Assembly (NCBI GenBank): GCA_016748015.1
Contig: JAAOMT010000594.1
Coordinates: forward strand, 124,001 to 188,000
Source of the DNA: Geosiphon pyriformis
Taxonomy: Eukaryota; Glomeromycota; Glomeromycetes; Archaeosporales; Geosiphonaceae
DNA length: 64,000 nt
Direction: 5' to 3'
This document shows positions 1-64,000 of the stretch, in pieces. Made by a program: the position numbers and the translations under genes. The notes beneath the pieces were generated by a model. It saw only the letters and a list, made by a program, of their open reading frames with translations, had not been told where the DNA came from and searched no databases. Every line of letters begins with the position of its first letter. The first letter of the stretch is position 1.

Positions 1-663
1 CAGTTGAGGTGGCAGTGATTGAAATCCTAATGGCATCAGCAATTGAGATTTAAATTCTTCAAAATACTCATTGTATAGTTCTAATAGATCTTCTTTCCTT
101 TGTTTACTTTGGAATGGGAAATGTCCAAATACTGATGTTGCATTTGATGTGGACACATCTGTTGATGATATATTGATGGCACTTCCAGGGGTATAGTGGT
201 AAGATGGGTTGTTTGGAGACTTAACTCTAGTTTTCTTCCAAGTGGGTGGTTGTATCCTTTGAGGTGTTACTGCTGGTGTTTGTAGTTTTTTTTTGCCTTT
301 ATTTGTGTAAGTAATTGGGTATCTTTGCTGTGTGTGGTGTTTAATTTCTTTGTTGATTTTAGTGATGATGGATGCAAAATTATGATTTGTGAGTAGGCTG
401 GTGTTTTGAATTAATTCATTGTAAAAAGTTTCTTTTACTGATTCAATATTTACAGATGTTCCCAACAGATAGGCAATTTTTTCATTAACGTAGAAATTGA
501 AAGCTGATTCTGCTGATATGTGATTATGGATTAATTCCAAATGTTGACAGTAATGTTAAAAAAAGAATTTCGCAAATTCTAGATGATTTGCTCTGACGTT
601 TTCTGATTCTGTCACTTTTGGATGGGGTTGTTGGTACTGGTTCTCTGTAAGATTATACCTCAT
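1..663 (-). pseudogene. Gag-like ORF of a Ty3-type LTR retrotransposon, broken, cut by window edge
   Basis: Reading leftward from an ATG at 661-663, one frame stays open to the window edge except for a single in-frame TAA at 556-558. The product is hydrophilic and rich in Gln, Asn, Thr and Pro, with a Pro/Gln-rich stretch near the left edge. It follows an 854-bp LTR-like sequence by only 14 bp, the normal place for gag. It resembles the N-terminal part of gag-like polyproteins that are repetitive in Glomeromycotina genomes (family recalled, not searched). Protease, reverse transcriptase and integrase would lie outside the window. The single stop and otherwise open frame suggest moderate decay. 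Confidence 0.6.
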
Positions 664-676
664 AGGAAGCACCAAA

Positions 677-1530
677 TGTTATAGGTGACTATTTCTGGTG
701 TTGGATTAAATAACAAAACCTGTAACTTGGTGCTAAAAGTTATTCACATTGATGTTAATAATTTGAAGGTTTTGTATCTGAAAGTTTTGGTTTGAGTTCT
801 TTGTATAATGAACAGAAATTCAATAGTTGTTTTATTCATAGCTTCCCAGAATCGCAATTTTGTTAATTTTTCTTTTGGCGTGATGGCCAGCAATCCTCTA
901 GTAAGTATTCTGTATCTTCTGTACATGTCCTACCCTCTCACAAGGGTCTTTTACCAGACAATCCTTGACATTAGTAATCTAGCACTTTATTCAACCAATT
1001 AGTGCACAACAATAAAATCAAAAATCAAAATAAAGAAAAGAAATAAAAAAAAATAATGAATAAGCCAAGGCAGTTTTGCAAGTTAGTATCCTGTCGATAG
1101 CCATGATCAAGAGCTATTGTTCTAGTGTGTTTAAGTATCAATTACTATCAACATGAAGTGTTGATAGTGGAATTAGGTTTGAGATACCAAATGGTTATTT
1201 ATTGTGTTTGAAAGGTTGTCTAGATGAAATCTAAACTGGAAGGTCTATCTTTTTAGCTTTTAATCCTACTGCTATATATACATAATTGAGATTCCTCAAT
1301 TCCTCAATTCTTCACAACAGGAATCCTGAGATTCCTGGAATTCTGTAATTTCTTTGAGAGGAATCCTGGAATTCTGGAATTCTGCAATTCCTTGTGAGAA
1401 TCCTATAATTTCTGGAATCTTGCAATTTCTAAGAGAAATCCTGGAATTCCACATTTTACTATGTCTATTTCTGATTGGTTAATAACTATGCTAATATATA
1501 TTTCCTATATTTCTATGAGTAACACTGACA
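677..1530 (-). mobile_element. 5' LTR of the Ty3-type element
   Basis: Read on the minus strand, the segment begins TGTCAGTG and ends ATAACA, giving the TG...CA ends of an LTR. A TATA-like stretch (TATATATAG) lies near 1,270-1,282, and an array of GGAATTC-like units at about 1,292-1,460 lies upstream of it in element orientation, so this part would be U3. After the LTR end, the sequence TGGTGCTTCC could be a tRNA primer-binding site; the tRNA was not identified. The right boundary falls inside ORF1 of the LINE fragment at 1,531-2,292, showing insertion into that LINE. The second LTR is outside the window, so the boundaries rest on one copy. Confidence 0.6.
1292..1460. repeat. Degenerate GGAATTC/GGAATCC array in the LTR U3
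   Basis: About 170 bp are built from loosely repeated units such as GGAATTCTGG, GGAATCCTGG, GCAATTCC and GAGATTCC, many containing the palindrome GAATTC. The block sits just upstream (element orientation) of the TATA-like sequence, where LTR enhancers lie. Its function is inferred from position only. Confidence 0.5.
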
Positions 1531-2292
1531 AAATCATATGAGAGAAAGAACTACCAGCAACCTGGGCCCAAGTTTTCCCACCAAAAGAAACTGGACAAAC
1601 AATTGGCACCTGTTTTTTTTATATATATTGGCCAAATAGATCTGATCCTGAGAAGTTACCACCCACTTACCATAAGCACCAGAATTCTTACCCAAAAAAC
1701 ACACTGTAGAGATATAACCAAACTGTTTACAATAAGCACAATAGGTTAAAGAAAAACCAGCCCAGCATAAATTCACACTCTTAAACACTGGAGTAGAATC
1801 AATAGCAGTCAATTTAGATGTTTCATCAACAAAGCACACAATCACACATCTATCATGCACATATAAACTGGGATTATGTCCAATGAAACAGGTTTTCCCA
1901 CCATATGATTCAAACAAATTAGAGAGATCATGAGCTGTAGTACCAGCTGGAAGAGTATAAAGTAAAGCCCAATGTAAATCTCTAGAAACCCATGATTGTT
2001 TATTATCAATGGCCTTTGTTACATGAACAGAATTCTTTTCCATAAAAACAGACCATCTAGCTGTGACCAAATTAGTTATTTCAGATGATTCATAATTAAC
2101 CAATGCTTTCTGCCACAAACCAATCAATTGTATCTTGATTGATACAATCTTGCTAAATTTAGAAAAAACAGATTCTACAACCAATTTGAAAAGATTGACT
2201 GAAATCTTCTTGACAACAATTTCCCAATCCAAACAACTGCTTGGCTTCCTAACATTATTGTTTACCAAAAATTTTTCACAGATTACCATTTC
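1531..2292 (-). pseudogene. LINE C' ORF1, downstream half
   Basis: This encodes the second half of a LINE ORF1 product: an RRM-like stretch (SIKIQLIGLWQKALV), then a zinc knuckle read as CAYCKQFGYISTVC, in which the CCHC histidine is Tyr. It closely matches LINE C at 37,205-37,680. A frameshift in an A-run near 1,615 moves the tail into another frame, where KTWAQVA is readable up to the LTR junction at 1,530. The 5' end (TAAAGAAATGG) continues directly the fragment ending at 9,116; LINE A is inserted between them. The 3' part of C' lies beyond the Ty3-type element, outside the window. Confidence 0.75.
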
Positions 2293-2445
2293 TTTAGTCT
2301 TATTTTTTTTTTTATTTCGTTTAACGAGTGCAGCCCAACCACTATCTAGTATACAAATACAAGGTAAGTGAATCTAACTAAATGTGGCTCATGCATTTGC
2401 TACATGTAACTAGCCACTCAGGCCAATTTAGACAACACTATACAC

Positions 2446-5400
2446 TTATGTAAACTTTGACACTATCACAAATACCAGAAAAAAAAGGCTAGCCTTGCAC
2501 AAACCAAAACTGATGGCAAACGCTTCATCAATTCCAAGAAGACAAACAATTCCACCAGACAAATGTTTAATAGAGTCAGCTGAAAGACCAACAGGAATTT
2601 CTAAAGCACAAACCAAACCACAATGTTCTATGTCCACTCTAAACTTAGTCCTGAGTAATCACAAACCACACTGGTGTTTTTCTGCCAGGCGTCGAACAAA
2701 ATCAGCCACCATCAAAACAGTCCAATTACAATTCTTAAAATGTGCAGTAGCTTCATCAACCTATTCTCTTAGTACAAAGCCTTTACACAATTGCATATAC
2801 ACTCCTGAATTATGACAACTAGCAAGCAGAGTATGCAACATAGAAGAGGATGCCAAAGAACAGTTCACTAGCAATGACTTCCACAAAATGGTCCCACCCA
2901 ACAAAATATCAGCATGCACAGCTGCCTCACTTTGACAAGTAAACACATGATTTGACAATTCAACATCACCACACATCAAACAGAGAACCCCAGGATAACA
3001 TTTATCATACAACTTTTTATGAATGGCAACTGGTAACTTCCTATGGACCACCTTCATTAAGTAGATACAAAGAACAGCTGAAGCTTGGCTTGTAAAGCCC
3101 AACAGCATGTGGGAGTTCAAGTGCCAAACTGAAGCTGTACACTTCCAATCAACCCTCACAATCAAATTTTTATTGATCACCACAGAGCCAGGACCAGCCT
3201 TCCATTGAACATGACAGATAGACCTATAAATATCCCAAACAAAATATCGAGCATTGCCTGAAACAACCTGATCACAAGCCATAACGTACTTTTCCCAAAC
3301 ACTCATAGGAAGAAACAAATTGGAGTGAGTGGCGCGTCCAGCCAAAGCATTGGTCTTGTCATTGTAAGCATCACCTGAATGGCCTTTCACTTTCACCCAC
3401 CCAATAGAAAGGTCCTTATCCTCAATCAACTTGCGAATATAATGCCTCTCCACCCAAAATTTGTTCTTGAAATTAGGAGCAATTAAACCCAATTCTGAAG
3501 CACACACATTAATAGTAGCTTGACTATTAGTGTTAATAACAACCAAACACAAAAAAGGAACACATTCTAGTGCCAAGACAACAGCATGAAGTTCAGCCAT
3601 AGTAGAAGAAAGCAACCCACTAACCTTAATGCCAATACTCATACCAGCATCGGGAAAATAAGCTGCAGCCCCACCCACAACCTTGGCAGTGCCCAAATGA
3701 GACAGAAAACCATCAATATATACTGCGAAGGCATCAGACCAGGATTTATGTAAATGTTCCTGAACAACCAAATATCTTTCCAAATCAAAAAAGTTTGAGC
3801 CACCAGAAACTGTGGACAGACCACCAGGAATGAAATGGTGACCATCCATGTATGCAGAAACTTTGAAGTACCACAAGGGTACAGAACCTCTGGAACTTAG
3901 TCTTTTCCAGTGGCAAAAAGTCTTCTAACTGAGAACTGATCCATCTTTGCCCAATAACCTGTCACCAAAGGCAACACCAAAACACTTTAAAGAAGGAACC
4001 ACACCAAAATAAAAAGAGCTACCCAAGATTGTCAACACAAGGAAACGACCAGCACCACAAAAAGCACAAAGCAAATTGTTGGCCAGATATATATCATTGT
4101 CCAAAAAAATTCTAACCATACCAGTGAGAAAATTGTTAAAGAGACTAACCCTCAACTTAACAGAATGTCGCAAAGGGTTTAACGGAGCCCATCCTAATAT
4201 TTGTAGATCCAAAAAATAGTGTTTAAACAAATGTCCCAGAATATCAGATGCATTTAAGAACCAAACCAATAAAGCCACCTTCTCCTCAGCCTGGATCTGT
4301 TCAAAAGTCCTTACACCATAAAGGGAGGGATGATGTAAAGCCTCACTGGAAAAATCCCGAGACAAATTCACTTTAGATTTGAGACTCTTCCTCAGCATAA
4401 CATCTCATTTCAAGCAGACATTCTTAGAAACAAAGCTGAATTGTGTGCAATAGCTGACAATAGGTTGCAGGACCAAAGACACCAAGTACACAAATTGTTT
4501 ATCCGTCAAAGCTTTCTTGAGAACCATATTGGAAAAGAACCTGATATCCAATTAAGCTTTGGCTAAACTGGGCTTAGACAACCTGTTTGTTGACAAAAAA
4601 ATGCTCAGATATCTATGAGCCTCACCCTGTTTAGCAATAGAGATAAATAGTCCATTAATATGCAAAGATGCATCCAAAACCCTTTTGTTGATAGGAATTG
4701 CCATAGTCTTTTCACTGTTAATTGCGATATCATTGATTTCAAAAAATTTGCCTGCAATATCCAATATATGTTGCATTGATGCTTGACCATTACCAATCCA
4801 GATAGTATTATCCACAAATACACCTGCTGCAAAAAATAAAAACTGACCATCACTAGACTCAATATAGCCAGATTTTGCTACAAAGTTGGTATTAATTCTG
4901 TAACCATATAAATGTTTATGATTCTTAATCTTACACAACAAAGGGTCATAAAAAATCCTCCACAAGAGAGGAAAGAAGACTTCTCCTTAATCTAAACCAT
5001 CCAGCACACAGTATCTATCTGAAAGGCCAAAATCAGTTATCACTCTATTAATCCTGCCCACATATAAGTTTCCAAAAAATGACACAAATCTGTTACACAT
5101 TTTGATCCACTTCAAACTGGCTTTCAACTGCTGCCACTCAACAGAATTATAGGCCTTATGCATATTCTACAACACCAACCAAACCTTCCTATTTTTCTCC
5201 AGAGCATCTTCCATGATCGAACCAACAGCAAAAACTGGAGATTAAGTGGAAGTACCCTTCAGGACTGAGAAATTGTCATCCCGGAGAACACCAAATCTGG
5301 AACAGACTGAAGAAATATAGTTAGACAATAATTTAGAGAGTATCTTTCTGGCTGTCTCAATTAACACAATGGGCTTTGTATTTGTAAGAATGCCATTCCA

Positions 5401-7116
5401 TTCATATGGTTTGGGGATCATAGAAACCCAAGCTTTTTTCCAAAGGGCTAAAACCTCACCAATATTTAGGCAAGAATTTAAGAGACTCAAAAAACATTCA
5501 AGCATATTATCACCACAATGTTTCCATAGCTCATTAGAGATACCAGACAGGCCAGCTGCTTTGCCATCAGATAGATCCAAAATCACATTTACCAATTCAC
5601 TGAAATGAATGTTATTCATAACATCAGAAAAGGCATCATCTTTTACATAATCCAAAGGCGCGTATTAGTGGGCCCATCTGGAAGGCATCACTAAAGGTGA
5701 AATACACTCCCTCGTCCAATTAACCATGATACTGTTAACCCTGCTTTTCACCTCAATTGGATCCAAAACCAGTTTATTGCCTATGACCAAATGGTCCAAA
5801 ACAATCTTATGAAAAGACCGCTCCAAAATACTCCTAATCATGCCACCTTTGTTAGAACTGAAATTTTTCATGTGTTTATTGATGGCACTCTAGATCACTG
5901 TATCTTTTGTCACTCTGGATTCATAATACTTAGACTTCCTATAACACTTTTTAATCTGAGACAGATACTTGAACACCTTCACCAAATCAGTCCCATTTTG
6001 AACCAAAAAATCAAACTTGAAAGTCTCTTTATAATCAACCAGAAATCACTTCTTGATTAGATGATCACACTTATCACCTGTATTCAAACTCTTGACGACC
6101 TTAGCCACCAACAACTCAAGTCCAAGGAACCTCGATGAATGTCTGTTTTTTGAACAGTCAAATTTGCTAAACCAGCACCTAGAAAATATAGTATTAGCAG
6201 CTCTTACCATAACTTTACACAATATGTCCCACATCTCATCCAGATTACTGAGAACCTTAGCACTCAGAAAACTGCCTATGATCAAGGAAAGAGCAGCAGA
6301 CACATTATCCCTAAACTGTAACCATTTAGAAGGGTCAGCATCCTTAAAGTCAAACTTCCATCTGTCTCTGTTGGCCTGTTTGTGAATACTGTTTAGCTAA
6401 GCATCAAGAAGACCCCCCAATCCAATTGAAACTGAAATCATCTTATAATCCATGTTGAAAAACTCCGTAACCATGCCAATGTCCCACTTTATCAGAGCAG
6501 AAACTAAGTTTTCACTGGCAAAAATATAATCAATAACTTTTTTCACACCTCTGGAGTTGTTCCACATAGGTGAACTAGCCAAAAAATGTCCTTTGAAAGA
6601 GTTAACAAGACTTAGATCTGTGCATTTTCTGAGACTAGCACTTTTCTTGATATTTAATTCATTGAAGTCCCCACCCAAAATGACAAAAGAGCTTGAGTTG
6701 ATAGCACTAGCAATCAAAAAGTTGACAGCAAGAGCCTGACCAAATTGCACACCAGCAGACGCATTTGCATAGATACCCAAGATTGTAACCGAAAGTTTGC
6801 CCTTAAACAAAAGCCTAATTGAAATCAACCAACTAGGAATTTCATTGATCTTTGAAACATGCCAAGCCACAGAAAAGTTCATAATAACAGCCACACCAGC
6901 ACCAGAAGAATCTGTATCAAGCCTTGATGTGAAAATACGAACACCAGGAAACTTATTCATGATCCATGGCTTAACGCCAGATTTTAACTTTGTTTCTGTA
7001 ATGATAAAAATGTGATTTTCAGAGTCCATGTGCCATCTAACTACATCATCCTGTTTGGCAGGAATGTTCACACCCCTCACATTATATGTCGCAATTCTCC
7101 AAACTAAACTGTTTAT
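2446..7116 (-). pseudogene. LINE A ORF2: endonuclease, reverse transcriptase, RNase H, broken
   Basis: In order: an exonuclease-endonuclease-phosphatase domain (7,116-6,397) with ITETKLK, GGDFNE and VIDYIF; a reverse transcriptase (about 5,655-4,560) with DGKAAGLSGI, a motif-A equivalent NMHKAYN and a motif-C equivalent FVDN; an RNase H domain (3,876-3,250) with YIDG and AELHAV but NTNSQA where D-S-Q is usual; and a zinc-binding tail (CLMCG...NHVFTC). At least five stops or frameshifts break the frame. Asn replaces the expected Asp in both reverse transcriptase motifs and one RNase H position, so the copy would be catalytically dead even if translated. The product would nick target DNA and copy the element RNA. 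Confidence 0.85.
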
Positions 7117-8993
7117 TGAGATAAAGAAGAGACCACAGAACCTGAACCAGCACACATCTGATCTAACTTCTCCAATACCAAACAAACCAAAGCTTTGAGA
7201 GCCATCAACTTTGACTCCAAACAGCCCATTTTTGAAGTTAAAATTTTTGAACCACTCGAACCCAAATTCGAGACACCAGAGGAAACCGAAGAGGGAGAAG
7301 AAACCACAGGCTTAGAATCATCCAGAACTATATCTGAACCAAATTCCACATTTGCTATAACAGAGATAATCAAGGGCTGAGAAAAGGAGATGAAAGTCAT
7401 GGGCACCAGGTTTAAATCATTAAGTTTGTGTACAATACCAGACACCTTATCTGTAAGAAGTTCCAAAGAACGCTCCAAAAAAATGAGACGAGTCTCCAAA
7501 ATTGAATAAACAGAAACTACAAAAGACAAGTGACCAATCACACCTGAGGCACCAGAAGAGGAGCCAAAACCAGACCCAGAACTAAAGTGAAGACCATTAG
7601 ATAAAGATATCAGAGAAACAACCTGGGCCCATGATTTGCTGCCAAAAGCAGCCAGTCGAGAAATAGGCACACTCTTTTTTACACACAGCTTGGCCAACTG
7701 AAAGTGGTTCTCATCAGAGACAACCCTTTTAAATGACTTGGACAGTTTAGGAGGAGTTGAGATTTCAGCATTACACTCTAGAACAGAATGACCAAGTTTC
7801 CCACATTGTTCATACCAAACTAAGTCCAATCTAGCCCAAGAAAGTCTCACTCCACCAAAAATAGGCTCCATACGAAATGCAGACTCCAATACCTTGTCAT
7901 TCTCAAAACAAACCACAGCACAATGAACTCTATTACCAGTGTCTAAAGATCAATTTATGACACAAGTTTTCTCACCAGCTCCTGCCAAAAAATTACCAAG
8001 ATTATGAGCTGTTGTTCCCACCAGCAAAGTAAACAAAAGCGCCTTATACTGATCTCTAGATGCCCATGTTTTATAATCCCCCACAGTCTTGGTCACACAC
8101 ACTGAATCTTTCCTGATCAAGAAAGACCACTTAGCTGCCAACTGATCTGCCTGACTCGATTTGGTAAACTCCATTACAGTCTTCTGCCACAGCCCAATAA
8201 GTTGCAATTGGATTGACACCACTTGACCAAACTTAAATACTGCAGCAACAATCATGTCATTAGGCATATCCATGGGAATTTCTTTGATTACCACAGCCTG
8301 ATCTGAGTGAAGTCCTTGTTTTTTTACATTGTTGTTCACAATGATCCCTTCTTTTTTGGCCAATGATGCAGCTTTTCTCATGTTCTTTTCAGAAGTAAAC
8401 ATTAATCGAATGATTCCTTCAAATTTTGAGGGGGTAGTGGCCCCCCCAAAACCATTGATTTTCGAAAATAATTTTCTGATGACCTGAGTTTTGGCCGTAG
8501 CCAATTTGCCTTCCACAGCTGAGAGATTAATGTTCAGAGCAAAAGATTTTTTCACAGCAACTTCCATCTGAGTTTTGACTATTTTGGAATCTAACCACTT
8601 TTTTTTCAAAGAAATATCAAGAAGGGGAGAGAGAAAACCACCATCATTGTCATCCATGTCATAATCCAGAAAACCAAGAGGGGAACCACAAACCAAATCA
8701 TTTTTAACTCTCTTTGTCTTAGGAGTTGTAGCAGCTGAACTGAGAAAAGACTTATTACTACTACTGATCAGGACGTCATCAACAATACCACTATTAAAAT
8801 CACTTTCCATATCAGAGTACATGCCCCCATTAGAATGAGGTTTGGCCAAAAAAACACCACTTTTAACACCAGAATGCTTAATATTACAAAGAGAAACCCT
8901 TTTTTTTTGTGAAAAAAAGCCACCAACAGGACCAAAAAAAGCACTTAAGGGGGCTTTTGAACCTGATGAACTGCCACTAGAGACAGCCTTCAT
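7113..8993 (-). pseudogene. LINE A ORF1: RNA-binding protein, broken
   Basis: The likely start is the Met at 8,993 (MKAVSSGSSSGSK), although the frame is open further upstream. A Ser/Gly-rich N-terminus is followed by an RRM-like segment (VVIKEIPMDMPNDMIVAAV, then GQVVSIQLQLIGLWQKTV). A TGA at 7,950-7,952 interrupts the frame just before a zinc knuckle in which YEQCGKLGHSVLEC has Tyr at the first knuckle Cys. A Ser-rich tail ends at a TAA at 7,113-7,115, overlapping the start position of ORF2 (ATA instead of ATG). ORF1 proteins of this type bind the element RNA. This N-terminus differs from those of LINEs B/D and C, so A is a separate subfamily. Confidence 0.75.
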
Positions 8994-9115
8994 ATTCACA
9001 ACAAATGGGTTGTGTATAAAAGAAATAGTGAAATAAAACAGATAGAAAAAACAAAAAACTTTTTTCAAAATTGTGATCTTCAGGAAATTTGGGATGTATG
9101 AGAGAAAGAAGTTTT

Positions 9116-9976
9116 TTTAGTCTTATTTAAGCTTAATTCTGAAGTAAAAGAAGATCTGATGATTCCTGAAAATTTTAAGAAAGCAGAAGCTCTCCCAAAA
9201 CCATCAACCTGATAAAAAATTTTTTTAATTAAAATTAACTTGACATTAACAGTTTTTCCAAAAATAGCCAAAAGCTTAACATCTAATGTGAATGATTTTA
9301 CTGGCTCGAAACACCTCTTTTTCAGAACACATGACTTGCTACTTGGCAGCTAATTGAAATCTTTGAATTTAAGAGAAAGAAGCTTCAGAATGTCATTGAT
9401 GTTACTTGTATTATTGAAGGAAGGTTTCTTTGGCAGATGTTCTAACACATATGTTCTCGTCCATGTTTTTCTTAAAGTCATGTCATTAACCATATTATTA
9501 GTTTCGGAGTTATTGGAATTCACATAACTTATTTCCTCTGCCATTATGTTGTTCATGTTTTCTATGTTAGACACTTTATTAATACTAGCATTCTTGTTTT
9601 TCACTTTACTATCCCAAGACATCTTGTGTTTCAGATTGCTAGTATGTAGAATGTCATCAGGAATAAGACCAGCCAACAAATTCATTACACCACTAGAAGT
9701 TCCAGGATTTTTAGACTTCTTGTATAAAAAACCACAAGAGTATACACTTTCAACACATGTCTTTTTTTTATTATTAGACTGGGTTCCCAACCCAGCCAAA
9801 ATAGAGCTCAAATCACCAGCAGATAAGCCCACTGGTTCCATTGTAACAAAGAAAAGAAAGTCGGAAGAAATAATTAGAAAGAAAACCAAAGAAAAAAGGA
9901 AAAGACAAATTAAATTTCAACAAAATATTGCTCTTATTATGGTTAGGGAATTGACAAGAGAAAAAAGTTTTTGTCT
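9116..9976 (-). pseudogene. LINE C' ORF1, upstream half, with 5' UTR
   Basis: Reading leftward from about 9,976, a short 5' UTR containing CTCTTGTCAATTCC precedes a start codon at 9,839-9,841 (MEPVGLSAGD). The frame holds KKKTCVESVYS, matching KKKACVESVYS of LINE C (36,237 onward), then an Asn/Ser-rich region. Internal stops and frameshifts occur between 9,271 and 9,350. The fragment ends at the LINE A junction (9,116) and continues at 2,292. Same family as LINE C on the opposite strand. Confidence 0.7.
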
Positions 9977-10791
9977 TTTTTTTTCAATCATAAAATTTTA
10001 TAATAATTAAATTATAATTTTAATATAAATTATTTTAATTTTAATTTTAATAATAATATTAAATATTAAAATAAATATTACTTATTTAAAAAAATTTTAA
10101 TAATTAATAAATGTTTTTTAAATATAATTAAAAACAATAATATTTTTTAATTAAGCAATATTATTATGTAATTAATTAAAATTATGTGTTAAAATTAATT
10201 GTTTTAAAACTGGTAATGATTAACCGAAATTATTTATATTAAATAATTTAGCCAAAAAATAAATATAATAAACATATTGTTTTTTTACTGCATTAATTTT
10301 TTTGGCCATTTAAGTAATAATAATAAAAAGCATTAAAAAAATAATAATTTGTTACTTGTTTGTAGTTAAAAGTTCTTGAATTTTTAATAATAATAGTAAT
10401 AACACTAAAATTATTCTTAATAAACTGTTTTAAAAAAAATTAAAAAGAAAAAAACTTTTAACCAAAAACAATAATAGTGTTTTTTTAGCTACTAAACTGT
10501 TTAATTTTTTTATTATTTAAAAAATGTGTTTTTGTAAAGCAGTATTTAGTTGTTTTTATAATTTAATTTTTTTTGGATAGTTGCATTATTAAAAACAATA
10601 ATAAAAGTGATAATTGCTTTTTTTTTTACTTTAGTTGTAATCATATATTTATACTAAATATTCATAAAAAGTTTTTTATAACTTTTAATAATTTGTTTTT
10701 AAAAAAATTATTTTTATTATAAATAATATAAATTTATAAATTATTAATCATTTTAATAAAATTAGAAAATCTAACAAAATATAAAAATTAA

Positions 10792-10878
<87 letters not shown>

Positions 10879-11259
10879 AAATAGAAATTTTATTTTTATA
10901 ATTTGTAATTTATTTATATAAATTTATTATATATCTAATAAAAATTTTAAAATAATAAAGTTTATATTTTTTTTATGCATACGGTGCTATTTAAATACAG
11001 TTCATAATTGCGTTATTAAATAAGAAATGCCATTATATACATTAATAACAAATAAAAAAATAAAAAAAATAATTGTTTTAAAGCTAAAAAATAATGCTAA
11101 AATAAAAACTTATAATTAAACATGAAATTTTTTGTATATTAATTGTTGTCTAAACTTTATTGGATAACAAATGTTTCCTGCCACTTTACCATTTTTGATA
11201 CATATTTTTAAATCCTCTGTTAGCTCTAATTCAATTCTTTTTTAAACCAATTTCTCCAT
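9977..11259. other. AT-rich intergenic desert
   Basis: Almost pure A/T with short homopolymers and no open frame of coding composition. It contains the microsatellite at 10,795-10,877. Base composition recovers near 11,200, just before the PXMP4-like gene. No RNA gene or recognisable element was seen; it may be a fully eroded repeat. Confidence 0.6.
10795..10877. repeat. (AAT)n microsatellite
   Basis: About 27 uninterrupted TAA/AAT trinucleotides, ending at the sequence ATACAAATAG. A simple repeat with no coding frame around it. Confidence 0.95.
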
Positions 11260-12085
11260 ATGCTCTCAGAAACCGCTGCAATTTTCGTTAATGAACCAAA
11301 GTATCGTGATCTGTTACAAATTGTTAAAGGATTTCGAAATGGCGCTGTATACGGTGCAAAAGTACGGTTTCCTCATGCTTTGGTGATGGCTTTTCTATTT
11401 CGAGAGGGCAGGTGCGTTGAAATTAATAATTAAAAGGTTTCAACTCCTTGAGAGCTTTGTTAATGGCCTTATCTTAGACTATTTTAAAATTTATCAATCG
11501 AGAATATTTTCTCGCTGACCCATTTACCTCCCGTCTGCTGATTATGCGGACAGCATAAAAGAAAAAATCATATGGATCTTTCGTGCTACAAAACAACATT
11601 CTCGCAATCTCGCTTTATTTGTCACAATATATAAGATGACGATGTACATGCAAAAGAAACTTTCTGGTGACAAAGAATACAGTTCTCATGCATTTTTAGC
11701 CGGACTTATTGGAGGGTATTTCGTTTTTGGGGAGAATAATAATATCAATCAACAAGTAAGTACTTTTCATTTTTATTTGATTTTGTCATCAATTCTTCTA
11801 TCCAAGTTTTTTTACATTTTTTTGGTGAATCCACCATAGATTGTCCTATATGTTTTTGCTCGGATTATGATTGGTCTTGCTAAGTTACCAGTAGCCCGCA
11901 AGATCATTGATGAACCAAGAAACACTTTTCCAATTTTCGCCTCCCTTACGTGGGGGACTGTAATGTGGCTCTTTCGTCATGAACGGAATGTTCTTCAACC
12001 TTCCTTGCAAGCTTCCATGCAATATTTATACTTAGATTCGAATAACTGGAGCTCGATCAAGAATCTTTTGTGGCACAATAAATAG
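11260..12085 (+). CDS. PXMP4: PXMP4/PMP24-like peroxisomal membrane protein
   Basis: Three exons (11,260-11,411; 11,554-11,755; 11,840-12,085) splice in frame to 199 residues, close to the usual size of the family (around 210). The product carries family signatures along its whole length: KGFRNGAVYGAK and PHALVMAFLFREG near the N-terminus, HAFLAGLIGGYFVFGENNNIN in the middle, and LQPSLQASMQYLY-DSN at the C-terminus. The family is related to Tim17/Tim22/Tim23 proteins and spans the peroxisomal membrane; its exact role is not well defined. The start is the first ATG in frame with the conserved block (MLSETAAIF). Introns have GT-AG ends (gtgcgt...gacag; gtaagt...catag). It is convergent with the uL10m gene, with about 270 bp between stops. 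Confidence 0.9.
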
Positions 12086-12357
12086 AATAGTAAATAATAT
12101 AGATTTTGGGCAATTTTTCTCCGAACTTATCCATTTATGGAACTTCTACAGGGTTTATGTTCGCCCAATAACATATATTCTAGATTAACATTTTATAGGG
12201 AAATATGATTGAATCCTTTTAAAAACGAAACATCCAAACGAAATTTTTGGGTCTGCTAAAAGCACAACATATAAACAAGTCTGGCACCATTGACAAGAAA
12301 TTGGGAATGAAAGTTTGAAGAATGACACCAAATAGACACCCAGAAGAGCTTGATTTC

Positions 12358-13371
12358 TCATTTTGATTTATTATCGAGATTGTTTTTATGCGTTTCCAAA
12401 GCTTTTAATAAATTTTGTGGATTTTGGGAAAGCAATCTCACCATCTTCATGGCGGGAGAACTCATGACTCCTACCAATTCCTTTTGCAAGTGATGAAGCG
12501 CTGGCAACCTTGATGCCCGTTCAATACCTTCAAAATTTAACAAATTTGAATCCAACTTTCCGCCAAGAAGTAATAATTTTTTGTTCTTGTTAATTACGGA
12601 TAGCAAATCTGCAAGCAACGTAGGGTTTTCATCAATTGTACTACAGGTGATAATGCAAGTCGGCCCCGTAATCAAAGGCTTTAAATTAATGAAGGTGACG
12701 GAAAGTTTTAATATTGCTCGGAATATTCCGAGGCGAATGTAAAGAAGTTTTGCTTCCAGCCTCCCTAAAGCATTACGAAGTTCGACTTGTTCGGCTACTG
12801 TGAGGTTATTGTGCTGAAGTATAAGGACAAGCCGGTTGCAATGTAATTCGGCATAATATAGATTATGAAGATAATTACGTCTTGGAGGAAATGGCTTTCC
12901 CCAATTAGTGGTTGCTGGTCTTGGGATTACAATTGATTTAATTTCTTTTAAAGATCCGGCTGCTGTTCTTGGAAAAAAAAATTATCAGGATTAAGATTCC
13001 TCTGATACAAAGCATCATTTAAAGATTATGCATACAGCTTCTCTGATAGGCGTATGGGAGATATGTGAGTGGTACTTCCAAATTTGAGACTCTTCTGGTA
13101 GAAAAGTTTATTGTCTTGATTTTCAGTCCATAAGATTCACAAGAGGTGTGCCTCCGAACAAAAAATATACTTCTTTGAAGCAACATTACATTTATTATGA
13201 AAAGTATAACATTTTAGGCGGTAAAAAAAAGTTTGGTGATCAGGATCGCCTGATTGTTTGCATGATTTACATGCTGCGCCCCTTTTTAAAGATCAGTTAG
13301 AGAATACATTCAATGCAAATCGCTTACTGTGAGAGGTGAATATTTCTGTTATTAACGCCTGGGGCAAGCAT
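12358..13371 (-). CDS. Mitochondrial large-subunit ribosomal protein uL10m
   Basis: The main exon (12,358-12,967) has conserved uL10 features: VAEQVELRNALGRLEAKL, ITGPTCIITCST, KLLLLGGKLDSNLLNFEGI and LPALHHLQKELVGVMSSPA, ending in a Lys/Asn-rich tail. uL10m anchors the bL12 stalk on the mitochondrial ribosome and helps recruit translation factors. The first exon is less certain: the ATG at 13,369-13,371 gives 15 residues ending at donor gtaagc (13,327) and joins acceptor ccaag at 12,968 in the correct phase, for 217 residues in total, a normal length. An in-frame stop just upstream of the main exon shows that a 5' exon is needed. The implied N-terminus is not a strong mitochondrial presequence, so the true first exon may lie elsewhere. 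Confidence 0.82.
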
Positions 13372-15078
13372 TATGGATCCTCCCTAGTTAAGCGCAAGCT
13401 CAACTTCGACGATATGGGTACCGATCCTTCTTTGGTCTTTTGAGGTCTGTTTTTTCTTTTAATTCTGCGTGCTCTTCGTGGTGAGAAAAACCTCAAGCGG
13501 TCACATATAGCCCATTTTGTGAAGCGAGGGCACTTTTGTGCTGCCTGAGTTACGAATTGCGTGTTAATTGTTGTTTTCTGGGAATTTTACTGCTTCTTTT
13601 TTCAGTTCATCTAAGATCTTGCAGCATCGTTGGCTGACCGCAGTTCTTTTTTATTCATAGTCACTGTTTTACAGGGATTAACGCAGAAATGCGTATGGAC
13701 TCACTGATTTGTACAAGCTATCAAGATTATAAAGAACAAATACAATTCTGAGCAACCACCGAATGTTTTCATAGGCGGAGCAAGGCAATTTTTCGCTGTC
13801 GCTCTCAATATTTTCGTTCATCAAGTTTGAGCAAACGTTTTAAATTTTCTTGGTGTCAACGTTTTGCTGTATATGAAACTGGATGTGTTCTGCTCCTGAA
13901 ATTCTTGGATAGGATTCATGACGTTCTTGATATCTTTCATTTGATCTTGCGTATAAAGGTGGGGTTAATAGTAAAACTATTTTCGATCACTTATATCCAC
14001 TTGTTTAAATTTCATCCCTTTCACTTTTTCAGGCGCTCTTGTTACAATCGAAGCAAATCCTCGAGGCTTTGATTAGGGAGGCGATACCATTGAGCTCTCT
14101 CAACACCCTACGCGCTCAGTCGGAGTCATGGACCATCACAGACTCGAGGACGTCCAGAATAACTAAAAGGCCAAACCGAAGGATTATAGTCGGAAGTTGT
14201 GTGATGGAGGGTGTGCAAACCGATTTATCCTTTCTGAAAACCAAATGACGAGGAAACGATCTTTTGGATAGCAAAGACTCTTTCAGAAGTCATTACAGTG
14301 TTTCAATGATAGAAGATTATCTGTATGAAGGATGAAAGAAAAATTGTTTGCATGTTTTGACACCAAAAAAAGATTATTAAAATGAGTGGCAAAAATAATA
14401 AAATTTTCAAACGAAAACAAAATTAGAAAAAAAACAAATATTTTATTCATAAAAAAAAGTAAAAAACATGCTGAATTTTAATGCTTAAATATAATTAAAA
14501 AAGTTTAAAAATAATACAAATTACATTATAATTTATATTTAATTACTAAATTTTGAATATATATATTTAAAGTTGTTTATTACATTTAATATTTTCAATA
14601 AAACTTTATTGTTTTTGCTTGTTAAATATTTAAATATAATATATATATAAATTTAAAAATTATAAAGTATTTGATTATTATAAATAATTTTTAAAATTAT
14701 AAATAAATATTTTTACAAATATATGTTATTAAAAAATTTCAAGTATTGAAATACTTTTACAATAATATTTATTTTTAAATTCAAAAAATTCAAAAAATTT
14801 AGTTTGGTTGATTAAAATAGAAAATAGAAAATAATATATAATAATAATTTTAAAAATTAAAAAAAAAATTTCAAGTTTGTTTTGGAGTAAGCGCTCCAAT
14901 TTTTACTTTTATGGGAATGGTAATCAAAATGTAAATCAGACGTAAAAAACTCCCATCATATTCACCAATGAAAAATGAGCAATTTTTTACCCCAGCATAT
15001 CTCAATTGAACCCATCTTTCGAATAGATTTAAAAACTAGTCAGCTTAAAAGAAGCGCTGACATCCATCCATCCACTCC
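13372..15078. other. Intergenic: ORF island of unknown status, then AT-rich tract
   Basis: 13,380-14,280 has clearly higher G+C than the deserts and open frames on the plus strand at 13,827-14,072 and 14,039-14,248; the latter gives a basic Ser/Arg-rich peptide. A possible splice acceptor (tttttcag) lies near 14,032. I recognise no protein in any frame and could not build a convincing multi-exon model. It may be an unrecognised gene, a non-coding transcript or a decayed gene. 14,380-14,890 is an A/T desert. 14,900-15,078 returns to normal composition and is the likely promoter of the downstream gene. Confidence 0.35.
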
Positions 15079-16887
15079 ATGACTTCTGTTGCCTCTCGTA
15101 ACCTCTTCGACCTCCTCGACGATGAGGCCGAGGATGTCGATATTATTGTCGAGGACAAGCAAGAAACGAATGAGACAATTGCTGCAAAGCCAAAGGTGGA
15201 TAGGTCTCGTGCTAGCCGCACTGAGGCCAGAATTCGGCATGAATATCCTCAACGCGGAGGCTTTAAAGCTACTATTGGTCCTAATGCTGCTCATTCTACC
15301 AGGACTGATCAGGAGGCAAGATCTGGTATGTTTCTCTCGAGCTCTTTCAGACACAAGTACCGTAGTAAACCAGATTTTTTCAACATTTGACATCACTATC
15401 CGGCAATGCTTTTGAGGGCGTTGATCCAAAAAACGATAACTAAACTTCAATTCATATATCCATTCGTGAGTGAGCTTAAACTGCTTGGATTTAGTTTGAA
15501 TTTATATTTCAAAACCTTATTTGCAACGACACTGGGCCTTTATTCAAAACCTGCCCTCTAACATAAGGTTCCACCGAGGTTAAACTTTATTAAGGCTTTA
15601 CATTGTTTGAACTATCCTGATACTTCAAAAATTTTCGATTTATGAATGAATCTCAGTACCTCGTGATCGTAATGTTGGTCCTCGACTTTCAGTTCGTCGT
15701 GATCGCGGTGAAGAAGGTGGTGCTAATGAATTTCCAGCAAGAACTCCACGTGGTGCACGCGCAGGAGAACGCTCTCGCGGAAGTTTACGAGGAAATCGGC
15801 GTGGACATGAATTTGACCGTCACAGCGGAACCGGTAGGAAGTATGTATCTTGCTTATAATTTTAATTGATAGATGATCCACAAAGAACTTGTTTTTAAAT
15901 CTCAAATTTGATTCTGCAATTTTCGATATATTAAATCTTTATTTTCCACAAATAATTTTTAAAGTGATAGTGAGAAGAAAGAAACTCGAGGCTGGGGGGA
16001 TGCAACTAACTCTTACAATGAAAAAAATGAACCTGAAAATTGGACTAATGAAGAAAATACCGATGGAAATTCGTCGTCTTGGCAAACTGGTGATACTAAT
16101 ACCAGCGCTACTGTCAAGGGTAGCGGAGAAATAGTAGCTGATACGGCAAATGCAACTAGCTGGGGATCGACCGATGAAATTGCTCCCGATGCTGCGGAAC
16201 CCAGCTCTAATTGGAAAACTGATGATCCCTCTGAAGAAGAGCCTGCTAAATGGAATGAGCCCAAAATCGATGAAGAGGCACCAAAAGAATCTGTTACTGC
16301 TGAATCTGTACCTCCAATTAACGAAGAGGAACAACAAAAAACCTTGGAAGAGTACCTTGCCGAAAAAGCACAAAAAGCTCTCAACATTTCTCTTCCTGAA
16401 ATTAGAAAGCCAAACGAAGGCATTGAAAATGAGCAGTGGAAGGATGCAGTTCCACTTCAAAAAGAAGATGACGAAGATTATCTTTTTACCGGAAAGGTAT
16501 TTATATAATTAACTTTTAAATTAAATTTTAAAAATTCATTGTGATTGTTAAGCTGGCACTTTTGATATCTAGGAGCAATCAATTAAACTCAAAGCTAAAA
16601 GATCTTTGAAAGCTAAGACTTTGCTTGATATTGATCAAACTTTTGTCGAGAGACCTGGTGGAGGATTTCAACGTGGCCGTGGGCGTGGTCGTGGTGGCAG
16701 AGGTGGTCGAGGTGGTGGTCGTGATAGCCGTGAAGGAGGAGGTGGTGATCACTTCCGTGAACGACGTGACGAAAGACGTGAAGATAGACGTGAAGGTTGG
16801 AATGCCGATAATCGTCGTGGTGGTGGCGGCCGTAATGCCGTCAATCTCGACGATGTTAGTGATTTTCCAAGTCTTGGGTCTAGTTAA
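15079..16887 (+). CDS. STM1: Stm1/SERBP1 (HABP4) family ribosome-associated RNA-binding protein
   Basis: Four exons (15,079-15,325; 15,657-15,840; 15,965-16,496; 16,573-16,887) splice in frame to 425 residues. The N-terminus (MTSVASRNLFDLLDD, then an acidic run) is typical of the Stm1 N-terminal domain. Exon 2 is Arg/Gly-rich and ends in FDRHSGTG; splicing then creates DSEKK and GWGD, the core hyaluronan/mRNA-binding signature of SERBP1/HABP4. Exon 3 is acidic and Trp/Asn-rich, with EEEQQKTLEEYLAEK and KALNISLPEIRKPNEG. Exon 4 carries a long RGG block and ends NLDDVSDFPSLGSS. Family members sit in the mRNA channel of idle 80S ribosomes and preserve them during starvation. Opposite-strand frames here are shadows of this repetitive coding sequence. 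Confidence 0.92.
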
Positions 16888-17487
16888 AGAAAAAGCTATG
16901 CTGAGAGGGAAGTCTTTCCAAAGAACAATTTATCAATTCCCTAAATTTTCAATGGGACAATTATTTTTCTGCTTTTAAAACTTCTTCGAATAGATAAGGT
17001 CTCAAATGAATTATATTATACTTTGCCTTTCTCATCTGCAACTCGAAAAATATAAATCACAGTAACTGTACTATTCACAATAATACTAAGACAGGAAATA
17101 TATTATCATGATTTTGGTTTACTTTATTTCCTTGATCATTAATTATGCCGAGAAAATTTACTCTTGCCTCCAACCTGTCACTCATCTCCGTTAAAAGCTA
17201 ATACCATGATACGTAAAGAATCATCAGGAACCCAACTTTATGATACCAGGTAATTGATTCCCACGTTGCACAAAAATCTGTTATCATGAAAATCGGCAAC
17301 AGATTTTCTCAATTACCCATTTCTGGTATTCCTGGCATACTAAGTTCCATCACAACATTGTCTTAAACCTCAACATCACAAGTTTTAACACTCAGACTTC
17401 AGCCTTCCAAATTACATCGTAAAAAACACCAAGTGTTATTTCACAAGTCCTTAAGTTTACTTGGGATCTCCTTTGCATCACTCACTG
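16888..17487. other. Intergenic: 3' UTR of the Stm1-like gene and promoter of the MPN gene
   Basis: No open frame, RNA gene or repeat was recognised. Composition is moderate rather than desert-like, as expected for a terminator and promoter between two genes in the same direction. Confidence 0.5.
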
Positions 17488-20400
17488 ATGCAGCAAAAAC
17501 CTTCTGAAACTGGCAACTGCTTCGAGCCAGGAAACGGCCCACATGCGAAAAAGCCTCTTTTCACAGGAAATATGGCCCCTTCGACGACGTTTTCGTCAGC
17601 TTTGCAAACGCATCTGAAACCGCTGGTCAGCCCTTCGCTTCTACGACCTCGGGCTACTTTAGCTTCAGATCGTGCTTTTGTTAACACTCAGACTACAGCT
17701 CGCAGGAATAGTAATAAAAGGTCGAGAACCGACACTTTCAACAAAGCCGATAGCCCTGTTGGGTAAGCAAGAACTTCCCAATTCCATTGTGAGTGGCCTG
17801 TAGTAAAGCTAACCTATTTAATATGACCAGTTTCTTTTGCTTTCTATGAACCTTTATTTTCAAATTTACCAAAAAGTCTAAAGCTAAACATTTCAACCTT
17901 ATTTATGGCCATCATCGCAGCCGGGATATCCGCGTCCTTATTGACGAATCCATAGTATTGGCCATCATGGAATGTGCTTATTCAGATTCAAATCACCAAG
18001 TTTTGGGATACTTGGGTGGAATTTATAAAACGGATGTTGTGGCGAAGGATGCTATGGTTTGTCATATTACTCAATTTGTCTCATCTCAAAGGTATGTGGT
18101 GAAGATACCAAGAATGAATTAGTTAATATACGCTTAATTGTTCGCTGCAGTAACTAATCAAAGAGAATTTTCTTATAGAGCAATACCTTCGCTGTTAACC
18201 GATATAGTACGCGAAATCGATACAGCTCTATCAGTCGCAGTTCAAACATTCACTGATTTTGGTTGTGAGTTAGTTGGCTGGTATCGAAGGTAGAGTCGAA
18301 GTAAATCTATGGCAGAAGTAAATACTGTTTCAAAGTCTCTGAAGCTTCATTTTATATCATTTTTTGTACAGCCATCCTTCATCAAATTTTATATCAGCTC
18401 CAAATGGTTCTGATATAACGAGGCAAAGAGAATTTCAGTCAAAAGTAAACGATTAAAATTTTGGTGAACTTTGAGTCCTTTTATTATGTTATTCACTTAA
18501 TGAGTAATGGTTTTAGTTTCCAAATAGTACCGGCATAATTATCTCCGTAACTACGGCCTCTCGTCCGATCATTGGATTGAGGACTCGAAACACTAATGAT
18601 GCGATGAACGAAATTTTTGTTTTTCGGACGACATCGTCCCCTAATTCGGGTTCACTTGATAAACTACCTCTGCCGCAGCCTGTTGAGGTTGGAAATCCAA
18701 AAATATGGAAAGGAAAGGGGAAAGAGACCCCAAACTATCACAAAGTGGCTTTCAGTATACAATATAGATTGTACATTTGCCCAAAAGTCATCCAGCAACT
18801 CACTTGTGCTCTTTTGGTATTTGAGACCGTTTATCCACAAAGCTCAAGCTCGCTCACTCGTTCTTATTTTCATTTTGACTTACATCAAAGGATATCTTAA
18901 TATTTTCAACAAAATTAGGCAATTTTACGTGAAACAAAAGAAGCCTATTCTGGGCAAGTAATAGATTGCCAAAATAGAAGGGGGCAAAGGATATTTGTCG
19001 ACTCCGAGTATGAATCTTTCTTAATGAACTTCCTCAAAAAAAGTGTTCTACAGGTGACTAAATATTTGATCAAATCATTTTTGCAAATAAATCCGGTATT
19101 AAAACTAGTGTTCACTTTTTTTCACAGTTTGATAAATCAATAGACCAAGATTTTCGAATCCTTGCCATGGCGAAACACCATACTAAGACACTCATTGCAA
19201 ACCGGTTTAATGAAATTTTAACAGCATGGCAGAAATACAGCCTTGTCGATGAAAATGAAGTCTTTGAGAGACGCCGACGGCTAAAAGACTTGGTAGAAAA
19301 GGTAATTCCCCTTAAATTTTATCATTTGCGCTATTTCAAGGCCTAAAATAATAACTTAAGATCAAATTATAAATATTTAAATGTTTGAAAGTTGCTTGCA
19401 CAGAGTATTGATAAACATGAAATTGATTTCTTCAAACACGAAGTAATTCAATGGGGAAATGAGAATATGTCTCACCAAAATAAGGAATTTCTCCGAAACG
19501 CATATTCTGCACAATATCCAATAAAAATGCTCCCACCATTATTGGAATCTCCTGTTGCATTTATTAATACATCGATTGATTCGATGTCTGAATCTAAAGG
19601 TACTGCAGCCAAGAAGGAATCTCCAACCGCGAAAAATTTCAAAGTCTCTTCCCTACCTTATAAATCCCAAAATAGTTGTACTGAATTAGACAATATTCAA
19701 GTTGAGGGATTAAGAAATTGTGGAAATTCTACTGAATCAATGATGGAATTTGAACCTTTTGACCGGCCAAATACCGATTTAAAGACGATGGCTGAAGATC
19801 AACCATTAATATCAAAGAAGCGTAGGTTAAAAGGTTCTCTTAATGAAAAATATAATATTATTTAAAAGTTCAATTAATCAGGATTTCTTCCGTTTGATCT
19901 CCGCTTTGAAAATGCACAATTTCAATGTGATAGAACCAGTTATCCCAGATCAAGATACTGAAGTCATAGAAGATTCTCCCTCAAAATCTAAAATAAATAA
20001 TTTGAGCACATCCTCCGAGTCTACACCGCTAACGATAATATCAAGCCGCTCATTGAACACCTCACATATTCTCCCACCTCAGCCTGACAACCAACTCCGA
20101 CCATCATCTAGTGCTCATTCATATGTTTCACCTACCATTATAGCCACGGGATACCGATCAATGCTGAATAGTCCCGAAAGCTTGCCGGCCGGCTTGTCCC
20201 CTCCTGTACCTTCCAATGAAAATACTCCAATAAACATGGAAGGTTCGCGGATACATTTACCCAGTATTCAAGGATTGCTCGATTTAACAAGTAGTCCACC
20301 AATAATGCCGCGAACCACCAGCCCCCTTCTGAATGGTGCCATATTAGATCCTTCAACCTCGTCCTCAACATTTCATCACGCATCGTCCTTCACAAATTCC

Positions 20401-20739
20401 TCTTTTGCACCTTATCAAAATAATCAATTTTTTTTAGCTGGGACGTCAACAATTCCTCGACCACCTACCAATATCTCTTCCATTTCTTCACCAATACAAT
20501 CACATATCATTCCAAATAAGTCTCCATCACTTTCACAATCTCATTCTGGTTCCAACTCCTCAACGCGACACTACATCCCGATTGCGCCATCACCAAGTGT
20601 TACATCTACAAATATCTTGGGAATTTTGAAAACTCCTCCCCTCAATGCTACTACTATTTCATCCACAATCAACAATCCCTCTAGTTCTTCAAATAATACA
20701 CTTTTTTATCCTACATCAGATCATGAATATCGATGGTAA
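17488..20739 (+). CDS. MPN-domain protein related to MPND/MYSM1, JAMM motif degenerate
   Basis: Exons: 17,488-17,762; 17,921-18,091; 18,179-18,289; 18,372-18,444; 18,517-18,816; 18,919-19,053; 19,128-19,301; 19,404-about 19,833; about 19,934-20,739. All but the last junction are in phase with good splice sites. About 824 residues are predicted. Residues 95-250 form an MPN domain: DIRVLIDESIVLAIMECAY, QVLGYLGG, VGWYRSHP, SDITRQREFQ, TGIIISV. The WY-x-SHP context is that of MPND/MYSM1-type deubiquitinases, but the catalytic Glu before LG is Gln118, the first zinc-binding His is Arg185 and the P-S is P-N with two extra residues; Asp200 remains. A helical region (FDKSIDQDFRILAMAKHH...ERRRRLKDLVEK) follows, then a long Ser/Pro/Asn-rich tail. 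It is likely a non-catalytic scaffold. The last exon could be a separate gene. Confidence 0.7.
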
Positions 20740-21582
20740 TTTTATATATGAAACGGCATCAAATCTAAATCATCTCTTCCTTACACCGACACCATTTTGG
20801 TTTGGCTCCCGTTCCAATTATTTGTAATCCCTTTGTAATATACTCTCTTTGTAATGTTAGAGTTCGTCAAGAGATCCTTCATTTGCAAATGCAGGCAAGA
20901 TGCAAATATTTTAGCTTAAATTTGAGCTACTAATCCAACCTGATAAAATAGTCTATCGTTTGTAATTTATCTTTTGAAATATGAAAAAAGCGATTTATAA
21001 TAAGCGTCTCATATTTCTTTTATCGTCCAACATTTGAATTGAAAAATAAAATCACCTGCTCACCATAGCAAATATCGGTGTTTCACCCATTAGAAATTCC
21101 GATTTTAAATAAAATTCCAGGATTGTTTTTTATTTTTTTTCCTTTGTTAAAAAAAAAAGGCTTAACTTTATAGTTAATATAAAAAATTATAGAAATTATC
21201 AACATTTTTTTTATTGCTTTAAAAAATAGCAAAAAACAAATAATATTACTATAAATAATATAATAACAAAAATTTTAAAAATACCAAAAAAATTCTAAAA
21301 AAACAAAAATTCTAAAAATATTAAAAATATTAAAAGTAACTGCAAAATAATTAAAAAATAGTTAAAATACTAAAATATCTATATTATTAAAAATAAATAA
21401 ATATATAAATAGTATTAATTAAAAAAAATTAAAAATTAAAAAAAACTATTTTTAAATTAACAATTATTTTAAAAATAAATATTATTGTTAAAACATATAA
21501 ATTTAAATTATTGTTATTACTTATTCTACTATTAACTAAATTACAGTAATAAATATTAAAAAAATAATTAAGAGATAAATAT
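20740..21582. other. 3' flank of the MPN gene, then AT-rich desert
   Basis: 20,740-21,100 has moderate composition and is probably 3' UTR. From about 21,120 the sequence is nearly all A/T up to the LTR boundary. No feature was recognised. Confidence 0.5.
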
Positions 21583-22156
21583 TATTACTGAAAATTTTTG
21601 GGTCTTTTTTTTTGAATATTATAGATATTGTTTTTCTATTAATTTATAATTACTAAAAGTGATTGAATCTCTGATAACTGAATTTATCTTCAAATTATTT
21701 CTTATAATTTGAATTACTAAGTTTATGAATGAAATGGCCAATTCTGTACCAATTACTTATATAGTTATTTTATAGTAAAAGTTAATTTTTTTTAAGAAAT
21801 ACTTATCTAAAAGCTTATAAAAATATGTAGTTACTTTATTATAAAAGTCAACTTTTTTACAGAAATTTTGTCTATAAACTATTTTAATATATATAATAAT
21901 AAAAAAGAGAAAAACAAAAGAAATATAAACAAAAAAAAATTTTATTAAGGAAATTGTCTTTTGTTCAAACTTAAAATTACTAATAATTTACTAAAATTAA
22001 TAGCTAATTAATTTCAAAATATTAGTTAAAATTTGGGAAATTTCAAGTAAAATACTTATAAATTTTGTTGTTTTCAATATAGTTTTTAAGAAATAATTTG
22101 TATAGATACTAAAAAAGATATTTTTAGTGAAAATTATTTTAATTAAAATTGCAATT
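21583..22156 (-). mobile_element. Left (3') LTR of the Ty3-type element, first part
   Basis: This 574-bp segment aligns throughout with 34,921-35,500, e.g. ATGGCCAATTCTGT and TGTAGTTACTTT are shared. Nearly every difference is T or A here against C or G in the right copy. It stops at LINE B, whose target-site duplication (AAAATTGCAATT) ends it, and resumes at 28,938. Together the two parts give about 963 bp, against 968 bp for the intact right LTR. Confidence 0.8.
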
Positions 22157-22309
22157 AAAATAAAATAAAAAAACTTCTTTCTCTTCTTCATCCAAAATTC
22201 CCAAAAAAGAGTCAAAAGTTTTTTCGAAAGAAGTTTTTTTACCATTCAGTATGATAAATCAAAACCATTTTTCGATTACAAGGCCACTGTTGGCTCTGTT
22301 ATTGCTGTT

Positions 22310-24109
22310 ATGAAGAAGGCTGTCAAAGTTTCTGGTTCTGAGGATGGTTTTAAGACGGTTGTATCGAGGAAGAAGAGAAAAGGTGATGTATTGGCAGAGA
22401 GTGTTGATAATAAAGAGGTTGCTAATAAAGCTCTTGGTAGTCATTTATGGGGTTCTGAGGTGGGTGACACTACTGAATCTGAGAGTATTGACATGGAGGA
22501 GGAGTGCTTGGTTGAGGAAACCAGTGTTGACTATGATGAGAATGGTGCTTTCACAGGAGGGGATCCTAATCAAATGCCTAAAAGTTTGTGTGTAAAGACC
22601 AAGAAAGTGTTAGAGAAGCCTCTGGGTGTGATTGATTATGGTACTGTCAATGCAGAAGATGACATGTTAGACAGTTTCTTCCTTCTTCCACCCCCTTTAC
22701 CTATCAAACTGTTCATTCAAGTGTCTGTTCGCAAATCCTTTGCTTTGGATATTGATCTTGTGGCTGTTGCTGGGAAATCATCTCAGGAGAAATTGAACTT
22801 TGTCAAAAAAAATTTTTCAGATGTGAATGGTTTTGGGGGGGCCTTTACTCCCTCAAAATTTGGTGGAATCATCCGGGCATCTTTTACTTCCAAAAAAGTG
22901 ATGATGATGGCTGCTCAATTGGCAAATGATTATGGTGTTATAGTAAACACTGATCTTAAGCACCTCATCAACAATCGTATGAATTGGGCAATTGTGTTAA
23001 AAGAAATTCCTGTGGAAACTTCCATCGAGGCAGTGCGTGCAGCCATTTTTGAATTTGGGCTTATTAAGTCGATCAAAATGCAGTTGGTGGGTCTATGGCA
23101 AAAGGCAATCATTAAATTGGAGGATCAAATTCAGGCTGATCTCTTGGCAGCTAAGTGGTTCATCCTTATTGAAAAAGATGCAATGCATGTGGCCTGGGCC
23201 GATGTTGACAAACAGACATGGGATGCCAGAGATAAGTTTAGGGCTTTGCTTTACACTCTCCCTATGGACACCACCAGTCATGATCTTTGGGACTTTATTG
23301 GTTCAGTTGGTGGGAAAACATGTGTTATTGAATGCAGTTTTGTCAGTTATGTCTGAGCACGCTGTGCCACTGTGTGCTTTGATTCTAAGGGTAGCCTTAT
23401 TCAGACAATGGCAAACACTCCTGTTATAAAAGGCGTTGGTCTCCAATGGTCTCATTTAACCGCTGCACTGTGCTCAATTTGCAGAAATTTCAGTCATACT
23501 TCTCTTGCTTGTCATACTGCTAGTGTGTCCTTAAAACCTAGGAGCAAGAGAGTTCTTTTCTCAGCTCAGGATCAGCTCCATCTGGCTAAGATATATGAAA
23601 AAAAATCTGCCTCTGTTTTCTGTCCTTTGGCTTTCAGTGGAAAAACTTGGGCCTCTGTGGTTGATAAACCACTCCCGTTAGTGTCATTTAATGGTTCAGC
23701 TCAATCTGGTTCCGTATCTTATGGTAAACCTCTCCCAACTGTTAGTGGTGAATTGGAAGACCATTTGAAGAATATTGAGAGCAGTCTTGTCAGCCTTGCA
23801 GGACAAATTGGTGAGTTGGCTAAAAGGTTAGACTTATTCATGCCGGCAGTTTCCCAGTCTAGCCCTGGATGTCAGCTGCCAGTGACCCTCCTATCGCAGA
23901 ATCAAAGGGAAGATATAGTGATGGGAGTGGGTTCAAGTGATGCCACTAGTGACAAGACTGCTGCCATTCTTGGTTCAACTGTCTCACCTGAGGTTGTGAA
24001 ATTGGAAAACATGTTGGAAAGTCTCTCTGCTTCAGTTATGAGCCTATCGGCATGCTTGAATGGTTTGGCTTTGGCTGGTAGTGCTTTTCCTTTATCTTAT
24101 TTTCAATGA
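22310..24109 (+). pseudogene. LINE B ORF1: RNA-binding protein with intact zinc knuckle
   Basis: It starts at MKKAVKVSGSEDG with a basic KKRKG patch and an acidic middle, then an RRM-like region (AIVLKEIPVETSIEAVRAA, IKSIKMQLVGLWQKAI). One TGA at 23,354-23,356 splits the frame. After it comes a complete CCHC knuckle (CSICRNFSHTSLAC) and the recurring IYEKKSASVFCPLAF and GKTWASVV blocks, then a Leu-rich, possibly coiled-coil segment. The stop TGA (24,107-24,109) overlaps the ORF2 ATG (24,106-24,108). Apart from one stop this is the best preserved ORF1 in the window. Confidence 0.8.
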
Positions 24110-27100
24110 GTAGTCTGGTATGGAAAATTGCTATGTGTAATGTTTGTGGGTTGAACAATCCTGCGAAGCAAGATGATGTCATTCATTGGCACAGAAATAT
24201 AAACAATTTGGTTTCAATTGTTATTGAGACAAAGTTAAAAGATAGAGTTCGGCCTTAGATTGCTAATAAATTTGATGGTGTTCGGGTCTTCATTTCTGGT
24301 TTGGATTCTGGTTACTTTGGTTCTGATGTGACAATCATTATGAACAACACTCTGGTGAAACATGTATATAAAGTTGTTGAGGTTCCTGGACGACTTTTGT
24401 CTGTCAAGTTGCTCTTTAGAAATAAGCTCTCGGTGTCAATTCTGGGTTTGTATGTGGGTGCTTCAGTGTCTGCGCACTTCTCACAAGTGGATGAGATAAA
24501 CTCTTTGATTGCTAAAGCTGTTAATAAGTCATCTTTTGTGATATTGGGCAGTGATTTCAATGAAGATGGCTCTCACAGGTGTGCTAGTTTCAGGAAATGT
24601 TTTGATTTGGGTTTGGTCAATACCTTGGGAGGAAGTTCGTTTGGGAGGAATGTGACTTGGACCAATTCTCAAGAGGTGGCCAAAGTTATTGATTACATGT
24701 TCGTGTTATCGAGCTTGGTTAATGCAATTTTAGATTGAAGTGTAGCTGGAGTTGATGAATATTTTGATACTGATCATAGGGCTGTTGCTGTTTCCATGGG
24801 CCTGAGTGGTCTTTTGGACATTAATTTGATGTCCTTTCGCAAGCAGGCGAATAAGGATTGATGGAAGTTCAATTTTAAGAATGCTACGGCTGCCAAATGG
24901 GCTGCATTCAAGGAATCTTCTGCTGCCACCACAGTAATGTTTAAGTGTAAGTTTGATGCTGTTCTATTGTTTCTAGATCTGGATGCTATGTGGGACATCG
25001 TTCACAAAATTGTGTGCTTATTAGCAAATGATATTTTCAAAAAAAAATGGTTCAAGGGTTATGATAATGTGTTTACTAAGGAATTTTCTAAGTTTCACAA
25101 GCTAGAACTTTTGGTGTCAAAACTAGTTAAAGCATCATGTTTGGTTTCTTCTGAAGAATTTGTTGCACTACTGAGTACGTGGAATTTGTTGAATGCTACA
25201 AATGCTTCTGTGGTGGAGTCTCTTTTTCTTTCAAGTCACGTTTTGAGATCATAAGATCTGTCTTGTTCAGAGTCAGAAAGTTGTATTATTCCTCTAAATT
25301 GTCCAAGTCAAAGCGTGCTGAAGAATCTCGTATCAAATCAGCAGTTAGTAAGAGGATGGAAAGTTTTGAAATGGATAAGGGTTATACAATTAAGAATGTG
25401 CTAGAGTGCCCCTTTCACAAGGTGGTAATGGATCATTTGGTTGTTGATGATGAACTGGTTTTGGATCCTAGTTTGGTTAAATCTAAGGTGGATGTTATCA
25501 TGGAAGGCTGGACCAGAAAATGCGAGTTGGTTGCTGATGTCTCTGCTGATGGGTGTCGCCAGTACCAACCCTTGGAGTATGTATTTGATGAGGCATTTTT
25601 GAGAATAATGGACCTTATTAGTTCTGTTGAGTTGCTTGGTATTGTGTCAGACTTGCCTAATGATAAAGCTGCTGGTTTGTCTGGTATTTCAAACAAGCTT
25701 TGAAAGCATTGTGACGAATCAGTTCTGAATATGTTGTTGGTGCTCTTGAACTCTTGTTTGCTCCATGAGTCAGTTCCTGGCCCTTGGAAGAAAGCTTGGA
25801 TGTCTATAATCCCCAAATCTTATGAGTGGAAGGGAGTTCTTATGAACACCCAACCCATTGCTTTGATTAAAACTGCTTGTAAGATCCTTTCAAAGATCTT
25901 CTCAGACAGGATTTCTTTGGCATGTAGTACTCACAATGTTCTCCGTAAGGACAATTTTTTTGTTTTGAAGGGCACAACAACACAGTCTCTTATCTTTGCT
26001 GTCGGCTCTGTGGTTGAGAATGCTTTGGAAAAAAACTGTGAGCTTTGGCTGGTATTGCAGAACATGGAGAAGGCCTATGATTCTGTTGGCTGGGAGCATT
26101 TGAAGAGGAGTCTAATTAGGATTAAGATGTGTGGCAGGTTCATTTGATTTTTTGGTAGCATTCACAATAACTGAGTCAACCGAGTAATGACTGACTTTGG
26201 CTTAACTAATGATTATCAAGTCCATAATAGTCTTGATCAAGGGGAAGTGTTCTTACCTTTTCTCTGGCATATATTTTATGATTCTCTTTTGTGTGAAGTC
26301 AAAAGGCAAGAAGAATTTTGTGGATATAGGTTGAATTCTTATTTCATTGCTAAGACTGGCCGTGTTGAACCTCAAGCTGGTTTTTCTTCTTTCTTTGCAG
26401 CTGGTGCTTTTGTGAATGATACAATTTGGGTTGGCAGCAGTCAGACTGCAACACAACACATTCTCAATGTTGCTAGTGAATTTTTTAGAATTAATGATAT
26501 TTCAATTAACAATGACAAAATGGTGGCAATTCCCATTAACTGTAGGGTTGTGAGCCCCTTTCTGACAATCAGTGGTTCACCAATTTTTATTGTTAAGAAA
26601 GAGGAACCTCACCAGTATTTGGGCATCTTTCTGTCTATAGATGGTTTGTTAAAACCCAGTTTGGCCAAGGCGTATTCGGATGTTCAGTTTTTTACCAATC
26701 TCATCCTGAAAAAAGCCATCTCTGATAAGCAGTTCTTGTATTTGGTTTCAGTGGTTCTGCACCCCATTGTCAGTTATAGAACGCAGTTTAGTTTTGTTCC
26801 ACTTAGTGTTTGCTGTAAATGGGATGCTCTGATTTGTAAAGGCTTCAAATCCAAGGTGGATCTTCCTTTGGACTTTCCCAATGATGCTCTTCATCATCCA
26901 TCCCTTTACAGCTTAAAGACTTTTAAGCAGATTCAGACTGAGAGTAAGTTAACATCCATAGTGTGTTTTGCCAATGCTGTTGGAATCCTGGGTTGGTTGT
27001 TTTTCCATAGGTTTCATGACTTACAGACTTTAAGCTGGCATCCTGTACACCTTTTGGTCTCTCCGGTTCATTTAAAATTAAATTCCTCAAACAATTTTCT

Positions 27101-28796
27101 GGTGGGTGTGGTTCATATTTTTGCCAACTGCAGCTTATCCTTTAGTAGTCCTGGCCCCAGTGCATTCTGATTCTCTCATGAAACTCCTATGTCTTTGGTT
27201 CTTGGGGAGGTGAAATTTTCTAGGTGTTTCTCCTCACTTCGGCGGTATGGAATTGCTTTTATAGAACAATTGTGTCAATGCAATGGTGGTGTTTTTGACT
27301 GGAAAACTTTCAAGTGTTGGAAAAGGCTGGATTCACGTGGCCCCATTCCTGATTGGTTTGGTGTTTCTGTTGGTTATCTTGGTGGTGTGAGTTCATTTTT
27401 TTCTGTTCATGGCTGTTCGGTAAGCATTTCTTCTGTTCTTAGTGTCTTGGAATCCACTGATTTTGATTTGGTTTGTAATCGTTTATTGGGATTGGGTGCT
27501 GATAGTCTTTTGGTCTATACCGATGGATCCTTGGCTGGTTTGGGCACTGTCAGTGTTAAATCAGGTGTGGTGGTTTTTTTTGATGATATTAATATGGGTT
27601 TAGGTGTTAAGGTCTCAGGTTTGTTGTCATCTACTTTGGCAGAATTGCAAGCTATTGCACTTGCTCTCGAGTGTGTTTCTGCAGTTAGCAAAGTTAGCTT
27701 ATTTTCAGATAGTCAGGCCACATTGGACGCTTGCAGATCGGAATTGGGTTTTGTGCATCTGGATTTTCAGAATAGTTGTTGGGTGGAGCGCTATCATATT
27801 GCTGGTCTTGTTTGTGCTAAGAGATTGGATGTCAGCTGGTGTAAGGTTAAAAGACATTCTGGTGTTGTAGGTAATGACCAGGCTGATGATCTGGCTGGCT
27901 ATGCGGCTCTTTCTGATTTTGTTCTTCCCCCCTGGCTGGATGAGCAGTTTATCCTGGCTGGTAGTAATCTGGTTTTGGGTAATTCTAGGCATTTTGTGCA
28001 TGACATTTATCGATCCATTCATCGTTCATGTTGGGGTTTCAGTTCGGGTAATAGGGTTGTCGCTGGCAAATTGCTCACAGATATCAATTGCCGCAGGTCC
28101 TCTTCTGTTTGGCATCCCAATTCACACATGGCTGTTGGCTTCACCAGTATTCAGACTGCTGGCTTGTGCATGTATTTTATGAAAGCTCTGCATCATAGGC
28201 TTCCTGTGACTGTTCGCAAACGCCTTTATGATAGGAGTTACCCTAGTGTGGTTTGCTTGTTTTGTGGAAGTGTGGAGGTCTCGGACCATGTTTTTTCTTG
28301 TGATTCTGACTTTGCTAATCATAATCGGCTGTTTGGTGATTTTGCAGTTAAATAGGAGGGCATTTCTGGCCTTCATGGCCCTTCTTTTCACATGCTGCGA
28401 ACTCTTTCTTTATGTATTTTTGACACCTTAGTCTGTGTTGCTCTATGCAAAGGCTTTGTTTTTAATGATTGGTTTTTTGAGGCGGATTCTGTTTTTGGTG
28501 ACCTGAAACTTGCTGGTGCAAAAATTGTGGACTTTATCTGTGATTTTTGTCTAGCTTTTAGAGATGAGGTTTGATTGGTCCATGTTAAACATTGTGCCTT
28601 TATGGAAAAGCATGGATTAATTCCTCGAAACGGTTCTGTGCCAGTTTCTATTTCTGGTCTGTCTTCCCTGTATTCAGTTGGAGTTGTCAGATTGTTGGGT
28701 ATTGATAATGCATTGGGCATTAGGTTTGGTTTGTGCAAATTTAGTTTGTTTGTTTCAGGCACTTTAGATGTGGTTTCTGTTTATATAGGTGCATAG
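24106..28796 (+). pseudogene. LINE B ORF2: endonuclease, reverse transcriptase, RNase H, broken
   Basis: Endonuclease domain (24,106-24,830): ETKLK, GSDFNE, VIDYMF and TDHRAVAV, so its catalytic set looks complete. Reverse transcriptase (about 25,650-26,650): DKAAGLSGI, LKGTTTQ, motif A read as NMEKAYDSV and motif C as FVNDT, both with Asn for an expected Asp. RNase H (27,510-27,910): YTDGS, AELQAI, FSDSQA, GNDQADDLA, all four acidic positions present. C-terminal zinc-binding motif CLFCG...DHVFSC at 28,253-28,302. Stops or frameshifts at about 24,257, 24,738, 24,859, 25,250, 25,701, 26,145, 27,168 and 28,353 inactivate it. Confidence 0.85.
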
Positions 28797-28937
28797 TGTT
28801 GTTCTGATTGGCCTGAGTGGCTAGTCACGTGTAGAAAGTGCATGATTTATGCCTAATTTAGATCAATTTTTTGATGTATAGTTTTAGGTTGTGTTTGGAC
28901 TTCACTTAATAAACGTATATAAAAAAAAATTGCAATT

Positions 28938-29326
28938 CTCTGATAAAATACATTTTTTCAAAGAAAAAAGCTCTTTTTTTATACAATTTGTTGTAATACT
29001 AGTTTTTAAACTTGCACTTTTTTTTTTGCTATTATTTTGACAAATTAAAAATACATTTTAATAAATTATAAATTGTTTTTATAAACTATTAACTATTTTA
29101 GTAAACTATTAAATTATTTTATGAAATTCTACAAATTTTGACAAATTTTTAAATGTTATAAAGTTTAGGGTATTATATAATCTGATTATTATATTTGTGT
29201 ATTATACAAATTAGGTGATTAATTAAATAATAAGTAATAATTGAAATAATAATAATATGTTAATTAAAAATACAAAATTATAAGAGTAATTTTATGTTAA
29301 TTATTGATTAAATTCTATTAGTAACA
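28938..29326 (-). mobile_element. Left (3') LTR of the Ty3-type element, second part
   Basis: It continues the LTR after LINE B and aligns with 35,490-35,888: TTATACAA-TTGTTGTA, ACTTGCACTTTT, and the end AAGAGTAATTTTATG...TAACA. The G+C of the right copy is again mostly replaced by A+T. The outer end (TAACA at 29,322-29,326) matches the right-copy end at 35,884-35,888. Confidence 0.78.
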
Positions 29327-32300
29327 TATTAAAATTAAGTCTTATTAAAGTCCAAATACTATCTATAATATCTAAATAGTAATTCAGTATTATTAAAATA
29401 ATTTGGTCTAAAAATTGTTAAAATTTTAGTTTTGTAAATTTGTTAATATATTGAATCTTTATTGGTTAAAATATTAGATTTTGTAAAACGTTTTTACAAA
29501 TATTAAATAAGTTATAAAGTTTAAAAGCTGCTTTAAGTTTGTATTGTATATTTGTTGGTTCAGTTGTTATTTAAAATTTGTGATGTATTTTTTTTTGTAT
29601 AGCTTTAGAAATAAAATTGGCTGCTTTAAGTTCTAATTTCTATTAATATAATGTTTTTTTAATTTGAAAATATTGATAAATAGGAGTATATTTACTGTTT
29701 TTATTAAAACACAGTTGAAGTTTTTGTTATATTGTAACATTTAAAGAAATGTTTATAAGAATAAACAATAAGTTTTTTTTTAAAGCTTGTTTCAAAAGTT
29801 TTGGTAAATAAATTCCAAAAAAACTTCTTGTTTTTTTTCTATAAGAATAGTAATTCTAAAAATTATTTATTATTAAAATTGTAGTTTTTTTCTAAATGTA
29901 ATTAATTTGACTTTTATTAATTGTTATAGATAAGTTAAGAAGTAACAGTTTTTTTAAATTGTAATAAGTAATAATTTAACTAAATTAATACTAACTCTAT
30001 TAAAAGACTGTTTAACTTTGATTAAATTTAAAGATTTAGTAAGAAAAATTCCTTTTTTCTTTAATAATTATTATAATATTTTACATATTGTCAAATATTT
30101 TTTACAAGTATAACTAAAAATAATGTTCAAGTGTTTTTTAAATAATACTATTTTTTCATAAATATGATAATAAAAAATTAATATATATATTATATAAAAT
30201 TGGTTTTTTTTTGATTTATTGTATTAAACTAAATAAATTGTTTGAGTTTTGGCAATTTTAATAATAAATTTTGTTGTAATATAGAAAATATTGTTTTGCT
30301 TAGTGTTATAATTGGTGTTTTTTAACTAAAAACCAATTTTTTGACATGATAAGAGTCTTTAAATAGTTTTAATATTGTTTTAATTTTCAGAATATATTTT
30401 TTATTAATTGTTGTTATTGAGTTAGTAAGTTGTTGGTATTAATTTTAATCTTATCTTATTTTTAAAAAACTATCTACATTGATATGTAATTTTTTTGGTT
30501 TGTAGTAAACAATATATTTATAGTTAATTAAAAAATTAGTTTATTAAAATTGTTTGATACTAAGTTTTGAATTCTTTTTATTAAGTCATTTGAAGCCAAT
30601 ATTGTTAATAATAATATCAAAAGTTTTTTTTCTTATAGATACTGTTAAAAGTATTTAAGAGTCCAAATAATAACTATTGTTTTCAATTTTGTGAAACCAT
30701 ATTTGAATTTTGTTGGGTTAAGTATTCTATTAGTATAAATAATTATTTGCTTATTATTATTATTATTTAATTGTAATAAAATAATATTAAAGACTATATA
30801 TAAAGTATTTATGACTAATTAAAACTGTTTATTAAAGTTTAGATAGATAAAAATTAGAACTGTTGTTAACTTTTTCTTAAAGATATTAAAAAAATTTTGT
30901 TGTGCTAAAGTTTATTAATATTTTATATTTTTATTGATTAAATAGTTAAGAAACTTTGCAATTTCACAATATTTTTTAATAAACTTTTTATAGTATAAGA
31001 CTAATTTATTAAATTTTCTCAATTCAATAATGTTTTAAAAAACTTTAAAGTTTTGTATAATATTGATCTTTTCTGAATTTGGCTTGATTTTATCTTTGTT
31101 GACTATATAATTTAAGAAAACCAAACTTATTTTTTCAAAGTAATATTTTGCAATATTTAATTTTAATCCTATTTTTTATAATTGTTAAAAAATTTCTTGT
31201 AAATAAATAAAATAAGCTTTAAAAGTTAGAAAGTAAACATTAATGTTGTTGAGATAAACAATTACTAATTATTATAGTAATATTTTATATACAATATTTA
31301 TAAAATGTTAAAATATTGTTAATATATTATAAAATTTAAAAAACATAATATTAAACTTATAATTTTTTTTGAATAGTAAAGACTGTTTTTAGGCAGTTTT
31401 TTAGATTTATTTTAACTTATTAGTATTTGTTTTTTAAGTCTAAAGTTAAAAAAAACTTGGCTTTTCTTAGAACATCTAATATATTGTTAATTTTTAATAA
31501 AGAATAAGTATTTTTAATTATAATACTATTCAATTGACAATAATTAACACAAAATATAATTTTGACATTTTTTTTGACCAAAACAACTAGTAAAGTTCAA
31601 AAGCTTTTTAATAATTAGATAAGACTATTTTTGAGTATTTGTTAACTTTTTTTCTTAATAAATTTGCAAGTAAAACTTAATATGCTTATTGGGATTTTAA
31701 TAAAGCATTTTTAGTATAAATCTGGTGCTAAATAATATCAGTTTTTTTTAGATTATTATTGTTTTTAGCAAATATATTAGCATATTCTGTAATAAGCTTT
31801 TTAAGTAGTCTTTGCTGTTAAGATTTCAAAAAATTCATGTTAATTTGCAATAATTTTTTCTGTGATGTAATAATTTTCAATATTGGTAGTAATATTAAAA
31901 TTGAAAAATAAAATATGTCTTACAATCTTAGTAAAATTAAAGACAGTTTGTAAGATTTTTTTTAGAAAATATTACTATGTATAATTCTGATTTCTAGTTT
32001 ATTTAATTAAATAATGAAGTAATTGTAAAAATTATAAAATATAACTTAAAACTTTTTTGTTTTCTTGGATATATAAATGTTTAATATAGAAATATTATGT
32101 TTTCTGTAAATTTGTTTATTAAATTTGAAAATTTGTTGTATAATAATAGATTTGGAACAAATATAGATTTTTTGATGTTTTTTAAAAGATTAGATAGTAA
32201 TTTGTTAAGAAAGTTAAAAAATCTGGTAAGATTTTTTTGTATATTAAAAACTATGTTTACTAGAATCATAAATTATCTAATTAAACCAAAATCTTGAATT

Positions 32301-34920
32301 TTTTTGTTATTTTTGCCTAATTGTTTTTTTTGATTAATTGATTACAAATCCAAAATAGAAATTAAGAATAAGTAAATAGCTTAAACAATTTTTTTACCAT
32401 GTTTAATTTTGAATAGTTTTTTGATTTTGTTTTGTAACATAATTTGATATTTTTTATATATTTTGTATCTATAACTTTTATTTTAACATTGATTTTTTTA
32501 CTAATTAAAGATAATTAAGAAGCAATTTAAATTATTGCTTTTGGTAAAATTTCAAAAGCTATTTTAAGATTAATTTTTGTTAAAAACTTTGGTTAAAAAA
32601 CCAAAATATTTTTGTCAAAATATTGTAGATCATATTTGTATTAATTTTGTGAACTTTTTCTGGTTTGATTTTTTGACTATTATTATTGAAGTACTTAAGT
32701 TGTATAACAGATTGATTTTTAATAAAGTAAACTAGAATAATTGGTAACTTTTTTTTTAGTTTTGTTTTACCAAATTCGATTTTATTTTCATTATCTTCAA
32801 TAAGTAATAGTATATTAAAAGCATAATATTCTGGATACTATTAATTATTACATAACATAACATATTATATTTTTTACACAATTGAATATTTATCTGTTCT
32901 AACTGTTAAATTTGGGTTTTTTTAAAAAGATAAATATAACTGATAATTAGGTAGTACTTTTCTACTTTATCTTTATAGTTATATTTAACAATTTCAAAAA
33001 TATACTTAATATATTTAGCTTCTTTTATTTGTCAGACATTTTCTTGAATTTTTTTATTAATTAAAATTATTGTTAGTTTATAGATTATTTTAGTATTATA
33101 AAGATAATAATATAGTTTGTTAAAAACACTGTTATATATTATATTAAATAAAATTTCTTTCTTAATATTTTTGGTAATTGATAAAACATATTAGTAAATT
33201 TGATTATATACTCTACTTTTTATTACAATATTGATCTAGTTATATTTATTTTAACAGTAATTTTTCATATGTAAAACAAAGTATATTGTCTTATTTTTTA
33301 TTTTGTTTTGAACTGCCAAATTATTTCTGGTAATAAACTTTACAGTAATAATAAATGTGAATTTTATATTTTTTTTCTGATAATATGTAAGCTCTTATAG
33401 ATGAAAGTTTTTATTGTAGTCTTTGTATTTAAATAGAATATAGAACAATTGCTTTTTTGGTTTTAGTTTTAAATATAGAACATATTAATTATTAACTAAT
33501 TTAATTGTAAAGATAAATTGTTGGTTAGTTTTTTCAAATTATAATAATATTAGTTGTAATATAAATGTCTTGAATAGCTGCTCAGTTTTTTCAGCCCAAT
33601 TAGATGTTAATTCAAAAGCCATGTAAAATTCAGTAATTGGTTTTTTTTTTCCTTTTTAAATTTAAATACAAAGATTTTTTTGATTATTTGTTGAAAATAA
33701 CATAAGTAACAGATATTTTAATGTATTGTTTTTGGTATAAAATTTTAAGTTTATGTATTTTCCAGTCTAAATTTGTATTGGTTTTGAAAAACCAATTATT
33801 TCTGACTAGAGCTTAATATTGAAATACATTTATAATTAAAATTTTAACTAAAATAGTAATTTTATTAATTATAAAGAAGAAATTGTCAATTTTTTATACT
33901 AAAATTTTTTTATATTATTAGCAATAACAATGACTGTTTAGGTTGGTCTGTTAATAGTTTGTTTAAACTGTTATATTAATTAATAAATAATAATGCTTTT
34001 GGCTAATTTATTGTTTAAAATTAAATAGTTTGGTTTTTTCTTTATTTTAACTTTAATATATATTACAGTAATTGTTTTTTGTTTTATAATAGCTGTATTT
34101 TTAAGCAAAAATGATAATTTATTTGCTTTAAATTTAAATAGAAAGATATCTTAAAGATTAATATTTTTGGCAATTTAAACTGGTAAAATAGTTTGAAAGT
34201 TATTAGAAAAATTTTGTTTAAGTGCTACAACTTTATCTTTAAAAAATAATTTATTAAAAATTCAATTTTTTTAATATTGTTAGATAACTAAATTAAATGT
34301 GATAATATATGAGTTTTTGTTGTAAATTGTTTTAAGGAATTAATTAGTTATTGGTATTAATTTTATTGCTATTAATTACAAAATAGTTTTACAATAAAAA
34401 TTGGTTTTGCTAAACCAATTTTCTTGTAAGTACTTGGTATTATTGAATAGATAATAATTATTGAAACTGTTATTGAATTAATTGTATAACAGATTTATAG
34501 TAATTGTATTAGTATTAGTATCTTGGAGAATAATAACTAGTAGTAAAAGTAGATAATAAGATTGCTGCAATTGGGAATAATATTAATTATTTTTTTGTTG
34601 TTAGTTTCTTTGTATTTTCTTACAAACTTATTTTCAATATCTTAAAATCTTATAATAGTAACAATTTTAAGATTGGTTGTTAAATGATAATAAAAAATTA
34701 TTTTGGTTTTATTATTGTAGTTGATATTTTTGTTATTACTATTGTTATTAATTGGTAAAATAGGTTTCAATTTTTTTGGTTAGTTAATCAATTTTTTTTT
34801 CAGCTATTAAGTTGGTTTTTTTAATAACTAAGTTAACAAGTTTGGTACAGTTGGCTTTTTTAATTACTATTTTATAGGTCTTAGCATATTGAATAATTGT
34901 AACTAGATCTTTTTAAACAT
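29327..34920 (-). mobile_element. Internal region of a Ty3-type element, hypermutated to A+T
   Basis: About 5.6 kb between two matching LTRs, the usual internal size of a Ty3-type retrotransposon. No frame is open for any length, yet remnants of pol are readable on the minus strand (see 30,860-31,610). By position, gag and protease should lie in 31,700-34,900 and RNase H/integrase in 29,400-30,850; I could not read convincing motifs there. Small open frames near 32,081-32,297 occur on both strands and are chance results of A/T composition. Confidence 0.7.
30860..31610 (-). pseudogene. Relic of a Ty3-type reverse transcriptase
   Basis: Reading leftward from about 31,610, the translation shows S-F-stop-T-L-L-VVLVKK, FCVNYCQLNS, KNTYSL, AKFFLTLDLKNKY, and then YLNNINVYF-TFKAYF-YLQEIF with YLNN at about 31,245-31,256. 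These correspond to the Ty3-family blocks SPWTSPVVLVKK, FCVDYRQLN, LDLKSGYWQ and YLDD-I-V-S-T-EEH-QHL-EVF. Almost every departure from the family is explained by C-to-T or G-to-A: Pro to Phe or Leu, Trp and Gln to stop, Asp to Asn, Arg to Cys, His to Tyr. Reading frame is largely kept, so decay was by substitution rather than indels. The match is from recalled family motifs. Confidence 0.72.
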
Positions 34921-35888
34921 TGTTACCAGAGGTTTTTGGTCTCTTTTCTTGAATGTTGTTACTATTTGTCTATTGCTAATTTCACGTTTTTTGGAAGCAA
35001 TTGAATCTCCAATAACCAAATTTATCTTCAAATTATCTCCTATAATTTGAACTGCTGGGCTTATAAGTAAAATGGCCAATTCTGTGCCAGTTGCTTTATG
35101 TAGTTACGTTGTAGTAAACATCAACTTTTTCCCAGGAATTGCTCATCTGGAAGCTTACTAAAAATGTGTAGTTACTTTGCTGTAAAAGTCAACTCTTCTA
35201 CAGGAATCTTGTTTGTAGGCTACCTTAATGATTATGATAAGAAAAAGTAAAAGAAAAATAAAGAAATGTAAAAGAAAATAGAATTGTCAAGGAAAACGTT
35301 TTCTATCCAGGCCTGGAGTCACTAACAAATTACTGAAATTAGTAGCTAATCAATTTCGAAATGTTAGTTGTATTGAGGGAATTTCAAATGTAATAATCAA
35401 AGGATTTTGTTTTTCGAATATTTAATTTTTATTTGAGATGTTTTTAAAAGTGATTTGTTCTAATTAAGATGTTTAAAGTAAAATACTATGATAAAATACT
35501 ATGAGAAAATGCATTTTCTTGAAAAAAAAAGCTTTTTTTTTATACAACTTGTTGTAGTACTAGTCTTTGAACTTGCACTTTTCTTTTTGCTACAATTTGG
35601 GTGAACTAAAGATACATTTCGGCAAACTACAAGTTATTTCACTGAACTATTGATTATTTCGACCAATTTTCATTAATTTTGACGAATTTTGACTATGTTA
35701 AATGGTTCAGAGTATTGTGTAATTTGATCATCTTAATTTCTATAGTACAAATTGGATTATTAAAATAATATTTGATAATTTGATTAATAATAAGTGATAA
35801 TCAAAATAATAATAATATATGCTAATTAATAATAAAAATTATAAGAGTAATTTTATGCTAATTAATAGCTAAAATTCTACTGATAACA
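34921..35888 (-). mobile_element. Right (5') LTR of the Ty3-type element
   Basis: A 968-bp segment starting TGTTACCAGAGG and ending GATAACA (TG...CA ends), homologous over its length to the split left LTR. On the minus strand it lies upstream of the reverse transcriptase relic, so it is the 5' LTR. It keeps visibly more G+C than the left LTR and the internal region. No matching target-site duplication was found at the outer ends, perhaps because of decay. Confidence 0.75.
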
Positions 35889-36236
35889 ACATATAGACAA
35901 ACTTTTTTAATTAATTTATTCTTGAATTCAATAATAAATTGGTCTAAGATTTAAGCATTAGAATAATAATTATTGGTTTTCAATTGACAAATTTGTTAAA
36001 AAAATTTGTTGAATTTTCCAAAATAAATTATGACAGATTTAGAAAATTTTTGTTTAATGTTTTAGAATTAATTTTGAAAAGTAATAAAAATATTATATAA
36101 TAAAATTAAAACAAATTTTTTTCTTGTCGATCCCCTGATCACGACAAGAGTTTTTATACTGCCGAAGTTATAGCTTTTCTTTTTTCCTTTCCCTTTGTTA
36201 CCTTTAATTATTTCTTTCTACATACCCAATTTTGTT

Positions 36237-38197
36237 ATGATAGATCCAGTGGGCTCTTTTGCTGATGGTTCTGGTTCTGGCTCGGCTAAGTTGGAATTCC
36301 AGGCTGTTGCTAAAAAGAAAGCATGTGTTGAAAGTGTATACTCTCAGAATCTCTCTTACAAAAAATCAAAAAAACCTGATGTTACTAGTGTGGTGATAGA
36401 TTCATTGGCTGGATCTTTTTCTGGCCACGTTTTACAGAGTGATTGTGATGAACATAAAGTGTCTTGGGATAGTAAGGTGAAGAGTGAAGATGTTAGCATC
36501 AGTGGGGTATTTGACATTGAGAACATGAACAACATGGTGGCCAAAGAGACGAGTTACATGGACTCCAATGCCTCTGAGACTGATAACATAGTGGACAATG
36601 CGATTCCTAGAAAAATGCATATAAGAACCTATATCTTAGAATAGCTGCCAAAAGCACTATTTTTCAGAAATTTGAGTGATAACAATGCTGAAATAGTGCT
36701 TCCTGAGGCTAAATTTGTTGGGTCCAATCAGCTGTCACTTGTTGTGTCATGTGTTTTGGAAAAAAGAAGCTTTAAGCTAGTAAAATTGTTTGCATTGAAT
36801 GTTGAGTTATTTGCTGTGTCTGGAAAAACAAATAGTGATAAGTTAATTGCAATCAAAAAAATTTTCTATTGAATTGATAGTTTTGAAGGAGTGTCAACTC
36901 CCTCAAAATTTCCAGAGATCATCAGAGCTTTGTTTACATCTGAGTTTAATATGAAAAAGGCAAAGGAATTGGCAATCTGTAAGAAAATTATTGTCAATAA
37001 TGATCTAAAAAGATAAACAGCTGTTTAAATTGGAAGGTAATTGTTAAGGAAATCCCAATAAATCTTCTCAGATTGGTGATTGAGTCAGTGTTCTTTAAAT
37101 TTGGTCAGATGATTTCAATTAAAATGTAACTGATTGGGCTTTGGCAAAAAGCTTTAGTGGAATTTGAGTCATCAGATGTGGCTAGCTTGGTTGCTTCTAA
37201 ATAGTTGGTTCTTGTAGGTAAAAATTCTGTTCGTGTTGTATTGGCAGTGAATGACAAAAAATTGTGGGTAGTGAGAAATTGTCATTGGGCATTGCTTTAT
37301 ATTCTTTTTGTTAGTATGATGGCTTATGATCTTTCTGATTTGTTGGAATTATATGGTGGAAAGACACGCTTCATTGGCCATAATCCCAGCTTATATGTAC
37401 ATGATAAATATGCGATTGTGTGCTTTGTTGATAAGACTTCCAAATTGGTTGCTATTGGTTCTATTCTAGTGTTTAAAGGTGTGAATTTGTGCTGGGCTGG
37501 CCTTTCTTTGGCCCATTGTGCTCATTGCAAACAGTTTGGTCATATCTCTATAAGGTGTTCATTGAGTAGAAATTCTGGTGCTTGTAGTAAGCGGGTGGTA
37601 ACTCCTTAAGATTGGGTCTATTTGGCAAACATATATAAAAAGAAGCAAGCACCAATTGTTTGCCCAGTTTTTTTCAGTGGAAAAACTTGGGCTCAGGTGG
37701 CTAGTGATTCTTCTTTTCAGGTGGTTTTATTAAATTTTTCTGGTGTTGGCTCATCTTCAGGTGCAAAACCTGTTCTGTTGGTTTCTAACTTTCTTGATAA
37801 TTCCTGTTTGGTTGATCGATTGGCTTCTCTAGAGCACTCTTTGGAGCTTTTAGCAAACCAGGTTTCGGATATTTTGATTAAATTGAGTTTTGTGAAATTG
37901 GTGCCTTTGGCATCCAGTTCTCAAGTATTTTCTCTGGTTGTTGTTGTGTCTGTTACAGCTAATATGAATTCAGATATGGCTCTTAATAATACAATGGTAT
38001 CTCATTTTCTTCCTCTTTCAGTTGTTGCTGATTTAGTTGTTGACTTAAGTTCAAGTAGTTCTAAAGTTTTGACCACCAAGGTGGGTGGATTAGAGTCCAA
38101 GATAGTGGCTTTGAAGGTGTCAGTTGAATCTGTTTTGGAAAAATTGGATCATTTGTGCTCAGGCTTGGATTCATCAATTTTTCTTGCTTCCCAATAA
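36237..38197 (+). pseudogene. LINE C ORF1: RNA-binding protein, broken
   Basis: It begins MIDPVGSFADGSGSGSA with KKKACVESVYS shared with C'. Stops at 36,642, 36,870, 37,013 and 37,201 and several changes fragment the middle, where the RRM-like block is readable only across frames. The CCHC knuckle CAHCKQFGHISIRC at about 37,518-37,560 is complete. GKTWAQVAS follows, then a Ser/Val/Leu-rich segment to the TAA at 38,195-38,197. That TAA overlaps an ATA in place of the ORF2 start ATG. Confidence 0.75.
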
Positions 38198-41100
38198 GTG
38201 AATTCATGTGGAAATTTGTGACATGTAATATTTGTGGTATCAATGTCTCTGCCAAGCAGAAGAATATTATCTGTTGGCATAAAGATTCTGGAAATTTGGT
38301 TTTGATAATTACAGAAACTAAGCTGAAGTCTAGCAACAGGCTTTGGATTAAAGATAAGTTCAGTGATGTCAGAGTTTTTTCATCTGGATTGGACAAGGAC
38401 TTTCTTGGTGCTGGGGTCACAATTATTATGAACATTTTTCTAGCTCGTCATGTTAGTAAGATTTTTGAAGTGCCTGGTTGGCTCTTTTTAGTTAAGCTGT
38501 TATTCAAAAATAAACTTTCTGTGTCAATTTTGGGGCTTTATGCTGGGGTGTCTCTGGCTGTTTGTTTCTCTCAGTCTAATAATATCAATTCTATAATAGC
38601 TAAGGTGGTCAATGAATCTTCTTTTGTGGTTTTGGGTGGCAACTTCAATAAAGATGACTCCTGAAGGTGTGTTAGTTTCAAAAAATGTCTAGATCTTGGT
38701 TTGGTTAATTCTTTGAGTGGAAGTTCTTGTGTTAAAAAGTTTACATGGGCTAACTCTTGGAGTATGGCTAAGACTATTGATTTTTTGTTCATTTTTTCAA
38801 ACTTGGTCAATGCTGTAGTGGATCATGAGGTGTCTAATGTTGGTGAATTTTTTAATACTAATCATTAGGCTGTTTTTATGTTTGTGGGTTTGGGTGGACT
38901 TTTGGACAAGCAGTTGAATTTTCTTCACAAGCAAGTAAATAGAGATCAATGGAAGTTTGAGTTCAAAGGTGCTAATAAGGATAAATGGAACAATTTCAAA
39001 GGTGCTACATTAGCCAATGCTGCAATGTTCTCAAATGTGTTTCCCATCTTTGCTAGATTTTCAAATTTGAATGCAATATGGAATACCATTCGCAAAATAA
39101 TGGTTCTGTTGGCTAATAAGGTGTTTAAAAAAAATAGTTCAGAGGCTTTGATGATGTTTTTACCAAAGAATCTTCGAGATTTTACAGGTTGGAGCTTTTG
39201 GTTTCTAAGATTGTCAGGGCCTCTTATGAAGGAAGTATTGTGAATTTTAATTCTTTTATAAGATGTTGGATTTCTTTGGACAATGTTAAGGCTTCAGTTA
39301 TTCAGGATATTGTAAACTCTGGTGCTGGAGTTAATCGTGTTCATTCTGCTCTCTTTGGTGCTAGAAAGTCTTATTGTGCTGCCAAGCTTGTTAAATCTCT
39401 GAGAGCTAAGGAGGCGCACATTAGATCAGCTATTGATAGAAGAATGGAAAGCTTCAAAGTTGATAAAGGTCGTACAATCAGAAGTGTGCTAGAATATCCT
39501 TTTCACAAAGTGACACTTAATCATCTAGTGGTTGATAACAATTTGATTTTGGAATCTGATTTGGTTAAGACTAAAGTGGATGTGATCATGGAGAATTGGA
39601 CTAGAAAGTGTGAAGTGGTGGATGATATCTCTGGTAAATGGCACCATCAATATCAACCATTAGAGTATGTTTTTGATCAGGCTTTTTCTGAAGTTATGTG
39701 TTTAATTAAATTTGATAAGTTGGTTAATGTGGTTTTTGATCTACCTAATGGCAAAGCTGCTGGTCTCTCAGGTGTGTCAAATAAGCTTTGGAAACACTGT
39801 GATAAGTCAGTTTTAGATATGCTTTTGGTGCTTTTAAACTCCTGTTTGTCTAATGAATCTGTGTCCAGCCCTTGGAAGAAGACTTGAGTCTCAATGATTA
39901 TCAAACCATATGAGTGGAAGGGGTGTTCTAACAAATACTCATCCTATTGCTTTGATCAAGACAGCTTGTAAAATTTTTTCCAAGATATTATCTGACAGAA
40001 TTTTTTTGGCTTGCAGCACTTTTGATGTTCTTCGTAAAGACAATTTTTTGGTTTTGAAGGGTATGTCAACTTAGTCCCATTTTTGTTATTGGTTTGGTTA
40101 TTGAGAATGCTTTGGAAAAAGACCAGAAGCTTTGGCTGGTTTTGCAAAACATGCGGAAGACATACAATTTGGTTGGCTGGGAACATCTAGAAAAAAGTTT
40201 GGTCAGGATCAAAATGTGCAGCAAGTTCATTCATTTCTTTGGTGGTATTCATAGAGATCACACCAACAGGATTATGACAGATTTTAGTTTAACAGATGGC
40301 TATTGTGTACATGATGGTTTAGACCAAGAAGAGATGTTTTCTCCCCTTCTGTGACGCATATTTTATGACCCTTTATTGTGTGAAGTTAAGCATTAAAAGA
40401 GTATATGTAGGTATAGATTGAATTTTCATTTTATTTCCAAAAGTGGTTGTGCTGAGTTTCAGACTGGACTTTTTTCTTTTTTTGCTGCTGGTGCTTTTGT
40501 TGATACTACAATTTAGGTTGGTAGCAGTCAAAGGGCTACTCAATACATTCTTAATGTTGCTGGCAAATTCTTTTAAATTAATGACATTTCTATTAATAAT
40601 GACAAGACAATGACAATTCCCATTAACAGCAGAGCCAATGATCCTTCTCTTTTCATTAGAAGATCACTGATCTCCATTGCAAAAAAGAGTGAATTTCATC
40701 AGTATTTGGGTATTTTTCTCTCAACTGAGGGTCTCTCAAAGCCTAGTTTGGCTAAGGTGAATTTGGATGTTCATTTTTTTACCAATTTGGTTCTAAGAAA
40801 GACTATTTTGGATAAGCAGCTCCTGTATTTAGTTTCAGTGGTTCTTCATTCTATAGTCAGTTATAGGACACAATTCAGTTTTGTTTTTGTTGGTGTGTAC
40901 AACAAGTGGGATGCTATAATTCGAAAGGGCTTGAAGCTTAAATCTGGCTTACCACTTGACTTTCCTAGTAATATGATTCATTACTCTTTCTTTTATGATT
41001 TGAAGACTTTCTTTCAAGTCCAGTCTGAGGGCAAGGTGGCCTTTTTAGTTAGTTTTGCAAACTCTGATAGTATCTTGGATTGTCTATTCTCTTACAGATC

Positions 41101-42868
41101 TTATGACTTGCAAGTTCAGTGCTGGCACTCTATTCATTCATTAAGCTCACCTGTTTATATTTGTGTTAGTGCTTCCAATAATTTTCTGGCAGGTATGGTT
41201 CATATTCTTCTTGATTGTAATTTGTTCCTGGATGGCTCTTTGGCCAATTCCTTTTGGTTTCGTGGTGGAGTTTCTATGTTAGATGTTCTGAGTGAATCCC
41301 AATTTCTCAAGTTCTCTCCTTCTCTCTAGTAGTATAATATTGTCTTTGTAAATCAACTTTGTGATCATCATGGTTCTGTCTTTAATTGGCACACTTTTAA
41401 GTATTGGAAGAGATTAGACTCCCGTGGCCCTGTTCTTGAGTGGTTCAAGCTTTCTGTGGTGTTTTTCAATGTTGGAGGTTCCTCTTTTACTCATCCCTCA
41501 GTTTTGACCAGTGTTGGTTCTTTGAACATTCTTGAATCTCGTGATTTTGTTTCTGTCTGTGATTGTTTCTTGTAAGTGTGTGCTGACAATCTGTCAGTGT
41601 ATACTGATGGGTCTCTTAGTAATTTGGAAACAGTTGGATGTAGAGCTGGTGCTGCCATCTTTTTTGAAGATATTAATGTGATTTTGGCTATTGGTGTATC
41701 GGGTTTGATGTCATCAACTTTGGTAAAGTTGTAGGCTATTGTACTGGCTTTGAAGTGTGTTCCCTTACTGAGCTCTGTTAAATTGTTTTTGGATAATCAA
41801 TCTGCTCTGGATGTTTATAGGTCAAAGTTGGGTCTGACATGTTCTGACTTTTGTAATCAGTGTTGGATTGAATGTCATCATATTGTCAATATTATTCACA
41901 GTAAGAATTTAAGAGTTAGTTGGCATAAAGTTAAAGGTCACTCTAGTGTTTTAAAAAATGAGTGTGCAAATGTGATAGCTGGTGAAGCTTCTCTCTCTAG
42001 TTAGTATTTTCTTTCTTGTTTGGGTAAATGCTTTATGTCAGCTGATGGTAGTATTGTTTCTGGCAATTCCAGACATTTTTTTTGTGATATTTATCACTCA
42101 GTTTGTCATGCGTGTTGGAAGATTGGCTCTGGTTTCAAGTTTTTGGTGGGCAGTTTGCTTTCTGAGGTTGATTGGCTTCATTTATCTTTGATATGGCACT
42201 CTGACTTGCATATAACCACTGGTTTTACCAGCAACTTCTTGGCTAATGCACGTACTTATTTTATGAAAGCTTTGTACTACTGGCTGCTGGTTGCCATTCA
42301 GAAGCACCTTTATAATAAACTATATTCAAGTGTGTTGTGCTTATATTGCAGTGATGTAGAAGCATCAGATCATGTGTTTTCTTGCAGAATTGATGATTTC
42401 ATTCGATGTCAATTGCTGGAATTCTAGAAGATAGTTTCTGGTTTCACTCATTCTTCTTCAAGCATATTGCAATTGTTGTTGTTTTGTGCTTCTGACTTAT
42501 CTTTGTCTATGGCTCTTTATAAGGGTTTTGTTTTTGATGTTTGGTTTTGTGAAGCAGTTGCTGTCTTTCATAATCCCAAAGTTGCTGGCTTGGAGATTGT
42601 CAAATTTGTGTGCTCTCTTAGCCTTGCTTTTAGAAGTGATATCTGGTCAGTTCATACTAAACATCATGCTTATATAGAAAAATATGGGTTGATTCCACTT
42701 GATGGCTTGGTTCTTATCTCGGTTTTTGGTTTGGTTTCAGGTTTATTAGCTGGAATGGTTAAATTGCTTAGCATAACTGATGCTTTTGGTGTTTGTTTTG
42801 GCTTTTACAAATCTTGTTTATTTTTTTCAGGTGTAAATGACTCAGTTTTAGTTCACATAGCTGTATAG
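38194..42868 (+). pseudogene. LINE C ORF2: endonuclease, reverse transcriptase, RNase H, broken
   Basis: Endonuclease region (38,194-38,900) has ITETKLKS, but GGNFNK where GGDFNE is expected. Reverse transcriptase (about 39,730-40,760): GKAAGLSGVSNKLWKHC, NMRKTYNLVGW (motif A, Asn for Asp) and FVDTTI (motif C altered). RNase H (about 41,600-41,990): YTDGS at 41,602 and LDNQSALD, with stops between. A zinc-binding tail CLYCSD...DHVFSC lies at about 42,340-42,390. Last frame ends at TAG 42,866-42,868. At least ten interruptions; no activity is expected. Confidence 0.82.
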
Positions 42869-42990
42869 TGTTGTTCTGATCAGCCCAAGTGGCTGGTCAC
42901 ATGTAGAAAGTGCATGATTCATGCCTAGTTTAAATCATTTTTTTGATGTATAGTACTAGGTAGTATTTGAACTTCACTCGTAAAGCAAAT

Positions 42991-43434
42991 AAAAAAAAAT
43001 ATATTATTGTTTGTAAACTATTTTAAAAAAGCATTTTTAAATGCTTGCCAATTTTCAAATAGTTTATCTAATTTTTTGAACTATTTTTTTGCTGTTTTTA
43101 AAGAAAGTAGAAAATTGCTTTTAGTATTTTTATTGCTTTTATCTATTTGTATTTCTTGTTTTTAATACTTTGTTAAGACATTTTTAAAAGCTAGTGTTGA
43201 TATTTTCTTTGTAAATTCTGTAATCTTTACAATATAAGTTGTTGCTATTTTTTTTATGTTTTTATTTTTAGTAGTTTTTTTTTAGTAAATTCAGAAATGT
43301 TTTCATCATTGCTTATGTTGTTGAAATTATTACTCTGATTTTTTACTAAGTAATCAAGAAAATTTGTGTTGATAAAAATTTGTTTAGACTGTTGTGTTGA
43401 GTTTTTTGGTAAATTTTTACTGATAATACTTTTT
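42991..43434. other. AT-rich spacer between LINE C and LINE D
   Basis: About 440 bp of T-rich sequence. The minus-strand frame at 43,254-43,484 is Lys/Asn-rich and overlaps the LINE D tail; it looks like a composition artefact. No other feature was seen. Confidence 0.5.
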
Positions 43435-43575
43435 TTAATAATTTTTTTTTTATTAAAGTTTAATGAGTGAAATCCAAATGCCACTTAGTGCTATATATCA
43501 TACAAATGATCTAAACTAAGCGTGAATTATGTCTTCACTACACGTGACCAGACACTTAGACTAATCAGAACAATA

Positions 43576-46500
43576 CTATGCACTTATATGAACAGAAGTC
43601 ATGTTACCAACATCTGCATAAAACAAACAATGCTCATAATACCCAAACCTAATCACCCCAGCCAAAAGCCACATAGAAAAACCAGAAACAGTGACAGGAA
43701 TAGAACCATCATGTGGAATCAGCTTATTCTTCTCCATAATGGTCTGGTGTTTCACATGGACCAGCCAGATATCATCACAAAATACAAGACAAAACTCACA
43801 TACAAAATTCACAATATTAACCACTGTCACCTTAGGATTCTTGTAAACAGACACAGACTCATGATACCAATTGCCAAAAACAAAGCCCTTACACAGAGCC
43901 GTACTAACAGTCACATCTGAAATGCAAGTTGACAACAACTCCAATATGCACAAAGAAGAGTAAAACAGACCAGAATACACCTCCTAGACAGCTGCATAAG
44001 TGTCCAACAAACTGGTGCAATTATCAGCATCAGAAGAGCAAGAAAAGACATGGTCTGAGATTTCAACCTTACTACAGAATAAACAAACTATACTGGGATA
44101 GTCTCTATTATACAGATGCTTTCACACAGCAACAGAAAGGTGATGATGAAGGGCTTTCATAAAGTATGTACGAAAGCCAGCCATCTGAATACTAATAAAA
44201 CCAGTCACCATGTGAGAATCTAGGTGCCACACCAAAGAAGACCTCAACCAGTCAATATTAGCATGCAAACAACCAGGAACAAACCGGGAACCAGAACCAA
44301 CCTCCCAATGTGCGCAATAGATTGACTTGAATATGTCATGAACAAAATGCCTTGAATTACCAGAAACCGTACCAACACCAGCCTTCAAAAACCTTTTATT
44401 GACCAAGTGGGACAGGTGCCAGGCAGAAAAGGCAGCATTCTTAGCCAGCGCATTAGCACGCTCATTATCTAAAACACCCGAATGGCCCTTAATCTTAATC
44501 CAATTAACATCCAAATTTTTGCAATAAATGACATTGGCAATGTAATAATACTCAATCCAACAACAATTCCTGAAATCAGGGCCAACTGATAAAGACTCAA
44601 ACCTGCAAGCATCTATAGCTGCCTGGCTGTCTGAGAACAAGTCAACTGAATGAAAAGAAGGAACAGACTCAAGAGCTAAAGCAATGGCTTGCAACTCCAC
44701 CAAAGTAAAAAAAACCAAACCAGAAACTCCCACACCCAGACCCAAATTAATGTCTTCAAAGAAAACTACAGCACCAGCCAACATGTCAACAGTGCTCAAG
44801 TTACTCAGAGATCCATCTGTGTATACAGAGAAGTGGGCGGCACCAACATTCAACAGATCATTACAAATAACACCAAAACCAAGAGACTGACAGATGTCAG
44901 AAGAGTCACAAACACCCTTATAAGGAGAACAACCAGAAAGAGAAGCTACACCACCAAGAAAATGAACAGAGAGATCAAACCAGAAGGAGACCAGGCCATG
45001 GAAGTCCAGTTTTTTCCAATGCTTGAAAGTCTTCCAATCAAAAACAATGCCATTCCAGTCACAAAGCTGTTTTACAAAAACAATACCATAACACCTAAGG
45101 AAGAGACACATTTGAAGAAAATTGTCTCGCCTAGAACTAGAGACATAGAAGTATCACTCCGAAGACAAAAAGCACCAGCCAGAGAGCCACCCAAAGACAA
45201 ATCACACCCAGAAAAAACACAAACCACACCTGCCAAAAAGTTGTTTGAAGGGCTGACTTTAACACAAGCAGGAAACAACAAAGAGTGACAAAAATGCCAG
45301 CTAAGAACTTGCAGATCATAAGACTTATAAGAAAACAAGCGACCCAAAATACCAACTGAATTCACAAAAGCAATGACAGAAGCTGACTTGTTCTCAGCCT
45401 AAATTTGCTCAAAAGTTTTTAAATTGTACAAGGAAGGATAATAAAGTGCATCATTGGAAAAGTCCAGAGACAGCCCAGATTTGGATTTCAAGCCCTTGCA
45501 AATTAAAGCATCCCACTTATTACACATACTGAAAGGAATAAAACTGAACTGAGTTCTGTAGCTGACAATAGGAAGGAGAACTGAAAACACCAAATAAGCA
45601 AACTGTTTATCTGATATAACTTTTCTTAGAATGCGATTGACAAAAAACCAAACATCCAAATGCGTTTTAACCAAGCTGGACTTCAAAAGACATTCAGAAG
45701 ATAAAAAAATCCCCAGATAACAATGAGGTTCATCCCTTTTAGTGATGGAAATTGGCATACCACTGATAGTTAGATAAGGAGCAGTGACCTGACAGTTAAT
45801 AGAAATGACCAGTCTTGTTATTGTTTATCGAAATGTTATTTAAACAAAAGAAATCACTAGCAACATTGAGGATGTATTGTGTAGCAGCCTGGCTGCTACC
45901 AACCCAGATAGTATCATCAACAAAAGCACTAGCAGCCAGAAACAATGTCAGCCCAGCCTGAGATTCCACCCAGCCAGTCTTAGAAATGAAATGAAAAATC
46001 AACCTGTAACCACAAATGCTCTTCTGTCTCTTAACCTTATACAAAAGCAAGTCATAAAATATGCACCAGAAAAGTGGTGAAAAAACCTCCCTCTGATCCA
46101 ATCCATTATGAACATAATATCTATCAGTCAAACCAAAATCTGTCATCACTCTGTTAGTGTAACCATTATGAATGCTACCAAAAAATCTGATAAATTTGTT
46201 ACACATTTTGATTCTAACCAAACTCCTTTTGAGATGCTCCTAACCAACAGAATCATAAGCTTTGCACATATTCTGTAAAACCAGCCACAACTCTCAGTTC
46301 TTTTCCAAAGCATCTTCAACCACCGAACCAATAGCGAAAATAGGCAATTGAGTAGACATACCTTTCAAGACAAAGAAATTGTTCCCATGGAGTACATCAA
46401 AAGTGCTACAAGCCAGAGAGATCCAATCTGAAAGAATCTTGGAAAGGACCTTGCGAGCTGTCTCAACCAAAGCAATGGGGTGGGTATTTGTAAGAATCCC

Positions 46501-48228
46501 TTTCCACTCGTAAGGTTTAGGAATCATTGAGACTCAGGCTTCTCTCCAAGGTTCAGGCACTGACTCACAATTCAAACAAAAATTTAAGAGCACCAAAAGC
46601 ATATCCAAGATCGACTTGTCACAGTGTTTTCAAAGTTCATTAGTGATACCAGAAAAACCAGCTGCTTTCCTATCGGGCAAATTTGAAATAACACCAAACA
46701 TCTTATCAAAACCAATTGAATGCATTACATCAGAGAAGGCACCATCAAAAACATGATTCAAAGACTGAAATTGCCTTGCCCAATCACTAGAGATATCAGA
46801 AGCCACCACACATTTTCTAGTCCAACTCTCCATGATTCCATCCACCTTAAATTTAACTAACTCAGGCTCCAAGACCAACTCCCCACCATCCACCAAATGA
46901 TCCAACACCACTTTACAAAAAGAATGCTCCAAAACACTTCTAATGATGTAACTCTTATCCACCTCAAAACTCTCCATTCTCCTCTCAATAGCCTGTCTTA
47001 TACAAGATTCTTCAGCGTGCTTGGATTCCAATGACTTAGAAGAGCAGTAGGACTTCCTTGCTTTAGCCAGCCCAAAACGGATTGCATCAAAACTGGTGCC
47101 AGAGAGAAACAGAAATTTTATTGGCAAAGCACCCACAGAATCAAGCCTGTACCAAGTATCTAGCAATGAGGCAAAATCCCCACCAGAAACCAACCAAGAA
47201 GCCTTCACCAGTTTAGACACAAGTAGCTCCAGTTTATGAAACTGGAAAGACACCTTATTAAAAACACAATCAAAACCCTTAAACCACTTTTTCCTAAATG
47301 CTCTACCAGCCGAAAGAACCATAACCTTACGAACAATGTCCCACATTGCATCCAGATCAGAAAACTGCTTAGCTGCAACAAACTCATCCTAGAACATAAC
47401 AGCATTAGTGGCCATAACATTTCTGAATTCTGACTACTTAATCACACTGGTATTTTTGATATCATACTTTCAGTGATTTCTATTTGCCTGTTTGCACAGA
47501 GAGTTCAACTGGACATCGAGCAGACCACCCAGTCTCACAGAAACATAAACAGTCCTGTGATTGGTATCAAAATAGTCCTCAATGCCATCCACACCACAAT
47601 TCACTACCACACCAACCAAATTAGAAGAAATAAACATGTAGTTAAGTGTCTTAGTGATACCATGAAAATTGTACCAAGTAGGTGACTTCACAAAAGAACT
47701 CCCTTTCATAGAGTTAATCAAACCCAAATCAAAACATTTTTTGAAACTGGCACATTTGTGTGAACCATCTTCATTAAAATTACCACCAAGAATAACAAAA
47801 GAAGACTCATTAATGGCTCTAGCAATGAGAAAGTTGATTTCACCAGTCTAAGAAAACTGAACCACTGATGAAGCACCAGCATAGAGCCCCAAAATAGACA
47901 CTGAAAGTTTATTTTTGAAAAGCAACTTGATGGAAAGGAGCCAACCAGGCACTTTAGAGACCTTGCAGACATGTTTCGCTAAAGAAGAATTCACGACAAT
48001 TAACACCCCAGCACCCAAAAAACCAGAATCCAGACCAGAAGTAAAAACCCGAATACCATCAAATTTGTCAGCCAACCATGAGTGAACTTTTTCTTTAAGC
48101 TTTGACTCCATAAAAATAGAAACCAAATTGTTCATATCCTTGTGCCAATGAATGACATCATTTTGTTTTGCAGGATTGTTTAATCCACAAACATTACACA
48201 TAGCAATTTTCTATACCAGACTACTCAT
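43576..48228 (-). pseudogene. LINE D ORF2: endonuclease, reverse transcriptase, RNase H, broken
   Basis: Endonuclease region (48,228-47,470): MCNVCGLNNPAKQNDVIHWH, MESKLKE, GGNFNE (Asn for the usual Asp) and DTNHRTVYV. Reverse transcriptase (about 46,690-45,700): DRKAAGFSGITNEL, LKGMSTQ, motif A NMCKAYDSVG followed by a stop where Trp is expected, and motif C AFVDDTIW intact. RNase H (44,860-44,440): YTDGS, VELQAIALAL, FSDSQAAID, NERANALA, complete. The zinc-binding segment near 44,100-44,000 spans a frameshift. The frame ends at a TAG at 43,576. Despite decay it has the best conserved RNase H and motif C here. Confidence 0.84.
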
Positions 48229-50024
48229 TGAAAAAGAGGTAGAGGAGGAGCACCACCTGCCAAAGCCAAACCATTCAAGCACACTGATAGGCTCATGACC
48301 AAAGCAGAGAGATCTTCTAACATGTTTTCCAATTTCACAACCTTAGGTAAGGCAGTTGAGCCTGAAACAGCAGCAGTCTTGTCACTAGTGGCATCACTTG
48401 AACCCACTTCCATCACTATATTCTCCTCTTGATTCTGCAATAGGAGAGTCACCAGCAGCTGACATCCAGGGCTAGGCTGGGAAACTGCTGGCACAAATGA
48501 TTCCAACCTCTTAGCCAACTCACCAATTTGTTCTATGAGGCTGACAAGACTGCTTTTAATGCTAACCAAATGTTTTTCCAAATTATTCACTACTGGAGGG
48601 AGAGGTTTACCATTTCTAATGGAACCAAGCTGAGAGTCATATCCATGAAACGTGCTTGAAGGAGGAAAGCCTACTACTGAAGCCCAAGTCTTACCACCAA
48701 AAGCCAGAGGACGGAAAATGGGAGCAGACTTTCTCTCATAAATCTTTGCCAATCTAAACCAATCCTGAGCCGAGAGAGGAGCTCTCTTGCTCTTAGAACC
48801 CAAAGATACATCATCTGACTTACAAACCAAAGACGTATAACCAAGAGAATTGCAAGAGGAACACAAGGCAGTAGATAAATGCGACCAGCAGAGACATATA
48901 TCTTTTATAACAGGCATGTTAACCATAGCCCACAATAGGACATCCTCAGACTCAAAACCCACAGAAGTGCAGTGTGCATGAGTGTAGTCAACAGGATTGC
49001 AATCAATGACGCAAGTTTTTCCACCCACCAAATCCAGAAAATCCCACAGATCATAAGTGTTTGTTCCTATGGGAAGAGTGTAAAGCAATGCCCTGAATCT
49101 GTCTCTAGAATCCCATGTTTGTTTATCCACGTCAGCTTTGGCTACACAAACTGCATTTTTTCTAATAAGAATAGATCATTTGTTTGCCAAGAGATCAGCC
49201 TGATTTTGATCTTCCATCTCGACAATCGCTTTCTGTCACAATCCCACCAACTGCATTCTGATCTTCTTAATAATCCCAAATTCGGATACAGCTGCATGCA
49301 CAGCTTTCATTAATGTTCTCACAAAAATCTCTTTTAACACAATATTCCAATTTGTATGAATGTTGCCAGGTCATTTGAGATTGGTGTTTACCACAACACC
49401 ACAATTATTTGCCAACTTTCCAGTAGCCATCATTGCCTTTTCCGAAGTAAAAGTCACATGAATAATTCCACCAAATTTTGAGGAAGTAGAAGCCCCCCCA
49501 AAATCATTCACACTTGAAAAAATTTTTCTGATAAAACTCAATTTTTCCTGAGAAGATTTCCCAGCAACGACCACAAGATCAATATCTAATGCAAAGGATT
49601 TGCGAACAGGCACTTGAACGAACAACTTGACAAGTAGAGGAGGCAGAAGAAGAAAGGAATTGTCCAACACATCATTATCTGTATTGACAGTACCATAATC
49701 AATCACACCCAGAGGCTTTTCTAATACCTTTTTGGTTTTTACACGCAAACCCTTTGGCGTTTGATTAGGATCCCCTTCTGTGAAAGCACCACTTTCACCA
49801 TAGTCAACACTGGTTTTCTCAACCAAGTACTTCTTCTCCATGTCAATACTCTCTGACTCAGTAGTGTCATCTGTCTCAGAACCTCATGAACAAGCACCAG
49901 GAGCTTCAGCAGCAACCCCTCTATTATTAATACCTTCTGCCAATACCCCTCCCTTCCTCTTCTTCTTCGACACAACCACCTTAAAACCACTCTCAGAACC
50001 AGAGACTTTAGTAGTCTTTTTCAT
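48225..50024 (-). pseudogene. LINE D ORF1: RNA-binding protein, broken
   Basis: Starts at the ATG at 50,022-50,024 (MKKTTKVSGSESG), parallel to LINE B. A stop near 49,886 and others near 49,370 and 49,180-49,240 break it. The downstream frame (48,225-49,130) is long and clean: YTLPIGTNTYDLWDFL, GGKTCVIDCN, a knuckle read as CSSCNSLGYTSLVC with Tyr for the CCHC His, IYERKSAPIFRPLAFGGKT and a Ser/Leu-rich tail. Its TGA (48,225-48,227) overlaps the ORF2 ATG (48,226-48,228). Confidence 0.78.
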
Positions 50025-50177
50025 AACAGCAATAACAGAGCCAACAGTGGCCTTGTAATTGAAGAACAGTTTTGATTTATCATACTGAATGATAAAAAAC
50101 TTCTTTTGAGAAAACTTTTGACTCTTTTTTTGGGAATTTTGAATGAAAAAGAGAAAGAAGTTTTTGTTAATAATTTT

Positions 50178-52204
50178 AAAGCATTTTTTTTCTTTATTTA
50201 ATAGTTTATTTTTTTTATATATATATTTAAATTAATTTTAGTATTTTTTACTTTCTTTAAAAATTTTAAAGTTTTTAATAATAAGCCAATTATTCTTATT
50301 ATTACTATTACAATTATTTTACAAATAATTAAAAGACCAAAAAATTCGAAAAACAATAATAGTTATTTTTGTTTACTATTATTATATTAAATATTTTTGT
50401 AATTTTAGATAAAATTTTAAAATAAAATTTTTGTAATAATAATTAGTTTTTTTTAATATAAACAATAACAATAATAATATATCTTTTATAATAAATTAAA
50501 TTTAATTATTATTATTTTTTTATTACCAGTTTTATGAATAAAGCCCAATATTAATTATTAGCTATTTTACTAAAAGTAGTATTTTTTAAAAATAAAACAA
50601 AACATGTTTTTAAATACTATTTTTACTTAATTAATTTATTAAATTATTTGATTTTAAGAATTGAACTGATTAAATAAAAACTGAATTAATATTTTTTTAT
50701 TTTTTGGTACAATTTTTAATAATGCTTAGAAAATAATTACTAATTATCAAAAATTTTTGAATAGATAGTTTTTATTTTAATGTTTAATTATATATTTAAA
50801 ATTAAATTGGCTTTTGTTAATTTTTTGTTTTATTTATTGTCTGGTTTTTTTAAATTCAAATTTATTTTAAATAATAATATTAAGTTGTTTTATGTAAATT
50901 TTGTTTTTAAAGTTTTTTTAATTATTATTATTAAAATTTTTATTGATAATTTTGTGTTTTTAATTATATTTAAAATTATAAAGTTTTTTGTAGTAACTTT
51001 TGTTTTTTTCTATTGTATTTTATAATGTTTTTTTTGGTATATTTTTTAATAACATTAAAAATATCTTAAATATTTTTGGTAATATTAATTAAAATTTGTA
51101 AGTTTATAATAATATGTTGTTATTTAATTTAAGAAAATTTTTTTTGTTGTTGTTTTTACTTGTTAATCTGTATTAATAAACAAACAATATTAAAAAAATT
51201 TTTATTTAATTAAAAAAAAATTTACTTTAAAAAACAGTTTTAAAACCAAATTAATCAATCTTTTTTTGGTTGTATAGTTTTTAAAATCAGTAATTTAATT
51301 TTTTAAGTTAGTAATTATATATGTTTTATTTTAAATTTTTATTGTTAATACTTTTTATTGTAATTTTTAAGTCTTTGAATATTATAAATCTTATTATTTT
51401 GAAAATTGGTATTTTATATAAGTATTTTATTTAGTAAAAACTTTTAAATATTATTATTATTACAATTTCAAGATTTAAATTATTTGGTTTTAAATTATAA
51501 AATGTTTTTATTTTTATTTTCTAAGTTTTTTATTAAATTTATTGGTGATTTCAAGTTTTTTAATTTGTTTTTTGTTGTTACAAAGTTTTATGTTAAAGCT
51601 TTTAACTTTTTAATTTTTATTATTATTATTTTTGGCTGTTTTTGTTATTAATTTTGTAATTAATTTTAAATTGAATTTTTTGGAATTTTAAATCTTTAAT
51701 TTGGCTGTATTAATTAAGTTTATTATTAAATTAAATGGTTTTTTGGTATTTTGGTTATTTTTTTTTGGCTAAAAATATATATAAAAATCTTAAAATAAAA
51801 AAAAATTAGTTATTAAGAATTTTACTATTTTTTTGGCTTGTTTATTTAAAAACTTTGCTAATTTAAAGTTAAAATAAATTTATTAACATAAATAATAATA
51901 ATTTAAATAATATTAAAATGTTTTTTTAAATAACTTAATTATTGAATATTTAATAGTACTATAATAAATATATAATTTTAATATTAAATATAGTATTAAT
52001 AAAACCAGATTGTTTTTAAATAAGTTTGTTTTTAATAATTAAAATTTAAATAGCTTTATAATAAACTTAATAAGTTAAGTTTATTTTTAGTTTTTTTTTA
52101 TTTTTACTTAATTTATGTTTTAATTAATTTAAATAGTTAATTATATATAAAAAATACATGATTTATATTTAATTTAAGATTTTTAATAAGTTATATTTTA
52201 TTAA
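50178..52204. other. AT-rich desert between LINE D and LINE E
   Basis: Two kilobases of nearly pure A/T. The plus-strand frame at 50,780-51,025 encodes only Phe, Ile, Lys, Leu, Val and Asn-type residues, as expected from A/T-biased sequence, and is not claimed as a gene. It may be a fully eroded retrotransposon like 29,327-34,920; no motif was readable. Confidence 0.5.
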
Positions 52205-52213
52205 ATAGTAATT

Positions 52214-53671
52214 TTTTTTTTAACAAGTAAGATCTAAACATTACTTAGTACAATACATCATATAAGTAATCTAAACTAGATATAAATCATGCTTTTTCTA
52301 GATATAACCAGTCATTCGGACCAATTAGAACAATACTATGCATCTACACAAACTAAAACTAAGTTTCCAATGCCAAAAAAAAACAGGCAAAACTTGTGCA
52401 AACCAAAACTAACACTAAATGTCTTAGTAATGCTAAGCAATCTAACCACACCAGCAAAAAGCACTAAAAACAGCCCAAAAACAGAAACAAAAGCTGAACT
52501 ATCATGAGAAATCAGCCTATTTTTTTTCATAAAGACATAATATTTAGCACAAACCAATCAAACCTCCTCCCTAAAAGCAAAACAAAATTCATGCACAAAG
52601 TTTACAATTTTCAGATCTGCAACTTTAGAATTACTGAAAACAGAAACAGTCTCTTGACACTAATCATTAAAAACAAAGCTCTTATAGAAAGCCATCTACA
52701 TCACAACATCAGAAACACAGAAGAGCATTGGCTAAAATACACATAAAAACAATGAAAAAGACTAGATAGTACTCTTTAAGCATCTGCATAGACATTTAAC
52801 AAATAATAGTGAACAGAATTGTTAAATATGCAAGAAAAAACATGGTCTGAGACCTCAATATTATCACAATACAAACATATTATACTGGGGTAGCACTTGT
52901 CATACAGGTACTTTTGAACAACAATAGGTAGCCAATAATGCAAAGCTTTTATAAAATAAGTATAAACATTAGCAGTAAATCTGCCAATAAAATCAGCAGT
53001 CATATGCAAATCTGAATGTTACACCAAAAATAAACTCAGCCAATCAATATCCAAAAGCAAACAATCAGTTAGAATCTTAGAACCAAAATCAACTTTTCAG
53101 AATATATAATAAACAAACTGAAAAATTTCATAAACAAAATATCTAGAATTACTAAAAACAACACGACTATCTACTTTAATATAATGTTCTTTTAACTGAA
53201 AGAAAAAAATTCCACTTAAAAAAAAATACAGTATTAGCAAATGTATCAACACATTTATTATCCAAAATACCCAAATAATCCCTCACTTTGTGCTAGCTAA
53301 CATTCAAATTTTTGTCATAAACAATGTTCATGATATGCCACTGTTCAATTTAATACTGATTCTGAAAATCTGGATATACCAAATTCAACTTAAATTTGTA
53401 TACAACCAAAACTGTTTAACTGTCCATAAATAATTAAACTGATCTGTAAGAAGGAATACACTCGAAAGCCAAAGCAATAGCTTGTAACTCTGCTAATATA
53501 GAAGATATCAAACCAGAAACTTTAACACCCAAATCCAAATTTATGTCCTTAAAAAAAACTGCTGTATCAGTCCTTATGTGAGTTGTTTTCAAGTCTTTTA
53601 AAGACTTATCCATATAGACAAACAGACTACCAATATTAATATCTAATAAATAGCCATAAACTAATTCAAAT
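52214..53671 (-). mobile_element. LINE E: 5'-truncated LINE (3' 1.46 kb only)
   Basis: The minus strand encodes only the RNase H and C-terminal zinc-binding parts of ORF2: VYMDKSLKDL near 53,610, matching VYTDGSLSNL of LINE D, then ALHYWLPIVVQKYLYDKCYP and CLYCDNIEVSDHVFSC, then 3' UTR and A-tail at 52,214-52,225. The 9-bp direct repeat ATAGTAATT flanks it at 52,205-52,213 and 53,672-53,680. A truncated 5' end with intact 3' end is the classic result of incomplete target-primed reverse transcription. Stops are frequent. Confidence 0.8.
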
Positions 53672-53680
53672 ATAGTAATT

Positions 53681-55620
53681 AAATTATATTTTTTAAAACA
53701 TAATAAAAAAAATAACTAAAAAATAATTGAATATTTTAAAATATATTGTATTATTTTAAATAATTAAATAATCAAAGAATTAAAACTATTTTTATTTTTA
53801 TATTAATAATTATTTTAAGATATATAAATTTAAGTTATTGTTATTATTACTTAATTTATTATTAAATAATTATATTAATAAATATTAAAAACATAATTAT
53901 TATGCTTACTAATAACTTTTAATTATAGTTATTAATAAAATTAATTTTTTTCTATTTTATATTTTTTTGTTGTAAAATATTATTAAATTAATTAATTAAA
54001 AAATATAACATTAAAAATATAATATTATAAAACTAAAATTATTAAAATTAAATAATTTAGTATAAAAATAAAAAACACTAAAGTAAATCTGCTAAAAAAC
54101 AAAAAAAATTAGAAACTAAGTATTAAAAACTATTAAATTATTAAATTTTTGTTTTTTATACAAAAAATTTTATTAAAATCTTAAAATTTAGAAAATTTTT
54201 AAATTAATTAATTATAAAAACAACAAATTATAAAAATTATTTAAAAAAATTATTTATAATATTTAATGTTTTTTGTAAGATATAATTTAAAAAACAAAAT
54301 ATTATTAATAATAACAATTAAAATAACAAAACTAAAATATATTAAAAATTAACTACTTATTAAAAAAACAAAAACATTAAAATAAATTAATATTAAAAAA
54401 ACAAAACATTAAGTATTAAATATCATTAAATTTTCTATTTTTTATTTTTTATACAAAAAATTTTCGTTAAAAACTTTTAAATTTACCAAAATTTTTAGTT
54501 TATATTAAAAATTACAACATTAAATTATTAAATTTAACATATTAAATCTATTTATAACATTATAATATTAATTAAACTAGACTTAAAAATAAATATAAAT
54601 TTGATAATTTTTTAAAATTTTGAAAAAATAAAAGTTTTTAAAACTATTTACTAATAAAAGCATTTTTTTAATTATTCATACTTTTTTTATATAGTTTTTT
54701 TTAATAATTAATAAATTAATATTTAAAGCATAATAACTTTTAATTTCTTTTTAATAAATATAAAAACAAACCAATTTAACTTATATATAATAAAAATTTA
54801 TTTTAATAGTAAAATTATTATTTTATCAATATTTATTTTTAAAGTATTTGTTTAAAAGTTCAAAATTATTATTAATAAAACAATGATTAACTTCTTTTAA
54901 AAAATTTTTTGGTTATATTATAGTTATTAATTTTTACATAAAAAATTAATATTTTGCAAAATATTAGAAAATAAAAAAAAACAAAAACTTTTTTTAAAGA
55001 ATTGTAAATATAAAAAAAAATGAAAATTTTAAATTTTAATTATTATTATTATTTTTTTTATATAATATTAACAACATATTATTATCTATTTAATAATTTG
55101 TCAAATATTTAATTTGATATATATATTAAATTTTACTATTAATAAATATTATTGTTGTAATTTTTAAATTAATGTTTACTTTGCCATAATTATATTTATC
55201 TAATTGTTAAAAATATTTAAAAATTGCTTATTTTTTGTTATATTTATTTATTAATATATTATATCATTCTTTTAATTTCTTTTTTTATTACTTTTCAATA
55301 TTTTTTTTTAATATTCCTTTTTATTATTTTTCCAATATTTTTTTTTTCAATATATATTTTTTTTTTTTTTACTATCTTTTTTATTTCTTATTCTTTTTCT
55401 TTATTATCTTTCAATATTTTTCCATTTAGAATATTGTGAGGTTTTTTCAGACTGAATTCTCCATTAGATGTTTTTGATTGACATTTAGATTTTTATTTTT
55501 GCTTGGAAATAGTGGTATTTTTTCCAGTATTCGGATTAAGTACAAAGTAATTTGGTCGGATCACATGTCACGGGTTACTCTGACTTATTGGTCATAATAC
55601 CCAATGATATTTCCGAAATT
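53681..55620. other. AT-rich desert ending in a T-rich tract
   Basis: 53,681-55,200 is nearly pure A/T with no readable frame. 55,255-55,435 is a T-rich low-complexity tract giving long overlapping frames of Phe, Ile, Ser and Tyr on the plus strand, which are artefacts. G+C rises after 55,440 as the EME1 promoter begins. Confidence 0.55.
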
Positions 55621-55629
55621 GATATACAC

Positions 55630-55700
55630 TATACGTCATCACAAACGTTATACGTCACTTTTCACGTCTACGTCAAAAATGACCTAAAGACGTGACGCTT
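55630..55700. promoter_or_regulatory. Cluster of ACGTCA (CRE-like) motifs upstream of the EME1 gene
   Basis: ACGTCA occurs at 55,633-55,638, 55,652-55,657 and 55,670-55,675, with CACGTC near 55,663 and ACGTGACG near 55,690. ACGTCA/TGACGT is the core site of ATF/CREB-type bZIP factors. The cluster lies 30-100 bp upstream of the EME1 start codon. This density in otherwise A/T-rich DNA suggests a real promoter array; the factor is unknown. Confidence 0.5.
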
Positions 55701-55731
55701 GCTGTAGATATAGCTACTCTCTGCTTGAGAA

Positions 55732-57189
55732 ATGTCTGCACCATTAGCTTTAAATCCAAAGGAACCAGGAGGAAAAGATGCCGCCAAAAGGGCCAAAGAA
55801 GCCGAGAAATTAGAGAAGGTGAGATTTCCAAAGCAATTCTTTATCATTTTAAAACCTACCTCACACAATTTAGCTTTTATAGCAACGTCAAAAGGCAAAA
55901 CAGAATCTGCAACGTCAACAGGAAAAGGTTAGCAATCTTTTTAGGAAAGATTACGATAATCTGGAATTGAATATTTATTTAAACGACGCGTTTATTTTTA
56001 TTTCTCACCTTAGGAAGAACTAAAAGCAGAAAAACAACGAATTAAAGAATTAAATCAAGCAGAAAAGCAACGAATTAAAGAATTAAATCAAGCAAATAAA
56101 ATCAGAATTGACAAATTGGATATGACAAAGGAAATGATAATTGAGGTGGACAAGGAATTAATGGTACAACCATTAGGCGCCTTATTGCGAGAAAAGTTTG
56201 AAGCCAAACTGGTCACCATCAATTCTGTAAGTCACGATATACCACAAATATTTAGTTGGCGGCGTAAGGTGACCACGGATTGGAGTGAAGAAATAGGCGG
56301 CTTCATACCCGTTGAGGAAAGAATTCAAGAGGAAAATCATATTTTAGCTTATTTACAGATGGATGAACTCAGGGAATTAATTACAAATGAATCGTTGCAA
56401 ACTTTTCATAATAATTTACAAACAATATTTGTCGAAAAAAAAATCATCTATCTGATTGAAGGGCTTCAAGAATATTTTCGACGGAAAAAAGCGCAAAAAA
56501 ACCGTATATTTAACAATGCCGTGCGGTCTGCCATAGGAGAATCACCTGAAAACGTGAGAAAACCAAAAAAGAGAAATAACAATGATCAAGGCCCAGATCA
56601 AGAAAAAATTGAAGAGTCTCTAATCTGGTTACAGGTGGTCGCCAATTGTTTTATTGTACATACTAATAATCTGCAGGAATCCGCCGAGATGATCGGCATC
56701 CTCACTACTGATATTGCAAGGATCCCTTATAAGTGGGTTGATAGGTTGAATTTCTTTAGGTTTAATAACATAATAATCTTTTATCTGCTTTTCATCAGGA
56801 ATCGCAGCACAGAATTGAACTTTTGTATTGAAAACCAGATACGCGCAGGTGCTAATGCTAGTGATACGTGGTTTCGAATGCTTCAAGAAATTCAACTGGT
56901 TACTCAACCCGTTGCCAAAGCCATCGTGCGCGAATACCCGACCCTAAAAGTGTTATATTGCGCTTATGAAAATTGTCGCAGCCTCGAAGAGGCGGAGTCC
57001 TTATTGGCTCATGTGGAGGTATGAAGTAATTTGTCTTTTCTCCATGGATTTGATCCAACTCTAAATATTGAGGCGTTGTAGATCACGGGTACTGGATTGG
57101 GTCACCGTAATCGTTACATAAACAAGCCTCTTTCAAAGAGAATACACGATTTGTTCTTGGGTACGAATCCTGATATATTGATAACATAA
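55732..57189 (+). CDS. EME1: EME1/Mms4-type subunit of a Mus81 structure-specific endonuclease
   Basis: Four exons (55,732-55,818; 56,014-56,732; 56,799-57,018; 57,082-57,189) splice in frame to 377 residues. After a basic start (GGKDAAKRAKEAEKLEK) and a repeated EKQRIKELNQA coiled-coil, the ERCC4-like domain is recognised by FSWRRKVTTDWSEEIGGFIP, HTNNLQESAEMIGILTTDIA, then IPYKNRSTELNFC, MLQEIQLVTQPVAKAIV and a C-terminal helix-hairpin-helix-like segment (NKPLSKRIHDLFLGTNPD). EME1 is the non-catalytic partner of Mus81, which cleaves recombination and stalled-fork intermediates in the nucleus. The third intron (56,733-56,798, 66 bp) has no stop and can be read through, but only splicing gives the conserved YKNR join. 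The protein is shorter than yeast or human relatives because its N-terminal region is short. Confidence 0.87.
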
Positions 57190-57288
57190 TCAAGGAATTT
57201 TGGTGTAAGTTGGAATTATATTAGAAATTATTTGCTTTATGATATTCTTCGTTCCAAACCAATTTATGATTCCGTGCATTGTATTCTA

Positions 57289-60200
57289 TTAAGGCTCTTC
57301 TCTAAAACTGACAAGATTTTGCTGTTCTTTTACTAAATCTCCAACTTTATAATATATTTTATCAATTATCCCAGGAAAGGGTGACTTTACAAGGTGCTAT
57401 AGTTTTTTGATTGAATGTTAATTATTTTTCGCTAAATAGGAGTCAAAACAAAAATGAACAATATTTTTACCTCCATCTTCATTGCCTCTAAAACCATGAG
57501 AGGTGTTCCTTTCTCTACCACTTGCCCAGGTGCTACCAATATCTGTTTTCATAAGAAATTTAGTTTTTATACTTAGGACATGACACGGTAATGGAAAGAA
57601 TTTTGAAATTGAGAAATAAGAATACCCGAGATATTTTACAAGGCATTGGAGTTTTCACGGACCCTGCTACTTCTGAGGCACTAGTGTAAAGATAAACAGG
57701 ATCAGGGATCCTCAAAACGGTTGTGTCGCGCTGGAATTTAATAATTTAAGTAGTTTGTCAAAAAAAAATCCAACTCGTTCAAATCCAACTCACCTGACCA
57801 ATCATAAACACCCTTTTATTATCATACTCTATGATTCGAGTGGAAAAGCTTTGGTCGCCAATCTGAGCATTAATCTTTTTCTCCATGATATCCCATTCGG
57901 CATTTACACTCGAAAATAAATTCGAGTTGCCTCCAGGCTTCCCGACTCTTATATCAAATGTGCCATCCTTGTTGTATTTTATACCAACATCTACCATGTT
58001 ATCTCCCGAGTCGATAAAAGAAATAAAACGAGTGTCTTGAGTGTTTAATCTGGTGGCAGTAAGCGTGTACCATGGTGAGTATGGATCTAATTTGGTAATC
58101 GCGGATATAAAATAATGGGGTGAAGAAAAACAGCATCAGAAAAGAAGTTTAATCACTAACCCAGGGTGCTACGGGCTTTGCTTTCTTCGTTCTTTATTTC
58201 TTTTAGTAAAAAGAATAAAGCAGCCTGAACAAAAACTTGAGCAGGAGGTTCGGTTTTAGATGGAATCAAATCCCCTTTGTATTTCTGCGTATTTCAAAAT
58301 TAGCCTTTAAGTACGAGTCATTTTGCCGAACAAATTTTGGTTTGACGTTCAAACCTCGATGAATCCAGTTTCCAGTTTTCCATCTATTAAAGCACGATGA
58401 GAAACCAAATTTTTCAGGAAATCTATGTTGGTATTCAAGCCAACAACCTAAAAGTAGTGAGTTGATTGTTCATATTTATTTTTTAAAAAGAATTTTGATT
58501 TTATGTATAAAAAAAACATAATTCAGTGACCTCATATTCATTTAGTGCCCTTCCCAGTACTCTCAATGCGTCATGGCGATTTGCTCCCTTGACTACTAAT
58601 TTAGAAATCATAGGATCATAATAGATGCTAATTTGGTCCCCTTGTTCAAAACCAGTCTCCAAACGAACATTAGAGGAGGTAGGAGGTGTGCGTATATGAT
58701 ATAGTAGTCCCGTATCTGGTAGGAAATCGCTGGTAAAAGATATGAAAAATAATTAATTTCAAGCAAGTAAAAGACCAAAATGGTATTTTTGTATAATCCC
58801 TACTTTTCAGGATTTTCTGCATATATACGCGCTTCAAAAGAGTGACCATCAATGTGCAATTCTTCTTGACTAAGTGGCAATTCATTCCCAGCAGCAACCT
58901 AGGCTCACCGTGAACACATTCTTTACCGAAATACTGAATTGGCCAAAAATATAGATTAAACGTTATATCACTAACCTCCAATTGCCAATGAACTAAATCG
59001 GTATGTGTTATCATTTCAGTGACCGGATGTTCTACTTGAAGACGGGTGTTCATCTCCATAAAATAGAATTTCTGAGTTTGATTGTCAAAGATAAATTCTA
59101 CTGTTCCAGCCCCAATATAATTTACGGCTTTAGCCGCCGCCACTGCTTTTTCTCCTAACTCAGATCTCAAGGTTTCACTTAACCCGGGGGCAGGTGCCTC
59201 TTCAAGAACTTTCTGATGTCTCCTTTGAATTGAACAATCTCTTTCAAATAAATATACGGCATTTCCGTGAGTATCAGTAAATATCTGCACTTCAATATGA
59301 CGAGATGTCGGCAAATATTTCTCAATAAGAACTTGATCATCTCCAAATGATTTAATAGCTTCGCGCTTCGACGATTCGAGTTGAAATTCAAATTCAGAAG
59401 GTTCGTTCACGATACGCATACCCTTTCCACCACCTCCTCTAACTGCTTTAATTAGAACAGGATATCCAATCTCCAAAGCTTTTTGTTTAAGGAATGTGAT
59501 TTCTTGGTTTTTTCCATGGTAACCGGGTATAACAGGAACTTGTGCATCAATCATGATTTCTTTGGATTCACTATTTATACCAATTATTAATTTATACGCA
59601 TCAATAATTAAATAAAAGTAAAAAAAATAAGTTCTCAACCTCTTTGAGCCCATAGCGATAATCGCTGATGTCGGTGGACCGATGAAGGTGATATTTTCTT
59701 CCGACAAACGTTGGGCAAACATTGAATTTTCCGAAAGGAACCCATAGCCGGGATGGATAGCCTATTTAATAAGGATTTAGCTTTTAAAAATAAACAGAGT
59801 GGAAAAAACTCGCACCAACTTTGTAATATCCAATAATTGGAATAATACCTGTGAACCACTAAGTTTAGCCACTGATATAATCTTTTCAATGTTCAAATAG
59901 CTTTCTGCAGAAGGTGCAGGCCCTATTAGAAAGGCTTCATCCGCCTATATAAAATGAAATATCAGCTATCTACAAAATGGGAAAGCCGCTCTTAATCGAA
60001 CATTAAATTTACCATTTTAACATGAAGGGCATTTTTGTCAGCCTCACTGTAAACGGCGACGGATTTTATTCCTAAAGATTTTGCTGTACGTATAACACGA
60101 CAGGCAATTTCCCCTCTAAATGCAAGAGGAATAATCCTGTATAAGCTGAACCAAAATTTATCAAAAATGCTAAATTTTCTTTACCGATTGGCTATCAAGA

Positions 60201-60423
60201 TTTTATCAAAAAGCGGCTTACGTTCTAAAGTAGATAAGTAAAAGAATAAGAGATACTAGAAAGATTTAAGTCAAGCTCAATACTCCATACCAAATTTTGA
60301 AAAATCTCTGGCAGATTTTTGGCGCAAAGAAAGCCAGAAAGGGGATGGTATCTTATGATTTAAATAATATAAATGCAAGCCAAAATGTGCATTTTTTGAG
60401 GACCGTCGCAATAGGCTGGACAT
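57289..60423 (-). CDS. MCCC1: 3-methylcrotonyl-CoA carboxylase alpha (biotin-containing) subunit, mitochondrial
   Basis: Fourteen exons give 725 residues, the usual family size. Exons from the 5' end: 60,291-60,423; 60,185-60,224; 60,013-60,115; 59,849-59,944; 59,640-59,761; 58,976-59,570; 58,804-58,898; 58,531-58,729; 58,355-58,447; 58,161-58,284; 57,794-58,086; 57,626-57,730; 57,471-57,542; 57,289-57,396. A basic presequence ([20 protein letters not shown]) precedes the biotin carboxylase domain: [23 protein letters not shown], the ATP-grasp loop GGGGKGMR (210-217) and [14 protein letters not shown]. The BT domain ([13 protein letters not shown]...[11 protein letters not shown]) follows, then the biotinyl domain with AMKM; Lys688 (57,477-57,479) is the biotin site. 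The enzyme carboxylates 3-methylcrotonyl-CoA in leucine breakdown with a beta subunit not seen here. It is convergent with EME1, 99 bp apart. Confidence 0.95.
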
Positions 60424-61208
60424 CTTCAACGTCTTAGCTTAAGCAAGTATTATTAGTGATGACTTCCCTTTTCTTGAGGGTGAACTCAGAAACTCTATTG
60501 ATCATTCGCGGCTTAAAATATAACTACGAGTTACATGAACGAGAATGAAATGCCTTCAAAAAAACCCGGTAATTCTTTGCCCGAAATGGTAACTATTTAA
60601 AAATTAGATTCGATATTTGTTATTGTTGATTTAGTTAAAATTATTTATTTATCAATTTTTTGTTCACTTTTTTTTAGTTTATAATTTTAAAAGTCAAATA
60701 ATTTCATAGTTTTTTAAATTAAAAAAAAACAACAACGTTACATTTTTAGTTAACTTAATTAAAACAAACTTTTTTTCTAAAATTATTATAAATTGGTTTT
60801 TATTTTAATTTTATTATTTAAAAAAATGATATATAAAAATATCTTTAAAATTGATTTTTGAAAAATCCTTTGTTCTTGTGTCACACTACACCCATGATGA
60901 TGAGAATCTCGTACCAAAAGTTTCACAACTTGGTTCTACACGATAAAAGAAAAAAGGCTCGCGTTTAATCAATTTTTTCTTATTTAAAAGTGAAATTTAT
61001 CCTTATTTAAATTCTCAACAACTAAAAGTGTACTATACGAGTTAGTAATAGTGGATCAGTGTAAAAAACCTTTGATTTTTGATTGTGGTATAATCCCTAG
61101 AGAGCTGTAGCAAGTCCCATTCTATGCTGAGCAAGCCTTATTCAGGTACCTTTTCAAGTGAATCCTCTCATCCAGCTTTGAGAAAACAAGTTTAAATAAT
61201 TTTCCTGG
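60424..61208. promoter_or_regulatory. Bidirectional promoter region
   Basis: About 785 bp separate the divergent starts of the MCCC1-like gene (minus) and the unrecognised gene at 61,209 (plus). The centre (60,600-60,870) is A/T-rich with homopolymers; the flanks are of normal composition. No specific site is claimed. Confidence 0.4.
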
Positions 61209-63447
61209 ATGATGAACGGGGATTATGGAACATCGAACCCTTCTCGACCTAAAATTCAACGCCTTCCAAGCCACCGTAAACCAAGGGTTGCCAATTCAGC
61301 CAAACTCGATCTCTCACAAATAAAGCCACAGGTCTCAAAGAGTGATACTCTACCTCTAAACCCTGGCCTTCTTAGGGCTCCGGCTTTTCGGAGTAAGAGC
61401 CTTAACCAAATACAGCAAAAAGGGAGATCGAGATCTGATGATGGGTTCCATTCAGACTCCGATAAAGATAGTATTCATTCCAACAAAAGTGTACAAAGTA
61501 GTCAAAGTCATCTTAATAGAACTTCTTCCTTCACAAAGCTTGAGCCTGTTGCACGTGTGCGCCCTTCTTCTTTGAGCAATTTTTCGGAAACTCCGAAGCA
61601 AGATAGTTTTAATCTTGACTCTTTGACAGATAGTCGACAATACCAGACTGAAAACAAAGCGGCTGAAGCTAGACAAGAGAGAAAGGTAAGAATTAATGTA
61701 AAACCTACGATAGCCCCCTATAATTTGAATTTTCTAAACGAAATTAAAGTTTTTTGGACATCTCCTTTCATTTGAAATTTGAATTAAAATTATTTATCTC
61801 AAATATTATTATTTAACCACTTAGTTTGATGCTTTCCAACCTGCATGTCTTTTCTCAATCATAGATTCAAGACTTGGAAATCTCCATTAACTCATTAATG
61901 AATATAAATGCTGAATTAGATGCTGTCAACAAAAAACAAGCTGCGGAAATTCAAGATTTGAAAAAAAGGCTTCAAAGGTATCAATGAGGGTATCACTTTT
62001 TTGGAAAAAATATTAAATTAAAGCATATTTTTATTATAGAAATGACACTTTCATGTCAGGAATATCTTCATTAAACATAGAAAATGAAGATACCAACACG
62101 TCAACACCCTTGTCAGATGTAAGTTTACATAATGCTCTCCATATCTTTTAGCCTTAAGAAAATTGAAGGAACAACTTGAACTAGGCTAATACTCAATAAT
62201 CACTGCAACTACCTATTTGTTGGTTTATGGTGATACAATCAAACCGCACGAACTAGATGGAATTCTTAGAGCAGGAAAGAGACAATGACACCAGATTTCG
62301 TCAAATACTACTAGTAATAGATGAAATGATTCGTGATGGTAAAACAGCCATTGAATATACTCCCAAAATTAATGGTAGTCGAGTATTGAATAGTATTCAA
62401 TTAGGTAAATATTCATATAGTTTTATAATTTTTTGCTCAGTCTTATTTAATTTTTAATTTTTCCTAATAATAACCCTAGAAGAACCTCCAATACCAAAAG
62501 GGATATATCCCGAGATCATGGACTGTCCTTATAACAATATTGAGAGTGTTTCTCAAAATGGGCTTGACTCGGATGAAGAATTGGATATTTTCAAACTATC
62601 CGCAAATCAAAACGGATCAATACAAATAAGAGACAATTTATTATCGAAAAAGGAGAAGACTAAAAGTTCAAATGGTGAAATGATTACCCTATCCAATCAA
62701 TCAAGATCTTCGGAAAAAGAGGAGGCAAATCTGGAATCATTAGACACAAATCATCTCAGTAAGCTGAAACATGAAAGTGCTAGTGAAGCACTATGCCTCA
62801 ATGAAGAAAGGGTTCGAGCTGTAATTGATGAACTTTTGGTATTTGCTAAACAAAGCAATGCCAATATAATTTATGAGTTTCCAACAACACCGTCAGTTTC
62901 TGAAAGGAAAGGATTAGGATTGCTGTTGCCAATTCAAGAAGGGCCTTCATCATATACAGCTTCGGGGAGTATTATTATGGGAGAGGAGGAGGAAGAGGAG
63001 GAGGAAGAATATGCAACAAAATCATCACCTACTATAAAACTTTTATATGAACTCAAAGAATTACTCTTTGGGAATGTTCACCGTTCAATAAACTTGAGAA
63101 AATACAAGAGGATTTTACCAATGGTGGCCTCTAGCCGTATAGACTTGCAAGTTGTTTCACCAGATGGCAAAAAAGAAATCTTAGATGGAAATTTTCAATC
63201 TGCTGGAATTTCTGTACGGAACCATCGTCTATCTCCAAAAGGTCGAATTATACGTCGGCAATCTTCTCCCAATTTTCGAACTCTTGTACAACCCACACAC
63301 ACATCAAGTCACTCTGAGGGCAAAATCAATTTAGCCGATGATGGATATAAGAGCAAAATTACCAATGTTAAAGAAACCCCTGAAATAGCCAACCCCTCTT
63401 GGGTATCCTCTTTGGGTTTTCTGTCGCCTTGGAAGATCTCCCAATAA
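61209..63447 (+). CDS. Unrecognised Ser-rich protein with central coiled coil
   Basis: Five exons (61,209-61,685; 61,865-61,977; 62,040-62,118; 62,257-62,404; 62,480-63,447) splice in phase to about 594 residues. The first 160 residues are Ser/Arg/Lys-rich and probably disordered, with several basic-Ser sites (RSKSL, RSRSDD, NRTSSF). Residues about 150-205 form a predicted coiled coil (AEARQERK, then IQDLEISINSLMNINAELDA and QAAEIQDLKKRLQ). A compact stretch follows (RFRQILLVIDEMIRDG). The C-terminal half has an acidic Glu run near 62,985-63,010, short hydrophobic helices and many Ser/Lys sites. Composition suggests a cytoskeletal, septum or signalling adaptor, but I recognise no family. The start is the first of two adjacent Met codons. 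Confidence 0.65.
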
Positions 63448-63822
63448 CTCTATTACTCTGATGGCTGCCATTTGATTTTCCGAGCCTTTGAACTCAATTT
63501 GCTGCTGAGTTTACCACTAATTATTCCTTGTGGGTTAAGCTTAAATTATGGATGGATAAACGGACAATATTGTGATTGCAAAATTTGTTTTTAACAGGCT
63601 AGGATACTCTTGATCGATAATAAATATTTTTGTTTTCAATACTTTTTGTTCATAATACAACGCGCTAAAATGTAGTCATAAAACCTAATTTTAATTCAAC
63701 AAGTCAATTTTTTTTCTAGCTGAGCTTTTAAATCAGATTTTATAATGTGTTTGAAAGTGACCTATCAGATAGCAGAATCACAATAAATTATCACTGGTCT
63801 TAAAAAAAAGACTCAAGACAAA
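63448..63822. other. Intergenic spacer
   Basis: About 375 bp between two genes in the same direction. It has AATAAA-like signals at about 63,620 and 63,783 and no open frame. Probably 3' UTR followed by the next promoter. Confidence 0.4.
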
Positions 63823-64000
63823 ATGAACACTTTTCCTCGAAGAAGTGCTCGTGTTAAAGCATCAGCAGAAAAGCAAAAATTGCTAAGCCAAAGTAACAGT
63901 TCTGAAAAAATTTCTCCAAAAATAAGAAGTGAGCGAAGCGCTATCAAATCAACAGAAAGCAAGAAACTCTCTAATTCAACTCTTCATCTTGCTATAGCTT
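63823..64000 (+). CDS. N-terminus of an unrecognised basic, Ser/Lys-rich protein, cut by window edge
   Basis: The frame is open from ATG 63,823 to the window end (59 residues visible). It starts MNTFPRRSARVKASAEKQK and is rich in Ser, Lys and Arg, as in disordered N-termini of nuclear proteins. The start has A at -3 and coding-like codon use. Too little is visible to name a family. Confidence 0.5.
   Translation, partial: MNTFPRRSARVKASAEKQKLLSQSNSSEKISPKIRSERSAIKSTESKKLSNSTLHLAIA

Follow-up and report, generated by a model that had tools for sequence, protein, structure and literature searches.

A decayed Ty3/gypsy pol gene

The window described here is a stretch of 64,000 nucleotides of Geosiphon pyriformis DNA, situated in an assembly of 124.7 Mb and 406 contigs. 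At 30-33 kb it carries a retrotransposon pol gene with a GC content of 0.166 (16.6%) and 54 stops among 1002 codons (Table 1). A first-pass annotation had described its reverse transcriptase (RT) block as decayed almost purely by C-to-T and G-to-A changes while remaining in frame, and had proposed a cytosine-deamination process such as RIP or loss of 5-methylcytosine (5mC). The question raised by this locus is which process degrades a transposon in such a manner.

The relic corresponds to the dUTPase, protease, RT, RNase H and start of the integrase domains identified in L039, a young copy of its element. Using Pfam on the relic itself, RNase H was the sole domain still recognised, with the RT lying at approximately 31.6-31.1 kb. 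Judged by these features the relic is a dead Ty3/gypsy pol, a type marked by RT, RNase H and integrase in order together with LTRs: the domains are found in the young relative and RNase H in the relic, with the LTRs being tentative. Aligned with many gaps, the candidate LTR pair shows 50 transitions and 58 transversions, many of the latter lying outside the core, and dating of the relic by LTR-LTR divergence was rejected on these counts. The two fragments are probably not one clean pair and may stem from two different insertions.

In two young relatives of the relic, L039 (C198:18597) and L051 (C238:347570), a dUTPase (PF00692, 1.6e-22 and 4.3e-25, respectively) was identified ahead of the RT. 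Ty3 elements bearing a dUTPase are known from Basidiomycota (Phanerochaete), and the likeness lies in PF00692 preceding RT and RNase H in both copies (and integrase also in L039). The element type is thereby ordinary, and its decay alone is the subject here.

Table 1. Features of the window referred to in the text
Feature	Position	Strand	Remarks
Relic Ty3/gypsy pol	30002..33045	minus	End-to-end alignment with younger genomic copies: 3,034 aligned bases, 16 indels
RT block of the first-pass annotation	30860..31610	minus	96 G:C>A:T changes at 151 GC sites
RNase H region	30621..30905	minus	Pfam match with stops read as X: PF17919 1.4e-11, PF17917 1.8e-09
Possible left LTR fragment	28934..29098		78% to 35495-35659
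Possible right LTR fragment	35495..35659		Less decayed than left fragment
Second AT-rich relic, PF00075 retroelement family	52194..53670	minus	G:C>A:T 0.39 per GC site
Control intergenic DNA, mostly without close repeats	10200..11500		GC 0.18, CpG o/e 1.2
Control single-copy gene region	55800..63900		CpG o/e ~0.78 in GC-richer part

The motif changes VDYRQLN to VNYCQLN, ESGYWQ to KNKY-stop-stop and YLDD to YLNN were all present in the relic, and the rarity of indels was likewise borne out. The reading frame has been retained only roughly, as 15 of the 16 indels have lengths not divisible by three and the RT block itself contains a 2-nt frameshift near 31369. Purity in that block also required qualification, with 66% of changes being G:C>A:T against the nearest young copies fetched (~65% identity). 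Where all young genomic copies share one base, the G:C>A:T changes listed in Table 1 were accompanied by 14 A:T>G:C changes and 36 transversions at 537 sites. Compared to L039, transitions climb from 547-580 in copies of intermediate decay (27-29% GC) to 756 in the relic (~550 to ~760), while transversions are near-flat at 279-285 in the intermediates and 310 in the relic (270-310 across the relics compared). On this comparison most of the other changes in the block are older subfamily divergence, which leaves a decay proper that is nearly pure G:C>A:T.

Mutation spectrum and its rise with age

More than 1,600 candidate copies of the relic were found on the genome, and more than 3,000 candidates for a younger relative. 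An alignment of 49 sequences from fetched copies over 3.1 kb comprised young family A (35-37% GC), the related family B, intermediates (27-34% GC) and relics (16-21% GC), with the copies making a continuous GC series from 37% to 16%. Neither a consensus nor a mended element was used; counts of substitutions were confined to columns in which the young copies agree, with agreement of family B additionally required in one test.

At these columns the rate of G:C>A:T change per GC site was 0.19 in the intermediates that had decayed least and climbed to 0.61 in the window relic. Over this rise the other classes remained low, with 0.012-0.032 for A:T>G:C changes, 0.047-0.073 for AT transversions and <0.05 for GC transversions. 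Using a closer reference set with 30 copies, G:C>A:T rose from 0.25 to 0.60, with A:T>G:C at 0.016-0.036 and AT transversions at 0.005-0.035. Two young copies of 94% identity differed by 164 transitions and 7 transversions, with no indels in 3,056 bases.

Among changes private to a single copy, G:C>A:T accounted for 280 of 365 (77%) in family A, 250 of 265 (94%) in family B, where only 15 others were found, and 166 of 263 (63%) in family C. With three long-branch copies removed the share was 81% for A and 83% for C. Two family C copies and L056 showed more balanced changes, which are read as pre-insertion divergence. Rates of G:C>A:T change were near-equal over codon positions 1, 2 and 3 (0.060/0.061/0.070 and 0.056/0.049/0.062), indicating that these changes arose after insertion and without selection. 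The few other changes in family A were enriched at codon position 3, suggesting that many of them, at least in this family, preceded insertion.

An assembly or base-calling artefact, in which methylated C is misread as T, would also be confined to transposons and appear on both strands. Since systematic miscalls depend on local context, they would recur from copy to copy. Such an origin is very unlikely, because each change is restricted to one copy and its sister copies have C between identical neighbouring bases. Furthermore, as many as 60% of the GC sites have changed in relics.

The window also contains four copies (22150-28950, 36783-43020, 43443-50179 and 2305-8563) of a different retroelement family, whose RNase H is of PF00075; all four have a CpG observed/expected ratio (o/e) of 0.14-0.27 yet a GC content of 36-41%. 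Copies W1-W3 of this family were dropped as a source of a terminal spectrum, being too diverged. In the second AT-rich relic, which belongs to this family, A:T>G:C changes stood at 0.05, AT transversions at 0.045 and GC transversions at 0.014. An AT-rich repeat at 9500-10200 of the window was also observed, with a CpG o/e of 0.21 and ~1,350 candidate genomic places, the best matches having ~70-78% identity.

Comparison with non-transposon DNA

The genome contains a large expansion of Sel1-repeat genes, which, like its transposon load and set of methyltransferases, is in keeping with Glomeromycotina. Eleven copies of these genes (83-87% identity, ~780 bp) yielded 40 G:C>A:T changes, 60 A:T>G:C changes and 75 transversions. 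The resulting G:C>A:T share of 23% differs from that of each transposon family (Fisher p 7e-17 to 4e-58). G:C>A:T changes per GC site relative to AT transversions per AT site gave 117 for family B (on 5 transversions) versus 1.8 for the Sel1-repeat genes. In a duplicated gene for a C5-methyltransferase, compared over 911 bp at 90% identity and over one further stretch, 50 transitions and 25 transversions were counted. These are the two non-transposon duplicate controls, and their main weakness is that both are coding and under selection; an F-box gene and the single-copy gene region were also tried as duplicate controls and no duplicates of them were found.

General AT-biased mutation, under which dead copies would simply approach the neutral base composition of the genome, draws on the AT-richness of non-transposon intergenic DNA in the window (GC 0.18-0.22, near the 0.17 of the relic). 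At equilibrium that composition implies a ratio of G:C>A:T over A:T>G:C of ~4, whereas transposon copies gave ~14-84 and the non-transposon gene family 1.4. An argument from composition alone was also rejected, as intergenic DNA of similar GC keeps a CpG o/e of 1.2 versus 0.14-0.16 in relics (0.14 in the window relic), so that CpG depletion is here a property of transposon DNA. A uracil glycosylase gene, UNG, is present as well (three exons at C271:277695-278345), which speaks against such a bias and rules out UNG loss as a cause, a possibility prompted by a weak PF03167 result. A single weak PF03167 match of 25 bits (G000:C282:250264-250581), separate from the UNG exons, is possibly a TDG/MUG-type enzyme. 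AT-biased mutation is thus largely refuted by the gene controls and is regarded as improbable. The ordinary spectra of these controls and the CpG o/e of intergenic DNA show that, as far as tested with two non-transposon controls, the decay is confined to transposons and is not a general AT bias.

Sequence context, strand and RIP indices

In young copies C>T change was most frequent at CpG (79/291, 0.27), followed by CpC (171/2757, 0.062), CpT (197/4240, 0.046) and CpA (242/5376, 0.045), with CpA and CpT not differing (p 0.77). Rates were 0.033 for CHG and 0.053 for CHH. With regard to the preceding base, TpC stood at 0.085 versus 0.039-0.054 after other bases; over young copies of families A, B and C, C>T was ~2x commoner after T (268/3167 versus 425/9538). 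In relics CpG and CpC exceeded CpT and CpA, while TpC and CpC exceeded ApC and GpC.

Both strands were affected alike, with 127 C>T and 123 G>A changes in family B, and similar numbers of changes on the strands of young copies without coordination along a copy. Spatial clustering at p <0.05 was found in only 1 of 17 copies tested. Editing of cDNA by an APOBEC-like deaminase, or reverse transcriptase error, has on its side the ~twofold favouring of TpC. The equality of C>T and G>A, the uncoordinated strands and a decay that keeps rising with age, which needs a genomic double-strand process, make an origin of this kind highly improbable.

The standard RIP indices of the relic were marginally positive (1.08 / 0.96 / +0.12). 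Simulation on a young copy gave 0.96 / 1.14 / -0.18 for context-free C>T decay and 1.48 / 0.19 / +1.3 for CpA-only decay. The relic is therefore nowhere near the CpA-driven outcome, and the indices were rejected as evidence, since most of its positive signal follows from context-free C>T decay; standard indices would mislead here. These counts by strand and context, together with the indices, were among the checks that had been suggested, and they gave equal strands, CpG as the hottest context and no CpA preference.

DNA methyltransferases encoded on the genome

Ten matches to methylases were identified, distributed over seven gene regions. The catalytic region of L062, the query for which was three adjacent exon pieces read by eye and joined with X at the joints, had its best PDB match with the C5 methyltransferase 9bap/9baq (1,244-1,456 residues; 8e-29 to 1e-28), with DNMT1 at 2e-23. 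From its length, we take 9bap/9baq to be Neurospora DIM-2. BAH-type N-terminal regions were found in L062 (above the Pfam cut-off) and L066 (below it), and both are predicted to be DIM-2-like, L066 by a sequence that parallels L062. L064 matches DNMT1 and L069 matches DNMT2, with L067/L068 putatively assigned to DNMT2 by motif only.

The duplicated C5-methyltransferase gene has its copies ~32 kb apart at C318:788280-789372 (L061/L063) and C318:820713-821336 (L065), the second of which looks damaged. L061 and L065 gave C5 methyltransferase matches without a clear subfamily, with RID being possible for L061, which makes up a fifth C5 methyltransferase locus. Of the RID/DIM-2-type enzymes sought, the DIM-2 type thus has two candidates.

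Origin of the decay

Classical RIP, as in Neurospora and other Ascomycota, resembles the present decay in G:C>A:T change on both strands, in its confinement to repeats and in the presence of a DIM-2-like enzyme on the genome. Differences from RIP are the absence of a CpA preference, CpG being the hottest context, the escape of non-transposon duplicates of 83-90% identity and the proliferation of the family; duplication as a trigger would account for the transposon families and not for the Sel1-repeat genes or the duplicated methyltransferase gene (two non-transposon cases only). Of the proposals made earlier for this locus, classical RIP is therefore not supported, while those of deamination and 5mC loss find support. 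In a kingdom-wide k-mer-enrichment screen RIP-like signatures were found only in Ascomycota (Badet and Croll 2025, PMC12543289), and RIP signatures have been reported as absent in Gigaspora and Mucoromycotina, in work cited in PMC8647823.

Another parallel is the Dim2-dependent mitotic mutator of Zymoseptoria tritici, where >95% of mutations in transposons are C>T (PMC8016269) and DIM-2 is present, as DIM-2-like genes are here. The corresponding share here is 94% in family B, 77% in A and 63% in C (81-83% in A and C without long-branch copies). That mutator acts at CpA (>98%) and spares CpG, in contrast to the all-context decay with CpG hottest seen here. An active RIP-like or mitotic DIM-2-dependent mutator that attacks transposons without the CpA preference of Ascomycota would fit the purity of family B, the two DIM-2-like genes and the large excess over the non-transposon spectrum, and L061 could be RID-like, RID having been reported in arbuscular mycorrhizal fungi (AMF; PMC8298701). 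Such a mutator is a minority possibility, in view of the lack of CpA preference, the untouched non-transposon duplicates, the absence of the clusters or strand runs expected from one burst on one strand, the continuous GC series and the growth of the family to >1,600 candidates. By the same measure it is rather doubtful that a non-ascomycete fungus runs an active, DIM-2-like-linked cytosine mutator directed at transposons in all contexts, favouring CpG and TpC and not triggered by mere duplication.

A cytosine-deamination-type process is strongly supported by changes that are confined to transposons, near-purely G:C>A:T, on both strands and post-insertion. The decay is probably best explained, with some margin for doubt, by dense 5mC in all contexts on transposons and its deamination to T. 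Inserted retrotransposons would be packed into chromatin with methylated cytosines, at CpG and to a lesser degree in every other context, with the methylation placed by DNMT1-type and DIM-2-like cytosine methyltransferases. Deamination of 5mC to thymine would then proceed site by site on either strand, such that each copy would slide from ~37% to ~16% GC by G:C>A:T change almost alone, gaining stops and few indels, and the oldest would end as relics like the pol at 30-33 kb. The earlier suggestion of 5mC loss holds provided that non-CG methylation is included, since CpA, CpT and CpC make up the greater part of the cytosines lost.

In Rhizophagus irregularis 32.5-49.5% of cytosine was found to be methylated by LC-MS (PMC8298701), far above the 13.8% of cytosines that are mCG sites (PMC8647823), a difference that could accommodate much non-CG 5mC. 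AMF are also said to have DNMT1, DNMT2, DNMT5, DIM-2 and RID (PMC8298701). As in the CpG methylation decay of transposons in vertebrates, plants and Basidiomycota (with CG methylation described in R. irregularis, PMC8647823), CpG decays fastest here, with a CpG o/e of ~0.15 in transposons versus ~0.8-1.2 in non-transposon DNA. It is unlike that decay in that the majority of cytosines lost lie outside CpG, and these too decay much more rapidly than the other classes of site. Against methylation, the excess over the non-transposon spectrum looks larger than 5mC usually gives, the TpC preference is not accounted for by it, and the possible LTR pair of the relic has as many transversions as transitions.

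On this reading the decay would be a variant of methylation-linked transposon decay; in a limited literature search, G:C>A:T decay in all contexts was not found to have been described for transposons of Glomeromycotina. Although arbuscular mycorrhizal fungi and their relatives are reported to lack RIP, transposons are destroyed here all the same, by a G:C>A:T decay that is near-pure and escapes indices based on CpA. This would link the unusually high 5mC of R. irregularis, with its unassigned non-CG part, to the origin of repeat-rich, AT-rich genomes, and it leads to a testable prediction, namely that young Ty3 copies are densely methylated at non-CG sites.
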